A stretch of 64,000 nt of DNA from the NCBI RefSeq assembly GCF_001766235.1, contig NZ_CP015164.1:1206501-1270500 (forward strand). Reading direction: 5' to 3'. Origin of the DNA: Acetobacter ascendens. GTDB lineage: Bacteria; Pseudomonadota; Alphaproteobacteria; Acetobacterales; Acetobacteraceae. A program made the translations under genes and the position numbers. Below are positions 1-64,000 of this stretch, piece by piece (within the stretch, counting starts at the first letter, position 1; each line of letters opens with the position of its first letter). The notes under the pieces were generated by a model, which saw only the letters and a list, made by a program, of their open reading frames with translations, did not search any database and was not told where the DNA came from.

Positions 1-497
1 GAGAGCGTTCCGTTAGGAACATAAATGATCTCGTGGTTCGTATCCAGTAACACAGTGCGGAACATTTCAATGGATGTCACGGTGCCCGAACTGCCGCCCG
101 CAGTAATAGAATCCCCCACCTTAAAAGGACGGAACAGCAGAATCAGAACACCGCCAGCAAAGTTTGCAAGGCTACCCTGCAACGCCATACCAACAGCCAA
201 GCCCGCTGCACCCAACACCGCAACAAACGACGTTGTTGCAATACCAACCATAGAGGCAACGCTGATCAGCAAAAGAGCTTTGAGAAACAGGCCGACAACA
301 CTTAGTAAAAAACCACGTAGTGTTGGTTCTATATGGCTGGCGGTCATCATCCGGCTCATTGCCCGCATTACAGCGTTAACAACTTTCCAGCCTACAAAAA
401 GAACAATCAATGCCAGAACAAACTGGCTTACATACCCTAACAATACAGGCAACAGACCGCTTAATTGCGCCCAAATTGAATGAACCTGATTTTCCAT
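1..497 (-). CDS. MscS-family mechanosensitive channel, C-terminus cut by window edge
   Basis: Reading the minus strand from the ATG at 497 gives 165 residues before the window ends. Hydrophobic segments lie at about residues 15-40 and 63-90, followed by the glycine/alanine-rich pore helix TM3 (about 95-125, containing AAGLAVGMALQGSLANF) and the FRPFKVGD turn that leads into the cytoplasmic beta domain in MscS channels. These proteins release solutes through the inner membrane on osmotic downshift. The start is preceded by AGGGATG. The cytoplasmic vestibule lies outside the window, so ion selectivity and full length cannot be judged. Confident family call. Confidence 0.9.
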   Translation of the reverse strand, partial: MENQVHSIWAQLSGLLPVLLGYVSQFVLALIVLFVGWKVVNAVMRAMSRMMTASHIEPTLRGFLLSVVGLFLKALLLISVASMVGIATTSFVAVLGAAGLAVGMALQGSLANFAGGVLILLFRPFKVGDSITAGGSSGTVTSIEMFRTVLLDTNHEIIYVPNGTL

Positions 498-914
498 AAT
501 CATCCCTAAATCATATTTCGCGTGCGTTACATGGTAGCATGCAACGTCCGCAGATTCCTGACATGGTAGGATATTTCACTGCTATCCGTCATCATTATGG
601 CCGGACTAAAATTTACACATGTCGTTGTAAATTACTTAACTGCGCATCACTGCCGCAATCAGAATACCCGCCCCGCACTGGTTTATGATGAAGTGAATTT
701 CCACGTTTAATTTGCGTAAACTCATCAACATGCATACGCTGTAATAAGACTGAGCAAGCGATACAAGCTGATTGGCAAGCCGATTTAATAGCCACATGCG
801 TATGCCACCATAATGTTGTGGGCATACGCATCTGTTTGGCGCCTAAAGTCACATAACTGTTATTAATATTTTACCATCATGAATGTAGGTGACATATTTC
901 AAAAGCAATTATCG
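498..914. other. Intergenic region, nothing convincing
   Basis: About 417 bases between the MscS gene and the sorbosone-dehydrogenase-like gene, both on the minus strand. A 79-codon minus-strand frame at 613-852 has no recognisable domain and odd His/Cys-rich composition, so I do not call it. The part near 498-600 should hold the MscS promoter, but I see no clear hexamers. Confidence 0.5.
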
Positions 915-2255
915 CTATGGGTTCCGGCCTGTTACACGCCACACAACATTGCCAACATCATCAGCAACTAGCAACGCGCCGGAACGATCAAGTGCCAAGC
1001 CAACTGGCCGCCCATGCACATGAGATTCATCAGGTGCCAAAAAGCCCGTAAGCACATCTATCGGCATTCCTGCTGGCTGCCCATCGGCAAAGGGAACATA
1101 GATAACCTTGTAACCACTTTTGGGCCTACGGTTCCATGATCCGTGTTGCGCCACGAACAATCCATGCCGCCATGCATCAGGAAGTTGAGTGGCATCATGA
1201 GAAAACGCAATCCCGATGGAAGCTGTATGTGCCCCAACCGCGTAATCAGGCACAACAGCTTGCGCCACAAGATCGGGACGCTGGGGTGAAACACGGCTAT
1301 CAACATGCTGGCCATAATAGCTATAAGGCCAACCGTAAAACGCGCCTTCCTTCACGGCGGTAATGTAATCTGGCACAAGGTCACTGCCTATTTCATCCCG
1401 CTCATTCACCGCCACCCAGAGGGCACCGCTATCTGGCTCAAAAGCCAAGCCATTTGGGTTACGCAGCCCGGTTGCATATGGGGTAAGCTTGCCTGTGGAA
1501 AGGTCAAGTTTGTCTATCCGTGCCCGCCCCTCTTCAACCTCTATACCGTTATCAGCAACGTTGCTGTTAGATCCGATAGTTACGTACAGAAAGCTGCCAT
1601 CTGGGCTTGCAAGTAAGTTTTTGGTCCAGTGATGGTTATATCCTGCAGGTAGATCCACCACTTTGGTGCCGGGCGTATTAATCTGCGTATCGCCATCATG
1701 ATAGGAAAAGCGCAAAATCTCATTGGCATTGGCGACATAGAGATCGTTTCCTATAAGCGCCATCCCAAACGGAGAATAAAGATGATCCAGAAAAACCGTG
1801 CGTATATCTGCGGTTCCGTTCCCTGAGGTATCACGCAGCAGAATAATCCGGTTCGGGCTGGCATCGCCCGCACCAGCCTTACTCATTACAAGCCCGGCAA
1901 TACGATTTTTAACGCTTTTAACGTCCGTTTTTGGAGAGTTACTCTCGGCCACCAGAATGTCACCGTTGGGCAACTTATAGAGCCATCGCGGATGGTTCAG
2001 GTTTTTTGCATAAACCGTGACTGCCAACCCCTGCGCGGGTGATGGTGCCTGCGTGCCTGACCACCCGATAGGCGTTGCAATATTAACCGTTGGGAACAAG
2101 GTATGGTTGGGTTTGGGAAGATCAGGACTAGGGCCAAACCCAGACGCAATAGGCAACTCTGCTGCTTCTGGATGCAACAAAAGTTTCCACCCAGCGGCAC
2201 CAATAACCGCAAGGCTCAGCACTCCGACACCAGCCCAGTACACCCATGTTTTCAT
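915..2255 (-). CDS. Sorbosone dehydrogenase family (PQQ-type) periplasmic protein
   Basis: 446 residues with one N-terminal membrane anchor (about residues 4-24), then a six-bladed propeller fold of the glucose/sorbosone dehydrogenase family. Family marks include the repeated DILVAES-, DLYVAN-, [10 protein letters not shown]-, [12 protein letters not shown]- and [10 protein letters not shown]-type strands. Relatives are quinoprotein sugar or aldehyde dehydrogenases that act on the periplasmic side and pass electrons to ubiquinone, as expected in acetic acid bacteria. The substrate cannot be read from sequence. It stands alone, separated from the cyd operon by a stem-loop at 2462-2489. Start chosen at the ATG preceded by GAGAGA. 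Confidence 0.85.
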
Positions 2256-2461
2256 AACATTCTCTCGGTTCTATGTTACGACCAAGATCATGCACCCAAC
2301 AAAGAAACCTTTGCTCTATTTTCGGAATAAAAACCAAGAACAAGGCAAGTTTAAGCACAACAGCATGATCGTCTGGTCAATGCGTAGTGCCTGTGTAACA
2401 TCCGAACATCTCGGTGAGTTCCACTGCCCGCCATTTATATTGTCTGCTTAACCTCATAAGC

Positions 2462-2489
2462 GCGCCACCCGCATATATTGGGGTGGCGC
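2462..2489 (-). terminator. Stem-loop after the cyd operon
   Basis: GCGCCACCC (2462-2470) pairs perfectly with GGGTGGCGC (2481-2489) around a ten-base loop, about 30 bases beyond the last small ORF of the cyd operon. The T-rich stretch lies on the plus-strand side (ATATTTATTTT), so for the minus-strand operon it lacks a textbook U-tract. It may act as a 3' end stabiliser or a weak terminator. Confidence 0.5.
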
Positions 2490-2519
2490 ATATTTATTTT
2501 ATGGAAACCAGCGCCGCCC

Positions 2520-2597
2520 TTACCGGTAAGCAATAAGGTAAAGGCCCATATACACAACGGGAATAAAGAAAATAATCCGTTCAAGATCACCCATCAT
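2520..2597 (-). CDS. 25-residue membrane peptide at the end of the cyd operon
   Basis: A tiny ORF starting with tandem ATGs and encoding about 25 residues: a short acidic/basic head (MGDLER) and one hydrophobic helix ending in LIAYR. It begins only two bases after the stop of the CydX-like gene, a spacing typical of translational coupling. Cytochrome bd operons often end with one or two single-helix accessory peptides. I recognise no named family here, so the function is inferred only from position. Confidence 0.5.
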   Translation of the reverse strand: MMGDLERIIFFIPVVYMGLYLIAYR

Positions 2598-2599
2598 AG

Positions 2600-2797
2600 T
2601 CAGATTTCCTCATCAGATGAAAGGTTGGATTGAGCATCCAGCATAATAGCCCCTGCCCCAGAAATTAGGATGATCATGACCGTGCCGATCACCCATGCAA
2701 AATACCACGGCCCTTGGTCCCCCACAAACACGGCAAACAGCAGAGAAACAACAAGAACAACAGCCAGACCGGCCAGACGCAAAAGCTTTGTCATCAC
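2600..2797 (-). CDS. cydX: CydX-like small subunit with an extra N-terminal helix
   Basis: 65 residues with two predicted helices (about 5-25 and 31-53). Residues 31-39 read WYFAWVIGT, which matches the conserved start of CydX (MWYFAWILGT in Escherichia coli), the single-helix subunit that stabilises the haem site of cytochrome bd. Here the motif is not at the N-terminus but follows an additional hydrophobic helix and a GDQGP linker, and the protein ends in an acidic tail (SSDEEI) as CydX often does. The gene starts ten bases after cydB stops. Subunit identity is a motif-based inference supported by context. Confidence 0.65.
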   Translation of the reverse strand: MMTKLLRLAGLAVVLVVSLLFAVFVGDQGPWYFAWVIGTVMIILISGAGAIMLDAQSNLSSDEEI

Positions 2798-2807
2798 GAC
2801 CTCACAA

Positions 2808-3947
2808 TCAGTAGCTATGGCTATCGTTTACGACATCAACGGTATGAACCTTGCCGCGCATGACGTAATAACACCAAGAAGTGTAGGCTAGAATGATCGG
2901 CACAAAAATGGCTGCAACGGCTAGCATACAGCCCAAGCCATATGCGCTTGCTGTGCTGTTCCATACCGTCAGACTTTGATCTGGCACGGTGGATGATGGC
3001 ATAAGAAATGGGAACATGGCACAACCCACTGTCATGATAGTACCAGCCCATGCGCCAAGCCCCAACCACCAGGCAACCGCAGTGCGACCAGCCGCCAGCA
3101 TGGCAGAACCTGCCAACATGCAGCTTACCCCCATAAGAGGTAACACCCATAAGGCAGGATGATTACGGAAATTATGCATCCATCCCCCGGCAACCATTGC
3201 CACAGATTGACCATGTAGCGGGTTTGCTGGCATGGCCGGGTTAACCGGAGCTGTCATGACAAACCCGGTCAAAAACTGCATCCATATACCACCGGCCACA
3301 AACAGGATGGCCGCAAATATACCTCCGGCAATAGCGTAATATCGTGCACGTGCCCAAATAGGGTTATCGGCCCGCAACATCAGCATGGCCCCGCCCTGAT
3401 AAATACTTAGGCTAACGGACATAAGGCCACACAAAATAGCAAAGGGATTAAGCAGATAGGATAGGAAGGATTCATCCTGATAATACTGCCCTGTCCAGCC
3501 AAAGTGGTATCCTACCCCTTCCAGAATATTCCCAAAGGCTGCGCCATAGATAAACATTGGCACAAAGCCCGAAACAAGAAACACCCAATCCCAGCTTGCA
3601 CGCCATATTTTGCTATCTGCCTTGGAGCGATATTCAAATGCGACTGGCCGCAAGATCATGCTAAACAGCAGCGTGATCATGACCACATAAAAAACCGAGA
3701 ATGATGTGCCGTAGAGTGTAGGAAAAGCGGCAAAAATCGCCCCTCCCCCCAAAATGAACCAGACTTGGTTACCATCCCAATGCGGGCCAATAATGTTAAG
3801 TGCCGTACGGCGTTCGGCATCATTACGCCCCACAAAGCGCAGCAATGTGCCAACCCCCATATCCATGCCAACCATGGTGCCAAGGCCTATAAACAGCACA
3901 CCCAGCATAACGGCCCAGACTATCTTCAGTATCGCATAAAGTTCCAT
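2808..3947 (-). CDS. cydB: Cytochrome bd ubiquinol oxidase subunit II
   Basis: 379 residues with eight or nine hydrophobic segments. The N-terminus (YAILKIVWAVMLGVLFIGLG then DMGVG) and the GPHWDGNQVWFILGGGA block are hallmarks of CydB. With CydA it forms the inner-membrane bd oxidase that reduces oxygen to water with ubiquinol and has high oxygen affinity. It lies 14 bases downstream of cydA with the small subunit genes following, so the four genes are probably one transcript. Length is normal for the family. Confidence 0.93.
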   Translation of the reverse strand: MELYAILKIVWAVMLGVLFIGLGTMVGMDMGVGTLLRFVGRNDAERRTALNIIGPHWDGNQVWFILGGGAIFAAFPTLYGTSFSVFYVVMITLLFSMILRPVAFEYRSKADSKIWRASWDWVFLVSGFVPMFIYGAAFGNILEGVGYHFGWTGQYYQDESFLSYLLNPFAILCGLMSVSLSIYQGGAMLMLRADNPIWARARYYAIAGGIFAAILFVAGGIWMQFLTGFVMTAPVNPAMPANPLHGQSVAMVAGGWMHNFRNHPALWVLPLMGVSCMLAGSAMLAAGRTAVAWWLGLGAWAGTIMTVGCAMFPFLMPSSTVPDQSLTVWNSTASAYGLGCMLAVAAIFVPIILAYTSWCYYVMRGKVHTVDVVNDSHSY

Positions 3948-3961
3948 ATCACCGTTTCCTG

Positions 3962-5575
3962 TCAGGAGGCTGTGGGGTGCATGTCAAAGGCAGATGGTTT
4001 GGGAGCATCATGCTGCGCATGGGGTTCCATACTGTCGTGCTCTGGCCCCAGACGCGCGAACTTGAACATGAGGTAAAGTTCTGCGGCAATAAACACGCTG
4101 TAAAGCAACACAAAACCGATCAACGAGAACACCATGTAAGACACACCGTGGCTTGAAGCTGACAGAAAGGTAGGCAGCCAGCCAAATACTGTCCACGGTT
4201 GACGGCCTGCTTCAGCCGTAATCCACCCAAATTCTGTTGCCAAAATTGGCAAAGGGATAGACCACATACACAGTTTTAGAAGAAGTTTATTATGCTCCAA
4301 CCGACGTTTCAGGCTGACATAAGCTGAGACTGCAAACAGCGCGAAGAACCATAGAGATAGAAACACCATAAACCGAAAAGACCAGAACGTAACAAACACG
4401 TTGGGGAGAATATCGGGCTGGGTTGCTTTCACCACAGTGTCAATCTGGTCTTCGGGAATGTTCGTTACATCTTGATTGGGCGCATGGCGGGCCGCTAATA
4501 GGCCGTATCCCATATCCTGCTCATGCTGTGTAAACAGCGTAAGATCTGCATCGCTATGTGTTACGCCATAGCGGCGCAGAGCGCTCACGGCTTCAATACC
4601 CGAACGAATACGCGGTCCGGCAGCGTCTTCCAGTTCGTGCATACCGGTAATGGGTTGATCAAACGTATGAGTAATCAGCGGAGTAAGTACAAACGGCACA
4701 CCAACTTCAAAATGGTTTTCCTGCTTGGCATCATCCGGCAGAGCAGCCAAAATCCACGGCTCAAACGGCGGTTTACTGGTGTGCCAAAGTCCTTCAATCG
4801 CTGCAATTTTGGTCGGCTGTTTTTCATAATCCAACCGACCCAGCACGTCTCCCAGCGTGATGACTGCCACAGTGGAGATAATACCAAACAGCGCCGCCAT
4901 ACGGAACGAACGTGCTGCAAACTGCCGGTGCTGACCGCGCAAAAGATAAAAAGCACTAATCCCCATAACAAACATTGCCGCAGAAACGTAACCCGCAACA
5001 GATGTATGTACAAACTTGGCCTGTGCATCTGGGTTGAAAACCAGATTTACAAAGCTTTCAAACTGCATCCGCATAGTTTCAGGATCAAAATGCGCACCTT
5101 CGGGCATATTCATCCCGGCATTGGCAATTAAAATCCACAGGGCTGACAAATTAGAGCCCAGAGCCACCAAATAGGTGATGGCCAAATGCGCCTGCTTGCT
5201 CAGCCGGTCCCAGCCAAAAAACATGAGACCTACAAACGTAGATTCCATAAAAAAGGCCATAAGACCTTCAATAGCCAAGGGCGTACCGAACATATCCCCA
5301 AAGAAATGGGAATACATGGACCAGTTGGTGCCAAACTCAAATTCCATTGTAATGCCGGTTGCAACACCAATGGCAAAGTTAATACCAAACAGTTTACCCC
5401 AAAACTGCGCCATATCTTTATAAATCTGTCGGCCGGTAACAACGTAAACCGTTTCCATAGCTGCCAGCATGAATGTAAGGCCGAGGGTAAGCGGCACAAA
5501 CATGAAATGGTACAATGCCGTCAACGCAAATTGAAAGCGTGACAGATCGACGACATTGGGATCAATAAATTCCAC
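3962..5575 (-). CDS. cydA: Cytochrome bd ubiquinol oxidase subunit I
   Basis: 537 residues, close in sequence to the Escherichia coli protein. The haem b595 ligand His is in LYHFMFVPLT (residue 23), the second His in KFVHTSVAGY, and the Met ligand of b558 in FRFMVF. GINFAIGVATGITMEF and the long quinol-binding Q-loop between about residues 255 and 390 are present, placing it in the long-loop type rather than the short-loop CIO type. The start appears to be GTG at 5575 with GGAG eleven bases upstream, because no ATG precedes the conserved VDLSRFQFALTA. Located 65 bases after cydC on the same strand. Confidence 0.93.
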   Translation of the reverse strand: MEFIDPNVVDLSRFQFALTALYHFMFVPLTLGLTFMLAAMETVYVVTGRQIYKDMAQFWGKLFGINFAIGVATGITMEFEFGTNWSMYSHFFGDMFGTPLAIEGLMAFFMESTFVGLMFFGWDRLSKQAHLAITYLVALGSNLSALWILIANAGMNMPEGAHFDPETMRMQFESFVNLVFNPDAQAKFVHTSVAGYVSAAMFVMGISAFYLLRGQHRQFAARSFRMAALFGIISTVAVITLGDVLGRLDYEKQPTKIAAIEGLWHTSKPPFEPWILAALPDDAKQENHFEVGVPFVLTPLITHTFDQPITGMHELEDAAGPRIRSGIEAVSALRRYGVTHSDADLTLFTQHEQDMGYGLLAARHAPNQDVTNIPEDQIDTVVKATQPDILPNVFVTFWSFRFMVFLSLWFFALFAVSAYVSLKRRLEHNKLLLKLCMWSIPLPILATEFGWITAEAGRQPWTVFGWLPTFLSASSHGVSYMVFSLIGFVLLYSVFIAAELYLMFKFARLGPEHDSMEPHAQHDAPKPSAFDMHPTAS

Positions 5576-5640
5576 CGTCAGATCTCCTGATTACGGTAAA
5601 AGCAAATAAGGATTTTGGGGAAGATCAGGTTATCGTCGGA

Positions 5641-7333
5641 TCATGGCGCTCTCCCGGCCTCATGAAACCGACCTTCTTCAACGCACACGATACGGTCCAT
5701 CAATCCCGCTACTGTAGGATTATGGGTAATGCACATTATGGTTACCTGCGGCGGCAGTGCAGAGAGCAAGGCAGCCATAAGCTCCTGCTCTGTCTGTGTA
5801 TCCAGCCCTTCGGTCGGCTCATCTAAAATGATCCATGCAGACGCACGCAACACAATCTGCGCTATGGCCAACCTTCGCGCCTGACCGCCAGAAAGACGCA
5901 CCCCCTCTTCACCAATCAAGGTATCCAACCCAGCCGGCTCAGCGCGAACAAACTCTGCCAGTTGCGCAATTTGTAATGCCCGCCACATTTCTTCCTCTGT
6001 GGCATTGGGGCAGGCAATAATCAGGTTACGACGGATACTGCCCTGAAACAGGTGATAGTCCTGCGCCACCACACCAATGTGTTGCGCCATGACATCCGCA
6101 TCGACGTTTTTCAGATCGACGTGGCCAAAACTGGCTGTTCCTTCCTGATAATCGTAAAAACGGAACAACAGATTGATCAGCGTGCTTTTACCTGCTCCTG
6201 ATGGCCCAACAAGAGCGACATGTTCTCCTTGCTGGATCAATAAATTTGCATGCCGCAACGCCCAGTGTTTTGCCCCAGGATAACGCATTCCCAAGTTACA
6301 AAAACACAGATTCAATGGTTGAACTGGCGAGACCGTTACGGCAGGCACAGGCACGCATGGAGGCTGATCACATACAGCAAATACGCGCTGCGCTGCCACA
6401 CGCACATGCCCTAATAGTTGCCACGCTGCCGGCAAAGGCCCCACAACATCAAACGCAGCAAGCCCCCCCCAACGCCAACATAGGCAAACATGCAGCGGAA
6501 AGAGTGCCCGCATGATAAGCATGTGCAGCAAGAACCAGCATTGCCACAGCGCTTAGCGTGCCAATAATAGCGTTGAGGAAACGCGCGCCTCCTTCAAGCA
6601 GCAAAACCTTTTGGCGGTATAAGCGAATATTGGTTTGTTGGTCTGCAATATGTTTTTGCACACCGTCAGCAGCGCCAAGAAACATAAATTCGCCCATGCC
6701 TTGCAGGATCTCTGTCAGATCTGCATGCATAATGTCTTGCTGAAGGCTTATTTGCGCGATTGCTGGTGCTGAAAGCTTAGCTGTTATCAGCGGGATTATG
6801 ATTCCACACAGCAATAAGCTTGCAGCCAAAACCAAAGCTGCTGAAAGAGAAAATAAACCTGTTATCCCCACATATACTACGCAGCAGATGGCTGCCGCAG
6901 CAAAAGGCAGCATGACTTCCAGATAAAATTGCCCCATCCGGTCTGTATCAGACACAAAGCGGAACAACATATCCCCACTACGCTGCTGAGCCTGAACGGC
7001 GGGAGCCTGCGGCGCAAGCCTATCAAAACTCCACGCCCGCACACGCCCAATAAACCGTAGCGTGGTATCATGCGTCACCACACGTTCCAGATACCGGGTA
7101 AGAATACGCACAGTGGCAAAAAATCTGACACCTACCGCAGGCAGGAAGATGTTAAAGGCATTTTGCGCCACAATTCCACCAAGGCCGGCTACTGCCGCAT
7201 CTGCCAAAAGCCAACCGGACAAAAACAACAGTCCAAAATTAGCCAGAGATGCCACAACTGCCAAAGCAAGCCCTATCAGCATTTCGCGCCGAATAGGCCG
7301 CATCAGCACAGCAAGGCGTAAAAACGGCATCAT
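5641..7333 (-). pseudogene. cydC: cydC ABC transporter half, frameshifted in a G8 tract
   Basis: CydC and CydD form the inner-membrane exporter of glutathione/cysteine and haem-linked redox components that is needed to assemble cytochrome bd. The first frame (6449-7333) encodes six helices up to MLALGG; the second frame (through 5641) resumes with LAAFDVVGPLPAAWQLLG and carries the ATPase domain: Walker A GPSGAGKST, signature [13 protein letters not shown], Walker B WIILDEPTEGLD. The frames meet at eight consecutive G (plus-strand C run 6463-6470). Seven G would restore one continuous protein. The ATG overlaps the cydD stop as ATGA. It is either a true inactivation, a phase-variable tract, ribosomal or polymerase slippage, or a sequencing error. 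Confidence 0.85.
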
Positions 7334-9033
7334 GCTGCGTGCTCCAACATATGTAAGCCGTTAAAAATCAGCCCTTTATGCACCCGCAATACTTGCCCTG
7401 CGTGATTGATAATTGCCCCGCGGTGAGCAATCACAATGACAATACGGTTAAGTGCAATACGCGCGATAGCGGCAGCCACATGTTGCTCGCTTTTGGGGTC
7501 AAGATGGGCTGTAGGTTCATCCAGAATGAGAATTTGCGGGTTCCGCAACAACACACGCGCCAATGCTAAGCGCTGCACCTCCCCGCCAGACAGACAGGCC
7601 CCACGCTCTCCTATGAGGGTATCAACCCCCTGAGGTAGAGCCTCGATAAACGAAAGCGCATCAGCTTGCCGCGCTACATTGCGAAGGCTTGCCATATCTG
7701 CTTGCGGGTTTGCCATACGCAAGTTGTCCACCACTGAGCCATGTACAAGACAAGGCCGTTGGGGCACCCAACCAATGCAAGACTGCCAATGCGCATGTGC
7801 TATGCCATGAGCATCTTCCGCAACAATACGTCCCGCAATGGGTGATAACAGGCCAAGCAGAACGCGTACTAGCGTTGTTTTACCTGCACCGCTCTCCCCC
7901 GTTATCAAGCTGAGTGTGCCACGTGTAAATGTGCAATTTATATTGGATAAAACAGTCCTACCTGCTTCATATTCCGCTGATAAATTCTCACACTTTACAG
8001 ATACAAGAGGTTCTATAATTGGCTGATTGGCATGACGTGTTGCTACAGAAGAGAGCGCGAACAGTTTGCTAATAGCCACCATAGCTGCAGTTGCATTTTG
8101 CCGCGCATGATAACTGGCAGAAAAAGCCCGCAACGACATGAAGTATTCTGGCGCCAGAAGCAGCACAAGAAAAGCAGACTGGAAATCTACCTTTCCCTCC
8201 AGCAAACGGGCACCAAACACAACAGCTACAAGAGCAATGGAAAGGCTAGCAAAAAACTCCAATACCGCGGAGGTAAGAAATGCCACCTTCATGACCGACA
8301 TGGTTGTGCAGCGGTATTCATCTGCCATGTTGGCCACTGCGGCAACGGCATCCCGCGCACGACCAAACAGCCGCAAGGTTGTCATACCTTGCAGTGCATC
8401 CAAAAAGGATGAACCCAGCAGCAGCAACTGAGTCCACTGCCGATCCATAATAGCCTGCGCCCGATACCCAACCAGCGCCATAAAAACAGGAATAAGCGGC
8501 CCGGTGCAGGCCAGAATTAGAAAACTCCAGCCATCCAGATGCAAAACGGTTGCCAATATCATAAATGGCAACACCACCATCATGGCCGCACGTGGAATAT
8601 ACTGGGCAAAATAGGGTTCTAACCCTTCCACCCCAGCATCCAGCGCTGTAACTGTTTCCCCTGTTGCGTAGCTGGCCATGCCCACGGGGCCAACATTAAA
8701 CAAATGCTGTAACAGCTCACTTCGTAAACTGGAGGTAAGACGCAGGCTTCCTTGCGCGGCAACCATATCGGCCACCCATTGCAGCAACGCACGAGCAACA
8801 AGAAAAATACCCAACCACTTTAAAGCCGGAATCTCGGCCATTAAAGCGTGATCCTGAAAAGCAAGATCTGCAACAATTTGTGCAAAAACAATAAGTTGCA
8901 GCACCAGCATTACGGCAGCAGCACCACCAAGCAGCACTGCCGCACCAAGCCAAAGACTGATACGCCGTGTAAAGCCCGCAAGGGATTTGTTGCCCGAAGA
9001 TTGCATCATCACTTTCACACTCATTGCCCCCAT
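7330..9033 (-). CDS. cydD: Thiol/haem ABC exporter subunit CydD
   Basis: 567 residues: six transmembrane helices in the first 330 residues, then an ATPase domain with GESGAGKTTL (Walker A), CLSGGEVQRLALARVLL (signature) and LILDEPTAHLD (Walker B). Partner of CydC; the pair exports glutathione or cysteine to the periplasm and is required for bd oxidase maturation. The order cydDCAB and the four-base overlap with cydC indicate one operon. Alternative start at 9024 (ATGAGTGTG) is possible because GGGGGCA lies just upstream of it. Because cydC is broken, this half may have no functional partner unless the frameshift is bypassed. Confidence 0.9.
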   Translation of the reverse strand: MGAMSVKVMMQSSGNKSLAGFTRRISLWLGAAVLLGGAAAVMLVLQLIVFAQIVADLAFQDHALMAEIPALKWLGIFLVARALLQWVADMVAAQGSLRLTSSLRSELLQHLFNVGPVGMASYATGETVTALDAGVEGLEPYFAQYIPRAAMMVVLPFMILATVLHLDGWSFLILACTGPLIPVFMALVGYRAQAIMDRQWTQLLLLGSSFLDALQGMTTLRLFGRARDAVAAVANMADEYRCTTMSVMKVAFLTSAVLEFFASLSIALVAVVFGARLLEGKVDFQSAFLVLLLAPEYFMSLRAFSASYHARQNATAAMVAISKLFALSSVATRHANQPIIEPLVSVKCENLSAEYEAGRTVLSNINCTFTRGTLSLITGESGAGKTTLVRVLLGLLSPIAGRIVAEDAHGIAHAHWQSCIGWVPQRPCLVHGSVVDNLRMANPQADMASLRNVARQADALSFIEALPQGVDTLIGERGACLSGGEVQRLALARVLLRNPQILILDEPTAHLDPKSEQHVAAAIARIALNRIVIVIAHRGAIINHAGQVLRVHKGLIFNGLHMLEHAA

Positions 9034-9095
9034 TCCCCACCATCACAAAGGAACTGGATGAGGATTTAAGAAGCATTACGACTTTATTCATAATT

Positions 9096-9123
9096 AATGT
9101 AATTATGTATTTATTTATGTCAA
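9096..9123 (-). promoter_or_regulatory. Candidate promoter of the cydDCAB operon
   Basis: On the minus strand, TTGACA (9118-9123) is followed after 16 bases by TACATT (9096-9101), in an AT-rich stretch about 65-90 bases upstream of cydD. The -35 box is perfect and the -10 matches four of six bases. No FNR-type palindrome was seen beside it. Confidence 0.5.
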
Positions 9124-9552
9124 GGAGTGCGGCGAAAGGATATTTTTAAAATATGTTTTGTATGAGGTGTATTCTTAGCTACCTCCAAGGCACATCAACC
9201 CAACACTTACATTTTTTTATTAACTATATCACGATGAATAAGTATGAAGAAAGGCTGCTGATAATGCGGCCATAGGTACATATAAGCTGTATAGTTAAGG
9301 GCCTGCCGACCAACCATGAAGGAAGATAGCACCTGCCTTCAGCACTTCCCTTAAAAGACTGCGCGGTCGTCAATCAGAGGATGGGAATTGCCATAATAAA
9401 TTTTCGGTAGATGTTAATAACTCTTCGGCCTCTATTGCCGACAAAACGCATGGCGCCAATTTGTTGCAAGGATTACGAGAGTAAGCGGCAGATTGCCGAA
9501 TATACCCTTAAAAAGTCATTTCCAGCATTTATTTGTAAAATGAAGCCCTTTA
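9124..9552. other. Intergenic region without a clear gene
   Basis: About 430 bases between the cydD promoter and the IS5-family element. A minus-strand frame ending at about 9367 reads an acidic 40-residue tail (with AIEAEELL) that could be the end of a degraded gene, but nothing identifies it. No RNA gene was recognised. Confidence 0.35.
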
Positions 9553-10459
9553 AGAGCCCTTTTGGAAATTCGCTATGATAGGTTTTCAAGAGGTTTTGAG
9601 CGTGATTCAAAGGCAGGATGTGGACGCCAGCACAACGAGGCCGCATGGCCGGAATTACACGCAAGACGAAACGCTATCCGTCTGATCTGACAGATGAGGA
9701 ATGGGAGCGCATAGCGCCTCTGATGCCCCCTGCGAACCGGCGTGGTCGGAAACGGACAACCGATTTCCGTGAGATCATCAATGCTCTGCGCTATCTCGTG
9801 CGCTCAGGCTGCGGTTGGGAGATGCTTCCGGTTCATTTTGGCCCATGGCAAACGGTTTACTGGTGGTTCCGCAGGCTGATGCGCCGTTTCCTGTTCCAGA
9901 CCATTCATGATGTCTGTCTGATGCTCGATCGTGAAGCGACAGGACGCGAAACCAGTCCATCGGGTGGTGTCATTGATAGCCAGAGTATCAAGGCACCCCA
10001 CGCAAAGACACGTGGTTATGACGCAGGCAAGAAGATCGTCGGTCGGAAACGTCACATCGCAGTTGATACGGATGGCCGCCTTCTCCTGGTCCAGCTGACA
10101 ACAGCCGATATTTCGGACAGTGCAGGAGGACAGATGATCCTTGATGCCATTCGTAAACGCTGGCCTTGGGTGAAGCACCTGTTTGCCGATGGAGCCTATG
10201 ACCGCCTCCAGTTGATGGATAAGGCCACTTTTCTCGACTTCACAGTCGAGATCATCCGGCGGTCAGAGACAGCAAAAGGGTTTGAAATCCTGCCGCGTCG
10301 GTGGGTTGTGGAACGGACCTTCGGTTGGATGATCCGCTGGCGTCGCCTTGTGAAGGACTACGAACAGCGGATCGACGTCGCAGAGGCCATGATCCACATC
10401 GCCATGGGAAGCCTCATGCTACGCCGAAACGCTCATCCGTGAATTTCCAAAAGGGCTCT
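9553..10459 (+). mobile_element. IS5-family element, single-ORF type, 907 bp
   Basis: Perfect terminal inverted repeats of 19 bp (AGAGCCCTTTTGGAAATTC at 9553-9571, its complement at 10441-10459) enclose one transposase gene. A TA dinucleotide flanks both ends (9551-9552, 10460-10461) and is the likely target duplication. It sits in intergenic DNA between the cyd operon and the glycosyltransferase and breaks no gene I can see. Confidence 0.9.
9645..10442 (+). CDS. IS5-family transposase
   Basis: DDE transposase of about 265 residues in one uninterrupted frame. It begins with the family N-terminus (YPSDLTDEEWERIAPLMPP), carries the first Asp in GGVIDSQSIKAPHA, the second in HLFADGAYD, and ends with RRWVVERTFGWMIRWRRL, where the catalytic Glu sits. 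Start chosen at 9645, which has GAGG just upstream, rather than the ATG at 9618. It stops about 17 bases before the right end of the element. Confidence 0.85.
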   Translation: MAGITRKTKRYPSDLTDEEWERIAPLMPPANRRGRKRTTDFREIINALRYLVRSGCGWEMLPVHFGPWQTVYWWFRRLMRRFLFQTIHDVCLMLDREATGRETSPSGGVIDSQSIKAPHAKTRGYDAGKKIVGRKRHIAVDTDGRLLLVQLTTADISDSAGGQMILDAIRKRWPWVKHLFADGAYDRLQLMDKATFLDFTVEIIRRSETAKGFEILPRRWVVERTFGWMIRWRRLVKDYEQRIDVAEAMIHIAMGSLMLRRNAHP

Positions 10460-10690
10460 TACACCAACTTTCCATGCGTAATTCATTTTCTATTTTACAA
10501 TAAAAAACAAAGCCACACATAAGCACCGATAGGCTGTAAACGTTCCTAAACACTATGATCATTTAAAATAGAGGCTACTTAAGCTACCATGCAGCCACTC
10601 ATACCATTGGCATGAAATATTAAATTGAACTTTTAAGGTTCTGATACGTTTTAAGCAGTCATCTTATCTTCTTTGACGAGGCGTATCATT

Positions 10691-11827
10691 ATGTCTTCAG
10701 GAGATCCTGATAATCGAGCTTTGTGCATTCCCTATATTGCGTACCGGCAAAACCTATTTTGGAAAAAATACAGAATTGTTGTCATCCCAGCATGCAATGA
10801 GGAAAATCATATCATCCCTTGCCTGCTTGCATTGGCAGCACAATCTCTTGTTCTTCCAGACAAAGTTATTCTGTGGATCAACAACACCACAGATCAAACC
10901 TATACACGAGCGCTATCTCTACAGAATAAACTTCCATTCGCGCTGGAAATTATACAGATCACCTATGATCCTGCCACTGCAAATGCAGGAACAGCGCGGA
11001 GAGAAGCTATGGCGCACGCTGCCAAAAATGCGCCTCATGACGCTTTACTATTTACGACCGATGCTGACGGTGAAGTTGCTAAAGATTGGATATATCGCAC
11101 TCTTGAAGCTTTTGCACAGTACCCAGTTGAAGCTGTTTTTGGGCAAGCCCTACTTTTACCGTCTGAATATGCAAAAATTCCTCTAAGACTTCATGAAGAT
11201 GAAAGAGCAGAACAGGCTTACGGTGCTCTTTTAGAACAGATTACCTTGCTCCTTTGTCCGCAACCTCATGATCCATGGCCTCGGCACATAGTACATTCAG
11301 GTGCGAGTATTGCGGTCACACATCAGGCATGGGCGCAAGCAGGAGAAATTCCGAATATTCCATCTGGAGAAGACAGACAGTTTTACGAAGCATTAAGGCA
11401 AAATGGCATTCGTGTACGTCATGCGCCAGAAGTCATTGTTTATGTTTCTGCACGCCTTTTAGGCCGTGCGCGAGGCGGTATGGCGGAAACTCTGGCACGA
11501 AGAATTATCGCGCAGGACAAATATATTGATGATGCCTTTGAGATGGTATCCAGGCGATTATTACGCATTCGTAGAGAGCTGGCTTACCAACGTACAAACC
11601 CATCTAGCCCCTTAAGCAAGATACATACTGAACTTTTGCCCGCCCGTATTCTTCGGGAGGATCTACCCAAACACTCTAAACGTGCCGAGCGTGTTCTTAA
11701 CTTTCTCCGTCATACGGAATATTGCCCTTCTGAAAGTTGGCAAAGTGGGATAGCCGGTCAATGCGGTATCCCTCTGCACGTTCACTATGATTCGGCAGCC
11801 AAGATTGCTCCCGACAGACTTGAATAA
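10691..11827 (+). CDS. Family-2-like glycosyltransferase
   Basis: About 378 residues. The N-terminal GT-A signature VVIPACNEENHIIPCLLAL and the acidic FTTDADGEV (nucleotide-sugar/metal site) indicate an inverting glycosyltransferase; later come GEDRQFYEAL and a basic C-terminal region. ATG at 10691 is preferred over the in-frame TTG at 10673 because ACGAGG precedes it. The gene faces the methyltransferase / PIG-L / acyl-CoA dehydrogenase operon and overlaps the methyltransferase 3' end by 131 bases. The same four families occur together in other proteobacteria, suggesting a joint role in building a modified sugar or lipid, but the product is not known to me. Confidence 0.8.
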   Translation: MSSGDPDNRALCIPYIAYRQNLFWKKYRIVVIPACNEENHIIPCLLALAAQSLVLPDKVILWINNTTDQTYTRALSLQNKLPFALEIIQITYDPATANAGTARREAMAHAAKNAPHDALLFTTDADGEVAKDWIYRTLEAFAQYPVEAVFGQALLLPSEYAKIPLRLHEDERAEQAYGALLEQITLLLCPQPHDPWPRHIVHSGASIAVTHQAWAQAGEIPNIPSGEDRQFYEALRQNGIRVRHAPEVIVYVSARLLGRARGGMAETLARRIIAQDKYIDDAFEMVSRRLLRIRRELAYQRTNPSSPLSKIHTELLPARILREDLPKHSKRAERVLNFLRHTEYCPSESWQSGIAGQCGIPLHVHYDSAAKIAPDRLE

Positions 11828-12329
11828 AACATTCGGCGGCCTCATCCCCTGTGCATGGGGTATCTGTTGGGCCAATCCAGTTTACAATCAGAATACTGCC
11901 TTCTGGTTTCAAACTGTTTATTACATTAACCGCAAGATTCCGGATATCTTCAAGACTGAGAAAGTAAAGAATTTCTGAAATAAGAACCAAATCGCACCCA
12001 GATACTTCTAAAGTAGGATAAGCCTGCGGCAGAAAAGCTTTGATGAAACTAATATGTTTTTGCTGCACACATCGCCTTTTAGCTCTAGAAAGTGCGATTT
12101 CCGAAGCATCTATGCCCACAATACGCTTGCAATGTTTTGCAAGTGCCAAGGTGCTCACACCAATTGCGCACCCTAGCTCTACAGCAAACGAAACCGAACC
12201 CGTAGGAAGGCACTGCAGAATCCTTGTTAGTTTCTGCTGTTCATAAAGGCTGTTTTCAAAATTCCATGGATCGGGACTTTTCTGAAAGAGACTTTCAAAA
12301 ACATCTGGTTTCCACGTCTCATTATTCAT
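11697..12329 (-). CDS. NodS-like SAM-dependent methyltransferase
   Basis: 210 residues. SAM-binding motif I is AVELGCAIGVSTLALA (about residues 48-63), followed by IVGIDAS (motif Post-I) and CDLVLISEILYFL (motif II). The DPWNFENSLYEQQKL opening is typical of NodS-type N-methyltransferases that act on deacetylated amino sugars. The gene starts inside the PIG-L stop codon (ATGA overlap), so deacetylation followed by N-methylation of one substrate is a reasonable inference. Its last 131 bases are antisense to the end of the glycosyltransferase gene. Confidence 0.8.
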   Translation of the reverse strand: MNNETWKPDVFESLFQKSPDPWNFENSLYEQQKLTRILQCLPTGSVSFAVELGCAIGVSTLALAKHCKRIVGIDASEIALSRAKRRCVQQKHISFIKAFLPQAYPTLEVSGCDLVLISEILYFLSLEDIRNLAVNVINSLKPEGSILIVNWIGPTDTPCTGDEAAECFIQVCREQSWLPNHSERAEGYRIDRLSHFANFQKGNIPYDGES

Positions 12330-13057
12330 GATGTAATGAATATTTCGTAAGGTTGAAGCATTTTTTCTAATAAATGTTCTGGCAGGACAAAACCATTTGG
12401 ATCATCTTCAACCACCAATCCCCTCTGGCTTCTATATTCCTGAATGGCATTGCGTTTGTAACTCAAAAATCCCTCAATATTCAGACGCCATCCAGTAGGT
12501 AATGCCTCTTCAATATCCATCTCAGAAGGAAGCGTAAGCCCCCAAACTGGATAAGACAATATTCTCAATTCTGGCTGTAAAGCCTTTAGCCGTTGCCCCA
12601 TGCTCCATACGGCCACATGGTCACAGTGCGGATCATGCCGCCATGGCACAAAAACATTTCGGCAATTATGTTGATTGATAAGGAAGTATAAATATTGCAC
12701 TGAATTTTCAAAAACTGTGCCTGCGGTTGGAACTGCTGCATCACGCAAACCTAGAAACAGCAATCGATCAGCAGGAAGGCCAAGAGCTGTAGCTGCATTT
12801 CGGCTTTCTTCCTGCCGACACAAAGCAAGACGTTCAGGTGACCATGCATGGGACCCTGGATGGGAAGCAGAACCATCCGAAACAATCAGCACTACCGGTG
12901 ACCGACCATGCTGGACGGCAGTTGCTATCAAACCTGCACATCCTAAGCTCTCATCATCGGAATGAGGGGCCAATATAAGTGATGTTCCCGGTGCAATCTT
13001 ATTAAAAGAGGCTATTGGAAGGGCATAAAAATGCTCAATGATATGTTGAACTTTCAT
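12326..13057 (-). CDS. PIG-L (LmbE-like) deacetylase
   Basis: About 243 residues. The zinc-site motif PHSDDESLGC is at residues 31-40 and the distal ligand motif HDPHCDH follows near residue 150. Family members remove N-acetyl groups from GlcNAc-containing glycolipids or thiols. ATG at 13057 chosen over 13075 because AGGAG lies just upstream. It overlaps the end of the acyl-CoA dehydrogenase gene by four bases and the start of the methyltransferase by four bases, so the three are translationally coupled. After the IS1380 insertions in the first gene, expression of this gene from the original promoter is doubtful. Confidence 0.85.
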   Translation of the reverse strand: MKVQHIIEHFYALPIASFNKIAPGTSLILAPHSDDESLGCAGLIATAVQHGRSPVVLIVSDGSASHPGSHAWSPERLALCRQEESRNAATALGLPADRLLFLGLRDAAVPTAGTVFENSVQYLYFLINQHNCRNVFVPWRHDPHCDHVAVWSMGQRLKALQPELRILSYPVWGLTLPSEMDIEEALPTGWRLNIEGFLSYKRNAIQEYRSQRGLVVEDDPNGFVLPEHLLEKMLQPYEIFITS

Positions 13058-13736
13058 GCATTTTCTCCTGGCCAATCATGGTTAACAAACCATGCTGCGG
13101 CCTCAGTCAAAGCTTCGTCTGGCGCGGGCTGCCGTAGATAGGTCATCAAATCCCTCATGACCTGCTCTACCGCTTTGCCTTTCACAAAGGCCGATACCCC
13201 TAAGCTTCTTTGAACAAGCGTTATCAATTCCAAAGCTGCGTGCTCAACTGCTAGGCGTGCGAGGTTAACCGTTGCAACTACATCCTCTGACGTCATGCTA
13301 AGAGCATAGGCTGCTTTGGCGGCCTCCTGAACCCGCATGCTTGCCGTTTTCTGTAAAATAAGAGCTTCGCCAAGCCGATATAGCTGATGCGGATTATGAG
13401 CGCGCTGCCGATCCAGAAGTTCCCATCTCAAAAGATCAATCAGTCGGTCCATTCCCCCTAGGGCGATGGCCGATCCGCGCCAAGCCCCAGCGGAAAATTC
13501 AGGCTGCCGTAAATAGTCTCCGGCTGAGCCAAGAATACAATCTGGAGAGATCACAATATCTGTAAAATCATAAGCGCCTGTGCCGCTTGCTTGCATACCC
13601 ATTAATTTTCCGGGGCCAACCCGCCTACGATTGGCCTCAGTAGTGGGGGCAAGAACCATTACGGAATGCCCTTGTTCTGTTGTGGCTGTTATGAGAGCCA
13701 GCCCAACTTGCGTAACGCCACTGGCAAAGCCCTTGA
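13054..13736 (-). pseudogene. Acyl-CoA dehydrogenase, 3' fragment
   Basis: C-terminal 226 or so residues of an acyl-CoA dehydrogenase-like flavoprotein, beginning GFASGVTQVGLALITA and running through the C-terminal helical bundle. The 5' part is at 17071-17525. Removing the two IS1380 copies and one TTGA repeat joins the halves in frame (YRLAGI + KGFASG) to give a 377-residue protein, normal for the family. The substrate is unknown; in this cluster it may act in lipid or sugar modification rather than beta-oxidation. An ATG at 13659 could start a residual ORF, but it would lack the N-terminal domain. Confidence 0.85.
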
Positions 13737-15401
13737 CGCGGATTTCTCACACTTGAGGCAATTTCGGGTCATTTTGTAGAATTCAGTCATCCCACAGGAG
13801 CCCGATCTGGAATATTGACGATATTCTGCTTCTGGCAGCGGGTTCTGAACGCAGTGAGGGTGTCACGGCCTGAGAAGGCAGTGTTGGTGGAAGCTATGTG
13901 GTCTGTGCACTGTCTGTTTCTTCAGATGGCCTGCCGGAGCCTTCGCAATCGTGCATGAGCGAGGGCGAATTCATGCTGACAGGGGAACATGTCCGGCATG
14001 GACAGGACAATCCGACGGACGCTGAGCGTTACACGTGTCGCGATTTTGAGCAGTCGTGCGCGTATGGTGCCACAGGTCGCCGTCTCCAGGCTGGTCTGGC
14101 CAAGGGCCAGTCTTTGCAGAGCGGTCAGCAGGACATAGGCAGCGGCCGAGAACCACAGCCGGAGCTGGTTGGCCCGGATGGTGTGGGACGAGGTCCTGTC
14201 TGAGAACAGATCCATCTGGCATTCCTTGATGCGGTTTTCCATATCCCCGCGTGCGCAGTAAATCTGTTCGTAGAGATGGCGGGGGTCGGACATTCCCTGC
14301 GGTAGCGTGGTGACAATAAAGCGATGATAGCGGTTGCCGTGGCGCCATTCGGCCTTGGCCACGACCCGCCTGCGGCGCGTCCAGCTGTCCTTTGTGATCC
14401 AGTCAAAGGAGGCAAAGCCGCGCGCCGCTTTGCCTGTCGTGGCGGCTTCGTCACGAACCTCAGCGGACAAAGAGGCAATCCGGTCATACAGGCGGGTGTT
14501 GCCTGCAAGCCCAAACAGGAAGTCAACGTGGTTGTCTTCGCACCATGTCATCAGACTGTCCCGGGCGAAACCGCTGTCCCCACGCACCAGGATACGCACC
14601 CGGGGCCAGCGGCTCCTGATCTGCTCCACGATCCGGCGGATGTCTGCCAGTGCTTCCTTCCCCGGGTCCCTGTCTGCCGTGCGCAGGGTAGCGCTAAGGA
14701 GATGGTCCCCGCAGAAGACATACAGGGGAAGATAGCAGTTATGGCCGTAATATCCATGAAAGGCCCGGCCTTCCTGATGGCCATGGATACGGTCATCGGT
14801 GGCATCCACATCCAGAACGATCCGGGCGGGTGCGCGCTCATGCTGGTCCATGAAAAGCGTCACGAACAGGGTAGCCAGGGCCTCATGATCAGCAATGATG
14901 CGGCAGTAACGATCTGCCTGCTGCCCACTGCGCTCCAACCGGTTCAGCGTGGATTTTCCTGCCAGTGCCGCACAGTTGGCCCGGCTTCCTGACAGACGTC
15001 CCGATACCAGACCCATGACAGGATCATGACGTAAAGCGTCATGGTCATTAAGGTCTTCATAGCCCAGTGCCAGGCCCATGATCCGCTGACGGACAAGGTC
15101 TTCAACCCGGTATTCCACAAAGCCGGGATGCCGCTTATCGCGAAAACAGGCAGCAAAGCGGCGGCTGAGCCCCAGAATGTCATCAGCCTGCTTCACCAGA
15201 ATGACACCGCCATCCGAACTCATGCGACCCCCGTCAAAACGGGCCACAACACGCCGTCCACAGGAGGCTGGAAACTCATACGCGCCTGCGCTACACTCTG
15301 TCTGCATCGGGTTTTCTTATAGCTTATGAAAATATCTTTTCTACAAAACAGACTTTTTCATAATCTAACCCGATGTACAACCCTTCTGTGAGATTTCCGC
15401 G
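13737..15401 (-). mobile_element. IS1380-type element, copy 1 (tandem pair, left)
   Basis: 1,665 bp with ends starting CGCGGA(T/A)(T/A)TCTCAC. Its outer flank is TTGA (13733-13736) and its inner flank TCGA (15402-15405), after which copy 2 begins at once in the same direction. The TTGA flank recurs at the far side of copy 2, so the two copies behave as one inserted unit inside the acyl-CoA dehydrogenase gene. Confidence 0.92.
13922..15307 (-). CDS. IS1380-family transposase, copy 1
   Basis: 461 residues, the full family length. Candidate catalytic acidic residues lie in RIVLDVDATDD (about 152-162) and ILVRGDSGFARD (about 238-249), and the C-terminal ENRIKECQMDLFSDRTSSH block carries the Glu. 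Variants in this copy: DPVMGLVSG, SGQQADR, FMDQHERA, TTGKAARG. The start codon lies inside a terminal hairpin (see the regulatory entry for copy 6). Confidence 0.9.
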   Translation of the reverse strand: MQTECSAGAYEFPASCGRRVVARFDGGRMSSDGGVILVKQADDILGLSRRFAACFRDKRHPGFVEYRVEDLVRQRIMGLALGYEDLNDHDALRHDPVMGLVSGRLSGSRANCAALAGKSTLNRLERSGQQADRYCRIIADHEALATLFVTLFMDQHERAPARIVLDVDATDDRIHGHQEGRAFHGYYGHNCYLPLYVFCGDHLLSATLRTADRDPGKEALADIRRIVEQIRSRWPRVRILVRGDSGFARDSLMTWCEDNHVDFLFGLAGNTRLYDRIASLSAEVRDEAATTGKAARGFASFDWITKDSWTRRRRVVAKAEWRHGNRYHRFIVTTLPQGMSDPRHLYEQIYCARGDMENRIKECQMDLFSDRTSSHTIRANQLRLWFSAAAYVLLTALQRLALGQTSLETATCGTIRARLLKIATRVTLSVRRIVLSMPDMFPCQHEFALAHARLRRLRQAI

Positions 15402-15405
15402 TCGA

Positions 15406-17070
15406 CGCGAATTTCTCACACTTGAGGAAATTTTGGGTTATTTTGTAGAATTCAGTCATCCCACAGGAGCCCGATCTGGAATATTGACGATATTGTGCTT
15501 CTGGCGGCGGGTTCTGAACGCAGTGAGGGTGTCACGGCCTGAGAAGGCAGTGTTGGTGGAAGCTATGTGGTCTGTGCACTGTCTGTTTCTTCAGATGGCC
15601 TGCCGGAGCCTTCGCAATCGTGCATGAGCGAGGGCGAATTCATGCTGACAGGGGAACATGTCCGGCATGGACAGGACAATCCGACGGACGCTGAGCGTTA
15701 CACGTGTCGCGATTTTGAGCAGTCGTGCGCGTATGGTGCCACAGGTCGCCGTCTCCAGGCTGGTCTGGCCAAGGGCCAGTCTTTGCAGAGCGGTCAGCAG
15801 GACATAGGCTGCGGCCGAGAACCACAGCCGGAGCTGGTTGGCCCGGATGGTGTGGGACGAGGTCCTGTCTGAGAACAGATCCATCTGGCATTCCTTGATG
15901 CGGTTTTCCATATCCCCGCGTGCGCAGTAAATCTGTTCGTAGAGATGGCGGGGGTCGGACATTCCCTGCGGTAGCGTGGTGACAATAAAGCGATGATAGC
16001 GGTTGCCGTGGCGCCATTCGGCCTTGGCCACGACCCGCCTGCGGCGCGTCCAGCTGTCCTTTGTGATCCAGTCAAAGGAGGCGAAACCGCGCGCAGCTCT
16101 GCCTGTCGTGGCGGCTTCGTCACGAACCTCAGCGGACAAAGAGGCAATCCGGTCATACAGGCGGGTGTTGCCTGCAAGCCCAAACAGGAAGTCAACGTGG
16201 TTGTCTTCGCACCATGTCATCAGACTGTCCCGGGCGAAACCGCTGTCCCCACGCACCAGGATACGCACCCGGGGCCAGCGGCTCCTGATCTGCTCCACGA
16301 TCCGGCGGATGTCTGCCAGTGCTTCCTTCCCCGGGTCCCTGTCTGCCGTGCGCAGGGTAGCGCTGAGGAGATGGTCCCCGCAGAAGACATACAGGGGAAG
16401 ATAGCAGTTATGGCCGTAATATCCATGAAAGGCCCGGCCTTCCTGATGGCCATGGATACGGTCATCGGTGGCATCCACATCCAGAACGATCCGGGCGGGT
16501 GCGTGCTCATGCTGGTCAAGGAAGAGCGTGACGAACAGGGTAGCCAGGGCCTCATGATCAGCAATGATCCGACAGTAACGATCTGCCTTATGCCCACTGC
16601 GCTCCAACCGGTTCAGTGTAGATTTGCCAGCCAATGCTGCGCAGTTTGCCCGGCCTCCTGACAGACGGCCCGAAGCCAGACCAAAGATCAGATCATGCCG
16701 CAGGGCATCGTGATCATTAAGGTCTTCATAGCCCAGTGCCAGGCCCATGATCCGCTGACGGACAAGGTCTTCAACCCGGTACTCCACAAAGCCGGGATGC
16801 CGCTTATCGCGAAAACAGGCAGCAAAGCGGCGGCTGAGACCCAGAATGTCATCAGCCTGCTTCACCAGAATGACGCCCCCATCCGAACTCATGCGACCCC
16901 CGTCAAAACGGGCCACAACACGCCGTCCACAGGAGGCTGGAAATTCATACGCGCCTGCGCTACACTCTGTCTGCATCGGGTTTTCTTATAGCTTATGAAA
17001 ATATCTTTTCTACAAAACAGACTTTTTCATAATCTAACCCGATGTACAACCCTTCCGTGAGATTTCCGCG
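15406..17070 (-). mobile_element. IS1380-type element, copy 2 (tandem pair, right)
   Basis: 1,665 bp, same orientation as copy 1 and separated from it only by TCGA (15402-15405). Outer flank TTGA at 17071-17074 matches the TTGA left of copy 1. One end begins CGCGAATTTC where other copies have CGCGGATTTC. Confidence 0.92.
15591..16976 (-). CDS. IS1380-family transposase, copy 2
   Basis: 461 residues, intact. Compared with copy 1 it carries DLIFGLASG, SGHKADR, FLDQHEHA and TTGRAARG, so the two tandem copies are clearly different alleles and did not arise by simple duplication of one another. Confidence 0.9.
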   Translation of the reverse strand: MQTECSAGAYEFPASCGRRVVARFDGGRMSSDGGVILVKQADDILGLSRRFAACFRDKRHPGFVEYRVEDLVRQRIMGLALGYEDLNDHDALRHDLIFGLASGRLSGGRANCAALAGKSTLNRLERSGHKADRYCRIIADHEALATLFVTLFLDQHEHAPARIVLDVDATDDRIHGHQEGRAFHGYYGHNCYLPLYVFCGDHLLSATLRTADRDPGKEALADIRRIVEQIRSRWPRVRILVRGDSGFARDSLMTWCEDNHVDFLFGLAGNTRLYDRIASLSAEVRDEAATTGRAARGFASFDWITKDSWTRRRRVVAKAEWRHGNRYHRFIVTTLPQGMSDPRHLYEQIYCARGDMENRIKECQMDLFSDRTSSHTIRANQLRLWFSAAAYVLLTALQRLALGQTSLETATCGTIRARLLKIATRVTLSVRRIVLSMPDMFPCQHEFALAHARLRRLRQAI

Positions 17071-17525
17071 TTGATACCAGCAAGTCTATAACCCTTATTC
17101 TCCTGTTTTATCGTAACAGGGGGAAGACCATCTGTAACCCATATACCAGCCAGCATTCCGCCTCGTAACTGCTGGGCAAGCACATGCTGCTGTTCTGGCG
17201 TGCCATAAAGTTCTACAAGCCGGACAACATTGATATGCCCTTCTAAACATCGCCCCAATGAAAGATTCAGATACCCTATTCGCCGTAAAAGTATTGAAAG
17301 CACAAGCCCTCCTTCTGGTGAACGACAAAGGTTAAGGCCTCCCTCCTCGTGCGATAAAAGAGCATCTAATGCGCCAATTTCACCTAAAGAATTGAGAATA
17401 TCTATTGGGAAAAGATTTTCTGCGGGCATGGGAGAAGCACATTTCCACTTATCGAACAGATTTTGGAGATCTATTTGAAAAGCAGAAAGATGGCTTTTAA
17501 CGGTTTTTCCAACTGAAACCAGCAT
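17071..17525 (-). pseudogene. Acyl-CoA dehydrogenase, 5' fragment
   Basis: First 151 or so residues of the acyl-CoA dehydrogenase whose 3' part lies at 13054-13736. It includes the N-terminal helical domain (EIGALDALLSHEEGGLNL) and the start of the beta domain (GGMLAGIWVTDG...GYRLAGI). Reading then runs into IS1380. The ATG at 17525 has no strong ribosome site and the frame stays open 18 codons further upstream without an ATG or GTG, so the exact start is uncertain. Confidence 0.8.
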
Positions 17526-17802
17526 TCTAAGGCATCCCCATTCCGCAACAACTTCATACGCGTAACGTATGGCCTGCGACTACAGATCCAAGCCTGATGA
17601 ATGCGCACTGGTCACTTTATATTGAGAAATATTATAATCTGTTGGTTTAAAAGCAGAAATATATGATTTTTTATATGCAATAAGTGATTTTTTCAAAAAT
17701 ACTTCTTTAAATAAAACAATATTTTTCTTCAACCTGAAGCCAAACATTCCGTGCCTGAAGGCACCAGCAATCCTGCTGATGCCTCCAGTATCTAGCACGA
17801 AG

Positions 17803-18186
17803 TCAGGTGTTTTTATGACTCTGCTGGCCAGCTTTAACATGTTGCTCATGTGTGCCGCCCCGAGTGCCAGAGCTATGTTCGCCCTCGCTCCTCTCATCGT
17901 GCGATGTTCCTGTATTTTTGTGGCTCTGCTCACCAGCTTTTACATGCTGTTCATGCGTACCACCACGCGTGCCAGAGCCATGTTCGCCCTGGCTTTTTTC
18001 ATCGTGCGATGTGTCCGCATTTTTGTGACTTTGCTCGCCAGCTTTTACGTGCTGTTCATGCGTGCCACCCCGAGTGCCAGAGCTATGTTCACCCGCAGTG
18101 TTTGCAGTATGCGAGCTACCGGTATTTTTATGGCTTTGCTCACCAGCTTTTACGTGCTGTTCATGGCTGCCGCCTTGATTGACCAT
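17803..18186 (-). CDS. Repeat-built hydrophilin (KGG/GsiB-like stress protein)
   Basis: 127 residues made almost only of G, H, E, K, S, T, Q, N. Four copies of a 35-residue unit start with GG(S/T)HEQHVKAG(E/Q)QSHKN. The spacing of GG and SKN/SHKN blocks recalls GsiB-type general stress proteins and other hydrophilins, which protect against drying, heat and acid. No helix, signal peptide or enzyme motif is present, so it is probably a disordered cytoplasmic protein. AGGAAGAGCACA precedes the ATG. The opposite strand is also open across the repeats, a by-product of composition. Confidence 0.75.
   Translation of the reverse strand: MVNQGGSHEQHVKAGEQSHKNTGSSHTANTAGEHSSGTRGGTHEQHVKAGEQSHKNADTSHDEKSQGEHGSGTRGGTHEQHVKAGEQSHKNTGTSHDERSEGEHSSGTRGGTHEQHVKAGQQSHKNT
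17820..18180 (-). repeat. 105-bp tandem coding repeats
   Basis: Four imperfect 105-bp units inside the hydrophilin gene, the last one incomplete. Units differ mainly in the SSHTANTAGEHSSGTR-type spacer. Copy number could change by slippage or unequal crossing-over. Confidence 0.75.
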
Positions 18187-18585
18187 TGTGCTCTTCCTTT
18201 TTTTGAGATGAGACGGTCTTTTAATCTAGCCGCCAGACAGAAAACCTTTTGGCGGATATGAAGTTTCAAAAAACAAAGCTGATTACAAATATTTTATAAG
18301 AAAACCGATACGATAGTAAAATAAAGAAAATACTTTTTTATCCTTCGATACATTTACTACAATGAATATTCATCATTTTTTGAAAGACATGGAGAGCGTA
18401 TAAAAAAAATCAACCTGCTCTTCCATGCTCCCTATTTATCCAAAAACATTTATTTCCATAAAACCGAGAAATTTACGCGCTCAGCTTGTACCAAGAAGCA
18501 GTATCATCGCCCGCACTTCCTTGCAGAAATAAGGTATGGGCTGGATTATACCGCAATAAACCTCAAATTCAGTTTGAATGATGTA
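18187..18585. other. AT-rich intergenic region upstream of the hydrophilin gene
   Basis: About 400 bases between the ABC-F gene end and the hydrophilin start. It must hold the hydrophilin promoter; I could not pick hexamers with confidence. An imperfect inverted repeat (TCAAA...TTTGA, about 18562-18580) next to the ABC-F stop may belong to its 3' end. Confidence 0.4.
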
Positions 18586-20208
18586 TCATTCATGAAGTCC
18601 CGGAGCTTCACGTCCGGTTCGGGCAACGTATTCTGTATATCCACCATCGTAGCGATGAAGCCCTTCTGGAGTAAGTTCCAGAACTCGGTTGGAAAGAGCT
18701 GCTAGAAAGTGACGATCATGGGAAACAAAAAGCATTGTACCTTCATAGTCGGCCAAAGCTGTGATCAACATTTCCTTGGTAGCGATATCAAGATGGTTCG
18801 TTGGTTCATCAAGCACCAGAAAGTTCGGTGGATCGAACAACATCAGAGCCAAAACCAAACGTGCTTTTTCACCCCCGGAAAGAACGCGGCATAGTTTATC
18901 AATATCGTCACCAGAAAAGCCAAAACTGCCCGCCAATGAACGTAGTGATCCTTGAGATGCAAGCGGGAAAGCATCGTTCAGGGTTTCAAAAATAGTACGG
19001 CCACCATCCAACAAATCCATGGCATGCTGCGCAAAATATCCCATTTTGACGCTACCACCGAGGGTAACCGTACCAGCATCCGGTTCTGTGCTTCCGGTAA
19101 CAAGCTTCAACAGAGTTGATTTCCCTGCCCCGTTGATACCCAGCACGCAGCAGCGCTCTTGCCGGCGGATCAACAGATCAAGGTTTTTATAAATCACCCG
19201 GCTACCATATGCTTTATCCACGCCACGCAAATTAACAACAGCATCACCTGAGCGTGGAGCCGGAGGAAAAGTGAAGGAAAGCGTTTGGCGGCGTTTTGGA
19301 GGCTCAATACGATCAATTTTATCTAATTTCTTAACGCGGCTCTGCACTTGTGCTGCATGAGAAGCGCGCGCCTTGAAACGCTCAATAAACGCCACTTCCT
19401 TAGTCAGCATGGCCTGTTGACGCTCAAACTGAGCCTGCTGCTGCTTTTCGTTTAAGGCGCATTGCTGTTCATAAAACTCGTAATCACCTGAAAAACTGGT
19501 CAGCACACCGCCATCAATTTCAATTACTTTATTGATAACGCGGTTCATGAAGGCTCGGTCATGTGATGTCATCAGCAAGGCACCATCATAACCAGCCAGA
19601 AATTGCTCCAGCCAGATCAAGCTTTCCAAATCAAGATGGTTGCTCGGCTCATCCAGCAGCATGACGTCTGGCTTCATCAACAAGATACGCCCAAGTGCTA
19701 CACGCATTTTCCACCCGCCAGACAGACGGCCCACATCTCCATCCATCATTTCCTGGCTAAAGCCCAGCCCGTGCAAAACTTCACGCGCGCGGCCATCTAG
19801 CGCATAGCCGCCCAATTCCTCAAAACGCCCTTGCACTTCGCCAAATCGTTCCAGAATGGTGTCGAGTTCATCCAAACGTTCTGGATCTGCCAACGCAGCT
19901 TCTAGCTCGGCCAGTTCAGCCCCAACCTCAGCAACGGGGCCAGCACCGTTCATAACCTCTGCCACGGCGCTGCGGCCTGCCATCTCCCCTACATCCTGAT
20001 TGAAGAAACCGATGGTAATGCCACGATCAATCAGAACATTCCCATCGTCGGGTTCTTCCTCTCCTGTAATAAGGCGAAACAGCGTTGTCTTACCTGCACC
20101 ATTTGGCCCAACAAGCCCGATTTTCTCACCTTTTTGGAGCGAAGCTGAGGCATCGACAAAAATGACGCGATGGCCATTATACTTGCTGATAGTGTCAAGA
20201 CGGATCAT
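18586..20208 (-). CDS. ABC-F subfamily ATPase (YbiT-like)
   Basis: 540 residues with two ATPase domains and no membrane segments. Domain 1: GPNGAGKTTLF (from residue 34), LSGGWKMRVAL, MLLDEPSNHLD. Domain 2: GINGAGKSTLLK, LSGGEKARLVLALM, LVLDEPTNHLD. Between them lies a charged helical linker (about 240-300) that enters the ribosomal E-site region in this subfamily. ABC-F proteins act on ribosomes in translation quality control or antibiotic protection. Nothing here points to a resistance role; a YbiT/Uup-type housekeeping role is likelier. Single gene. Confidence 0.88.
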   Translation of the reverse strand: MIRLDTISKYNGHRVIFVDASASLQKGEKIGLVGPNGAGKTTLFRLITGEEEPDDGNVLIDRGITIGFFNQDVGEMAGRSAVAEVMNGAGPVAEVGAELAELEAALADPERLDELDTILERFGEVQGRFEELGGYALDGRAREVLHGLGFSQEMMDGDVGRLSGGWKMRVALGRILLMKPDVMLLDEPSNHLDLESLIWLEQFLAGYDGALLMTSHDRAFMNRVINKVIEIDGGVLTSFSGDYEFYEQQCALNEKQQQAQFERQQAMLTKEVAFIERFKARASHAAQVQSRVKKLDKIDRIEPPKRRQTLSFTFPPAPRSGDAVVNLRGVDKAYGSRVIYKNLDLLIRRQERCCVLGINGAGKSTLLKLVTGSTEPDAGTVTLGGSVKMGYFAQHAMDLLDGGRTIFETLNDAFPLASQGSLRSLAGSFGFSGDDIDKLCRVLSGGEKARLVLALMLFDPPNFLVLDEPTNHLDIATKEMLITALADYEGTMLFVSHDRHFLAALSNRVLELTPEGLHRYDGGYTEYVARTGREAPGLHE

Positions 20209-20360
20209 GGGGCCTCAGATAACTAAAGGGAATAAGCAAAACCGGAGGCCCCTTATTGCGTAACCCTTGCTGACCGTAAATAGGAAAGCCTAAATTTACA
20301 TGTGAAGCTGGCGTAATCTTGCGTAACCTGATTTTATTATCAAAAATATTAATATAAAAA

Positions 20361-20390
20361 TGCAAGATATTCCAAGAAGAATATCTTGCA
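20361..20390 (-). terminator. Rho-independent terminator of the LysR gene
   Basis: TGCAAGATATTC (20361-20372) and GAATATCTTGCA (20379-20390) form a perfect 12-bp stem with a 6-base loop, 22 bases past the LysR stop. On the minus strand it is followed by TTTTTATATT, a good U-tract. Confidence 0.8.
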
Positions 20391-20412
20391 CAAACAATGA
20401 ATGTATATTTTG

Positions 20413-21018
20413 TTAAATTGTTTTTGTTATTTTGTTAACTATAAAATCACTCGCATATTGCGCTGCTGCGCTCAGTTGCGTGTCCTGTAAATAGACCATT
20501 CCTACCTCTAACTGCATCTCAGGCAAAAATCGTAACTTTGTTTCGGGATCAATAATATCTCGACCAAGCTCCTTGAGCATTGTCAAAGGTAGCAGGGTAA
20601 ATGCATCTGCAAGAGCTACTATCCTTTCCCCCCCCACAACAGAATTTATTTCGATACGTCGCGAAGGAAGAGAAAGCCCTCTTGCAGCCAAAACACTATC
20701 AAACCGATCTCTCATGGCCATGCCGGATATAGGAATAACCCATATTCCAGCAGAAAATTCCTCCCATTTTTCAAGAACATCAAGGATTGAAAAAGTTTCT
20801 TTTGTTGTTGCAACAACATATTGTTCCGTACCCAATTTCTGGATACCAAAACGCTGATTTGGCGGAATATCTGCAAGATTTACAAAAACAAAATCATAGT
20901 GGTTCGCGGCCAATCCAGACAAAAGCTGCTGGCGCGATGCATATTCAAGTGTCAAATTCAGGCTGGGATGTGTCTTTTTTATTTTGGCAACGCTTCTTAC
21001 AATTGGGTCCTGCAACAA
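20413..21018 (-). pseudogene. LysR-family regulator, 3' fragment
   Basis: About 200 C-terminal residues forming the LysR effector-binding domain (LNLTLEYASRQQLLSGLAANHYDFVFV, VVGGERIVALADAFTLLP). The DNA-binding half is at 25613-25916. Removing the 4,594-bp IS composite and one copy of the ACAA repeat rejoins the halves in frame (FQATL + LQDPIV) to give a 301-residue regulator. It is divergent from the Hint-domain gene at 26204, the usual position of a LysR target. Confidence 0.82.
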
Positions 21019-21112
21019 CGCGGAAATCTCACGGAAGGGTTGTACATCGGGTTAGATTATGAAAAAGTCTATTTTGTGTAAAAGAATTTTTCATAAGCTA
21101 TAAGAAAACCCG

Positions 21113-22498
21113 ATGCAGACAGAGTGTAGCGCAGGCGTGTATGAGTTTCCAGCCTCCTGTGGACGGCGTGTTGTGGCCCGTTTTGACGGGGGTCGCATGA
21201 GTTCGGATGGGGGCGTCATTCTGGTGAAGCAGGCTGATGACATTCTGGGTCTCAGCCGCCGCTTTGCTGCCTGTTTTCGCGATAAGCGGCATCCTGCCTT
21301 TGTGGAATACCGGGTTGAAGACCTTGTCCGTCAGCGGATCATGGGCCTGGCACTGGGCTATGAAGATCTCAATGATCACGATGCCCTGCGGCATGATCTG
21401 ATCTTTGGTCTGGCCTCGGGCCGTCTGTCAGGAGGCCGGGCAAACTGCGCAGCATTGGCTGGCAAATCCACGCTGAACCGGCTAGAGCGCAGTGGGCAGC
21501 AGGCAGATCGTTACTGCCGCATCATTGCTGATCATGAGGCCCTGGCTACCCTGTTCGTGACGCTTTTCATGGACCAGCATGAGCGCGCACCCGCCCGGAT
21601 CGTTCTGGATGTGGATGCCACCGATGACCGTATCCATGGCCATCAGGAAGGCCGGGCCTTTCATGGATATTACGGCCATAACTGCTATCTTCCCCTGTAT
21701 GTCTTCTGCGGGGACCATCTCCTCAGCGCTACCCTGCGCACGGCAGACAGGGACCCGAGGAAGGAAGCACTGGCAGACATCCGCCGGATCGTGGAGCAGA
21801 TCAGGAGCCGCTGGCCCCGGGTGCGTATCCTGGTGCGTGGGGACAGCGGTTTCGCCCGGGACAGTCTGATGACATGGTGCGAAGACAACCACGTTGACTT
21901 CCTGTTCGGGCTTGCAGGCAACACCCGCCTGTATGACCGGATTGCCTCTTTGTCCGCTGAGGTTCGTGACGAAGCCGCCACGACAGGCAAAGCGGCGCGC
22001 GGCTTTGCCTCCTTTGACTGGATCACAAAGGACAGCTGGACGCGCCGCAGGCGGGTCGTGGCCAAGGCCGAATGGCGCCACGGCAACCGCTATCATCGCT
22101 TTATTGTCACCACGCTACCGCAGGGAATGTCCGACCCCCGCCATCTCTACGAACAGATTTACTGCGCACGCGGGGATATGGAAAACCGCATCAAGGAATG
22201 CCAGATGGATCTGTTCTCAGACAGGACCTCGTCCCACACCATCCGGGCCAACCAGCTCCGGCTGTGGTTCTCGGCCGCAGCCTATGTCCTGCTGACCGCT
22301 CTGCAAAGACTGGCCCTTGGCCAGACCAGCCTGGAGACGGCGACCTGTGGCACCATACGCGCACGACTGCTCAAAATCGCGACACGTGTAACGCTCAGCG
22401 TCCGTCGGATTGTCCTGTCCATGCCGGACATGTTCCCCTGTCAGCATGAATTCGCCCTCGCTCATGCACGATTGCGAAGGCTCCGGCAGGCCATCTGA
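21113..22498 (+). CDS. IS1380-family transposase, copy 3
   Basis: 461 residues, intact frame. Allele: DLIFGLASG, SGQQADR, FMDQHERA, TTGKAARG, RHPAFVEY. The gene is complete but the element can hardly move, because its right terminal repeat is displaced by 2.9 kb. Confidence 0.9.
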   Translation: MQTECSAGVYEFPASCGRRVVARFDGGRMSSDGGVILVKQADDILGLSRRFAACFRDKRHPAFVEYRVEDLVRQRIMGLALGYEDLNDHDALRHDLIFGLASGRLSGGRANCAALAGKSTLNRLERSGQQADRYCRIIADHEALATLFVTLFMDQHERAPARIVLDVDATDDRIHGHQEGRAFHGYYGHNCYLPLYVFCGDHLLSATLRTADRDPRKEALADIRRIVEQIRSRWPRVRILVRGDSGFARDSLMTWCEDNHVDFLFGLAGNTRLYDRIASLSAEVRDEAATTGKAARGFASFDWITKDSWTRRRRVVAKAEWRHGNRYHRFIVTTLPQGMSDPRHLYEQIYCARGDMENRIKECQMDLFSDRTSSHTIRANQLRLWFSAAAYVLLTALQRLALGQTSLETATCGTIRARLLKIATRVTLSVRRIVLSMPDMFPCQHEFALAHARLRRLRQAI

Positions 22499-22675
22499 AG
22501 AAACAGACAGTGCACAGACCACATAGCTTCCACCAACACTGCCTTCTCAGGCCGTGACACCCTCACTGCGTTCAGAACCCGCCGCCAGAAGCAGAATATC
22601 GTCAATATTCCAGATCGGGCTCCTGTGGGATGACTGAACTCTACAAAATGACCTGAAATTGCCTCAAGTGTGAGA

Positions 22676-24048
22676 TGGGGTGGTTGCCGTCCTCCCCGCA
22701 CGGCATCGCAATGTGCCAGAATGGTCGTTGGAAGAAACGACTGCGCGAAAGGACGGCAGATGAAGGATACAGTGATAGGCGTTGATCTGGCAAAGAACAT
22801 TTTCCAGGTTCATGTAGCTTCGCGTGCGGGCGAGGTGATGTTTCGCAAAAAGCTGCGTCGTCAGCAGTTTATGCAGTTCATGGCCACGCAGCCGCCTGCT
22901 CTGGTCGTTCTTGAAGCGTGCGGGAGCGCGCATTACTGGGCTCGCGAACTGGCAGGAGCTGGTCACGAGGTCAGACTGATCGCTCCGCAGTATGTGAAGC
23001 CTTTCGTGAAGCGCCAGAAGAACGATGCTGCTGATGCGGAAGCGATCGTCATTGCGGCCCGTCAGCCGGAAATGCGCTTTGTCGAACCACGCACTGAAGC
23101 GCAGCAGGCGCGTGGCGTTCTTTTCCGGGCCCGGCAGCGTCTGGTGCACCAGCGCACGGAACTGGTGAATGCCCTGCGTGCCGTTCTGTATGAATTCGGT
23201 CTCGTCGTGCCACAGGGGATTGCGCATATCAGACACATTGAAGCATTGCTGGATGAGGCGGTTCTGCCAGAGGCTGTGAAGCAGGAATGCCTTGATCTGC
23301 TGCGACAGATTTCGGAGCAGAGTGTGCGGATTGATGTCAGAACAAAGAAGATCAGGATGCTTGCCCAGGAAAGTGAAAACACCTGCAGATTGCAGAGCAT
23401 GCCTGGAGTGGGTCCTCTGACCGCTCTTGCGATTGAAGCTTTTGCGCCTGACCTGCAGAGCTTCCGGCGCGGGCGCGACTTTGCTGCGTGGCTGGGGCTG
23501 GTGCCCCGTCAGTTCTCATCTGGCGGAAAGGAAAGGCTGGGGAAGATATCAAAAGCCGGGCAGGCTGATATCCGCAGGCTTCTCATCATGGGCGCCATGA
23601 CCCAGGTGAACTGGGCCAGCCGTAAGGCCCCTGCACCGGGAAGCTGGCTGGCACGGATGCTGGCCCGCAAGCCCCGTATGCTGGTAGCCATTGCGCTGGC
23701 CAACAGGATGGCACGAGCCATCTGGGCCATGGCAACAAAACAGGAGGATTATCGGGATCCGGCCCTGTCCGTGGCAGCCTGAGCGATGGCTCGGCTCCCG
23801 CGGATGGAACCGGTAGGGGTGTGAGAGGGCGATGACCTGAATGGGCGCATGATCGTCTGATCCGGATCGGAAAAACCAGTGGATTTCTCTGTGCTTTAAA
23901 GCACGCCTGTGAGATTTGGATCTGATCCGCTGATCACCATACTGGCCAGTGGCTTCTGAAAGGCCACATCAACAGGCCTTACAGAAGACCGCACACGATC
24001 ACACGTCAATATGGGTCAGAAAACTCTTGCATAACGGACGGCAACCAT
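22676..24048 (+). mobile_element. IS110-family element, 370-codon type, copy 1
   Basis: Bounded by 11-bp subterminal inverted repeats, GGTTGCCGTCC (22682-22692) and GGACGGCAACC (24036-24046), the arrangement of the IS1111 group. About 80 bp lie upstream of the transposase and about 265 bp of noncoding DNA lie downstream, where IS1111-type elements encode their bridge RNA. It joins the IS110-358 element tail to tail at about 24048. Confidence 0.8.
22760..23782 (+). CDS. IS110-family DEDD transposase (370-type)
   Basis: 340 residues from the ATG of MKDTVIGVDLAKNIFQVH, which carries the first Asp of the RuvC-like DEDD domain. Next come EACGSAHYWAREL and KNDAADAEAI (second and third acidic sites), a helical linker, and the C-terminal Tnp20 domain with MPGVGPLTALAIEAF and FAAWLGLVPRQFSSGGKERLG, including the serine used for recombination. 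Start at 22760 chosen because the conserved domain begins there; an ATG at 22670 lies in IS1380 DNA. Confidence 0.88.
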   Translation: MKDTVIGVDLAKNIFQVHVASRAGEVMFRKKLRRQQFMQFMATQPPALVVLEACGSAHYWARELAGAGHEVRLIAPQYVKPFVKRQKNDAADAEAIVIAARQPEMRFVEPRTEAQQARGVLFRARQRLVHQRTELVNALRAVLYEFGLVVPQGIAHIRHIEALLDEAVLPEAVKQECLDLLRQISEQSVRIDVRTKKIRMLAQESENTCRLQSMPGVGPLTALAIEAFAPDLQSFRRGRDFAAWLGLVPRQFSSGGKERLGKISKAGQADIRRLLIMGAMTQVNWASRKAPAPGSWLARMLARKPRMLVAIALANRMARAIWAMATKQEDYRDPALSVAA

Positions 24049-24352
24049 ATGTGGACGGCTCCCCCTTGCAAGGGGCTAGGCAAGAAAATGATCGGATCTT
24101 TGCTTCCATATGTCCGGCCTGTTGATGCGGCCATAGGGTCGCTGGCCAAGATGGCTTCCGCAGCGTGAGCCCCAAACACAGAAGCGGTCTTTGATGACCA
24201 TATGTGGACGGCTCCCCCTTGCAAGGGGCTAGGCAAGAAAATGATCGGATCTTTGCTTCCATATGTCCGGCCTGTTGATGCGGCCATAGGGTCGCTGGCC
24301 AAGATGGCTTCCGCAGCGTGAGCCCCAAACACAGAAGCGGTCTTTGATGACC
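24047..24352 (-). repeat. 153-bp tandem duplication of the IS110-358 right end
   Basis: Two consecutive copies (24047-24199 and 24200-24352) of the segment that ends the IS110-358 element, including its right subterminal repeat GTGGACGGCTCC at 24051-24062 and again at 24204-24215. The other two copies of the IS110 pair in this window (34.4-34.6 kb and 50.5-50.6 kb) have a single unit. Confidence 0.85.
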
Positions 24353-25604
24353 ACTGGTTGCCACGGGTTTTCTCACGCCATGGATCGATCGATCACACCA
24401 TCTGCTCTATTACTTGCAAGCCACGACCTCAGCTCGGCACGAGAGCGTCAAATGTCAGCGCATCGTGCCAGGCTAAGCTCAAACAGCAGCTGCGCCGGGT
24501 TGCTGCAGAAGGCGCTTATAGTGTTCGCCGCTGACCATCAGTTTCCAGGCAATCCGCGCAATCTTATTGGCAAGGGCCACCGCTGCGAGTTTCGGTTTTT
24601 TGCGCTCCAGCAATTCACGTAACCAAGATGAGGCATTCTTCCCATTGGTCCGCCGGGCATGCGACACGACTGCGGTCGCGCCAACCACCAGCGTGCTTCG
24701 CAAGACCTCATCGCCAGCGCGTGTGATTCTGCCAAGCCTTGTTTTTCCACCGGTTGAGTGATCCCTGGGCGTCAATCCGATCCAGGCCGCAAAGGCTCGA
24801 CCCGATTTGAACAGATGCGGATCAGGCGTTTTCATCATCAGCAGCGCTGCGCCGATCGGGCCAACGCCCGGAATTTTCGCAAGACGCTGACTGCATTCGT
24901 TGGCGCGGTGCCATGCCATCACCTTGCCCTCAAGCTGTTCGATTTCACCTTGCAATTCAGCATATTCCTTTGCGTGAAGGGCAAACAACTCGCGCGTCAA
25001 TGTGGGCAGGCTTTCGTCCGCAGCGATCCGATCAAGGAGTGCCTCAATCCGGCACATGCCTTTGGGCGCCGTGATCCCAAACTCGGCAGCATATCCCCGG
25101 ATCGTATTGGCGAGCTGTGTGCGGTTCCGGATAAGTCGTGCCCGCATTCCAATCAGCATCAACGCTGCCTGCTCTTCCTCGCTCTTGAGCGGGACGAACC
25201 GCATTGTAGGCCGACTCATCGCTTCACAGAGGGCTTCCGCGTCGGCGGCATCGTTTTTCCCGCGCTTGACATAAGGCTTCACGAGCTGCGGCGCGATCAG
25301 CTTCACTGTGTGTCCCAGACACGAGAGCACCCGCCCCCAGTAATGGGAGGCGCCACAGGCCTCAATCGCGATTTCAATCGGGGGCAGTTTCTCAAAAAAC
25401 TTTACCATCTCCCGGCGGGATAGCTTCCTGCGCAAAACAGGCTGCTCCTTCGCGTTTACACCGTGCAATTGGAAAACACTTTTTGACGTGTCCATGCCAA
25501 TACGGATAATTTGTTCCATGGGTGGCCTCCTCTGTGAATTCTGCAACGACTTCACCTTGGCACATCGCGATGCCGTTGGGAGCCGTCCACCCCATCACAG
25601 AAGA
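24049..25604 (-). mobile_element. IS110-family element, 358-codon type, copy 1
   Basis: Left subterminal repeat GGAGCCGTCCAC (plus strand 25579-25590) and right repeat GTGGACGGCTCC (24051-24062, duplicated at 24204-24215). The long noncoding stretch downstream of the transposase (24051-24478) includes the duplicated 153-bp unit. Junction with IS1380 shares AGA on both sides, so the exact end may shift by three bases. Confidence 0.8.
24479..25519 (-). CDS. IS110-family DEDD transposase (358-type)
   Basis: 346 residues from MEQIIRIGMDTSKSVFQLHG. RuvC-like acidic sites are in the opening GMDTSK, in IEACGASHYWGRVL and in KNDAADAEALCEAM; the C-terminal Tnp20 domain has KIPGVGPIGAALLMM and AAWIGLTPRDHSTGGKTRLG with the catalytic serine. 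Identical in this window to the copies at 33283 and 49324 except for one Thr/Met change near residue 150 in the last. Confidence 0.88.
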   Translation of the reverse strand: MEQIIRIGMDTSKSVFQLHGVNAKEQPVLRRKLSRREMVKFFEKLPPIEIAIEACGASHYWGRVLSCLGHTVKLIAPQLVKPYVKRGKNDAADAEALCEAMSRPTMRFVPLKSEEEQAALMLIGMRARLIRNRTQLANTIRGYAAEFGITAPKGMCRIEALLDRIAADESLPTLTRELFALHAKEYAELQGEIEQLEGKVMAWHRANECSQRLAKIPGVGPIGAALLMMKTPDPHLFKSGRAFAAWIGLTPRDHSTGGKTRLGRITRAGDEVLRSTLVVGATAVVSHARRTNGKNASSWLRELLERKKPKLAAVALANKIARIAWKLMVSGEHYKRLLQQPGAAAV

Positions 25605-25612
25605 AATCCGCG

Positions 25613-25916
25613 ACAATGTTGCTTGAAAGCCAATTCTTACACTTCCATGAAAACTTTCTTCATACAGCATAATGTCGGCTGTAAGGTTTTTGAGTTCGGA
25701 ATCAATTCTTCTGCCTGCAATAATAAAGCGTTCACAAATAGGATCTGGAATCAGACCTCCTTTGTTTCTAATAAAAAGTTTCATACCCAGAATATTTTCT
25801 AATTCCAGGCAAGATTTTGAAACAGCAGCTGGCGTGATATTAAGACGCTCTGCAGCCAGGCGAATGCTTTTGGTTGCAACCAGCATTTCTACCAGCCGAA
25901 AATGGCGTAATTTCAT
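25613..25916 (-). pseudogene. LysR-family regulator, 5' fragment
   Basis: Winged-helix DNA-binding half: MKLRHFRLVEMLVATKSIRLAAERLNITPAAVSKSCLELENILG matches the LysR HTH consensus, followed by the linker and the first strand of the effector domain (GSVRIGFQATL). Start chosen at 25916 by alignment with the family; ATGs at 25955 and 25976 are possible. The rest is at 20413-21018. Confidence 0.8.
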
Positions 25917-26203
25917 ATGTATGCGTAGGTCAGGCAGTTTAGCCACCTTCATCATTCCAGCGGAATCCCTTATCAAGGTTAAAATTTAGCATACCAGACA
26001 TATAAATTTATTTTAAGCTGTCGTTTTGAAAAAACCAAACCGTTGATGGATGACAACTTTTTTTCAATTTCTGTTTGTTAGCAAACCCTCTACATTTACC
26101 ATTGTGAAGAGTTTAACCATCCGCTGTCCTTATTGATTCCGCAGATGGAAGCTTCACCCACAACAGACAATTTGTTTGAATAATCTTTAAGGAAATAACC
26201 CGA

Positions 26204-26762
26204 ATGACAGGCGTTACAAGCGGCGTATTATGGATTGATGGGGCCGTAGGTGGGCAAGGCACCATCCCGTCAGGTCCAAATAATACATATTATGGGGATA
26301 CTTTTTCGTCTGTCATTATTGAGGCTGGCGGTTCGTGGACAGGCACCCACATCATCGATAGTGGCGCCTCCGTTACTGTATATAATAATGGTATCATTAG
26401 TGGTGGTGCCGTTCTTAACGGCGGCTCCATCGTTTCGTATAATAATGTCTCGGGTGGTTTAACTTTTAACTGGGGTTCTGCCGGGGGCCGTCTGGAGTTA
26501 AAAAGCGGCGCCATTGATCGTAGTGAATCCCCTTTAGCCGGCAGTGCCTCTATTATCGTTGATGATGGCGCCAGCCTTTCCAACGTGGTTTTGCAGTCTG
26601 GAAACAGCTTACTCATTAGCGGTGGCGGCAGCCTCACCAGCGCGACAATCAATACCGGTGCGACAGCAACGTTTTCAGCCGGCGCCAGCGAAACCAAAGT
26701 TACGCTTAATGGTGGGACGATTAGCGCCTACAACTCCCCTCCACATTTTATGTGGGGTTCTA
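26204..26762 (+). pseudogene. Hint-domain repeat protein, part 1 (N-terminus)
   Basis: First 186 or so residues, glycine/serine/threonine-rich and built of strand-loop-strand repeats (VIIEAGGSWTGTHIIDSGASVTVYNNG type) like the passenger region of AIDA-type adhesins. AAGGAAATAACC precedes the ATG. No classical signal peptide is visible. It continues at 27629 and 29329; removing both insertion sequences restores one 874-residue frame. The divergent LysR gene probably controlled it. Confidence 0.75.
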
Positions 26763-27626
26763 CGGCGTGTCGTCAGTTAAGCCCTGAGAGTGGCACGTGA
26801 GGGTTGTACTTTGTGTCTGCGTGTGCTGACTGTTTTCCCGTTTTTTTGGGGAGACAGACAGATGCGGCGCTATAGTTTACGCGATGACCAGTGGGAGCGG
26901 ATAAAGGATCTTCTTCCTGGTCGAGAAGGCTATGTCGGCGGCACTGCGGTGAACAACCGTCTGTTCGTGGAGGCGGTGCTGTATCGCTATCGCGCGGGTA
27001 TTCCATGGCGCGACCTTCCTGCCCGTTTCGGTGACTGGAAAAACGTGCACCGGCGTCTGCGCCGCTGGTGTGAAAGCGGCGTCATCGAACGGATATTTCG
27101 TTATCTGGCCGCTGATTACGACAACGAATACATGATGATCGACAGCACAATTGTCCGAGCGCATCAGCATAGTGCCGGAGCTCTCAAAAAAGGGGCACGG
27201 ATCAGGCCATCGGACGATCACGAGGCGGGCTAACTACAAAGATCCATGCCATCTGCGACGCTCTGGGCAATCCAGTGGAACTCGGCATCACACCGGGACA
27301 GGATGCCGATATCACCCAGGCAGAACCACTTCTGGAAAACATCGAACCGGATGCTTTCCTTGCGGACAAGGCGTATGACGCGGACAGGTTGATCGATCGG
27401 CTGATACAGCGCGGGATTACCCCGGTCATCCCGCCAAAACGCAACAGAACGACACGACGGAAAACCGATTTTTCTCTCTACCGCGAACGGAACCTTGTTG
27501 AGAGGTTCTTCAATAAACTCAAGCAGTTTCGCGCTATCGCAACCCGCTACGATAAACTGAAATCGACCTTCCTCGCAGCCGTGCAGTTCGCCTCAATCAT
27601 CATCCTGCTTAACTGACGACACGCCG
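26763..27626 (+). mobile_element. IS5-family (two-frame) element type B, copy 1
   Basis: 864 bp with perfect 20-bp terminal repeats (CGGCGTGTCGTCAGTTAAGC and its complement) and TA on both flanks (26761-26762, 27627-27628). Inserted in frame-disrupting position in the Hint-domain gene. Confidence 0.9.
26862..27616 (+). CDS. IS5-family transposase made by -1 frameshift (type B)
   Basis: First frame (MRRYSLRDDQWERIKDLLPG to DDHEAG, ends 27233) holds the first Asp in MMIDSTIVRAHQHSAG. A -1 shift at the AAAAAAG near 27187 gives KRGTDQAIGRSRGGLTTKIHA and continues to 27616 with FLADKAYDADRL (second Asp) and YRERNLVERFFNKLKQFR (Glu). This is the normal programmed arrangement of the IS427 group, not decay. 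Confidence 0.85.
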
Positions 27627-27628
27627 TA

Positions 27629-28273
27629 GTGGCGGCACACTTGTTTTAGGAAGTGGTGCGTCAGACACAAACGAAACCCCCTTAGCCGGAAGCGCGACCA
27701 TTATCGTACAGTCTGGCGCACAGCTTTCAAATACCACTCTGCAATCTGGCAATAATCTTGCTATTCAAAGCGGCGGTGTTGCTACCAGCACTGTGGTTTC
27801 CAGCGGTGCTGGTGTAGGTGTAGGTGTTTACGGCTCGGCTTCTAACACAACTGTTAGTGGCGGCGGTGTTATAGAAATTACCTCCGGCGGCACAGCCACA
27901 GGCGGTACCATCAATGGTGGCTCTGCCTATGTTGATGCAAATGGTGTTCTGAACTCAGCGACAGTTGAAAACAGTGGCCTGGCAGTCGTGAGTGCTGGGG
28001 CTTCCGCCAACAATGTTACGGTGGAAACAAATGGTTCCCTCGCTGTAAACAGTGGTGCCGTTGCGTCCGGCACGATCGTGTCCAGCAATGGGGGGCTGGC
28101 TGTCGCTGGCACGGCTTCCAACACAACCGTTAATAACAGCGGTGTTATAGAAATTACCTCCGGCGGCACAGCCACAGGCACGACCGTTAATAGCGGTGGT
28201 AATGTTTATGCAGATGCCAACAGCATTCTGGGCACAACCACCGTTGCCAATGGCGGGCAGATCAGTGCTGCTA
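27629..28273 (+). pseudogene. Hint-domain repeat protein, part 2 (repeat region)
   Basis: About 215 residues of glycine-rich strand-loop-strand repeats, for example VIEITSGGTATGTTVNSGG and ASNTTVNNSGVIEITSGG, which recur with a period near 20 residues. Such repeats form beta-helices on secreted or surface proteins. Flanked by the IS5-type element and the IS630-type element. Confidence 0.78.
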
Positions 28274-29326
28274 GAGCATAATCCGATCAGTCTGGTTCAT
28301 ATCCAGCGGCGGTGAAGCACGCGGCGGCCTGGCGATGAGAGATATCGTCAATTGCTCCACAGACGGTATTTTGAAGAGCGTCGAGGGTTCGCGGTGCCAC
28401 CCGTCTGATCCACGCCTTCATTTTGGCGAAGATGTTTTCGATCGGGTTGAAATCAGGACTGTAGGGCGGCAGGAACAACAACCTGGCGCCGACTGCCTCC
28501 ACAGCCTCGCGGGCAACGGCTCCTTTATGGGCGGGCAGATTGTCCAGAATGACGACGTCTCCCGGTGATAAGGTTGGAACGAGCACCTTGCGGGTATAGG
28601 CGGCAAACCATTCGCCGGTCATTGGGCCGTCCAGCATCATCGGTGCTGTCATGCCGGAGAGGCGCAGCCCGCCGATGAACGTCGTGGTTTTCCAGTGCCC
28701 GTGGGGCACGGACATCCGACAGCGCGTGCCCCGTTGTGACCGCCCCCGCAGGCGAGCCATCTTCGTTGAGACGGCTGTTTCGTCGATGAAGATCAGACGG
28801 GTCGGATCAAGGTCAGGCTGGCTGTCAAACCAGGCCTCGCGCTGCTGTGCGACGTCGGGCCGTGTCTGCTCGCTGGCGTGCGCCGTTTTTTTTGATGGTC
28901 ATGTCGTGACGGTCGAGACAGCGCCAGATCGTGCTCGGCGCAAAGCGGACACCGTGTTCCGCTGCAAGTGTCTCCGCCAGTTCGACAAGGGAAATATCGG
29001 CCTTTGTTTCAATCGCGGCCAGCAGGAAGGTTGACCACGCTTCAATCCGGTGAGAACGGCGATCGCCGCCCTGTTTAAGCGCATGGTCACGACCGCTGGC
29101 CTGCCACTCAGCAACCCAGCGGATAACGCTCGACGAAGACACACCAAAACGAACCGCCGCCGCACGACGGGTCATGCCAGAGGCAACAGCCGCAATCGTG
29201 CGGCGGCGAAGGTCAGCAGACAGGGCTCGGGTCATACGGGCCGGCCTCCATACCGGCACATAGTATGAATCAGATTTCGACCAGTATGGGAATCTTAAAA
29301 TGAACCTATTAGATCGGATTATGCTC
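28274..29326 (-). mobile_element. IS630-family element, copy 1
   Basis: 1,053 bp with terminal repeats GAGCATAATCCGATC and TA flanks (28272-28273, 29327-29328), the usual TA target of IS630/Tc1 elements. Removing it and one TA restores the Hint gene frame (QISAA + SGATISG). Confidence 0.9.
28287..29259 (-). CDS. IS630-family transposase in two frames
   Basis: First frame (28825-29259) has the N-terminal HTH (RRRTIAAVASGMTRRAAAVRFGVSSSSVIRW). Second frame (28287 up to about 28890) has the DDE core: IFIDETAVSTKMARLRG, VVILDNLPAHKG, PPYSPDFNPIENIFAKMK. The frames meet at eight A; seven A (or a +1 shift) would give TIKKTAHASEQTR. Both copies of this element in the window have eight A, so slippage expression is likelier than decay. 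Confidence 0.82.
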
Positions 29327-29328
29327 TA

Positions 29329-30749
29329 GCGGCGCAACCATTTCCGGCACCGTCACTATTGAAGATGGTGGTTCTGCAACTATCTGGAACAACGCTGGCG
29401 GTTCTGTAGACCTGCAGGGTGACACCACCACTGGGCTGGTTATCTCTGGCCTAGCATCTGGCGGCACGCTCCACACTGTTATCAGCGGGTTCAATGGTGC
29501 TTCTGCAAGCAATTCGGACAGCATTGAGCTGGCAGGCGTAAAAGCGGCAGATGTCTCTGCTGTAACCTATCCCAGTGCAGATCAGGTGCAATTGACCCTG
29601 AGCAATGGCAACAACATCACGTTGAACATTGTTGGTGTCAGTAATTATGGCTTCACGCTGGCCGATGGCTCTGATGGTTGGCTGAATTATGAAGTCTGCT
29701 TCCTCTCTGGCAGCATGATCCGTACACCAGAAGGCGATGTGGCGGTTGAAAACCTCCAGATTGGTGATCAGGTTGTTGCGTTTGATTGGAAGAACAACAA
29801 GGAAGTCACCCACCCCGTGGTCTGGGTTGGTAAAACCCATGCAACAGTGCGCGCTGGCCTGCTGGATGATGAGGCAGGATACCCTGTTCGTATTCTGAAA
29901 GATGCCATTGCAGAAGGCGTACCCTACAAGGACATGCTGATTACGCCAGAACATTGCCTGTTCTTTGAAGGCAAGTTTGTGCCTGCTCGTATGCTGGTAA
30001 ATGGTGTTTCTATCTTCTACGACAAATCCATCACGTCTTACAATTACTACCATGTGGAAACAGAACAGCATTCTGTTATCACATCTGATGGCATGCTGAC
30101 CGAAAGCTATCTGGATACAGGGAACCGCCGTTCCTTCCGTCAGGAAGGCTCCGTTGTCACACTCGGTGGTAAAACCCGCTCTTGGGAAGATGATGCCGCA
30201 GCCCCGCTGTGTGTTGATCGCGCATTTGTGGAAGCACTTTTCCGCAAACTGGAATGCCGGGAAAATAGTGTTATCAGCCGTGAAGTTCCTGTTCTCACGC
30301 AGGAACAGACCAATGATCCTGACCTGCACCTGATTACACAAACAGGCGCAGTTATTCGCCCAATGCGCCACAACGGCCAACACTACAGCTTTATGCTGCC
30401 TTCCGGCATCCAGTCTGTCCGCATTATCTCACGCGCCAGCCGCCCGGCTGATGTTATCGGGCCGTTTGTGGATGATCGCCGTTACATGGGGGTTGCTGTT
30501 ACAGATATACACCTGCTTTCTACCAAGCAGCAGTATGATATCACAACACATCTTCAGGCTGAAAAGCCCGAAGGTTGGCACGCTACCGATTGGACCGATT
30601 GCGCATGGACCAATGGTAACGCTGTGCTGCCTCTTGGTGAGCATCTGCGCCATGGCAAAATGGGTATTCTTTCCATGACTATCCGTGCTGCAGGCCCCTA
30701 TCTGATCGATGATCAGAAAATGGTAGAAACAAAAGCACGCTCTGCTTAA
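29329..30749 (+). pseudogene. Hint-domain repeat protein, part 3 (Hint domain and C-terminus)
   Basis: About 472 residues. After a last stretch of repeats comes a Hint (Hedgehog/intein, Hint_2) domain: CFLSGSMIRTPEGDVAVENLQIGDQVVAFDW is the N-terminal block with the nucleophilic Cys, and TPEHCLFFEGKFVPARMLVNG holds the conserved HC. The frame could restart at 29586 and express the Hint domain alone. Hint_2 proteins with adhesin-like repeats are common in acetic acid bacteria; autoprocessing or cross-linking at the cell surface is inferred, not shown. Confidence 0.82.
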
Positions 30750-30780
30750 AATAAAAGTATCTCTCTCTTACGGCGTGTCG

Positions 30781-31354
30781 TCAGTTAAGCAGGATGATGA
30801 TTGAGGCGAACTGCACGGCTGCGAGGAAGGTCGATTTCAGTTTATCGTAGCGGGTTGCGATAGCGCGAAACTGCTTGAGTTTATTGAAGAACCTCTCAAC
30901 AAGGTTCCGTTCGCGGTAGAGAGAAAAATCGGTTTTCCGTCGTGTCGTTCTGTTGCGTTTTGGCGGGATGACCGGGGTAATCCCGCGCTGTATCAGCCGA
31001 TCGATCAACCTGTCCGCGTCATACGCCTTGTCAGCAAGGAAAGCATCCGGTTCGATGTTTTCCAGAAGTGGTTCTGCCTGGGTGATATCGGCATCCTGTC
31101 CCGGTGTGATGCCGAGTTCCACTGGATTGCCCAGAGCGTCGCAGATGGCATGGATCTTTGTAGTTAGCCCGCCTCGTGATCGTCCGATGGCCTGATCCGT
31201 GCCCCTTTTTTGAGAGCTCCGGCACTATGCTGATGCGCTCGGACAATTGTGCTGTCGATCATCATGTATTCGTTGTCGTAATCAGCGGCCAGATAACGAA
31301 ATATCCGTTCGATGACGCCGCTTTCACACCAGCGGCGCAGACGCCGGTGCACGT
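30781..31354 (-). pseudogene. Type B transposase, 3' part
   Basis: C-terminal two thirds of the type B transposase, same as 27030-27616, including the -1 shift site. The 5' part is at 32650-32830, separated by the nested IS5-group element. Confidence 0.8.
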
Positions 31355-32645
31355 GGAGGGATCGAAGAACTCTTGATTGATGTGCTTGGCCGGTAATTTC
31401 TGGGTTTTGGCGATTTGATTGACGGTTTTTGCGATGGCGTCCAGTCTGCGTTTTGAGCAGATTGGGAGTTGTCTCTCGCTGGATGGCTATGCGCTCGCGT
31501 TCAATCTTTCGAGGAAGAGGAGGCGGCGCATATTGTAGACGATATTGGCGAGCCCGATCCTCATGGTGGCTCGACTGATACCGACAGTCCGGACAAACAG
31601 CCCCGTCTGTGACTTCTGATCGGCAAAGACATGCTCGACACGCGAGCGGATGACCGACTTTCCAGCATTTGATTTCTGGATATGCCGGGGCATAGGGTTG
31701 AGATGCGGCTTTTTGCGATGAACCTTGGAGACAAAGCCCTGCTTTTCCATGAAGTCTTCGTTGGCTTTTGAGCGATAGGCCGTGTCGGCCCAGACACTTG
31801 AGGCCGTATTGGTTTTATCCAGAAGCCCCTCTCTCAATCGCGCGCCATCACTGGCAGCGGCATGCGTTGTTTTCCATTTGCGGATGAACCGGTATTTCCG
31901 ATCGATGGAAACATGCGATTTATAGCCAAAGAACGGGATGGCGAGATCGCTGGATGGCATGGTTCCATCATCCTGCCGCTTCGCCTTCGTGAACTTCAGT
32001 GTCCAGCGCGCATGACGATCCTTATGCGACCTCTTTGCGGGCTTGTCCTGCCAGTCTTCTGGAATACGTCCTGCCCGGAGATCCGCTTTCTCAGCGTTCG
32101 TATTGCGCTGCTTTGGAGCAGCCACCAGTGTTGCATCCAGGATCTGGCCGGACATCGGGAGATAACCGGCGTTCCGCAGGGTCGCGTCAAATCGGTCAAA
32201 CAGCCTTTCAATGGCACCCGCCTGTGTCAAACGCTTTTGACACAGCCAGACCGTTTTGGCATCCGGCACGCGGTCCGACAGCCCCAATCCCAGAAAGCGC
32301 ATGAACGACAGGCGGTCGTTGATCAGATACTCTGTCCGCTCATCAGACAAATTGTTGAGCGTCTGGATCACCAGGATCTTGAACATCAGCACAGGATCAA
32401 ATGGCGGTCGTCCGCCCTTGCTTCCATCGGAATACGCCAGGGCCTTGTCCAGATCAGGACGGAACGCTTCAAAATCCACAGTCCGGGAAAACGCTTCGAG
32501 CTGATCGCCAAGCCCACTCAGCCGGGCAAGACGCTCTTCAACATCAAAGAAACCAGACTGCTTCATATCGCCATTCCCTCAATCAACGCAGAAGAAATAG
32601 AATCATACAGAAGACCTCAAAACCAGGGGGTTTTTAGAACCCTCC
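31355..32645 (-). mobile_element. IS5-group element type C (1,291 bp), nested
   Basis: Ends GGAGGGATCGAAGAAC and, at the other side, GGAGGGTTCTAAAAACCC. ACGT is duplicated at 31351-31354 and 32646-32649. Same element as the one at 42629-45588, which is exactly 1,291 bp after subtracting its own nested IS1380. Confidence 0.9.
31487..32566 (-). CDS. IS5-group transposase (type C), intact
   Basis: 359 residues in one frame. N-terminal DUF772-like region (GGRPPFDPVLMFKILVIQTLNNLSDERTEYLI), first Asp in GQILDATLVAAPKQRNT, second in SVWADTAYRSKANEDFM, Glu in VIRSRVEHVFADQKSQTGL. Complete and probably active; the sister copy at 42.7-45.5 kb is split. Confidence 0.87.
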   Translation of the reverse strand: MKQSGFFDVEERLARLSGLGDQLEAFSRTVDFEAFRPDLDKALAYSDGSKGGRPPFDPVLMFKILVIQTLNNLSDERTEYLINDRLSFMRFLGLGLSDRVPDAKTVWLCQKRLTQAGAIERLFDRFDATLRNAGYLPMSGQILDATLVAAPKQRNTNAEKADLRAGRIPEDWQDKPAKRSHKDRHARWTLKFTKAKRQDDGTMPSSDLAIPFFGYKSHVSIDRKYRFIRKWKTTHAAASDGARLREGLLDKTNTASSVWADTAYRSKANEDFMEKQGFVSKVHRKKPHLNPMPRHIQKSNAGKSVIRSRVEHVFADQKSQTGLFVRTVGISRATMRIGLANIVYNMRRLLFLERLNASA

Positions 32646-32649
32646 ACGT

Positions 32650-32830
32650 TTTTCCAGTCACCGAAACGGGCAGGAAGGTCGCGCCATGGAATACCGGCGC
32701 GATAGCGATACAGCACCGCCTCCACGAACAGACGGTTGTTCACCGCAGTGCCGCCGACATAGCCTTCTCGACCAGGAAGAAGATCCTTTATCCGCTCCCA
32801 CTGGTCATCGCGTAAACTATAGCGCCGCAT
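32650..32830 (-). pseudogene. Type B transposase, 5' fragment
   Basis: First 60 residues (MRRYSLRDDQWERIKDLLPG to FGDWKNV) of the type B transposase cut off by the type C element. Confidence 0.8.
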
Positions 32831-32932
32831 CTGTCTGTCTCCCCAAAAAAAACAGGAAAACAGTCAGCACACGCAGACACAAAGTACAACCCTCACGTGC
32901 CACTCTCAGGGCTTAACTGACGACACGCCGTA

Positions 32933-33198
32933 GGCCAGCCTGAACAAACGCGCGAAACTGTAGCTGTAAAAGCCGGATATCATATACTGGATAATCTGGA
33001 AGCTTATGCAGTGGCCACTTATGCGCACCGGCATGCAGAATCATTCCAAAATTATCGCACAGCCAGTTCTTTGGATAATTATCCAGCCTACGCTGCCATT
33101 TATCCAAATGGCTATTCCCCTGTCATGACAATGGATGAAAATGACTGGGAAGTAACCGCAGGCCTACGTGGCGAAATTGATAACTGGCACTGGGATTT
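32933..33198 (+). pseudogene. TonB-dependent receptor, internal fragment
   Basis: About 88 residues in one frame with alternating beta-barrel strands: ETVAVKAGYHILDNLEAYAVATYAHRHAESFQNYR, IYPNGYSPVMTMDENDWEVTAGLRGEIDNWHWDF. This order (YPNGFSP...E.DY..T.GL.G...GW.WD) is typical of acetic-acid-bacterial TonB receptors. Both ends are cut by insertion sequences and no plug domain or C-terminal strand is nearby, so the rest has been deleted or moved. Confidence 0.7.
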
Positions 33199-34600
33199 CT
33201 TCTGTGATGGGGTGGACGGCTCCCAACGGCATCGCGATGTGCCAAGGTGAAGTCGTTGCAGAATTCACAGAGGAGGCCACCCATGGAACAAATTATCCGT
33301 ATTGGCATGGACACGTCAAAAAGTGTTTTCCAATTGCACGGTGTAAACGCGAAGGAGCAGCCTGTTTTGCGCAGGAAGCTATCCCGCCGGGAGATGGTAA
33401 AGTTTTTTGAGAAACTGCCCCCGATTGAAATCGCGATTGAGGCCTGTGGCGCCTCCCATTACTGGGGGCGGGTGCTCTCGTGTCTGGGACACACAGTGAA
33501 GCTGATCGCGCCGCAGCTCGTGAAGCCTTATGTCAAGCGCGGGAAAAACGATGCCGCCGACGCGGAAGCCCTCTGTGAAGCGATGAGTCGGCCTACAATG
33601 CGGTTCGTCCCGCTCAAGAGCGAGGAAGAGCAGGCAGCGTTGATGCTGATTGGAATGCGGGCACGACTTATCCGGAACCGCACACAGCTCGCCAATACGA
33701 TCCGGGGATATGCTGCCGAGTTTGGGATCACGGCGCCCAAAGGCATGTGCCGGATTGAGGCACTCCTTGATCGGATCGCTGCGGACGAAAGCCTGCCCAC
33801 ATTGACGCGCGAGTTGTTTGCCCTTCACGCAAAGGAATATGCTGAATTGCAAGGTGAAATCGAACAGCTTGAGGGCAAGGTGATGGCATGGCACCGCGCC
33901 AACGAATGCAGTCAGCGTCTTGCGAAAATTCCGGGCGTTGGCCCGATCGGCGCAGCGCTGCTGATGATGAAAACGCCTGATCCGCATCTGTTCAAATCGG
34001 GTCGAGCCTTTGCGGCCTGGATCGGATTGACGCCCAGGGATCACTCAACCGGTGGAAAAACAAGGCTTGGCAGAATCACACGCGCTGGCGATGAGGTCTT
34101 GCGAAGCACGCTGGTGGTTGGCGCGACCGCAGTCGTGTCGCATGCCCGGCGGACCAATGGGAAGAATGCCTCATCTTGGTTACGTGAATTGCTGGAGCGC
34201 AAAAAACCGAAACTCGCAGCGGTGGCCCTTGCCAATAAGATTGCGCGGATTGCCTGGAAACTGATGGTCAGCGGCGAACACTATAAGCGCCTTCTGCAGC
34301 AACCCGGCGCAGCTGCTGTTTGAGCTTAGCCTGGCACGATGCGCTGACATTTGACGCTCTCGTGCCGAGCTGAGGTCGTGGCTTGCAAGTAATAGAGCAG
34401 ATGGTGTGATCGATCGATCCATGGCGTGAGAAAACCCGTGGCAACCAGTGGTCATCAAAGACCGCTTCTGTGTTTGGGGCTCACGCTGCGGAAGCCATCT
34501 TGGCCAGCGACCCTATGGCCGCATCAACAGGCCGGACATATGGAAGCAAAGATCCGATCATTTTCTTGCCTAGCCCCTTGCAAGGGGGAGCCGTCCACAT
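33199..34600 (+). mobile_element. IS110-family element, 358-codon type, copy 2
   Basis: Subterminal repeats GTGGACGGCTCC (33212-33223) and GGAGCCGTCCAC (34587-34598). Single, not duplicated, right end. About 263 bp of noncoding DNA follow the transposase. The upstream flank GGATTTCTTCTGTG equals that of copy 1. Confidence 0.82.
33283..34323 (+). CDS. IS110-family DEDD transposase (358-type)
   Basis: 346 residues, identical to the copy at 24479-25519, start ATG with GGAGG seven bases upstream. The DEDD and serine motifs described there are all present. Confidence 0.88.
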   Translation: MEQIIRIGMDTSKSVFQLHGVNAKEQPVLRRKLSRREMVKFFEKLPPIEIAIEACGASHYWGRVLSCLGHTVKLIAPQLVKPYVKRGKNDAADAEALCEAMSRPTMRFVPLKSEEEQAALMLIGMRARLIRNRTQLANTIRGYAAEFGITAPKGMCRIEALLDRIAADESLPTLTRELFALHAKEYAELQGEIEQLEGKVMAWHRANECSQRLAKIPGVGPIGAALLMMKTPDPHLFKSGRAFAAWIGLTPRDHSTGGKTRLGRITRAGDEVLRSTLVVGATAVVSHARRTNGKNASSWLRELLERKKPKLAAVALANKIARIAWKLMVSGEHYKRLLQQPGAAAV

Positions 34601-35026
34601 ATGGTTGCCGTCCGTTATGCAAGAGTTTTCTGACCCATATTGACGTGTGATCGTGTGCGGTCTTCTGTAAGGCCTGTTGATGTGGCCTTTCAGAAGCCAC
34701 TGGCCAGTATGGTGATCAGCGGATCAGATCCAAATCTCACAGGCGTGCTTTAAAGCACAGAGAAATCCACTGGTTTTTCCGATCCGGATCAGACGATCAT
34801 GCGCCCATTCAGGTCATCGCCCTCTCACACCCCTACCGGTTCCATCCGCGGGAGCCGAGCCATCGCTCAGGCTGCCACGGACAGGGCCGGATCCCGATAA
34901 TCCTCCTGTTTTGTTGCCATGGCCCAGATGGCTCGTGCCATCCTGTTGGCCAGCGCAATGGCTACCAGCATACGGGGCTTGCGGGCCAGCATCCGTGCCA
35001 GCCAGCTTCCCGGTGCAGGGGCCTTA
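34601..35026 (-). mobile_element. IS110-family element, 370-codon type, truncated copy
   Basis: Right end and last 53 or so transposase codons (34867-35026, ending KQEDYRDPALSVAA on the minus strand). It stops abruptly at GGCCTTA, where an IS5-family element begins. The remaining 1 kb of the element is missing. Confidence 0.82.
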
Positions 35027-35855
35027 GGCTCAGGACTCATAGCCAGAACAAGACGGTTGCGGCGAGGCAGACTGCGGAGAAGAAGACGGTCGGGCATCTG
35101 TCATAGCGTGTTGCGACCCGTCTCCAGTCCTTGAGCCTGCCGAACATGATCTCGATACGGTTGCGTCTTTTGTATTTCCGTTTGTCGTATTTGACCGGTT
35201 TTGCGCGAGATTTTCGACCAGGAATACAGGGTTTGATCCCTTTCTCCTCCAGGGCCTCTCTGAACCAGTCAGCGTCGTAGCCCCGGTCTGCCAGCATCCA
35301 TTCGGCTGATGGGAGACTGTCCAGAAGGGCAGCGGCACCAGTATAATCACTGATCTGACCTGCTGTCATGAAGAAGTTGAGCGGACGTCCGTTCCGGTCA
35401 GTGACAGCATGCAGCTTCGTATTCATCCCGCCTTTGGTCCGCCCGATCAAACGGCCTGGGCCCCCTTTTTTAACCGCAGGCTCGAAGCCGTGCGATGGGC
35501 CTTGAGATAGGTCGCATCAATCATGATTGTCTGAGGCTCTGCCTTGCCAGTAGCCAATCCCTCCATCATGCGGATGAAGATCCCCATAGCACTCCAGCGC
35601 TTCCAGCGGTTGTAGAGCGTCTTGTGTGGACCGTATTCCCGGGGGGCATCACGCCAGCGCAGACCATTTCTGTTCACGAAAATGATCCCACTCAACACAC
35701 GACGGTCATCAACGCGAGGTTTGCCATGGCTCTTCGGGAAAAAGGGCCGCAGACGATCCATCTGTTCCTCGGTCAGCCAATACAGGTCACTCATCTTCAG
35801 TCTCCTCACAGAGGCTGAATCAGATTTCCGCAATCAAATCAATGGGTCCTGAGCC
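35027..35855 (-). mobile_element. IS5-family (two-frame) element type F, 829 bp
   Basis: Terminal repeats GGCTCAGGACTCAT and its near-complement (ATGGGTCCTGAGCC), TA on both sides (35025-35026, 35856-35857). The left TA belongs to IS110-370 DNA, the right TA to oxc, so the element sits on a rearrangement junction. Confidence 0.87.
35037..35794 (-). CDS. IS5-family transposase made by frameshift (type F)
   Basis: First frame from MSDLYWLTEEQMDRLRPFFP (35794) to about 35447 with MIDATYLKAHRTASSL (first Asp). Second frame to 35037 with SEWMLADRGYDADWFREAL (second Asp) and YKRRNRIEIMFGRLKDWRR (Glu). The frames overlap at the A/G-rich KKGAQ codons, the programmed shift site of this group. Confidence 0.83.
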
Positions 35856-36662
35856 TAAAGACCGCGCAGAAGCAGCAGATAACGGGTGCCCATCGGGCAG
35901 CAAACCTTTTGCCATGGACATGGGCAGGAACGGAATGCCAGTCTTTTCAACGAGATCACGAATAGCTATGTCTGCCTGCGCATAAGCGGCGCCTTTCCCC
36001 AACAGGATTAAAGGGCGCTTTGCCGTAGCCAACAGACTGGCTGCACGTTCAATCGCTTCATCCGTTGGACGCTGCGGAGCCGTTGCATCAACAACCTTAA
36101 CCAAGGATGCCTGCCCGACTTGAGCATCCACTGTTGCACTCAGCACGGCTGCGGGCAGATCAAGATACACAACACCAGGGCGCCCAGAGACTGCTGTACG
36201 GATGGCACGCGCCACCCCGGTGCCTATATCTTCTGACCGATCAATCCGATACGCAGCTTTTACAAAAGGTTTGGCCGCATTCATTTGATCAAGTTCTTCG
36301 TAATCCCCTTGCTGAAGATCAACAATGGCACGGTTACTTGATCCGCTGATCAGAATCATTGGAAAGCCGTTTGTGTTGGCATTTGCTGCTGCCACAAGAC
36401 CATTTAAAAAACCGGGGGCAGATGTTGTTAAACACACACCCGGCGTTTTTGTAAGATACCCACTAATTGCTGCGGCATAGCCTGCAGGCTGTTCATGACG
36501 AAAACTAATGAACCGCATACCTTCAGCTTGGCTAAGGCGAGCTAGATCCGTAATCGGAATACCGACAACACCAAACATTGTGGAAATATTGTTGAGCTTG
36601 AGGGCTTCAATAACAAGATGGAAACCATCTGTCAGAGTGCTTGGCGTTGTCTGGTCTGTCAT
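35856..36662 (-). pseudogene. oxc: Oxalyl-CoA decarboxylase, N-terminal fragment
   Basis: First 268 residues of a roughly 570-580-residue ThDP enzyme that converts oxalyl-CoA to formyl-CoA and CO2. The Pyr domain ([29 protein letters not shown], with the catalytic Glu in [11 protein letters not shown]) and part of the central domain are present; the ThDP pyrophosphate (PP) domain is lost at the type F element. It would be inactive. AGGAAAAAATT precedes the ATG. It followed frc in an oxalate operon. Confidence 0.88.
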
Positions 36663-36677
36663 AATTTTTTCCTCGTT

Positions 36678-36714
36678 CCTGCATGGAGGATGCTCTAAGG
36701 CAGAACCATGCAGG
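36678..36714 (-). promoter_or_regulatory. Perfect inverted repeat in the oxc leader
   Basis: CCTGCATGG (36678-36686) and CCATGCAGG (36706-36714) pair perfectly over nine bases with a 19-base loop, ending about 15 bases before the oxc ATG and just upstream of its ribosome site. It may be an mRNA processing or attenuation hairpin between frc and oxc, or an operator. Confidence 0.5.
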
Positions 36715-36772
36715 AATTTATATCTGGTAGATTTAACACTCTAAGATGCAGTCACTTTTCACAATGGCTGCG

Positions 36773-37721
36773 TTATGCGCTGGTAATTTTCTTATCACGC
36801 AGGTTTTTGATTTCTTCAGCCGTGTAACCTAGTTCAGCCAGCACCTCATCCGTATGCTGCCCTAGCAAGGGGGCTGCCTTGATTTCGGGCGTGAAACCGC
36901 TGAATTTAATTGGATTAATCGTCAGGAAAGAACCGCGCTTCGGCTGCTGCACTTCAACAATTGTTCCAGATTCACGCAGATCTGGAGCCTCGGCAATTTC
37001 TTTCATGGACAACACTGGTGAACAAGGCACACGATACTTGGCCAGATGCGCCACTGCTTCATATTTTGTTTTATCCGCAATAGCTTTTTCAATCGCGGCA
37101 AAAATTTCAAACATGTGCGTTTCACGGGCTTTTGCCGTATTGTATTTGGGATCCGTCGCCCATTCAGGTTTGCCTATAGCATCACAGGTTGGGCCCCAAT
37201 CCTGTTCTTGCACAGTGCAATAAATATAGGCGTTATCGTCAGTTTCCCAGCCCTTGCACTTCAAGATCCAGCCAGGCTGACCACCGCCGCCAGCATTCCC
37301 GCCACGAGGCACTGTGTCTCCAAATTTGCCATTTGGATATTGCGGATACTCTTCCAGATATCCTACACGTTCCAACCTCTGCTGATCACGCAGCTTAACA
37401 CGGCATAGGTTCAGCACAGCATCCTGCATAGAAACGCTGATTTTCTGGCCCTTCCCTGTCCGTTCACGGCCAAACAGAGCTGCCAGCACGCCAATCAGCA
37501 AATGGTTACCGGTATTACTATCACCCAAAGCTGCTGCACTTACCAAAGGTCCATTATTATTACCCGGTGCCTGACCATCAACAAGTGGCGTACCATTCCA
37601 ATAACCAGTTGTGGATGTTGCACCGCCTGCACATTGTGCAACATTTTCATATGCGCTCACCCCCGCCCACGGGGAATTATCACCAAACCCTTTAACTGTG
37701 CCGTAGATCAGACGAGGATTA
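36773..37721 (-). pseudogene. frc: Formyl-CoA:oxalate CoA-transferase, 3' fragment
   Basis: C-terminal 316 residues of a class III CoA-transferase: [56 protein letters not shown] and the Gly-rich [13 protein letters not shown] loop, which closes over the active site in Frc. Fused in reading with IS DNA upstream. Joined to the 5' part at 38566 it makes a 436-residue protein of normal size. Confidence 0.88.
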
Positions 37722-38563
37722 GGGCCTGTTAGCACTTGATCCAGTCTGCGGCTGCAGCGATGTGTATGACGGCCAGGAACGACGCTGCGGTTTTCTCGTA
37801 TCTGGTTGCGACAGCGCGCCACTCCTTGAGGCGAGCCCAGAGGTTCTCGACAAGATGTCGACACCGATAGGCCCATTTTGGGCAGGCGACCGGCCCATCG
37901 CGTCGTTTCGCAGGAATGGCGGGCCGGGCTCCCATGTCCCATATCCGTTCACGAAAGGCATTCGACGCATAGCCCTTGTCCGCCACTACCCACAGGGGAA
38001 TGGCGGGAAGGTTGTCGAGCATGGCTGGTGCCAGGGGCAGTTCATGAGCCTGTCCGGGGGCCAGCGCAAAACCGAAGGCTTTTCCATGTCCATCAGCGAT
38101 CACGCAGACTTTCGTGCCATAGCCGCCGCGAGAGCGGCCAAGTGCTTCACGATGGTCCCGCTCTTCGAAAGAGGCCCCTTTTTTGGGCTCCCGCCGCCTT
38201 GTGGTGAGCCCTGATGTTCGTACCATCCAGAAAAGTCATTCCGAACGCCACTCCCTGTTGTTCCTGAACCAGTTCGAGCAGGCGTTCCCATACGCCGAGT
38301 TTCGCCCAGCGGATGAAAAGCTGCGCCGCCCGCCACCATGGACCCAGTTCAGCGGGGATGCTCCGCCATTTCGCGCCATTCTCATGACGCCAGAAAATTG
38401 CTGCTATCGTACGCCGCAGATCATGGGGCGGCGTCTTGCCCCTTGGGCGAACCGCCTCAATCAGAGGTTCCCAGATCGCCCATGTCTCGTCCGTAAAGGT
38501 GCCTGTTCTGTCTCCTTCTTCCATCCCTACAATATGGGAAGAAATTCAAGATCTAACAGGCCC
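37722..38563 (-). mobile_element. IS5-family (two-frame) element type D, 842 bp
   Basis: Ends GGGCCTGTTAGCACTTGA and the complement of GGGCCTGTTAGATCTTGA; TA on both sides (37720-37721, 38564-38565). Excising it and one TA restores frc as LQQL + NPRLIYG. A 107-bp end of the same element lies at 53672-53778. Confidence 0.88.
37729..38524 (-). CDS. IS5-family transposase made by frameshift (type D)
   Basis: First frame [21 protein letters not shown] (38524) to about 38150 includes [17 protein letters not shown] (first Asp). Second frame continues [23 protein letters not shown], with [16 protein letters not shown] (second Asp) and [17 protein letters not shown] (Glu), ending at 37729. The shift site is the AAAAAAGGGG near 38175. 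Confidence 0.83.
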
Positions 38564-38565
38564 TA

Positions 38566-38927
38566 AGCTGCTGTAGGTATTCCCATGTAAACCCCATACG
38601 CTCCATGGCTCCGGGGCGGAAATTTTCAAGCAGAATATCAGCCCACTTGATGCACTTTTCAAATACCGCCTTACCTTCTGGCGTTTTTGTATTCAATTCA
38701 ACAGAACGCTTGTTGCAATTCAGCATCGTAAAATAGAGTGCATCCGCATCCGGAATATCCCGCAACTGGTTGCGCGTAATATCGCCCACACCTACACGCT
38801 CAATTTTAATGACATCCGCGCCATACCAAGCCAGCAACTGCGCGGCAGATGGAACCGACTGCACTCCCCCAAAATCAATAACCTTAATACCATCGAGAGG
38901 TTTAGAATTTTCTGATGTCGTGCTCAT
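38566..38927 (-). pseudogene. frc: Formyl-CoA:oxalate CoA-transferase, 5' fragment
   Basis: First 120 residues: [43 protein letters not shown] is the N-terminal Rossmann part of family III CoA-transferases; [19 protein letters not shown] is also conserved. Start at 38927 chosen because GGAAGG precedes it; the ATG at 38942 is less likely. Frc moves CoA from formyl-CoA to oxalate, the step before oxc. Confidence 0.86.
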
Positions 38928-38942
38928 AGTTTTACCTTCCAT

Positions 38943-39332
38943 CAGCTATCTATTGAGCAACGGCTGGTAATTTTATAATTACCAAGCGCGCGCCATTTAT
39001 TAGCGTACTGCAATAAGTATCATAGGATGGGACGGTAATCTTTTGATACATATCAAAAATTTGATAAATTATTTATTATATATGCGTTTTTTATAATTAT
39101 ATTATTAAACAATTATACGATCAAGGCATTGTCCAGTTTCGAACACTCACAAGGAGTATAAACCACACGAATATTGCCTGTTTGCTTATAAGTCATACCC
39201 GCCAGAATAAAAAATGGGTGTAAAATTGTAAGGAACTTTTTTACAAAAATAACGTTATCTTATGGCTGAATTACCTTATGAAGGATCATTCAAATTAACG
39301 CCATAACAATCATTTCCAGATTAGCATTTTTT
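38943..39332. other. AT-rich regulatory region between frc and a membrane-protein gene
   Basis: About 390 bases, strongly AT-rich, holding the divergent starts of frc (minus) and the membrane-protein gene (plus). Apart from the FNR-type palindrome at 39043-39056 and a -10-like TATGAT (minus strand 39019-39024), no gene is visible. Confidence 0.55.
39019..39056 (-). promoter_or_regulatory. FNR/CRP-type operator and promoter upstream of frc
   Basis: TTGATACATATCAA (39043-39056) is a perfect FNR-type site, TTGAT-N4-ATCAA. On the minus strand it is followed after 18 bases by TATGAT (39019-39024), and the frc start is at 38927. A site here overlapping the -35 region fits activation by an FNR/FnrG-like oxygen sensor or a CRP-like protein. 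Spacing is a few bases shorter than in a classical class II site. Confidence 0.6.
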
Positions 39333-39923
39333 GTGGCGAGTGTGTTTTTAATAATATTAGCCACTCTCCTCATTATATCTGGAACGATAGGTCTTGTTTC
39401 AGCCTTCATAGTCTCTCTTGATGATGGGAGAGAAGAAATCGTTCAGGCCATTAGTTACGTCGTTATTGCTATTGCTGTTTTTGATGTTGCAAAATATTTT
39501 ATTGAAGAAGAAGTACTGCGGCCCAAAGAAAAGCAATCATTAGGTGAAGCTCGAATCAGTCTAACCAAATTCATGACAACGATCATTATTGCAGTATTTA
39601 TTGAAGGATTGGTTGGCGTTTTTGAAAGAAGTGGCAAAGCTCCAGAAGATATTCTTTATCCTGCTGCGTTATTAATAGTCGCCACATTTATGGTGATTGC
39701 TTTAGGCGTTTACCAAAAATTCAGCGTGAGTGCTGAAGGCGAAAAAAAGAAAATGACATTCCATAACGTTCGATGCAGAATTAGCTTGCATCTTAGTACC
39801 CTCCTATTCTGTAATGATCGATACATAATGGGGAGAAATACGACATGGCAGAATTTTCAGGCAAAAAGGCTCTCGTCATTGGTGGCAGCCGAGGGATCGG
39901 AGCCGCAATCGTCAAACGTTTAG
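39333..39923 (+). CDS. Small integral membrane protein of unknown function
   Basis: The frame encodes four hydrophobic segments (about residues 3-27, 38-55, 82-100 and 105-125) separated by a charged loop with EEEVLRPKEKQSLGEARISL. I recognise no named family. GTG at 39333 is the first usable start, but the frame is open upstream and a good AAGGAT site is followed by ATT codons, so the true start may be earlier. The last 79 bases overlap the next gene and the Cys/Arg-rich tail after MTFHN looks unlike the rest; the real protein may end earlier after a frameshift. Confidence 0.55.
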   Translation: MASVFLIILATLLIISGTIGLVSAFIVSLDDGREEIVQAISYVVIAIAVFDVAKYFIEEEVLRPKEKQSLGEARISLTKFMTTIIIAVFIEGLVGVFERSGKAPEDILYPAALLIVATFMVIALGVYQKFSVSAEGEKKKMTFHNVRCRISLHLSTLLFCNDRYIMGRNTTWQNFQAKRLSSLVAAEGSEPQSSNV

Positions 39924-40558
39924 CTAAAGAAGGTGCATCAGTACGCTTTACATGGGCAGGCTCACGCACAAAAGCCGAGGATCTTGCCCGCCAAACTGGA
40001 GCAGAAGCTATTCAGGCAGATGCAACCGACCGTTCAGAAATGCTTTCTGTCACGCGGAATGCTGGCCCTACCGACATTTTCGTCTTCAACGCCGGGATAT
40101 GCATTGCTGGCGACCCATTGACACTCAATCCTGATGACGTCGATCGCATGATAGATATCAATATTCGCGCAGCCTATCATTGTACGGTTGAAGCAGCCCG
40201 CTCCATGCCGGATGGGGGGCGAATCATTCTGATAGGTTCTACAAATGCCAATCGCGTACCCTTCAAAGGTTTGGCTGCTTACAGCATGACAAAATCTGCC
40301 CTACAAAGCATGGTTCGCGGCTTAGCACGGGATTTTGGCGACCGCCATATCACCGTAAATGTTATCCAGCCCGGACCAACGGATACGGATATGAACCCAG
40401 CCAATGGCCCACAAGCAGATCTCATGCATAGCGTTATGGCTATCAAGGAGCATGGCTCCGCAGATGATGTTGCAGCTTATGTGTCGTTTCTAGCCAGCAA
40501 CGCGGCACGTGGCATTACTGGAGCTATGCAGACCATTGATGGTGGTTTCAGCGCGTAA
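39845..40558 (+). CDS. SDR oxidoreductase, BdcA-like
   Basis: 237-residue short-chain dehydrogenase. Cofactor motif GGSRGIGAA near residue 13, NAG at about 86, Ser in GST and the YSMTK catalytic Tyr-Lys near 148-152. NVIQPGPTDTDMNPANGP followed by MHSVMAIKEHG is a signature I associate with BdcA (YjgI), an SDR reported to bind cyclic-di-GMP and promote biofilm dispersal. GGGGAGA precedes the ATG. Followed after 63 bases by a TetR-type gene, as bdcA is paired with a TetR regulator (BdcR) in Escherichia coli. Confidence 0.8.
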   Translation: MAEFSGKKALVIGGSRGIGAAIVKRLAKEGASVRFTWAGSRTKAEDLARQTGAEAIQADATDRSEMLSVTRNAGPTDIFVFNAGICIAGDPLTLNPDDVDRMIDINIRAAYHCTVEAARSMPDGGRIILIGSTNANRVPFKGLAAYSMTKSALQSMVRGLARDFGDRHITVNVIQPGPTDTDMNPANGPQADLMHSVMAIKEHGSADDVAAYVSFLASNAARGITGAMQTIDGGFSA

Positions 40559-40621
40559 TTCTGGCAATCTACTTCCGTATCAATTAGTATAGAAAGAGTT
40601 TCACACGAACGGAGACAAGAT

Positions 40622-41257
40622 ATGGCCCGGACAGGACGGCCGCGCGAGTTTGATCGGGACAAAGCGCTGGATGCTGCGCTAACGCTGTTCTGGACGCAGG
40701 GTTATGAGCCGACGTCACTAAATCAGCTCAAGGCCTGCATGGGTAATATTTCGCCTGCCAGTTTTTACGCTGCGTTTGGCTCCAAGGAAGCGCTGTTCCG
40801 TGAAGCTGTGCAGCGTTATCTGGAAACTTACGGGCAGGTTATGGCGCCCCTATCGGATGAAACACTTGCACCACGTGATGCCATCGAACAGACATTGCGA
40901 CGATCCGCCCGCATGCAGACAACACGCTCTCATCCTACTGGGTGCCTGATTGTGCTGGGGGCCTGCAATTGTTCACCAGAAAACCAGTCTGTGCAGACGC
41001 TTTTAGCTGCTGAACGAGAACGTACCCGAAAGGGCATAAAAGCTTGTGTAGATCGGGCTGTGGCAGATGGAAAGCTGACAGCCTCACCCACAACCGAAAC
41101 GCTCCCTACCCTGTTCACAACTTTTTTCCACGGCATGGCCTGCGAAGCCAGAGATGGTGACAAAGCCAAGAAACTGGATGCAGCCATTACAACGCTCATG
41201 CAGGTCTGGGACAGCCTCGCAGTAAAAAACGCCAAACGCAGTTCTAGCCATCAATAA
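40622..41257 (+). CDS. TetR/AcrR-family transcriptional regulator
   Basis: 211 residues. The N-terminal HTH is typical (GRPREFDRDKALDAALTLFWTQGYEPTSLNQLKACM then SPASFYAAFGSKEALFREAV). The C-terminal ligand domain has a Cys-containing GCLIVLGACNCSPENQ stretch. It probably controls the adjacent SDR genes on either side. GGAGACAAG precedes the ATG. Confidence 0.87.
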   Translation: MARTGRPREFDRDKALDAALTLFWTQGYEPTSLNQLKACMGNISPASFYAAFGSKEALFREAVQRYLETYGQVMAPLSDETLAPRDAIEQTLRRSARMQTTRSHPTGCLIVLGACNCSPENQSVQTLLAAERERTRKGIKACVDRAVADGKLTASPTTETLPTLFTTFFHGMACEARDGDKAKKLDAAITTLMQVWDSLAVKNAKRSSSHQ

Positions 41258-41421
41258 GCTACTCCAATCTTTTCATCGGCTGCTCTTTCACTAATTTTAT
41301 ATGTATCAACCGTTCCATAAAATGTTGACGAACTACTCTATTTCTGTACCGACTGTTCCTTAAGTTTGGGAAGACACCCTACGCATCTGCTTTTTACAAA
41401 CCTTGTCAAAGGAAAACGATC

Positions 41422-42183
41422 ATGAACCAGAATTACGCAGCCCTTGTTACGGGGGCCAATCGCGGGATCGGATATAGTATCGCAAAACATCTGATTGCAG
41501 CGGGCACTAATGTGATTGGTACCTATCACGCTAATGAAGCCGAAGCTCAAGCGGCAGAAAGAGCACTCAGCACCGACAAAGCCAAATTGCGCATGCTGAA
41601 ATTAGATATTTCAGACCATACCACTTTTGCCGCGTTTACTGCACAAGTCAGAAAACTTCTTGACGAAGAATTTGCTGGATCTACGTTAAAATATATTGTG
41701 CAGAATGCTGGCAACATCATCCACACTCGTTTTGATGCAGCAACGCCCGAACAACTTGATAATCAATACAACATTCACTTCAAGGGACCATATCTGCTGA
41801 CAGTGGCCCTTCTGCCGCTGATTTGTGATGGCGGGCGTATTCTCAACATTACCTCGGCGGCCACACGCTTCTATTTGCCAGACCATGGGCCCTACTCGGC
41901 CATGAAAGGTGCGACCGAAGTAATCTCGCTTTACATGGCAAAGGAACTGGGGGAACGCCGCATTACCGTCAATGCTGTGGCACCCGGCGCCATAGCCTCG
42001 GATTTTGGCGGTGGGCTGGTACGCGACAACTCCGCGGTCAATAAAAGTCTGGCAGAGATCACACCTCTTGGGCGCGTCGGGCAGCCGGATGACATTGGTG
42101 CAGCCGTTGCAGCCCTTTTGTCTGACAACATGCACTGGGTGAATGGTCAGCGAATTGAAGTCACTGGTGGCCAGTCACTTTAA
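41422..42183 (+). CDS. SDR-family oxidoreductase
   Basis: 253 residues. TGANRGIGYSIAKHL (cofactor site), VQNAGN, NITSAA and YSAMKGATE (catalytic Tyr-Lys), then VNAVAPGAIASDFGGG. An NADP(H)-dependent dehydrogenase of unknown substrate. Probably co-transcribed with the SRPBCC gene 26 bases downstream; divergent regulation by the TetR gene is plausible. Confidence 0.87.
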   Translation: MNQNYAALVTGANRGIGYSIAKHLIAAGTNVIGTYHANEAEAQAAERALSTDKAKLRMLKLDISDHTTFAAFTAQVRKLLDEEFAGSTLKYIVQNAGNIIHTRFDAATPEQLDNQYNIHFKGPYLLTVALLPLICDGGRILNITSAATRFYLPDHGPYSAMKGATEVISLYMAKELGERRITVNAVAPGAIASDFGGGLVRDNSAVNKSLAEITPLGRVGQPDDIGAAVAALLSDNMHWVNGQRIEVTGGQSL

Positions 42184-42209
42184 TACAACCCAACAGCGAT
42201 CAGGAAAAT

Positions 42210-42671
42210 ATGATGATAGACGTTATGGCTAGCAGCATTCTCAACGCACCCGTTACATCCGTCTGGCCCCTCCTCCGAGATTTCGGATCCATTGGGCAAT
42301 GGTTACCGGGGGTGAAAAGCTGCCAGATTGAAGGGGATGATCCGGGCGATCGCGTAGGTGCTATTCGGCGGCTTGAGATGGACGATGTCGGCCTTATTCG
42401 CGAACAACTGCTTGCTCTGTCCGATACGGATTATGCCGTAACATTTTCGATCATTGAATCTGCACTCCCCATCTGGAACTATCGTTCAACGATCCGATTA
42501 CTGCCTGTTACAGATGGTGACCGCACTTTTATCCGCTGGAAAGGGCAATTTGAGACTAATCCAGACCATGCTGCCGCAATGCAGGCACGAATGCCCACGC
42601 TGATTTACCAACCCGCATTTGATAAGCTGGAGGGTTCGAAAAACCCCCTGGTATTGAGGTCTGCTCTGTGA
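42210..42671 (+). CDS. SRPBCC-family protein, C-terminus replaced by IS sequence
   Basis: SRPBCC/polyketide-cyclase-like fold: ASSILNAPVTSVWPLLRDFGSIGQWLPGVKSCQIEGDDPGDRVGAIRRL. The native gene would end at 45617 (AFDKLANKLLGK, 147 residues). A type C element entered at AGCT (42625-42628), so the frame now reads 14 IS-encoded residues and stops at 42671. Only about eight native residues of the last helix are lost, so the protein may still fold. Ligand unknown; AGGAAAAT precedes the ATG. Confidence 0.82.
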   Translation: MMIDVMASSILNAPVTSVWPLLRDFGSIGQWLPGVKSCQIEGDDPGDRVGAIRRLEMDDVGLIREQLLALSDTDYAVTFSIIESALPIWNYRSTIRLLPVTDGDRTFIRWKGQFETNPDHAAAMQARMPTLIYQPAFDKLEGSKNPLVLRSAL

Positions 42672-42706
42672 TTCCATTTCCCCTTAGTTGATTGGGGATG
42701 ATGAAA

Positions 42707-42778
42707 GATGAAGCAGCCGGGTTTCTTTGATGTTGAAGAACGGCTTGCCCGCTTGAGCGGGCTTGGTGATCAGCTCGA
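42707..42778 (+). pseudogene. Type C transposase, 5' fragment
   Basis: First 24 codons, MKQPGFFDVEERLARLSGLG and the next four, before IS1380 copy 4 interrupts at TCGA. The remainder is at 44444-45456. Confidence 0.8.
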
Positions 42779-44443
42779 CGCGGATTTCTCACACTTGAGG
42801 CAATTTCGGGTCATTTTGTAGAATTCAGTCATCCCACAGGAGCCCGATCTGGAATATTGACGATATTCTGCTTCTGGCGGCGGGTTCTGAACGCAGTGAG
42901 GGTGTCACGGCCTGAGAAGGCAGTGTTGGTGGAAGCTATGTGGTCTGTGCACTGTCTGTTTCTTCAGATGGCCTGCCGGAGCCTTCGCAATCGTGCATGA
43001 GCGAGGGCGAATTCATGCTGACAGGGGAACATGTCCGGCATGGACAGGACAATCCGACGGACGCTGAGCGTTACACGTGTCGCGATTTTGAGCAGTCGTG
43101 CGCGTATGGTGCCACAGGTCGCCGTCTCCAGGCTGGTCTGGCCAAGGGCCAGTCTTTGCAGAGCGGTCAGCAGGACATAGGCTGCGGCCGAGAACCACAG
43201 CCGGAGCTGGTTGGCCCGGATGGTGTGGGACGAGGTCCTGTCTGAGAACAGATCCATCTGGCATTCCTTGATGCGGTTTTCCATATCCCCGCGTGCGCAG
43301 TAAATCTGTTCGTAGAGATGGCGGGGGTCGGACATTCCCTGCGGTAGCGTGGTGACAATAAAGCGATGATAGCGGTTGCCGTGGCGCCATTCGGCCTTGG
43401 CCACGACCCGCCTGCGGCGCGTCCAGCTGTCCTTTGTGATCCAGTCAAAGGAGGCGAAACCGCGCGCAGCTCTGCCTGTCGTGGCGGCTTCGTCACGAAC
43501 CTCAGCGGACAAAGAGGCAATCCGGTCATACAGGCGGGTGTTGCCTGCAAGCCCGAACAGGAAGTCAACGTGGTTGTCTTCGCACCATGTCATCAGACTG
43601 TCCCGGGCGAAACCGCTGTCCCCACGCACCAGGATACGCACCCGGGGCCAGCGGCTCCTGATCTGCTCCACGATCCGGCGGATGTCTGCCAGTGCTTCCT
43701 TCCCCGGGTCCCTGTCTGCCGTGCGCAGGGTAGCGCTGAGGAGATGGTCCCCGCAGAAGACATACAGGGGAAGATAGCAGTTATGGCCGTAATATCCATG
43801 AAAGGCGCGGCCTTCCTGATGGCCATGGATACGGTCATCGGTGGCATCCACATCCAGAACGATCCGGGCGGGTGCGTGCTCATGCTGGTCAAGGAAGAGC
43901 GTGACGAACAGGGTAGCCAGGGCCTCATGATCAGCAATGATGCGGCAGTAACGATCTGCCTTGTGCCCACTGCGCTCCAACCGGTTCAGCGTGGATTTTC
44001 CTGCCAGTGCCGCACAGTTGGCCCGGCTTCCTGACAGACGTCCCGATACCAGACCCATGACAGGATCATGACGTAAAGCGTCATGGTCATTAAGGTCTTC
44101 ATAGCCCAGTGCCAGGCCCATGATCCGCTGACGGACAAGGTCTTCAACCCGGTATTCCACAAAGCCGGGATGCCGCTTATCGCGAAAACAGGCAGCAAAG
44201 CGGCGGCTGAGCCCCAGAATGTCATCAGCCTGCTTCACCAGAATGACGCCCCCATCCGAACTCATGCGACCCCCGTCAAAACGGGCTACAACACGCCGTC
44301 CACAGGAGGCTGGAAATTCATACGCGCCTGCGCTACACTCTGTCTGCATCGGGTTTTCTTATAGCTTACGAAAATTTCTTTTACACAAAATAGACTTTTT
44401 CATAATCTAACTCGATGTACAACCCTTCTGTGAGATTTCCGCG
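42779..44443 (-). mobile_element. IS1380-type element, copy 4
   Basis: 1,665 bp, with TCGA duplicated on both sides (42775-42778 and 44444-44447). Nested inside the type C transposase gene (CAGCTCGAAGCA in the intact copy), which proves that the element begins with CGCGGA and that the four-base flank is the target duplication. Confidence 0.93.
42964..44349 (-). CDS. IS1380-family transposase, copy 4
   Basis: 461 residues, intact. Allele: DPVMGLVSG, SGHKADR, FLDQHEHA, TTGRAARG. The left arm of its start-codon hairpin has one change (AACTCGATG for AACCCGATG). Confidence 0.9.
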   Translation of the reverse strand: MQTECSAGAYEFPASCGRRVVARFDGGRMSSDGGVILVKQADDILGLSRRFAACFRDKRHPGFVEYRVEDLVRQRIMGLALGYEDLNDHDALRHDPVMGLVSGRLSGSRANCAALAGKSTLNRLERSGHKADRYCRIIADHEALATLFVTLFLDQHEHAPARIVLDVDATDDRIHGHQEGRAFHGYYGHNCYLPLYVFCGDHLLSATLRTADRDPGKEALADIRRIVEQIRSRWPRVRILVRGDSGFARDSLMTWCEDNHVDFLFGLAGNTRLYDRIASLSAEVRDEAATTGRAARGFASFDWITKDSWTRRRRVVAKAEWRHGNRYHRFIVTTLPQGMSDPRHLYEQIYCARGDMENRIKECQMDLFSDRTSSHTIRANQLRLWFSAAAYVLLTALQRLALGQTSLETATCGTIRARLLKIATRVTLSVRRIVLSMPDMFPCQHEFALAHARLRRLRQAI

Positions 44444-45456
44444 TCGAAGCATTTTCCCGGACTGTGGATTTTGAAGTCTTCCGCCCTGACCTGGAGAAGG
44501 CTCTGGCGTATTCTGACGGAAGCAAAGGCGGACGACCGCCATTTGATCCGGTGCTGATGTTCAAAATTCTGGTGATCCAGACGCTCAACAATTTGTCTGA
44601 TGAGCGGACGGAATATCTGATCAACGATCGCCTCTCCTTTATGCGTTTCCTTGGTCTGGGACTTTCGGATCGGGTGCCGGATGCCAAAACGGTCTGGCTG
44701 TTCCGCGAGCGTCTGACCCAGGCGGGTGCGATCGAAGGGCTGTTCAACCGCTTTGATGCGACCCTGCGCAACGCCGGGTATTTACCGATGTCAGGCCAGA
44801 TCCTGGATGCCACACTGGTAGCTGCTCCAAAGCAGCGGAACACCAACGCAGAGAAAGCCGATCTTCGGGAAGGACGTATTCCTGAAGACTGGCAGGACAA
44901 ACCCGCAAAGCTGTCGCACAAGGATCGTCATGCGCGCTGGACACTGAAGTTCACGAAGGCGAAGCGGCAGGATGATGGAACCATGCCCTCCAGCGATCTC
45001 GCCATCCCGTTCTTTGGCTATAAATCGCATGTTTCCATCGGTCGGAAATACCGGTTCATCCGCAAATGGAAAACAACGCATGCCGCTGCCAGTGATGGCG
45101 CGCGATTGAGAGAGGGGCTTCTGGATAAAACCAATACGGCCTCAAGTGTCTGGGCCGACACGGCCTATCGCTCAAAAGCCAACGAAGACTTCATGGAAAA
45201 GCAGGGCTTTGTTTCCAAGGTTCATCGCAAAAAGCCGCATCTCAAGCCTATGCCCAGGCATATCCAGAAATCCAACGCCGGAAAGTCCGTTATCCGGTCG
45301 CGTGTCGAGCATGTCTTTGCTGATCAGAAATCACAGACCGGGCTGTTCGTCCGAACCGTCGGCATAACGCGGGCCACCATGAGGATCGGGTTGGCCAATA
45401 TCGTCTATAATATGCGCCGCTTCCTCTTCCTGGAGCGGATCAGCGCGAATGCATAG
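44444..45456 (+). pseudogene. Type C transposase, 3' fragment
   Basis: Remaining 335 or so residues of the type C transposase, with all three catalytic acidic regions, but separated from its start by IS1380. An ATG-less restart could only come from codons within (for example GTG at 44462). Confidence 0.8.
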
Positions 45457-45588
45457 CAATCCAGCGGGGGGCAGCACTCAATCTGCTCAAAACGCAGATC
45501 GAAAACGAACCCAAAAGTAGTCAATCAAATCGCCAAAAACCTGAAATCACCAGCCAAGCGTATCAATCAAGGGTTCTTCGATCCCTCC

Positions 45589-45617
45589 AGCTGGCAAACA
45601 AGCTTTTGGGCAAATAA
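45589..45617 (+). pseudogene. 3' remnant of the SRPBCC gene
   Basis: The last codons (CTG GCA AAC AAG CTT TTG GGC AAA TAA) of the gene that begins at 42210, left on the far side of the type C element. Confidence 0.75.
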
Positions 45618-45769
45618 TCGCTGTCATTTCGACTGTAAATTAAGTCGATATCCAGTTAGTGAAAAAATCACATTTAGTAAGTTAGCCGTAACGTCCAGAT
45701 AGATCATCTGTATTGATGCAATACAATGGAGTATACAGAAAATACATAGATAAAAGGACAGATTACAGA

Positions 45770-46162
45770 ATGAAGATCATGAGAGCTGCCGTGGCCCTGG
45801 CTATTATTGCCAGTGCGAGTGCCTGCACATCTACGGGTGATGTTTCCATAAAACACACAACACTTACAGAAGTTAACCAGAATATTCATGATGGCCTGAC
45901 AACTGTATCCCAAGTGTATCAGATTTACGGTGAACCCGGGCAGAAGGGTTATGAAAACGGCTATGAGTTCTGGGTTTATAGTTTTACGGCTGGCAGAGAA
46001 GATGGTCTCTCAATAGCTCAGGATGTTGTTGGGCTGGGTATGCTTGGAGAAAAATCAAACAACAAAAGCAAAACACTTACTATCGTATTTAACAACGGTA
46101 TTGTGCTGAGCCATAGTTTTTCCACCTCAAATTTTAGCTCCAGCAGTGGCATAAGACAGTAA
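45770..46162 (+). CDS. Small lipoprotein of unknown function
   Basis: 130 residues from MKIMRAAVALAIIASASAC, a signal peptide with a lipobox-like SASAC at residues 15-19, so the mature protein should be anchored by Cys19. The mature part has VYQIYGEPGQKGYENGYEFWVYSF, which recalls SmpA/OmlA-like outer-membrane lipoproteins, where a GxP.....W.Y pattern is common. AAAAGGACAG lies upstream; an ATG at 45713 is also in frame. Stands alone. Confidence 0.72.
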   Translation: MKIMRAAVALAIIASASACTSTGDVSIKHTTLTEVNQNIHDGLTTVSQVYQIYGEPGQKGYENGYEFWVYSFTAGREDGLSIAQDVVGLGMLGEKSNNKSKTLTIVFNNGIVLSHSFSTSNFSSSSGIRQ

Positions 46163-46417
46163 CTTCATGCATTTTTTTCGCAGATGCACACCTGTTGGGA
46201 CAGCTTCCTTTGAGAATATAGTCCACGGAAATGTGTTGATATATGCAACCTTGTAAATACGAATTGTCGAAGGCGGTAAAATGTTCGTATTTTCTTGCAA
46301 GACACAAAGCTGCATGTTCATTATCAGGAAGCCGGTAACCTTTATGATCTCTCCAATATTTAACCACCCCATCAGCAAACATCCGCAAAACACATTGTTT
46401 TCAGGTTTTTCTTCCCC
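46163..46417. other. Intergenic region, doubtful minus-strand frames
   Basis: A minus-strand frame at 46134-46388 (84 codons, with YWRDHKGYRLPDNEHAALCL) overlaps the lipoprotein end. It could be a gene remnant, but I cannot name it and the flanking frames are equally open. Confidence 0.3.
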
Positions 46418-47788
46418 ATGAATAATCAACCGGTTTCCGATACCCAACGCCGCTTGGTTATGCTTTGCGCCGTGCTTGGAATTGTATTGGGAGGGCTGGA
46501 TGGCGCCATTGCCAATATCGCCCTTCCGACCATTGCACGAGATCTTTCATGTAGCGAAACACTTACGGTCTGGATTGTTAACGGCTATCAACTCGCTGTT
46601 GCTGTTAGTTTGCTACCTGCCGCTGCATTGGCTGAATCTCTTGGCCTTAAAAGAATATATGGTTTTGGTCTGGCGCTGTTTACCGCGGCTTCTCTGGCCT
46701 GTGCGCTTTCTGGGTCTATTGGTCTTCTTGTTGGTTCACGCGTTTTACAAGGCATTGGCGGTGCCTGTATGGCTGCGCTAAGCGGTGCACTCGTAAGAAG
46801 CGTTTACCCGCGAGATCTTTTACATAAGGCCTTCGCAACAATTGCACTTGCTGTTGCCATTTCCGCTGCTACTGGCCCTACATTGGCTGCTGCAGTTTTA
46901 TCCGTTGCTACGTGGCCTTGGTTGTTTCTGATCAATCTGCCAATCGGCCTTATAGCGGTGCCTCTTTTCCTACGGGTTGCGCCACATAGTCCTCGCCGTT
47001 CGTTTGCATTCGATTGGATGGGCGCTTTATTGAATGTTGGCGCTCTGGGGCTAGGCGTTCTTGGTGTTGATGCGTTAGGGCAAAAAGAACCCAGATGGGC
47101 TGGTATTGAAATCGGAGCAGGCTTTCTGTGCGCCATTCTGCTGTATATGCAACAGCGCCGCCAGAAGGCCCCTATGCTCCCCCTTGATCTTCTGGCCATT
47201 CCACTGTTTTCGCTCTCCATCCTTACATCTGTTTGTGCCTACGCAGCACAAATTCTGGCCTATGTTGCACTGCCATTTCTATTTCAAACCGTTATGCATC
47301 AGTCTGCCGTCACAACTGGCTTGCTTGTTACACCTTGGCCGTTGCTTGTTGCCGTGGCAGCCCCTTTTGCTGGACGGTTGGCCGCCCGCCACCCAGCATC
47401 TGTTTTAAGCAGTATTGGGCTGACTATTCTGGCCGCTGGATTAACCATGTTGAGTATTATGCCTGCACACCCAGCATTTTGGGATGTTGCTTGGCGTATG
47501 GGGTTATGCGGCATTGGGTTTGGCTTCTACCAAACACCCAACAACCTCACGGTCATGACTTCTGGCCCAACAACTCGCAGTGGCGCTGCCAGCGGTATGC
47601 TGGCTGTAGCCCGCACAATGGGCTGGGCGCTGGGCTCAGCCTTGGTAGCATTGGTTTTTGGTTTGTCGGAAGGAAGTTCTGGGGCCGTTCATTGTCTTGA
47701 ACTGGCAACAGTATTTGCCCTTACTGGTGCTATCCTGAGCGTTTCACGCCGTGCCATTCGAGATGAGCATCATCACCAAAAATCATGA
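46418..47788 (+). CDS. MFS drug/metabolite exporter (DHA2-type)
   Basis: 456 residues with about 14 hydrophobic segments. GGLDGAIANIALPTIARDL in the first helix matches the motif of the 14-helix drug:H+ antiporters, ASRVLQGIGGACMAALSGALVRSVYPR is the conserved loop with the Arg, and GSALVALVFG ends the last helices. Likely exports an unknown compound from the cytoplasm using the proton gradient. Single gene; no regulator beside it. Confidence 0.87.
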   Translation: MNNQPVSDTQRRLVMLCAVLGIVLGGLDGAIANIALPTIARDLSCSETLTVWIVNGYQLAVAVSLLPAAALAESLGLKRIYGFGLALFTAASLACALSGSIGLLVGSRVLQGIGGACMAALSGALVRSVYPRDLLHKAFATIALAVAISAATGPTLAAAVLSVATWPWLFLINLPIGLIAVPLFLRVAPHSPRRSFAFDWMGALLNVGALGLGVLGVDALGQKEPRWAGIEIGAGFLCAILLYMQQRRQKAPMLPLDLLAIPLFSLSILTSVCAYAAQILAYVALPFLFQTVMHQSAVTTGLLVTPWPLLVAVAAPFAGRLAARHPASVLSSIGLTILAAGLTMLSIMPAHPAFWDVAWRMGLCGIGFGFYQTPNNLTVMTSGPTTRSGAASGMLAVARTMGWALGSALVALVFGLSEGSSGAVHCLELATVFALTGAILSVSRRAIRDEHHHQKS

Positions 47789-47939
47789 GATGTTGTGCCA
47801 TTCAGTTGATAAACCTCTCCCTGTCCGCAAAAACCTACGCACATCATGCCTTCTACAAGACAATATAAGGCCGACCACGCCAGAAGGCATGATGGCATTA
47901 GCATCTGATTTTTTCAGAGACAGTTATGAAAAAATCAGA

Positions 47940-48478
47940 TGCATTTTCAGCAGAATTTACAAATCATCCAACTCAAGAATACTGCGTGCCAAAGTGTCTG
48001 GGCACCAAGCTGACAATGCTCTGCCCCTTCGGAAAGTGTATCGAAGAAAATAGTTTCAACTGATCTTGCAGCGGTACAGGTCTTGGTAAAATCGTCTGCT
48101 TGAGCAGGCAGGAACGAAATGATCACGTTCCCCGACAAAAATCAGGACATCGTGAGCCACAACACCGGTAATCCGAGGGTCAAAAGCGGCAGCACGGGGC
48201 GCAAGATAGCCCCCCCCATGCTCATACCAATCAAAATCGTATTTTCAGGTTGGAACCATATGTTTGGAAAATGCGTCAAACCATGTATCCGTATCGCCAT
48301 CGGGAATGGTGCTGATTGCCATCAAGACTTCGTTCAGATCGCCCCCTCTTGCGGCAATATCATTCAAAACGCGGAGATTCTGAAAATGAAAGGTTTGGTT
48401 CTGGAAAAAACGAGAAATTCCATAATCTTTTAAAGAAGGGATACCAGGATTCTGCGCCATGTTGTTCGTCCTGTGCAA
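47940..48478 (-). pseudogene. Alpha/beta hydrolase, decayed
   Basis: Three frames together resemble one hydrolase of the 2,6-dihydroxypseudooxynicotine-hydrolase type: FHFQNLRVLNDIAARGGDLNEVLMAISTIPDGDTDTWFDAF (N-terminus, 48245-48478), then YDFDWYEHGGGYLAPRAAAFDPRITGVVAHDVLIFVGERDHFVP after an in-frame stop, then ARSVETIFFDTLSEGAEHCQLGAQTL (C-terminus with the catalytic His, near 47990-48090) in another frame. The central part with the nucleophile serine is missing. No product is expected. Confidence 0.65.
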
Positions 48479-48479
48479 T

Positions 48480-48905
48480 TATTGATGCCAATAAAGCGTA
48501 TGTTTTTTGCTCTTCAGTCCATGCTAACACTGTGGGCATACCCATCTGGCCGGATCAACACACCAGAAACGCCGGAAAAAGATGGACTATCACCAACAAT
48601 CTGCCCCGTAATCTGCTTTACACTATCCGACCGCAGCCATTCTGGATAATCCGGCTGATCGTGTTTTACCGATGACAGCGTTAGATGTACCCAATCCCCT
48701 TTTTCCATGAGGCGATAGAGCGTCATGGACTGATTTTCGACAATCAGATTGACATCCAGAACCCGCTTTCCAGAAACCAAATGCGTGGGAAGATTTTCTG
48801 GCACAACCTTGTTATAGCCATAGGCCACATCAAATCCTGAAATTTCCCCTGCAATGCGCCGGTTCACATCAGGAAAAGACAGGATGTCATTCCTTGTTCC
48901 ACACT
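48480..48905 (-). pseudogene. FAD-dependent aromatic hydroxylase, C-terminal fragment
   Basis: Minus-strand frame 48514-48867 plus the open codons just upstream (DILSFPDVNRRIAGEISGFDVAYG) matches the C-terminal thioredoxin-like domain of FAD_binding_3 monooxygenases: VSGKRVLDVNLIV, TLYRLMEKGDWVHLTLS, GVLIRPDGYAHSV. The FAD-binding and catalytic domains are absent. A frame change near 48545 (VLAWTEEQKTYALLASII) suggests further decay. Confidence 0.6.
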
Positions 48906-49139
48906 TAAATGTCTTCCACTATTCGTTCGGAAAAAGCTTTCCCCCGCACGCACTTCGGAGTCATTTTCAAAAACGTGTAGGATGGCAGACCAGAACGCCC
49001 GCAAAGTTGGAAAGTGGCCCCAGTTAGGAGGTTCTTCCGGCTCAATTGTGAAATTCACACTAAGTACAACCCAACTGATGCGCTCAAGATCTTCATCGCT
49101 GTAGGTCAGGATAGTCCTCTGTTCGCTGATCGTTTGCAA
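48864..49139 (-). CDS. Unrecognised 91-codon frame
   Basis: MQTISEQRTILTYSDEDLERISWVVLSVNFTIEPEEPPNWGH looks protein-like (Trp-rich, balanced charge), yet I know no family. It may be the remnant of another gene cut by the IS110 insertion at 49240, or spurious. Confidence 0.3.
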   Translation of the reverse strand: MQTISEQRTILTYSDEDLERISWVVLSVNFTIEPEEPPNWGHFPTLRAFWSAILHVFENDSEVRAGESFFRTNSGRHLSVEQGMTSCLFLM

Positions 49140-49239
49140 TTATGTGAGAGCCTCATGATGGTTGAGATCAAGCCGTTTCTGTCAGAGCTCCTTATCTGTT
49201 GAGGTGAAGATAATCAAAACCGATGGAAATGCTTCTGTG

Positions 49240-50641
49240 CTTCTGTGATGGGGTGGACGGCTCCCAACGGCATCGCGATGTGCCAAGGTGAAGTCGTTGC
49301 AGAATTCACAGAGGAGGCCACCCATGGAACAAATTATCCGTATTGGCATGGACACGTCAAAAAGTGTTTTCCAATTGCACGGTGTAAACGCGAAGGAGCA
49401 GCCTGTTTTGCGCAGGAAGCTATCCCGCCGGGAGATGGTAAAGTTTTTTGAGAAACTGCCCCCGATTGAAATCGCGATTGAGGCCTGTGGCGCCTCCCAT
49501 TACTGGGGGCGGGTGCTCTCGTGTCTGGGACACACAGTGAAGCTGATCGCGCCGCAGCTCGTGAAGCCTTATGTCAAGCGCGGGAAAAACGATGCCGCCG
49601 ACGCGGAAGCCCTCTGTGAAGCGATGAGTCGGCCTACAATGCGGTTCGTCCCGCTCAAGAGCGAGGAAGAGCAGGCAGCGTTGATGCTGATTGGAATGCG
49701 GGCACGACTTATCCGGAACCGCACACAGCTCGCCAATACGATCCGGGGATATGCTGCCGAGTTTGGGATCATGGCGCCCAAAGGCATGTGCCGGATTGAG
49801 GCACTCCTTGATCGGATCGCTGCGGACGAAAGCCTGCCCACATTGACGCGCGAGTTGTTTGCCCTTCACGCAAAGGAATATGCTGAATTGCAAGGTGAAA
49901 TCGAACAGCTTGAGGGCAAGGTGATGGCATGGCACCGCGCCAACGAATGCAGTCAGCGTCTTGCGAAAATTCCGGGCGTTGGCCCGATCGGCGCAGCGCT
50001 GCTGATGATGAAAACGCCTGATCCGCATCTGTTCAAATCGGGTCGAGCCTTTGCGGCCTGGATCGGATTGACGCCCAGGGATCACTCAACCGGTGGAAAA
50101 ACAAGGCTTGGCAGAATCACACGCGCTGGCGATGAGGTCTTGCGAAGCACGCTGGTGGTTGGCGCGACCGCAGTCGTGTCGCATGCCCGGCGGACCAATG
50201 GGAAGAATGCCTCATCTTGGTTACGTGAATTGCTGGAGCGCAAAAAACCGAAACTCGCAGCGGTGGCCCTTGCCAATAAGATTGCGCGGATTGCCTGGAA
50301 ACTGATGGTCAGCGGCGAACACTATAAGCGCCTTCTGCAGCAACCCGGCGCAGCTGCTGTTTGAGCTTAGCCTGGCACGATGCGCTGACATTTGACGCTC
50401 TCGTGCCGAGCTGAGGTCGTGGCTTGCAAGTAATAGAGCAGATGGTGTGATCGATCGATCCATGGCGTGAGAAAACCCGTGGCAACCAGTGGTCATCAAA
50501 GACCGCTTCTGTGTTTGGGGCTCACGCTGCGGAAGCCATCTTGGCCAGCGACCCTATGGCCGCATCAACAGGCCGGACATATGGAAGCAAAGATCCGATC
50601 ATTTTCTTGCCTAGCCCCTTGCAAGGGGGAGCCGTCCACAT
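49240..50641 (+). mobile_element. IS110-family element, 358-codon type, copy 3
   Basis: Subterminal repeats GTGGACGGCTCC (49253-49264) and GGAGCCGTCCAC (50628-50639). The left junction octamer CTTCTGTG is present twice in tandem here (49232-49239, 49240-49247). The flank differs from copies 1 and 2. Noncoding tail 50365-50639. Confidence 0.83.
49324..50364 (+). CDS. IS110-family DEDD transposase (358-type)
   Basis: 346 residues, identical to the other two copies except Met for Thr in FGIMAPKGM. All DEDD and serine motifs present. Confidence 0.88.
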   Translation: MEQIIRIGMDTSKSVFQLHGVNAKEQPVLRRKLSRREMVKFFEKLPPIEIAIEACGASHYWGRVLSCLGHTVKLIAPQLVKPYVKRGKNDAADAEALCEAMSRPTMRFVPLKSEEEQAALMLIGMRARLIRNRTQLANTIRGYAAEFGIMAPKGMCRIEALLDRIAADESLPTLTRELFALHAKEYAELQGEIEQLEGKVMAWHRANECSQRLAKIPGVGPIGAALLMMKTPDPHLFKSGRAFAAWIGLTPRDHSTGGKTRLGRITRAGDEVLRSTLVVGATAVVSHARRTNGKNASSWLRELLERKKPKLAAVALANKIARIAWKLMVSGEHYKRLLQQPGAAAV

Positions 50642-50907
50642 ATGGTTGCCGTCCGTTATGCAAGAGTTTTCTGACCCATATTGACGTGTGATCGTGTGCG
50701 GTCTTCTGTAAGGCCTGTTGATGTGGCCTTTCAGAAGCCACTGGCCAGTATGGTGATCAGCGGATCAGATCCAAATCTCACAGGCGTGCTTTAAAGCACA
50801 GAGAAATCCACTGGTTTTTCCGATCCGGATCAGACGATCATGCGCCCATTCAGGTCATCGCCCTCTCACACCCCTACCGGTTCCATCCGCGGGAGCCGAG
50901 CCATCGC
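50365..50907. ncRNA. Candidate bridge-RNA regions of the two IS110 elements
   Basis: The 543 bases between the convergent transposase genes hold the right ends of both elements (about 275 and 265 bp). In IS1111-type IS110 elements the bridge RNA is encoded in this 3' position. The 358 part contains CTTCTGTG (50506-50513) followed by TTTGGGG, close to the left junction CTTCTGTGATGGGG. The 370 part contains GTGTGAGA and GGATTTCTC, both found at the IS1380 end where the element inserted (positions given for copy 1: 23819-23826 and 23881-23889). Folding was not computed; an inference. Confidence 0.45.
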
Positions 50908-52014
50908 TCAGGCTGCCACGGACAGGGCCGGATCCCGATAATCCTCCTGTTTTGTTGCCATGGCCCAGATGGCTCGTGCCATCCTGTTGGCCAGCGCAAT
51001 GGCTACCAGCATACGGGGCTTGCGGGCCAGCATCCGTGCCAGCCAGCTTCCCGGTGCAGGGGCCTTACGGCTGGCCCAGTTCACCTGGGTCATGGCGCCC
51101 ATGATGAGAAGCCTGCGGATATCAGCCTGCCCGGCTTTTGATATCTTCCCCAGCCTTTCCTTTCCGCCAGATGAGAACTGACGGGGCACCAGCCCCAGCC
51201 ACGCAGCAAAGTCGCGCCCGCGCCGGAAGCTCTGCAGGTCAGGCGCAAAAGCTTCAATCGCAAGAGCGGTCAGAGGACCCACTCCAGGCATGCTCTGCAA
51301 TCTGCAGGTGTTTTCACTTTCCTGGGCAAGCATCCTGATCTTCTTTGTTCTGACATCAATCCGCACACTCTGCTCCGAAATCTGTCGCAGCAGATCAAGG
51401 CATTCCTGCTTCACAGCCTCTGGCAGAACCGCCTCATCCAGCAATGCTTCAATGTGTCTGATATGCGCAATCCCCTGTGGCACGACGAGACCGAATTCAT
51501 ACAGAACGGCACGCAGGGCATTCACCAGTTCCGTGCGCTGGTGCACCAGACGCTGCCGGGCCCGGAAAAGAACGCCACGCGCCTGCTGCGCTTCAGTGCG
51601 TGGTTCGACAAAGCGCATTTCCGGCTGACGGGCCGCAATGACGATCGCTTCCGCATCAGCAGCATCGTTCTTCTGGCGCTTCACGAAAGGCTTCACATAC
51701 TGCGGAGCGATCAGTCTGACCTCGTGACCAGCTCCTGCCAGTTCGCGAGCCCAGTAATGCGCGCTCCCGCACGCTTCAAGAACGACCAGAGCAGGCGGCT
51801 GCGTGGCCATGAACTGCATAAACTGCTGACGACGCAGCTTTTTGCGAAACATCACCTCGCCCGCACGCGAAGCTCCATGAACCTGGAAAATGTTCTTTGC
51901 CAGATCAACGCCTATCACTGTATCCTTCATCTGCCGTCCTTTCGCGCAGTCGTTTCTTCCAACGACCATTCTGGCACATTGCGATGCCGTGCGGGGAGGA
52001 CGGCAACCACCCCA
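50642..52014 (-). mobile_element. IS110-family element, 370-codon type, copy 3
   Basis: Subterminal repeats GGTTGCCGTCC (50644-50654) and GGACGGCAACC (51998-52008). Tail-to-tail with the 358-type element, only ATAT between their repeats. Its left end abuts IS1380 copy 5 at exactly the same base as in the 21-25 kb composite. Confidence 0.83.
50908..51930 (-). CDS. IS110-family DEDD transposase (370-type)
   Basis: 340 residues, identical to 22760-23782 apart from Gly for Val near residue 20 (FQVHGASRAG). Motifs as described there. Confidence 0.88.
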   Translation of the reverse strand: MKDTVIGVDLAKNIFQVHGASRAGEVMFRKKLRRQQFMQFMATQPPALVVLEACGSAHYWARELAGAGHEVRLIAPQYVKPFVKRQKNDAADAEAIVIAARQPEMRFVEPRTEAQQARGVLFRARQRLVHQRTELVNALRAVLYEFGLVVPQGIAHIRHIEALLDEAVLPEAVKQECLDLLRQISEQSVRIDVRTKKIRMLAQESENTCRLQSMPGVGPLTALAIEAFAPDLQSFRRGRDFAAWLGLVPRQFSSGGKERLGKISKAGQADIRRLLIMGAMTQVNWASRKAPAPGSWLARMLARKPRMLVAIALANRMARAIWAMATKQEDYRDPALSVAA

Positions 52015-53671
52015 TCTCACACTTGAGGCAATTTCAGGTCATTTTGTAGAGTTCAGTCATCCCACAGGAGCCCGATCTGGAATATTGACGATATTCTGCT
52101 TCTGGCGGCGGGTTCTGAACGCAGTGAGGGTGTCACGGCCTGAGAAGGCAGTGTTGGTGGAAGCTATGTGGTCTGTGCACTGTCTGTTTCTTCAGATGGC
52201 CTGCCGGAGCCTTCGCAATCGTGCATGAGCGAGGGCGAATTCATGCTGACAGGGGAACATGTCCGGCATGGACAGGACAATCCGACGGACGCTGAGCGTT
52301 ACACGTGTCGCGATTTTGAGCAGTCGTGCGCGTATGGTGCCACAGGTCGCCGTCTCCAGGCTGGTCTGGCCAAGGGCCAGTCTTTGCAGAGCGGTCAGCA
52401 GGACATAGGCTGCGGCCGAGAACCACAGCCGGAGCTGGTTGGCCCGGATGGTGTGGGACGAGGTCCTGTCTGAGAACAGATCCATCTGGCATTCCTTGAT
52501 GCGGTTTTCCATATCCCCGCGTGCGCAGTAAATCTGTTCGTAGAGATGGCGGGGGTCGGACATTCCCTGCGGTAGCGTGGTGACAATAAAGCGATGATAG
52601 CGGTTGCCGTGGCGCCATTCGGCCTTGGCCACCACCCGCCTGCGGCGCGTCCAGCTGTCCTTTGTGATCCAGTCAAAGGAGGCAAAGCCGCGCGCAGCTC
52701 TGCCTGTCGTGGCGGCTTCGTCACGAACCTCAGCGGACAAAGAGGCAATCCGGTCATACAGGCGGGTGTTGCCTGCAAGCCCAAACAGGAAGTCAACGTG
52801 GTTGTCTTCGCACCATGTCATCAGACTGTCCCGGGCGAAACCGCTGTCCCCACGCACCAGGATACGCACCCGGGGCCAGCGGCTCCTGATCTGCTCCACG
52901 ATCCGGCGGATGTCTGCCAGTGCTTCCTTCCCCGGGTCCCTGTCTGCCGTGCGCAGGGTAGCGCTGAGGAGATGGTCCCCGCAGAAGACATACAGGGGAA
53001 GATAGCAGTTATGGCCGTAATATCCATGAAAGGCGCGGCCTTCCTGATGGCCATGGATACGGTCATCGGTGGCATCCACATCCAGAACGATCCGGGCGGG
53101 TGCGTGCTCATGCTGGTCAAGGAAGAGCGTGACGAACAGGGTAGCCAGGGCCTCATGATCAGCAATGATGCGGCAGTAACGATCTGCCTGCTGCCCACTG
53201 CGCTCTAGCCGGTTCAGCGTGGATTTTCCTGCCAGTGCCGCACAGTTGGCCCGGCTTCCTGACAGACGTCCCGATACCAGACCCATGACAGGATCATGAC
53301 GTAAAGCGTCATGGTCATTAAGGTCTTCATAGCCCAGTGCCAGGCCCATGATCCGCTGACGGACAAGGTCTTCAACCCGGTATTCCACAAAGGCAGGATG
53401 CCGCTTATCGCGAAAACAGGCAGCAAAGCGGCGGCTGAGACCCAGAATGTCATCAGCCTGCTTCACCAGAATGACGCCCCCATCCGAACTCATGCGACCC
53501 CCGTCAAAACGGGCCACAACACGCCGTCCACAGGAGGCTGGAAACTCATACGCGCCTGCGCTACACTCTGTCTGCATCGGGTTTTCTTATAGCTTATGAA
53601 AAATTCTTTTGTGCAAAACAAACTTTTTCATAATCTAACCCGATGTACAACCCTTCTGTGAGATTTCCGCG
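52015..53671 (-). mobile_element. IS1380-type element, copy 5, lacking its last 8 bp
   Basis: 1,657 bp. Right end intact (CCGCG at 53667-53671) and followed by TCAA. The left end lacks CGCGGATT because the IS110 element abuts it; unlike copy 3, the missing eight bases are not found beyond the IS110 pair, where the flank is unrelated DNA. Hence a recombination or deletion joined these parts. Confidence 0.88.
52192..53577 (-). CDS. IS1380-family transposase, copy 5
   Basis: 461 residues, intact. Allele: DPVMGLVSG, SGQQADR, FLDQHEHA, TTGRAARG, RHPAFVEY, a combination not seen in the other copies. Confidence 0.9.
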   Translation of the reverse strand: MQTECSAGAYEFPASCGRRVVARFDGGRMSSDGGVILVKQADDILGLSRRFAACFRDKRHPAFVEYRVEDLVRQRIMGLALGYEDLNDHDALRHDPVMGLVSGRLSGSRANCAALAGKSTLNRLERSGQQADRYCRIIADHEALATLFVTLFLDQHEHAPARIVLDVDATDDRIHGHQEGRAFHGYYGHNCYLPLYVFCGDHLLSATLRTADRDPGKEALADIRRIVEQIRSRWPRVRILVRGDSGFARDSLMTWCEDNHVDFLFGLAGNTRLYDRIASLSAEVRDEAATTGRAARGFASFDWITKDSWTRRRRVVAKAEWRHGNRYHRFIVTTLPQGMSDPRHLYEQIYCARGDMENRIKECQMDLFSDRTSSHTIRANQLRLWFSAAAYVLLTALQRLALGQTSLETATCGTIRARLLKIATRVTLSVRRIVLSMPDMFPCQHEFALAHARLRRLRQAI

Positions 53672-53778
53672 TCAATCAGAGGTTCCCAGATCGCCCATGT
53701 CTCGTCCGTAAAGGTGCCTGTTCTGTCTCCTTCTTCCATCCCTACAATATGGGAAGAAATTCAAGATCTAACAGGCCC
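53672..53778 (-). mobile_element. IS5-family type D element, 107-bp terminal remnant
   Basis: Matches the right end of the element at 37722-38563 from TCAATCAGAGG to CTAACAGGCCC and is followed by TA (53779-53780). It held IS1380 copy 5 (target TCAA) and originally sat in the ABC exporter gene. Confidence 0.85.
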
Positions 53779-53986
53779 TAGAAATTATTGCACTTATTGT
53801 GCCTATGGTGTCCCAAGTTGTCATTGATGAAGTGGTTGTCACCTCAGACCACGAACTTCTTGTGACTATTGCTGTTGGTTTAGGATTGTTGCTGCTTTTG
53901 CAAATGTTTATTGGCTGTGTTCGCCAATGGGCTATTATTCTGCTTGGAACGCGTGTTGGTTTGCAATGGAATACCAGCTTATTCGA
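53779..53986 (+). pseudogene. Bacteriocin-type ABC exporter, part 1 (membrane domain)
   Basis: About 68 residues: EIIALIVPMVSQVVIDEVVVTSDHELL and a second helix, then TRVGLQWNTSLF, the start of the membrane domain of RaxB/CvaB-type exporters. The upstream C39 peptidase domain (about 150 residues) and the start codon are missing. Continues at 55652. Confidence 0.8.
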
Positions 53987-54012
53987 CGCGGAAATCTCAC
54001 AGAAGGGTTGTA

Positions 54013-54083
54013 CATCGGGTTAGATTATGAAAAAGTCTGTTTTGTACAAAATAATTTTTCATAAGCAATAAACGAACCCGATG
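54013..54083 (+). promoter_or_regulatory. Nested inverted repeats that enclose the transposase start codon
   Basis: CATCGGGTT (54013-54021) pairs with AACCCGATG (54075-54083), whose last three bases are the transposase ATG. Inside, TTATGAAAAA (54025-54034) pairs with TTTTTCATAA (54055-54064). A transcript entering from outside the element would fold and bury the start codon, while one starting inside would not. The arms are conserved in all six copies, apart from one change in copy 4, while the loop varies. Confidence 0.65.
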
Positions 54084-55466
54084 CAGACAGAGTGTAGCGC
54101 AGGCGCGTATGAGTTTCCAGCCTCCTGTGGACGGCGTGTTGTGGCCCGTTTTGACGGGGGTCGCATGAGTTCGGATGGGGGCGTCATTCTGGTGAAGCAG
54201 GCTGATGACATTCTGGGGCTCAGCCGCCGCTTTGCTGCCTGTTTTCGCGATGAACGGCATCCCGGCTTTGTGGAATACCGGGTTGAAGACCTTGTCCGTC
54301 AGCGGATCATGGGCCTGGCACTGGGCTATGAAGACCTTAATGACCATGACGCTTTACGTCATGATCCTGTCATGGGTCTGGTATCGGGACGTCTGTCAGG
54401 AAGCCGGGCCAACTGTGCGGCACTGGCAGGCAAATCCACGCTGAACCGGTTGGAGCGCAGTGGGCAGCAGGCAGATCGTTACTGCCGCATCATTGCTGAT
54501 CATGAGGCCCTGGCTACCCTGTTCGTGACGCTTTTCATGGACCAGCATGAGCGCGCACCCGCCCGGATCGTTCTGGATGTGGATGCCACCGATGACCGTA
54601 TCCATGGCCATCAGGAAGGCCGCGCCTTTCATGGATATTACGGCCATAACTGCTATCTGCCCCTGTATGTCTTCTGCGGGGACCATCTCCTCAGCGCTAC
54701 CCTGCGCACGGCAGACAGGGACCCGGGGAAGGAAGCACTGGCAGACATCCGCCGGATCGTGGAGCAGATCAGGAGCCGCTGGCCCCGGGTGCGTATCCTG
54801 GTGCGTGGGGACAGCGGTTTCGCCCGGGACAGTCTGATGACATGGTGCGAAGACAACCACGTTGACTTCCTGTTTGGGCTTGCAGGCAACACCCGCCTGT
54901 ATGACCGGATTGCCTCTTTGTCCGCTGAGGTTCGTGACGAAGCCGCCACGACAGGCAGAGCTGCGCGCGGCTTTGCCTCCTTTGACTGGATCACAAAGGA
55001 CAGCTGGACGCGCCGCAGGCGGGTCGTGGCCAAGGCCGAATGGCGCCATGGCAACCGCTATCATCGCTTTATTGTCACCACGCTACCGCAGGGAATGTCC
55101 GACCCCCGCCATCTCTACGAACAGATTTACTGCGCACGCGGGGATATGGAAAACCGCATCAAGGAATGCCAGATGGATCTGTTCTCAGACAGGACCTCGT
55201 CCCACACCATCCGGGCCAACCAGCTCCGGCTGTGGTTCTCGGCCGCAGCCTATGTCCTGCTGACCGCTCTGCAAAGACTGGCCCTTGGCCAGACCAGCCT
55301 GGAGACGGCGACCTGTGGCACCATACGCGCACGACTGCTCAAAATCGCGACACGTGTAACGCTCAGCGTCCGTCGGATTGTCCTGTCCATGCCGGACATG
55401 TTCCCCTGTCAGCATGAATTCGCCCTCGCTCATGCACGATTGCGAAGGCTCCGGCAGGCCATCTGA
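54081..55466 (+). CDS. IS1380-family transposase, copy 6
   Basis: 461 residues, intact. Allele: DPVMGLVSG, SGQQADR, FMDQHERA, TTGRAARG, and DERHPGF where others have DKRHP. Confidence 0.9.
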   Translation: MQTECSAGAYEFPASCGRRVVARFDGGRMSSDGGVILVKQADDILGLSRRFAACFRDERHPGFVEYRVEDLVRQRIMGLALGYEDLNDHDALRHDPVMGLVSGRLSGSRANCAALAGKSTLNRLERSGQQADRYCRIIADHEALATLFVTLFMDQHERAPARIVLDVDATDDRIHGHQEGRAFHGYYGHNCYLPLYVFCGDHLLSATLRTADRDPGKEALADIRRIVEQIRSRWPRVRILVRGDSGFARDSLMTWCEDNHVDFLFGLAGNTRLYDRIASLSAEVRDEAATTGRAARGFASFDWITKDSWTRRRRVVAKAEWRHGNRYHRFIVTTLPQGMSDPRHLYEQIYCARGDMENRIKECQMDLFSDRTSSHTIRANQLRLWFSAAAYVLLTALQRLALGQTSLETATCGTIRARLLKIATRVTLSVRRIVLSMPDMFPCQHEFALAHARLRRLRQAI

Positions 55467-55651
55467 AGAAACAGACAGTGCACAGACCACATAGCTTCCA
55501 CCAACACTGCCTTCTCAGGCCGTGACACCCTCACTGCGTTCAGAACCCGCCGCCAGAAGCAGAATATCGTCAATATTCCAGATCGGGCTCCTGTGGGATG
55601 ACTGAATTCTACAAAATGACCCGAAATTGCCTCAAGTGTGAGAAATCCGCG

Positions 55652-56323
55652 TCGATCACCTCTCCCGTTTGCCACTGGATTATTTTTCTAAGCGGCATGT
55701 GGGGGATATTCTTTCGCGCTTTAATACCTTAGCTACAATTCAAAAAACAATTACTACAGATATGGTGCAAGCCTTTATGGATGGCATAATGGCTATCGGC
55801 ATGGCCATTATGCTGTTTCTTTATGGTGGTTGGCTAGGCATTGTTGCCATGGTGGCAACAGGCTTGGATATTTTGCTGCGTTTATTTACCTATAATATTT
55901 ACAAAGAAATTTCAGAAGAACAAATTGTTGTCGATGCTCGTCAACAAACTCATTTTATTGAAACAATTCGCGGCATGGCAAGCATAAAACTTTTAGGGTT
56001 ACGTGAACGACGCCGCACAACATGGCTTAATCTTTTAGTAGATAGTATAAATATTAGGCTTCGTTTACAGCGTTATGATTTGTTTTATGGTCGGATAGGA
56101 GATCTTATATTTGGAGCTGACCGTCTTATTATGATGATTCTGGGCGCAGGTGCTGTGATGAAAGGCCAAATGACAGTAGGTATGCTTGTGGCTTTTCTCA
56201 CCTACAAAGACCAATTTGCAACGCGTATTGGAAGTTTAATAAGCAGTGGTTTTCAATTACGTATGCTGAATGTTCAAACAGAACGTTTGTCTGATATTGT
56301 TATGACATCACCTGAAGCAGCTA
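55652..56323 (+). pseudogene. Bacteriocin-type ABC exporter, part 2 (membrane domain)
   Basis: About 223 residues: DHLSRLPLDYFSKRHVGDILSRFNTLATIQKTITT, helices around GIMAIGMAIMLFLYGGWLGIVAMVA, VVDARQQTHFIETIRGMASIKLLG, and GMLVAFLTYKDQFATRIGSLI, all standard for peptidase-containing ABC exporters of double-glycine peptides. The coding sequence is AT-richer than neighbouring genes. Interrupted at CTAG by IS630. Confidence 0.85.
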
Positions 56324-57376
56324 GAGCATAATCCGATCAGTCTGGTTCATATCCAGCGGCGGTGAAGCACGCGGCGGCCTGGCGATGAGAGATATCGTCA
56401 ATTGCTCCACAGACGGTATTTTGAAGAGCGTCGAGGGTTCGCGGTGCCACCCGTCTGATCCACGCCTTCATTTTGGCGAAGATGTTTTCGATCGGGTTGA
56501 AATCAGGACTGTAGGGCGGCAGGAACAACAACCTGGCGCCGACTGCCTCCACAGCCTCGCGGGCAACGGCTCCTTTATGGGCGGGCAGATTGTCCAGAAT
56601 GACGACGTCTCCCGGTGATAAGGTTGGAACGAGCACCTTGCGGGTATAGGCGGCAAACCATTCGCCGGTCATTGGGCCGTCCAGCATCATCGGTGCTGTC
56701 ATGCCGGAGAGGCGCAGCCCGCCGATGAACGTCGTGGTTTTCCAGTGCCCGTGGGGCACGGACATCCGACAGCGCGTGCCCCGTTGTGACCGCCCCCGCA
56801 GGCGAGCCATCTTCGTTGAGACGGCTGTTTCGTCGATGAAGATCAGACGGGTCGGATCAAGGTCAGGCTGGCTGTCAAACCAGACCTCGCGCTGCTGTGC
56901 GACGTCGGGCCGTGTCTGCTCGCTGGCGTGCGCCGTTTTTTTTGATGGTCATGTCGTGACGGTCGAGACAGCGCCAGATCGTGCTCGGCGCAAAGCGGAC
57001 ACCGTGTTCCGCTGCAAGTGTCTCCGCCAGTTCGACAAGGGAAATATCGGCCTTTGTTTCAATCGCGGCCAGCAGGAAGGTTGACCACGCTTCAATCCGG
57101 TGAGAACGGCGATCGCCGCCCTGTTTAAGCGCATGGTCACGACCGCTGGCCTGCCACTCAGCAACCCAGCGGATAACGCTCGACGAAGACACACCAAAAC
57201 GAACCGCCGCCGCACGACGGGTCATGCCAGAGGCAACAGCCGCAATCGTGCGGCGGCGAAGGTCAGCAGACAGGGCTCGGGTCATACGGGCCGGCCTCCA
57301 TACCGGCACATAGTATGAATCAGATTTCGACCAGTATGGGAATCTTAAAATGAACCTATTAGATCGGATTATGCTC
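56324..57376 (-). mobile_element. IS630-family element, copy 2
   Basis: 1,053 bp, same as 28274-29326, with TA flanks at 56322-56323 and 57377-57378. Removal restores SPEAAS + SPSIITD in the exporter. Confidence 0.9.
56337..57309 (-). CDS. IS630-family transposase in two frames
   Basis: Same two-frame gene as copy 1 (56875-57309 and 56337-56810), again with eight A at the frame junction. Only isolated base changes separate the copies. Confidence 0.82.
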
Positions 57377-57378
57377 TA

Positions 57379-58091
57379 GCTCTCCGTCCATTATCACCGA
57401 TACCCCCTTTCATGCGGAGCAAGCTGCAGGCAGCCTTACATGCACCCACATTTCTGCTCGCTACGGAAAGCATGAACCTTGGGTTTTTAAGAACATTTCT
57501 CTTCATATTCCCGCAGGAAGTAGCATTGCAATCATTGGGCCATCAGGTTGTGGTAAAACAACATTTCTAAAAACTCTTATGGGGTTAATTCAGGCGGACG
57601 AAGGCACAATCTGCTTGAACAGTACGGATATTAACACCCTCACATTAGAGGGTTACCGTAATCGTATTGCAGGTGTTTTACAGGATGATGGCTTATTTTC
57701 TGGATCTATTGCTGACAATATAAGCGGTTTTTCCGAAAATGTTGATGAACCATGGCTACTGGAATGCGCAAAAAAAGCCGCCATTCTTCACGATATACAA
57801 CGTATGCCAATGGGTTTTGAAACATTGGTAGGAGACATGGGCAGCGGCTTATCTGGCGGCCAAAAACAACGCATTATTCTTGCAAGAGCACTTTACCGTC
57901 GTCCTGAAATTTTATTTCTGGATGAAGCGACAAGCCATTTAGATGAAACAACAGAACAAGCCGTAGCTTCCGCTCTTCATGATATGCAGATTACACGCAT
58001 TATGGTTGCTCATCGGCCAACCACAATTGCTCATGCAGATGCGGTATATAGATTTCAGAGTAATGAAATACTGAAACAGCACATGAACTAA
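57379..58091 (+). pseudogene. Bacteriocin-type ABC exporter, part 3 (ATPase domain)
   Basis: About 237 residues with a complete ATPase domain: GPSGCGKTTFLKTLMG (Walker A), GVLQDDGLFSGSIADNI (Q-loop), GSGLSGGQKQRIILARALYRRP (signature), ILFLDEATSHLD (Walker B) and VAHRPTT (H-loop). An ATG at 57579 gives a truncated frame without Walker A. The whole exporter (53779-58091 minus insertions) would be about 530 residues from the broken 5' end. Confidence 0.85.
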
Positions 58092-58095
58092 CGCG

Positions 58096-58380
58096 TAGAG
58101 GGATCGAAGAAGCCGCAAGACTTGTAATGGTTTTGTGCTGGTCATCTGAGCGCTTTAAGCTCGTATCAGGAGACCGACGAGACCGTGAAGATTGCGTTGA
58201 GCTGTGGGCTGTCACGCAGGCGCATTACGGCCGACCTAGGTATTGGAAAATCCACTCTGGGTAAATGGATAGTAAATTACTGTCCGAGCGAGCCGGTATC
58301 GGGGCCTCAGGCTGATCTGGCCCGCGAGAATGAACGTCTTCGCCTGCATACCGATCATTGGTGGAGTTCGGAGCAGCCTG
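58096..58380 (+). mobile_element. IS3-family orfA remnant
   Basis: A frame at about 58185-58355 reads KIALSCGLSRRRITADLGIGKSTLGKWIV and PQADLARENERLRLH, the helix-turn-helix and leucine-zipper of IS3-family orfA. orfB and both ends are missing. A GAGGGATCGAAGAA at 58102-58115 resembles the end of the type C element, suggesting that recombination cut it. Confidence 0.6.
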
Positions 58381-58390
58381 TTTTTCATCT

Positions 58391-58489
58391 GGAGGGTTCT
58401 AAAAACCCTCCTTTTGGTCGATTATGAAATCATAACCCATTGATATTGTTGCAGACAAAAAGTCTTAAATAGGGTTTTTCGAACCCTCC
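58391..58489. repeat. 99-bp MITE-like inverted repeat unit
   Basis: GGAGGGTTCTAAAAACCC (58391-58408) and the complement of GGAGGGTTCGAAAAACCC (ending 58489) are the same as one end of the type C element, facing each other around about 60 bp of unrelated AT-rich DNA. No clear flanking duplication (ATCT versus ACAT), so it may be a non-autonomous derivative or a fusion of two ends. Confidence 0.5.
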
Positions 58490-58680
58490 ACATCACTGCT
58501 ACAGACTGGTTCAAGCCCTAACTATAATATGCGCTATTTCCCGCTTCCTTGAAGTAGAGCAGATCATTACACAAGAAATCATCACTCTATTCACAAACCA
58601 GCCACCAATGCATCTTAAGCTTTAAAAACAACACTTCTTCAATATCACCAAATCAAATATATTTATTCCCAAAATAAAAA

Positions 58681-59100
58681 TCATTCATATTCTTCAGTTA
58701 GATGTGGCCGCATCATCGTAATAATGTCCGGCTTGATTGCATTTGTATAATGGTTATCAAAATGTGTACGAATGTAATTTGCAACATTGGCTATTTGTTG
58801 ATCATCCAAGGTGACGGCAAACCATGGCATAGCGCCCATGCCGTTAAGCACAACAGATGCTACATATTCCGCACTCTGTAATTTGGGATTTTTTGCCAAG
58901 GCAGGAAACTGGGCACCAGCACCTTCTGCACCCTTTCCATCTGACATATGGCAACTCTGGCAGATGTGCTTATAAATATCTGCACCATCTGAAAGGGATT
59001 GTGTTTTATCTATTACATTACCAGAGCTATCAGCCCATGCTGTTGTTGATGTAAAAATCAGAAGTAAAAAAAAGGTAGTATAAAAAAACGTATTACGCAT
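58681..59100 (-). CDS. Periplasmic c-type cytochrome
   Basis: 139 residues. Signal peptide MRNTFFYTTFFLLLIFTSTTAWA (cleavage near residue 23), then a class I cytochrome c: haem site CQSCH at about 49-53, and GAMPWF as axial Met region (Met near 93), ANYIRTHF as the last helix. Its ATG shares one base with the stop of the amine oxidase (TGATG), so the two are coupled and the cytochrome is the likely electron acceptor of the oxidase. Confidence 0.87.
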   Translation of the reverse strand: MRNTFFYTTFFLLLIFTSTTAWADSSGNVIDKTQSLSDGADIYKHICQSCHMSDGKGAEGAGAQFPALAKNPKLQSAEYVASVVLNGMGAMPWFAVTLDDQQIANVANYIRTHFDNHYTNAIKPDIITMMRPHLTEEYE

Positions 59101-60704
59101 CAGGTCGCCCCCATTATACGTTGATGCAAGCGCGTAATAGCATCCAGGGCAGATAGAATGGCACCTTCCTGCCAACATCCAACATAAGAAGCATGCTCAC
59201 CTGCCAGCACAATGCGCTTATCTATACTGCAAAGTGTTTTATAGTGTGTTCGCCGCGCTTCCTCTGTCCACATGGAACAACATCCCATAACCCATGGTGT
59301 CCGGCTCCATGCAAAGCTCACACCATTTGAAAACTCCTTATGATATTGAGGATGAATAATACCTCCCTGTTCCAAAGCACGTTCCAGACGTTCTTGGGGA
59401 GGCATTCCAACATAGTCATACGCAGGCGTGCCAAATAGATAGCCCCCCAGCAATACTGCCGGTCCTTTCCTGAAATACCCATGACTGGGATAGGAAATCT
59501 GGCTGATCGGCTGATCTGTAAAACTGATGCCGCCGTAAATCTGCTCATCCTCTTCCCAGAATCTACGATTGAACTCCAGTCCAATTTTAACAGAAGATGC
59601 ATACGGTACAGCCAAGATTGCAGCTTTCATCGCATCTTCCACCTGCACATCCAGTTGTGAGAGAATGGAAAGAGGAATAGTGCAGACACAATAATCAGCC
59701 TGCATCTGTCTGACAGCGCCACCACGTACCATATCGTTATAAGTAACGGTTACACCCTGTTCATTCTGGGAAATCTGTGTAACTTTACAGTTCAGCTTAA
59801 TCAGATCTTTTACTTGACGAGCAAAACCCTTACCAATCTGGTCCATGCCCCCCACAGGCTGGAACAGTGTTGTCTGCATATCAATACGTTGGTTAAATGC
59901 CATCCAGTCCCACAAACCGGATTTCATGATGTCTTTACGTGCCAATACATCCGATGGCACAGATGCACCATTCAAACCGCCACCTTGCGCACGCTCAAAA
60001 CCACGACGCCATGAACTGATAGTACCTTTTGTATAAGAAAGGTCTGGCGTAAGAGCCCCCCATGATTTCATGGCTTCAATTAAATAATGATGCTCGTCTT
60101 CACTGACGATATCGTCCAACTTATGCTGATTGATTGCCTTGGCGAGAAGTTCTGCCGTAAATCCGTAAAAATCGGCAGAAAACTCCCTGTACCTTACGGA
60201 TTTACCACCAAAAGTATCACTTGAATGCATCCACGTGTTATGATTGACCTCAATAAACGGCTCAAGCTCAATCCCAAACTTCCGGCAATAATATAGCAAT
60301 CCTTGATGGTGATACGGAATACGCCACGGACCCGGATTGAAATAATTCCCTTTTGCAAAATGAACTTTCTGTGACGCGCCCCCCAATTCCGTTACGGTAT
60401 CTCCCGCACGCAAGCTGATATTACGGCCACCACTGCGGTTCTGAAACTCCAGAATCTGAACATCATATCCAGCCTTGCGTAATTCGTAGGCCGATAACAT
60501 ACCTGCCAGCCCCGCCCCGAGAACCAGAATTCTGGTTCCCTTTTTGGCGCCAGTAAGAGAGGGAGGATGTGTAAAATCCGTTCCGACGGCATGCCCCATA
60601 GTGGTCATGGCTTGATAGAGCGCCACACTACCTGCCAATGCACCAATACGCGTAAGCAATTGCCGCCGTGTAAAAGGGAATGAATGATGAGGTTGTGACA
60701 TCAA
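59100..60704 (-). CDS. Tat-exported flavin monoamine oxidase/dehydrogenase
   Basis: 534 residues. Twin-arginine signal at the start (FTRRQLLTRIGALAGSVALYQ). FAD site LVLGAGLAGMLSAYELRKAGYDV followed by EFQNRSGGRN, and the C-terminal FAD block RIVLAGEHASYVGCWQEGAILSALDAI. This is the amine-oxidase (MAO/LAAO) superfamily. Export and the coupled cytochrome c gene suggest a periplasmic dehydrogenase that feeds electrons to the respiratory chain rather than making hydrogen peroxide. Substrate unknown: a polyamine, agmatine or an amino acid are candidates. 141 bases separate it from the hydrolase upstream. Confidence 0.85.
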   Translation of the reverse strand: MMSQPHHSFPFTRRQLLTRIGALAGSVALYQAMTTMGHAVGTDFTHPPSLTGAKKGTRILVLGAGLAGMLSAYELRKAGYDVQILEFQNRSGGRNISLRAGDTVTELGGASQKVHFAKGNYFNPGPWRIPYHHQGLLYYCRKFGIELEPFIEVNHNTWMHSSDTFGGKSVRYREFSADFYGFTAELLAKAINQHKLDDIVSEDEHHYLIEAMKSWGALTPDLSYTKGTISSWRRGFERAQGGGLNGASVPSDVLARKDIMKSGLWDWMAFNQRIDMQTTLFQPVGGMDQIGKGFARQVKDLIKLNCKVTQISQNEQGVTVTYNDMVRGGAVRQMQADYCVCTIPLSILSQLDVQVEDAMKAAILAVPYASSVKIGLEFNRRFWEEDEQIYGGISFTDQPISQISYPSHGYFRKGPAVLLGGYLFGTPAYDYVGMPPQERLERALEQGGIIHPQYHKEFSNGVSFAWSRTPWVMGCCSMWTEEARRTHYKTLCSIDKRIVLAGEHASYVGCWQEGAILSALDAITRLHQRIMGAT

Positions 60705-60845
60705 AGAATCCCGTCATTTTTGTATTCAGCGTTACCGAACTCTGCGGCAAACATTCCAAAGCATCATATGGAAAACACAAGAACCATGAAACTATTATAA
60801 AAATTCATGGATTTTACATATATCGCTTTACATAAATATATCTGT

Positions 60846-62090
60846 TCAAAATTCCTGATCCGCCATCAACACGGCATGCAGTATCACGTTGCTTCCGGCC
60901 GTTGCATCTTCCTGCGTTGCACTTTCTGCTTCGTTATGGCTGATACCCTGCCAACATGGCACAAAAATCATGGCGGTTGGCACAACCCTAGAAACATACA
61001 CAGCATCGTGCCCGGCGCCGGATACAATATCTTGCACGCTATAATTCAGCTCTTTCCCGCTTTCCCGAACACAGGCAACGCAGCGCTTATCAAAATGTAC
61101 GGCTGGGGAATTCCATGTCGGCATTATGCTGACCTCCACATCAGCCGCTTGCGCACATTCCTGCATACGGCGCAGGAAATCTTCTTCCATACCCTGCAAA
61201 GCCGCCTCAGATGGGTTACGCAAATCCACAGTAAAGCGCACTTCCCGCGGAACAACGTTGCTGCTGGCTGGAAACGCCGTGATAATGCCAATGGTACTCA
61301 GACCATCCGGCGCAAAGGCCTGCGCCACTGCATTTACCTGATCAATCATACGTGCGGCGACCAATAAGGCATCCTTACGCATGGGCATGGGGGTTGTGCC
61401 TGCATGTGCAGAGCGGCCGCGTACCACAACCTCATGCCAGCGCATGCCCTGCACGCCGGTTACAACACCTATGGTGCACCCTTTGGCTTCCAGCACAGGA
61501 CCCTGTTCAATATGCAGCTCAAAATATGCTGCCGCCGGATGCTGCCCGCAGTGTTCTTCTCCTACAAAGCCACCACGTTCCAGTTCCTGCCGCAACGTTA
61601 TGCCAGTTGCATCTGTCCTGCTGCCTGCAAATTCCTCTGTAAAAGCGCCACCAAAAACACCCGAAGCCAGCATGGGGGGGCTAAAGCGTGCCCCTTCCTC
61701 ATTTGTCCAGTTCACCACTTCTACAGGATGACGCGTGTGAATGCCTGCATCATGAAGCGCACGCAAAACCGCAATACCGCCCAATACGCCTAAAATGCCA
61801 TCAAAACGACCGCCTGTAACCTGGGTATCCAGATGGCTGCCCATCATAATGGGAGGCAGATCATTTTGCAGGCCGGCACGACGGGCAAACTGATTACCCA
61901 TAGAATCATAGGTAACAGTGCATCCGAACGCCTTGCAGGTTTGTTCAAACCATGCCCGAACCTGAAAATCTTCATCTGAAAGAGCAAGTCTGCATATACC
62001 ACCTTTTGCCGTTCCACCAAAAGCAGCGGTTGTGGTGAGATCATGCCACAGCGCCTGTCCATTCACTGTCAGATCGGCATATTGGCTCAT
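60846..62090 (-). CDS. Zn-dependent carbamoylase/allantoate amidohydrolase family (M20)
   Basis: 414 residues from the ATG at 62090, which has GGGACAGG just upstream; the longer frame would start with TTG at 62129. M20 motifs: MGSHLDTQVTGGRFDG (His-Asp metal site), NWTNEEGARFSPPMLASG (Glu-Glu), ELHIEQGPVLE, RGRSAHAGTTPM, and SGAGHDAVYVS with the distal His. Family members cleave N-carbamoyl amino acids, beta-ureidopropionate or allantoate. It lies downstream of an amidinohydrolase-family gene, so a ureido compound made by that enzyme is a plausible substrate. Confidence 0.85.
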   Translation of the reverse strand: MSQYADLTVNGQALWHDLTTTAAFGGTAKGGICRLALSDEDFQVRAWFEQTCKAFGCTVTYDSMGNQFARRAGLQNDLPPIMMGSHLDTQVTGGRFDGILGVLGGIAVLRALHDAGIHTRHPVEVVNWTNEEGARFSPPMLASGVFGGAFTEEFAGSRTDATGITLRQELERGGFVGEEHCGQHPAAAYFELHIEQGPVLEAKGCTIGVVTGVQGMRWHEVVVRGRSAHAGTTPMPMRKDALLVAARMIDQVNAVAQAFAPDGLSTIGIITAFPASSNVVPREVRFTVDLRNPSEAALQGMEEDFLRRMQECAQAADVEVSIMPTWNSPAVHFDKRCVACVRESGKELNYSVQDIVSGAGHDAVYVSRVVPTAMIFVPCWQGISHNEAESATQEDATAGSNVILHAVLMADQEF

Positions 62091-62125
62091 ATCCTGTCCC
62101 TTTTCTGTTTCAGGCGTTTTGGTAT

Positions 62126-63070
62126 TCAATATCCATGCATAACATCACACAACAAAGCCGGGCGCCCTCCCCGCTCCAGACATGCCACCATATCCGCTGC
62201 GTAACGGGCCTGCATTTCACGAGATGCCTCGGATGCAACATGCGGCGTAAGGATCACTCGTGGGTGTTGCCACAAGGCAGATTCAGCAGGCAGAGGCTCG
62301 GGCGTTACAACATCCAGCACTGCGCCACATAACGTGCCATCATCCAGTGCCTTGAGTAGGTCTTTCTGCACAACGTGTCTGCCACGGCCAACATTTACAA
62401 ATCCAGCACCTTTTGTAAGATGCTGGAAAAAATCAGAATCAATCAGCCCTTCTGTTGCAGGCGTTGCCGGTAACAGATTTACCAGAATATCCACTTCAGC
62501 CAAAAATCCGGGCAGCTTCTCTCTACCGCTCCAGACTGTTACGCCTTCCACACCGGAAGGCAGACGTTTCCATCCAGAAACACAAAAACCAAACCTGGCC
62601 AGATCCTGCGCAACAAAAGCGCCAAGATGCCCAAGGCCCATCACGCCCACTCTAGTTGTATCGGATGTGCGGCTGCATACATTATTGCGCCATATAGCGT
62701 GCTGTTGCTGGAGAGCCCATGTGCGAGCCCCCCTGAGAAGGCTGATGACTGCCCACAGCACATAATCCGCCATCAGGCGGGCTGTCTGCTCCCCGCCCAT
62801 ACGCACCAAGGGTACATTCTGCGGAAAACCCGGCAGGGAGAGCAGATGATCAACACCTGCTCCTGTGCATATAATGCCTTTCATATGGGCAAGGCATTCC
62901 ACATGCTCTGGTTCTGGTTTCCAGACCAAAGCATAATCATCAGGCTGCAATTGCCACATAGGGTCAACCCATGAGCAGACAGGAAGATCAGGCGCAACCG
63001 TAGCAAAAGCCTGCCGCCAGCTTTCAAAGACCTCATGGCCATCTGCGCTGATTACAATACGAGCAGGCAT
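62126..63070 (-). CDS. ghrA: Glyoxylate/hydroxypyruvate reductase A-like
   Basis: 314 residues, D-2-hydroxyacid dehydrogenase fold, close to GhrA. NAD(P) motif GVMGLGHLGAFVAQDL (about 145-160), catalytic Arg in VGRGRHVV, Glu in VVTPEPLPAESALWQHPRV and His in LTPHVASEAS. Reduces glyoxylate, hydroxypyruvate or another 2-oxo acid. Starts 36 bases after the amidinohydrolase gene; the hydrolase frame overlaps its stop. In this operon it may remove a 2-oxo acid or glyoxylate formed downstream. Confidence 0.85.
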   Translation of the reverse strand: MPARIVISADGHEVFESWRQAFATVAPDLPVCSWVDPMWQLQPDDYALVWKPEPEHVECLAHMKGIICTGAGVDHLLSLPGFPQNVPLVRMGGEQTARLMADYVLWAVISLLRGARTWALQQQHAIWRNNVCSRTSDTTRVGVMGLGHLGAFVAQDLARFGFCVSGWKRLPSGVEGVTVWSGREKLPGFLAEVDILVNLLPATPATEGLIDSDFFQHLTKGAGFVNVGRGRHVVQKDLLKALDDGTLCGAVLDVVTPEPLPAESALWQHPRVILTPHVASEASREMQARYAADMVACLERGGRPALLCDVMHGY

Positions 63071-63105
63071 TTGCTATTCCTTTCTTTGTAAAATCCCTAA
63101 AGCTT

Positions 63106-63969
63106 TTACAATGGCTGCCTGCGCAAAGGCATGGTCATGCAATGAATACTGCCGCCACCACGGGAAAACTGATTGAGCTCCGGATCAAGAACTGTCAGCC
63201 CTTCGGCACGCAGCATCTGGTTAATCCGCACAGAATGGCGCGGACTTACCACCCTATCTTTCCCTAAGGATAGTACGTTACACCCCATATCCCGCATGGC
63301 CTCACGATAGCTCACCGGCAGAATACGGATACCCTGTTCACGGAACCATTCCAGATCAGCTTCATCCAACACATCCACGGCAGCAATCGCAAGATTTTCC
63401 GCAACCATGCAGAAAATCACATCAAGATGAAGAAAATGCTCTGGAAAATGAAGCATCCGGCAGGTCCAGCCAGCCTCTTCAAACCAGCTGATAAATTCCG
63501 CTGCCCCTTTTGCATCGGTACGGCCACCACTCACACCAACTGCCAGCAGACCAGGACGGATGATATGAATATCCCCGCCTTCAATGCGCCCGGCGGTACA
63601 GGTGCGCCAGATTTCATCCGGTGCGTAAAAGGAACGAATTTCCTTTTCCTCTCCCACACGTTCCGGTCGAGAAAGATTTGTAACAACAGTGCCAAATGGC
63701 GTGGTTTGTGAACTGTCTCGCGTATAAACTTCGTACGGCATGTTTTCATGCGGCACAAGGAAATGGCAGGACACATCCTCGCTTTTAAGCGTTGAAACCA
63801 GTTCATCAAACTGAGTGCGCAAGGCGGTGCGATCTATGTTTCCGCCATGCGCCATTGTCTGAATAACAATATCGTTACTTGGAATCCATTCATAATAATC
63901 AGGCGGGCACAACAGAACATCTGCCAGCACACCGGTTTCGCTGTCTATAAACCACCTGTTTGCAGCCAT
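63106..63969 (-). CDS. Amidinotransferase/dimethylarginine dimethylaminohydrolase family protein
   Basis: 287 residues, beta/alpha propeller of the guanidine-modifying superfamily. MPYEVYTRDSSQTTPFG and AGRIEGGDIHII (substrate Asp and Glu-Gly-Gly-Asp), FLHLDVIFCMV (catalytic His), and RGGGSIHCMTMPLRR (catalytic Cys near 278) are all present. Such enzymes hydrolyse a guanidino group to a ureido group with release of ammonia or an amine. GGAATTTC precedes the ATG. First visible gene of a five-gene minus-strand operon; upstream genes may lie beyond the window. Confidence 0.85.
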   Translation of the reverse strand: MAANRWFIDSETGVLADVLLCPPDYYEWIPSNDIVIQTMAHGGNIDRTALRTQFDELVSTLKSEDVSCHFLVPHENMPYEVYTRDSSQTTPFGTVVTNLSRPERVGEEKEIRSFYAPDEIWRTCTAGRIEGGDIHIIRPGLLAVGVSGGRTDAKGAAEFISWFEEAGWTCRMLHFPEHFLHLDVIFCMVAENLAIAAVDVLDEADLEWFREQGIRILPVSYREAMRDMGCNVLSLGKDRVVSPRHSVRINQMLRAEGLTVLDPELNQFSRGGGSIHCMTMPLRRQPL

Positions 63970-64000
63970 GTCTTGAAATTCCTCAAGGTATCTGTTTCAG

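Follow-up and report, generated by a model that had tools for sequence, protein, structure and literature searches.

A putative guanidino-acid catabolic core joined to an L-amino-acid oxidase-like flavoprotein and its cytochrome c in Acetobacter ascendens

Introduction

Five neighboring genes of Acetobacter ascendens, at one end of a 64,000-nucleotide stretch of contig NZ_CP015164.1 that was analyzed as a whole (the window), raise the question of whether they encode one catabolic pathway or two. The original prediction proposed a single route: an amine carrying a guanidino group, such as agmatine, would be oxidized in the periplasm, and the resulting guanidino acid would be converted in the cytoplasm to a ureido acid and on to an amino acid. 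The cytoplasmic half of this route and its respiratory coupling are retained here, whereas the periplasmic oxidation of an amine is not. The genes instead fall into two modules. The first is a core of hydrolase, D-2-hydroxyacid dehydrogenase and M20 amidohydrolase; the second is an add-on of oxidase and cytochrome c. The locus is probably catabolic, comprising a guanidino-acid core and a recruited lao–cccA pair.

Layout of the Locus

An ORF scan of the window found five intact reading frames on the minus strand, with raw extents of 63106-63969, 62126-63070, 60846-62129, 59100-60704 and 58681-59178. Profile searches assigned them, in the same order, to PF02274, PF02826, PF01546/TIGR01879, PF01593 and cytochrome c, confirming the predicted gene content, order and positions. 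The first gene (63106..63969) encodes a 287-aa hydrolase of the arginine deiminase (ADI) superfamily, a predicted guanidino-acid deiminase whose catalytic Asp/Glu/His/Asp/Cys positions are intact. It is followed by a gene for a 314-aa D-2-hydroxyacid dehydrogenase (62126..63070), recognized by profile matches. The name GhrA-like reductase holds for this protein at the level of the family, but its score against the GhrA equivalog NF012013 is far from the cut-off (204.7 versus 403 bits).

The third frame is open from 62129. Comparison with orthologues suggests that the M20 hydantoinase/carbamoylase-family amidohydrolase (NF006769, TIGR01879) starts at a conserved ATG at 62090, which gives a product of 414 aa (60846..62090). 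The fourth gene (59100..60701) encodes a Tat-type, L-amino-acid oxidase (LAAO)-like flavoprotein of 533 aa, predicted from profile and PDB matches to be a cytochrome c-linked dehydrogenase, and the fifth (58681..59100) a putatively exported mono-haem cytochrome c of 139 aa with one CxxCH motif. In our reading the ATG at 59100 begins the cytochrome gene, since the 26 codons ahead of it overlap the oxidase gene's end and the sequence after it resembles a signal peptide. With the revised starts, the sole overlap is one nucleotide (TGATG) between the oxidase stop and the cytochrome ATG, so that the genes described earlier as partly overlapping are so at this junction and at no other. A gap of 144 nt lies between the M20 gene and the oxidase ATG, with which separate transcription of the oxidase and cytochrome genes would be compatible. 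A scan of 58400-61100 gave no excess of promoter-like sites (6 versus 6.9 in shuffles) or terminator-like sites (2 versus 2.4); it neither supports nor contradicts a single transcript of the five genes.

The last 31 positions of the window (63970..64000) begin a divergent intergenic region toward a LysR gene beyond its edge (window-equivalent 64286-65239). The system continues there as seven divergently read genes (window-equivalent 64286-72694), which encode the LysR protein, an amino-acid ABC transporter, a TonB receptor, a TIM barrel protein, a 2-oxoglutarate oxygenase and a class II aldolase; a substrate-binding domain is encoded at window-equivalent 65239-66816. Together with the hydrolase, dehydrogenase and M20 genes they make up a divergent regulon, half of it inside the window and half beyond. 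The oxygenase is similar to chains annotated as ethylene/succinate-forming enzyme and iron/ascorbate oxidoreductase. According to excerpts of one report, plant enzymes of the same superfamily hydroxylate homoarginine (PMC11018352); as a pointer to the substrate, this resemblance is only a lead.

The Deiminase-Like Hydrolase and Its M20 Partner

Seven hydrolase residues, D85, R104, E130, R150, H181, D183 and C277, are invariant in all 31 aligned sequences; they stand at the positions that serve arginine deiminase in catalysis and carboxylate binding. They include the catalytic Asp, Glu, His and Cys of the ADI/guanidine-modifying superfamily (31/31). The protein scores far below the family models for arginine deiminase (arcA; 64.5 versus 489.1 bits) and for DDAH (54.5 versus 300, 54 versus 450 and 42.5 versus 340 bits), and the superfamily also contains 2-nitroimidazole nitrohydrolase. 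Both points, together with the absence of an M20 partner beside many homologues, would suit some other ADI-superfamily chemistry (nitro- or halo-hydrolysis, or an unusual ring) within a pathway that degrades a plant or microbial toxin. Such a role is unlikely, given that the catalytic set is invariant throughout and so are the two carboxylate Arg positions, that a carbamoylase is the recurrent partner, and that two ureohydrolase-family genes occur in one of the clusters. The A. ascendens genome itself gave no match to the ureohydrolase family PF00491 in a search that found matches in 9 of 14 control genomes. In Pfam at E 0.001, the five proteins matched neither an AguA-family deiminase (PF04371) nor a nitrilase-family amidase.

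The M20 protein shares H99, D110, E144, E145, H206, Q209, H242, N291, R304, H374 and H398 with every aligned sequence (9/9), in a spacing that presumably matches that of beta-alanine synthase. It exceeds the cut-off of the hydantoinase/carbamoylase family TIGR01879 (429.2 versus 204 bits). It also passes two models named for allantoate amidohydrolase, NF006769 (571.3 versus 452 bits) and NF006771 (429.9 versus 399 bits), which are broad subfamily names and not equivalogs; NF006769 is passed by all three M20 proteins tested against NCBIfam (571, 613 and 631 versus 452 bits). These two matches and the GhrA-like neighbor would fit the catabolism of allantoin or hydantoin, with the M20 protein as allantoate amidohydrolase and the GhrA-like enzyme reducing glyoxylate. 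However, the score for the AllC allantoate deiminase equivalog TIGR03176 is well short of its cut-off (251.2 versus 597.75 bits), none of eight genome matches lies above the allantoinase cut-off (best 276.8 versus 357.85 bits), and the partner is an arginine-deiminase-type enzyme. The allantoin route is thus very unlikely, and the allantoin-only role that the original prediction had set against itself is disfavored.

Conservation of the Core

Gene presence in related loci was called by tblastn together with codon-trained gene calls. The regulon of the first module is present, completely or partially, in 21 of 49 genus genomes. Among these 21 loci the dehydrogenase is found in 18 and the hydrolase with the M20 gene in 17, the M20 gene being missing in four; all three core genes are kept in 17. 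The five-gene order is present in 3 of the 21 (the A. ascendens locus, L185 and L186), and the oxidases of the two relatives are 94 and 97% identical to that of A. ascendens. Outside the genus set, the order was found in 1 of 80 oxidase loci, some of which are on short contigs. This locus, L007, lies on a contig of 76,968 bases that matches the L186 contig, and does not count as independent. As an exact set, the five genes are a combination of local range. Set against the refuting condition of the original prediction, a gene order not conserved outside this strain, the five-gene order extends to few relatives, and the three-gene core is conserved in most loci of the genus set. Two plasmid records are from vinegar and fruit fly.

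Further out in the family, the M20 gene is intact in only 1 of 15 loci (L117-L131) and absent from all 25 of a more distant set (L132-L156), in 19 of which the hydrolase is accompanied by a GlcD-like flavoenzyme. This absence and the second allantoate-named model count slightly against the guanidino-acid core with its recruited pair and slightly in favor of the allantoin route. At the level of the phylum, an M20 gene lies near the hydrolase gene in 2 of 13 loci (L208 and L210; hydrolase identity 36-37%). On plasmids of Sinorhizobium medicae and Phyllobacterium the two genes share a strand, with two permease genes between them. In Rhodobacteraceae M382 they overlap by 4 nt, and two PF00491 genes follow further down the cluster. 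The M20 gene is missing from four of the ten plasmid loci that were opened. Genome searches around two distant pairs hit three genomes out of 148 and two out of 229, with the query genomes counted, and the rhizobial form turned up in a single genome among 247 from one family, where the match contains one stop. A relation of the L208 aminotransferase to the guanitoxin enzyme GntC was considered and dropped: it scored 296.6 bits versus a GntC cut-off of 415, and also ranked below a plain aspartate aminotransferase model.

The Flavoprotein and Its Cytochrome c

The best PDB match of the oxidase is the LAAO of R. opacus (E = 1.3e-87). The carboxylate-binding Arg is kept in 81 of 81 aligned oxidases and the corresponding Tyr in 73 of 81; a Tat-like motif, TRRQLL in this protein, is present in 74 of 81 aligned relatives. 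Judged by its sequence, the flavoprotein is an L-amino-acid oxidase homologue and not an agmatine oxidase. The oxidation of agmatine or another amine by this enzyme was rejected on its LAAO similarity and the kept carboxylate-binding residues, and the predicted label of flavin amine oxidase is dropped in this sense. A single five-gene pathway, with periplasmic oxidation of an agmatine-type guanidino amine and cytoplasmic conversion of the guanidino acid, would account for the gene order in the window and draws on plausible deiminase and carbamoylase chemistry. The oxidase accompanies the core in no more than 3 of the 21 loci, however, and together with the LAAO-like character of the flavoprotein this makes such a pathway highly improbable.

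A cytochrome c gene starts at most 500 nt downstream of the oxidase in 78 of 80 relatives, and 23 of the 80 have a RidA gene close to the two. The published parallel is the lao–cccA–ridA operon of another acetic acid bacterium, Gluconacetobacter diazotrophicus, in which, according to the parts of the report seen, a family member is needed for the formation of indole-acetic acid from tryptophan (Rodrigues et al., 2016; PMC5053998). The A. ascendens pair shares with it the Tat-signal LAAO flavoprotein and the cytochrome c as next gene; it differs in that ridA is lacking as third gene, in being joined to a guanidino core, and in that the operon copies of the oxidase form their own clade, one branch of the lao radiation in the tree. 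No RidA gene lies beside the pair in the window. Four PF01042 matches exist elsewhere in the genome, one of them under the cut-off, and the one locus of the four that was compared (L254) gave no match to lao-type RidA at 1e-8. Relatives G616 and G621 also carry the three-gene form at another site. A 13-kb query of the G616 site matched the A. ascendens genome over about 1 kb at one end, in the operon copy and in an 81-base stretch only. The oxidase and cytochrome genes are best read as a derived copy of the published operon without ridA.

In the wider superfamily, a Tat signal and an adjacent cytochrome c have been taken as a genomic sign of dehydrogenase function, at least in the sections of the source available (PMC12224317). 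The cytochrome c-using amine dehydrogenases described there (NicA2, Pnao and others) share this arrangement with the window enzyme, here at the level of the motif only; they were identified through their resemblance to NicA2 and have amines as substrates, whereas the window enzyme is LAAO-like. By analogy with these published enzymes, the respiratory coupling of the flavoenzyme through cytochrome c is supported as predicted.

The two modules may also be unrelated neighbors placed together by chance, the core serving a guanidino acid and the oxidase–cytochrome pair general or aromatic L-amino acids (Trp in the lao cluster). Of 80 loci with the oxidase–cytochrome pair, some of them on short contigs, 79 have no hydrolase gene nearby. 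The tree shows the operon copy as a single branch within the lao radiation, and the 144-nt gap separates the M20 and oxidase genes. On the other side, the modules stay joined in three genomes at 94 and 97% oxidase identity for the relatives. In other species, moreover, a PLP aminotransferase that bears a Tat-like motif (identified by eye) stands in or beside the place of the oxidase, on the same strand in L117 and L123-L125 and on the opposite strand in L187-L192 and L204; by family it is likewise an enzyme that turns amino acids into 2-oxo acids. Chance placement is a serious alternative, though short of an even chance, and a metabolic link between core and oxidase module is put forward tentatively.

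A Proposed Route

In the guanidino-acid core with a recruited lao–cccA pair, a LysR-associated divergent regulon would import a guanidino-bearing organic acid through the TonB receptor and the amino-acid-type ABC transporter. The deiminase-like hydrolase would convert the guanidino group to a ureido group with release of ammonia, and the M20 carbamoylase would split off the carbamoyl group, releasing CO2 and ammonia and leaving an amino acid. This cytoplasmic half of the original prediction is supported by inference, because the catalytic residues are conserved and the deiminase and M20 genes recur together in distant lineages. The carbon skeleton may be handled by the D-2-hydroxyacid dehydrogenase, the 2-oxoglutarate oxygenase and the class II aldolase. 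A lao–cccA copy would have been recruited downstream within this species group, its periplasmic Tat-type flavoprotein converting an L-amino acid to a 2-oxo acid and passing the electrons to its cytochrome c. Some observations sit less easily with this scheme: the absence of M20 from many loci, the two allantoate-named models, the nitrohydrolase in the superfamily, and the 144-nt gap.

A broader scheme is possible but doubtful. An undescribed, patchy route in Alpha- and other Proteobacteria would use an ADI-superfamily deiminase with an M20 carbamoylase to break down a beta- or omega-guanidino acid; in rhizobia it would lead into a class III aminotransferase and a beta-keto-acid cleavage enzyme. 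One Acetobacter lineage would have added a periplasmic amino-acid dehydrogenase, through which electrons drawn from the same substrate would reach the respiratory chain.

Relation to Known Systems

AguA and AguB act in turn as agmatine deiminase and N-carbamoylputrescine amidohydrolase. The core would follow the same logic of deiminating a guanidino compound and then removing the carbamoyl group, but with enzymes of other families (PF02274 and M20) and with an acid as the predicted substrate. Arginine deiminase, DDAH and ArgZ-type arginine dihydrolase have the superfamily and the catalytic residue positions in common with the hydrolase, which differs in its scores far under the family cut-offs and in its genomic partners.

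The kind of dehydrogenase is already known, while the guanidine deiminase–carbamoylase pathway appears to be undescribed. No description of a guanidino deiminase with M20 route was found in the literature searched; in the text available of a review of bacterial guanidine physiology the words ureido, carbamoyl and guanidino do not occur (PMC12186494), and the accessible part of a paper on the purine route has no word beginning with guanidin (PMC4016543). If the core works as read, acetic acid bacteria and rhizobial plasmids from legume nodules would carry a second, independently built route that deiminates and then decarbamoylates guanidino compounds, one with defined transporters. Genes now named arginine deiminase family or allantoate amidohydrolase would then gain a function, and within the locus it is this deiminase–carbamoylase pathway that merits testing. 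The respiratory add-on would be a natural example in which another catabolic operon took in a lao–cccA unit.

Organization of the gene cluster

The five genes at 58681-63969 on the minus strand of the window (contig 1, 1206501-1270500, in a genome of 3.0 Mb) are intact and follow the predicted order. Pfam and NCBIfam place their products in the PF02274 (arginine deiminase/dimethylargininase, ADI/DDAH) superfamily, the D-2-hydroxyacid dehydrogenases (GhrA-like), the M20 hydantoinases/carbamoylases, the amine-oxidase-fold flavoproteins and the cytochromes c, respectively. The partial overlap ascribed to these genes holds for the oxidase and cytochrome, which share one base, but for no other pair when the M20 gene starts at ATG 62090, as orthologues support, and the cytochrome gene at ATG 59100, the start we prefer. 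A gap of 144 nt separates the M20 and oxidase genes, and nothing stands out from a promoter and terminator scan of this region.

The system runs past the window edge, where seven genes divergent from the hydrolase gene adjoin it. In window-equivalent coordinates, these encode a LysR regulator (64286-65239), an ABC substrate-binding/permease fusion (65239-66816), an ABC ATPase (66668-67558), a TonB receptor (67705-69978), a xylose-isomerase-like TIM barrel (70008-70871), a DIOX_N/2OG-Fe(II) oxygenase (70781-71917) and a class II aldolase (71924-72694). Transposase-like ORFs are recognized by eye beyond the aldolase. Within the window, inspection by eye also finds an ABC exporter gene in pieces (55669-56331 and 57579-58091), with opposite-strand, transposase-like ORFs between them (55669-58091 overall). 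Two near-identical ORFs of 461 aa, transposase-like by eye, are inversely oriented at 52192-53577 and 54081-55466, with some 500 nt between them.

The oxidase–cytochrome pair

The top PDB match of the oxidase is the Rhodococcus opacus L-amino-acid oxidase (E = 1.3e-87). An Arg and a Tyr of the window protein align with the two residues that bind the substrate carboxylate in that enzyme. When the window oxidase is aligned with the best 80 of 155 relatives from the genome collection, the Arg is conserved in 81/81 sequences and the Tyr in 73/81 (seven Phe, one gap). Oxidation of an amine such as agmatine by this flavoprotein, as originally predicted, is therefore not supported: its top structural match is an L-amino-acid oxidase and the carboxylate Arg is invariant. 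A cytochrome c gene starts at most about 500 nt downstream in 78 of the 80 relatives and is no more than about 2 kb away in the remaining two, and a RidA gene is nearby in 23. The hydrolase accompanies the oxidase in a single relative, an A. pomorum contig whose oxidase is 94% identical to that of the window and which is not independent of L186, a genus locus with the full five-gene order.

The pair is of the published lao–cccA–ridA operon kind and thus already known. A Tn5 insertion in lao of Gluconacetobacter diazotrophicus abolished indole-acetic acid formation from tryptophan; the authors of that study describe the organization as common to Caulobacter and Xanthomonas and propose that the cytochrome and RidA cooperate (PMC5053998). 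For several flavoprotein amine oxidoreductases of the Tat type that are encoded next to a cytochrome c, dehydrogenase function has been demonstrated (PMC12224317).

Conservation of the core in the genus and family

The hydrolase has a match in 22 of 49 genus genomes, own included; 21 are orthologues of at least 73% identity and the remaining one is a 31% match. One orthologue counted here (G611) is split in two frames, and the neighbouring regulon genes at that locus match at full length. Across the 21 loci (own and all 20 others, some stopping at contig ends), LysR and both ABC genes occur in all 21, and the TonB receptor and TIM barrel in 20. The oxygenase is encoded at 19 loci, the GhrA-like enzyme at 18, and M20 and the aldolase at 17 each. 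The oxidase–cytochrome tail occurs in three (own, L185 and L186).

Within the family, 83 of 200 genomes drawn contain a hydrolase match (E 0.001), and 40 retrieved loci were examined. Fifteen of these (65-80% hydrolase identity) keep the regulon in varying amounts, with ABC genes at 13 loci, the aldolase at 12, LysR at 10, the GhrA-like gene at eight and an intact M20 at one. An M20 remnant was detected in one (L118) of the 10 loci searched (L118-L123, L127-L130), and likewise on a Komagataeibacter saccharivorans plasmid (L273); both directly follow the GhrA-like gene and match in their N- and C-terminal parts, with the middle missing. At the other 25 loci (47-54% identity) neither M20 nor GhrA-like gene was found nearby. 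This second context features a GlcD-like FAD oxidase (19/25), an HpcH-type aldolase (17/25) and an MFS transporter (16/25). The absence of M20 from all 25 implies that the hydrolase can act in other pathways as well.

Catalytic residues and the proposed pathway

Hydrolase residues D85, R104, E130, R150, H181, D183 and C277, which correspond to the positions in arginine deiminase that carry out catalysis and contact the carboxylate, do not vary among 31 aligned proteins (32-100% identity to the window protein). By profile, the closest solved relatives are DDAH, ArgZ-type proteins and arginine deiminase; 2-nitroimidazole nitrohydrolase is more distant. The family score rules out the hydrolase being DDAH or arginine deiminase itself. 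In the M20 protein, the metal ligands, catalytic Glu and substrate-binding Gln/His/Asn/Arg positions, with roles assigned after beta-alanine synthase, are invariant in nine aligned proteins.

Most likely, a guanidino acid would be imported and deiminated, the product decarbamoylated, and the amino-acid skeleton processed by the oxygenase, dehydrogenase and aldolase; in the window's lineage, periplasmic oxidative deamination would be added, passing electrons to cytochrome c. We still infer the guanidino-to-ureido-to-amino-acid half of the original prediction, whereas its agmatine part falls with the oxidase. PF00491 has no match in the own genome, to which ureohydrolase cleavage of such guanidino compounds therefore seems closed. 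No description of a deiminase–M20 operon was found in a search of largely open-access literature. The putative route would be a variant of the known AguA/AguB-like logic.

Recurrence of the deiminase–M20 pairing

The pairing recurs outside the genus, in patches. A phylum sample gave a hydrolase match at 1e-40 in 16 of 398 genomes, own included. Of the 16 places in other genomes, 13 were examined. In two of these (L208 and L210), M20 is the immediate neighbour of the hydrolase, followed in L208 by an aldehyde dehydrogenase and an aminotransferase; no M20 was found near the hydrolase in the other 11.

Matches also occur in 22 plasmid records, 10 of which were opened. In Sinorhizobium medicae (L271, pMl1) and Phyllobacterium zundukense (L272), a single strand encodes the hydrolase, two permeases and M20 consecutively; genes for a class III aminotransferase, a regulator and a beta-keto-acid cleavage enzyme are read divergently from them. 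The layout is shared by S. meliloti and Rhizobium sp. 007, although M20 could be traced there over just 63 and 29% of its length, respectively. The aminotransferase and cleavage enzyme hint that the pathway product may be a beta- or omega-amino acid. Amidase, binding-protein, deiminase-like, permease and M20 genes follow one another on the legume-nodule plasmids L271, L272, L270 and L280, opposite the cleavage enzyme and aminotransferase, with M20 only partly detected in the last two.

On the Rhodobacteraceae M382 plasmid (L278), the hydrolase and M20 genes overlap; a transporter of the glycine-betaine type and a pair of PF00491 genes come next. The cluster of LysR, deiminase-like, M20, transporter and two ureohydrolase-family genes (5935-14832) is an apparent guanidino-compound island. 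All three M20 proteins tested (window, S. medicae, M382) pass NCBIfam subfamily NF006769. No M20 was found within the stretch examined of L274, L275, L277 and L279.

Origin of the tail and an aminotransferase at the same place

Two relatives (G616 and G621) encode the operon copy of the oxidase plus a separate lao–cccA–ridA copy elsewhere, and the own genome encodes only the operon copy (search at 1e-60). A midpoint-rooted tree of 49 oxidases groups the three operon copies as a single clade (support 100/100) nested in the Acetobacter/Komagataeibacter lao radiation and separate from the additional lao copies in G616 and G621. Unlike the lao–cccA–ridA operon, the pair in the window lacks ridA. 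The simplest reading is a single recruitment of the tail, without ridA, that predates the split of these species.

At the tail's place, other species encode a PLP aminotransferase that carries, as judged by eye, a Tat-like motif; the protein is PRK09105-like yet under that model's cut-off. It is on the same strand in L117 and L123-L125, whereas in L187-L192 and L204 it adjoins M20 on the opposite strand. This suggests that the pathway may include a step outside the cytoplasm in which an amino acid is converted to its 2-oxo acid. An exported PLP aminotransferase, as these loci would encode, would be unusual.
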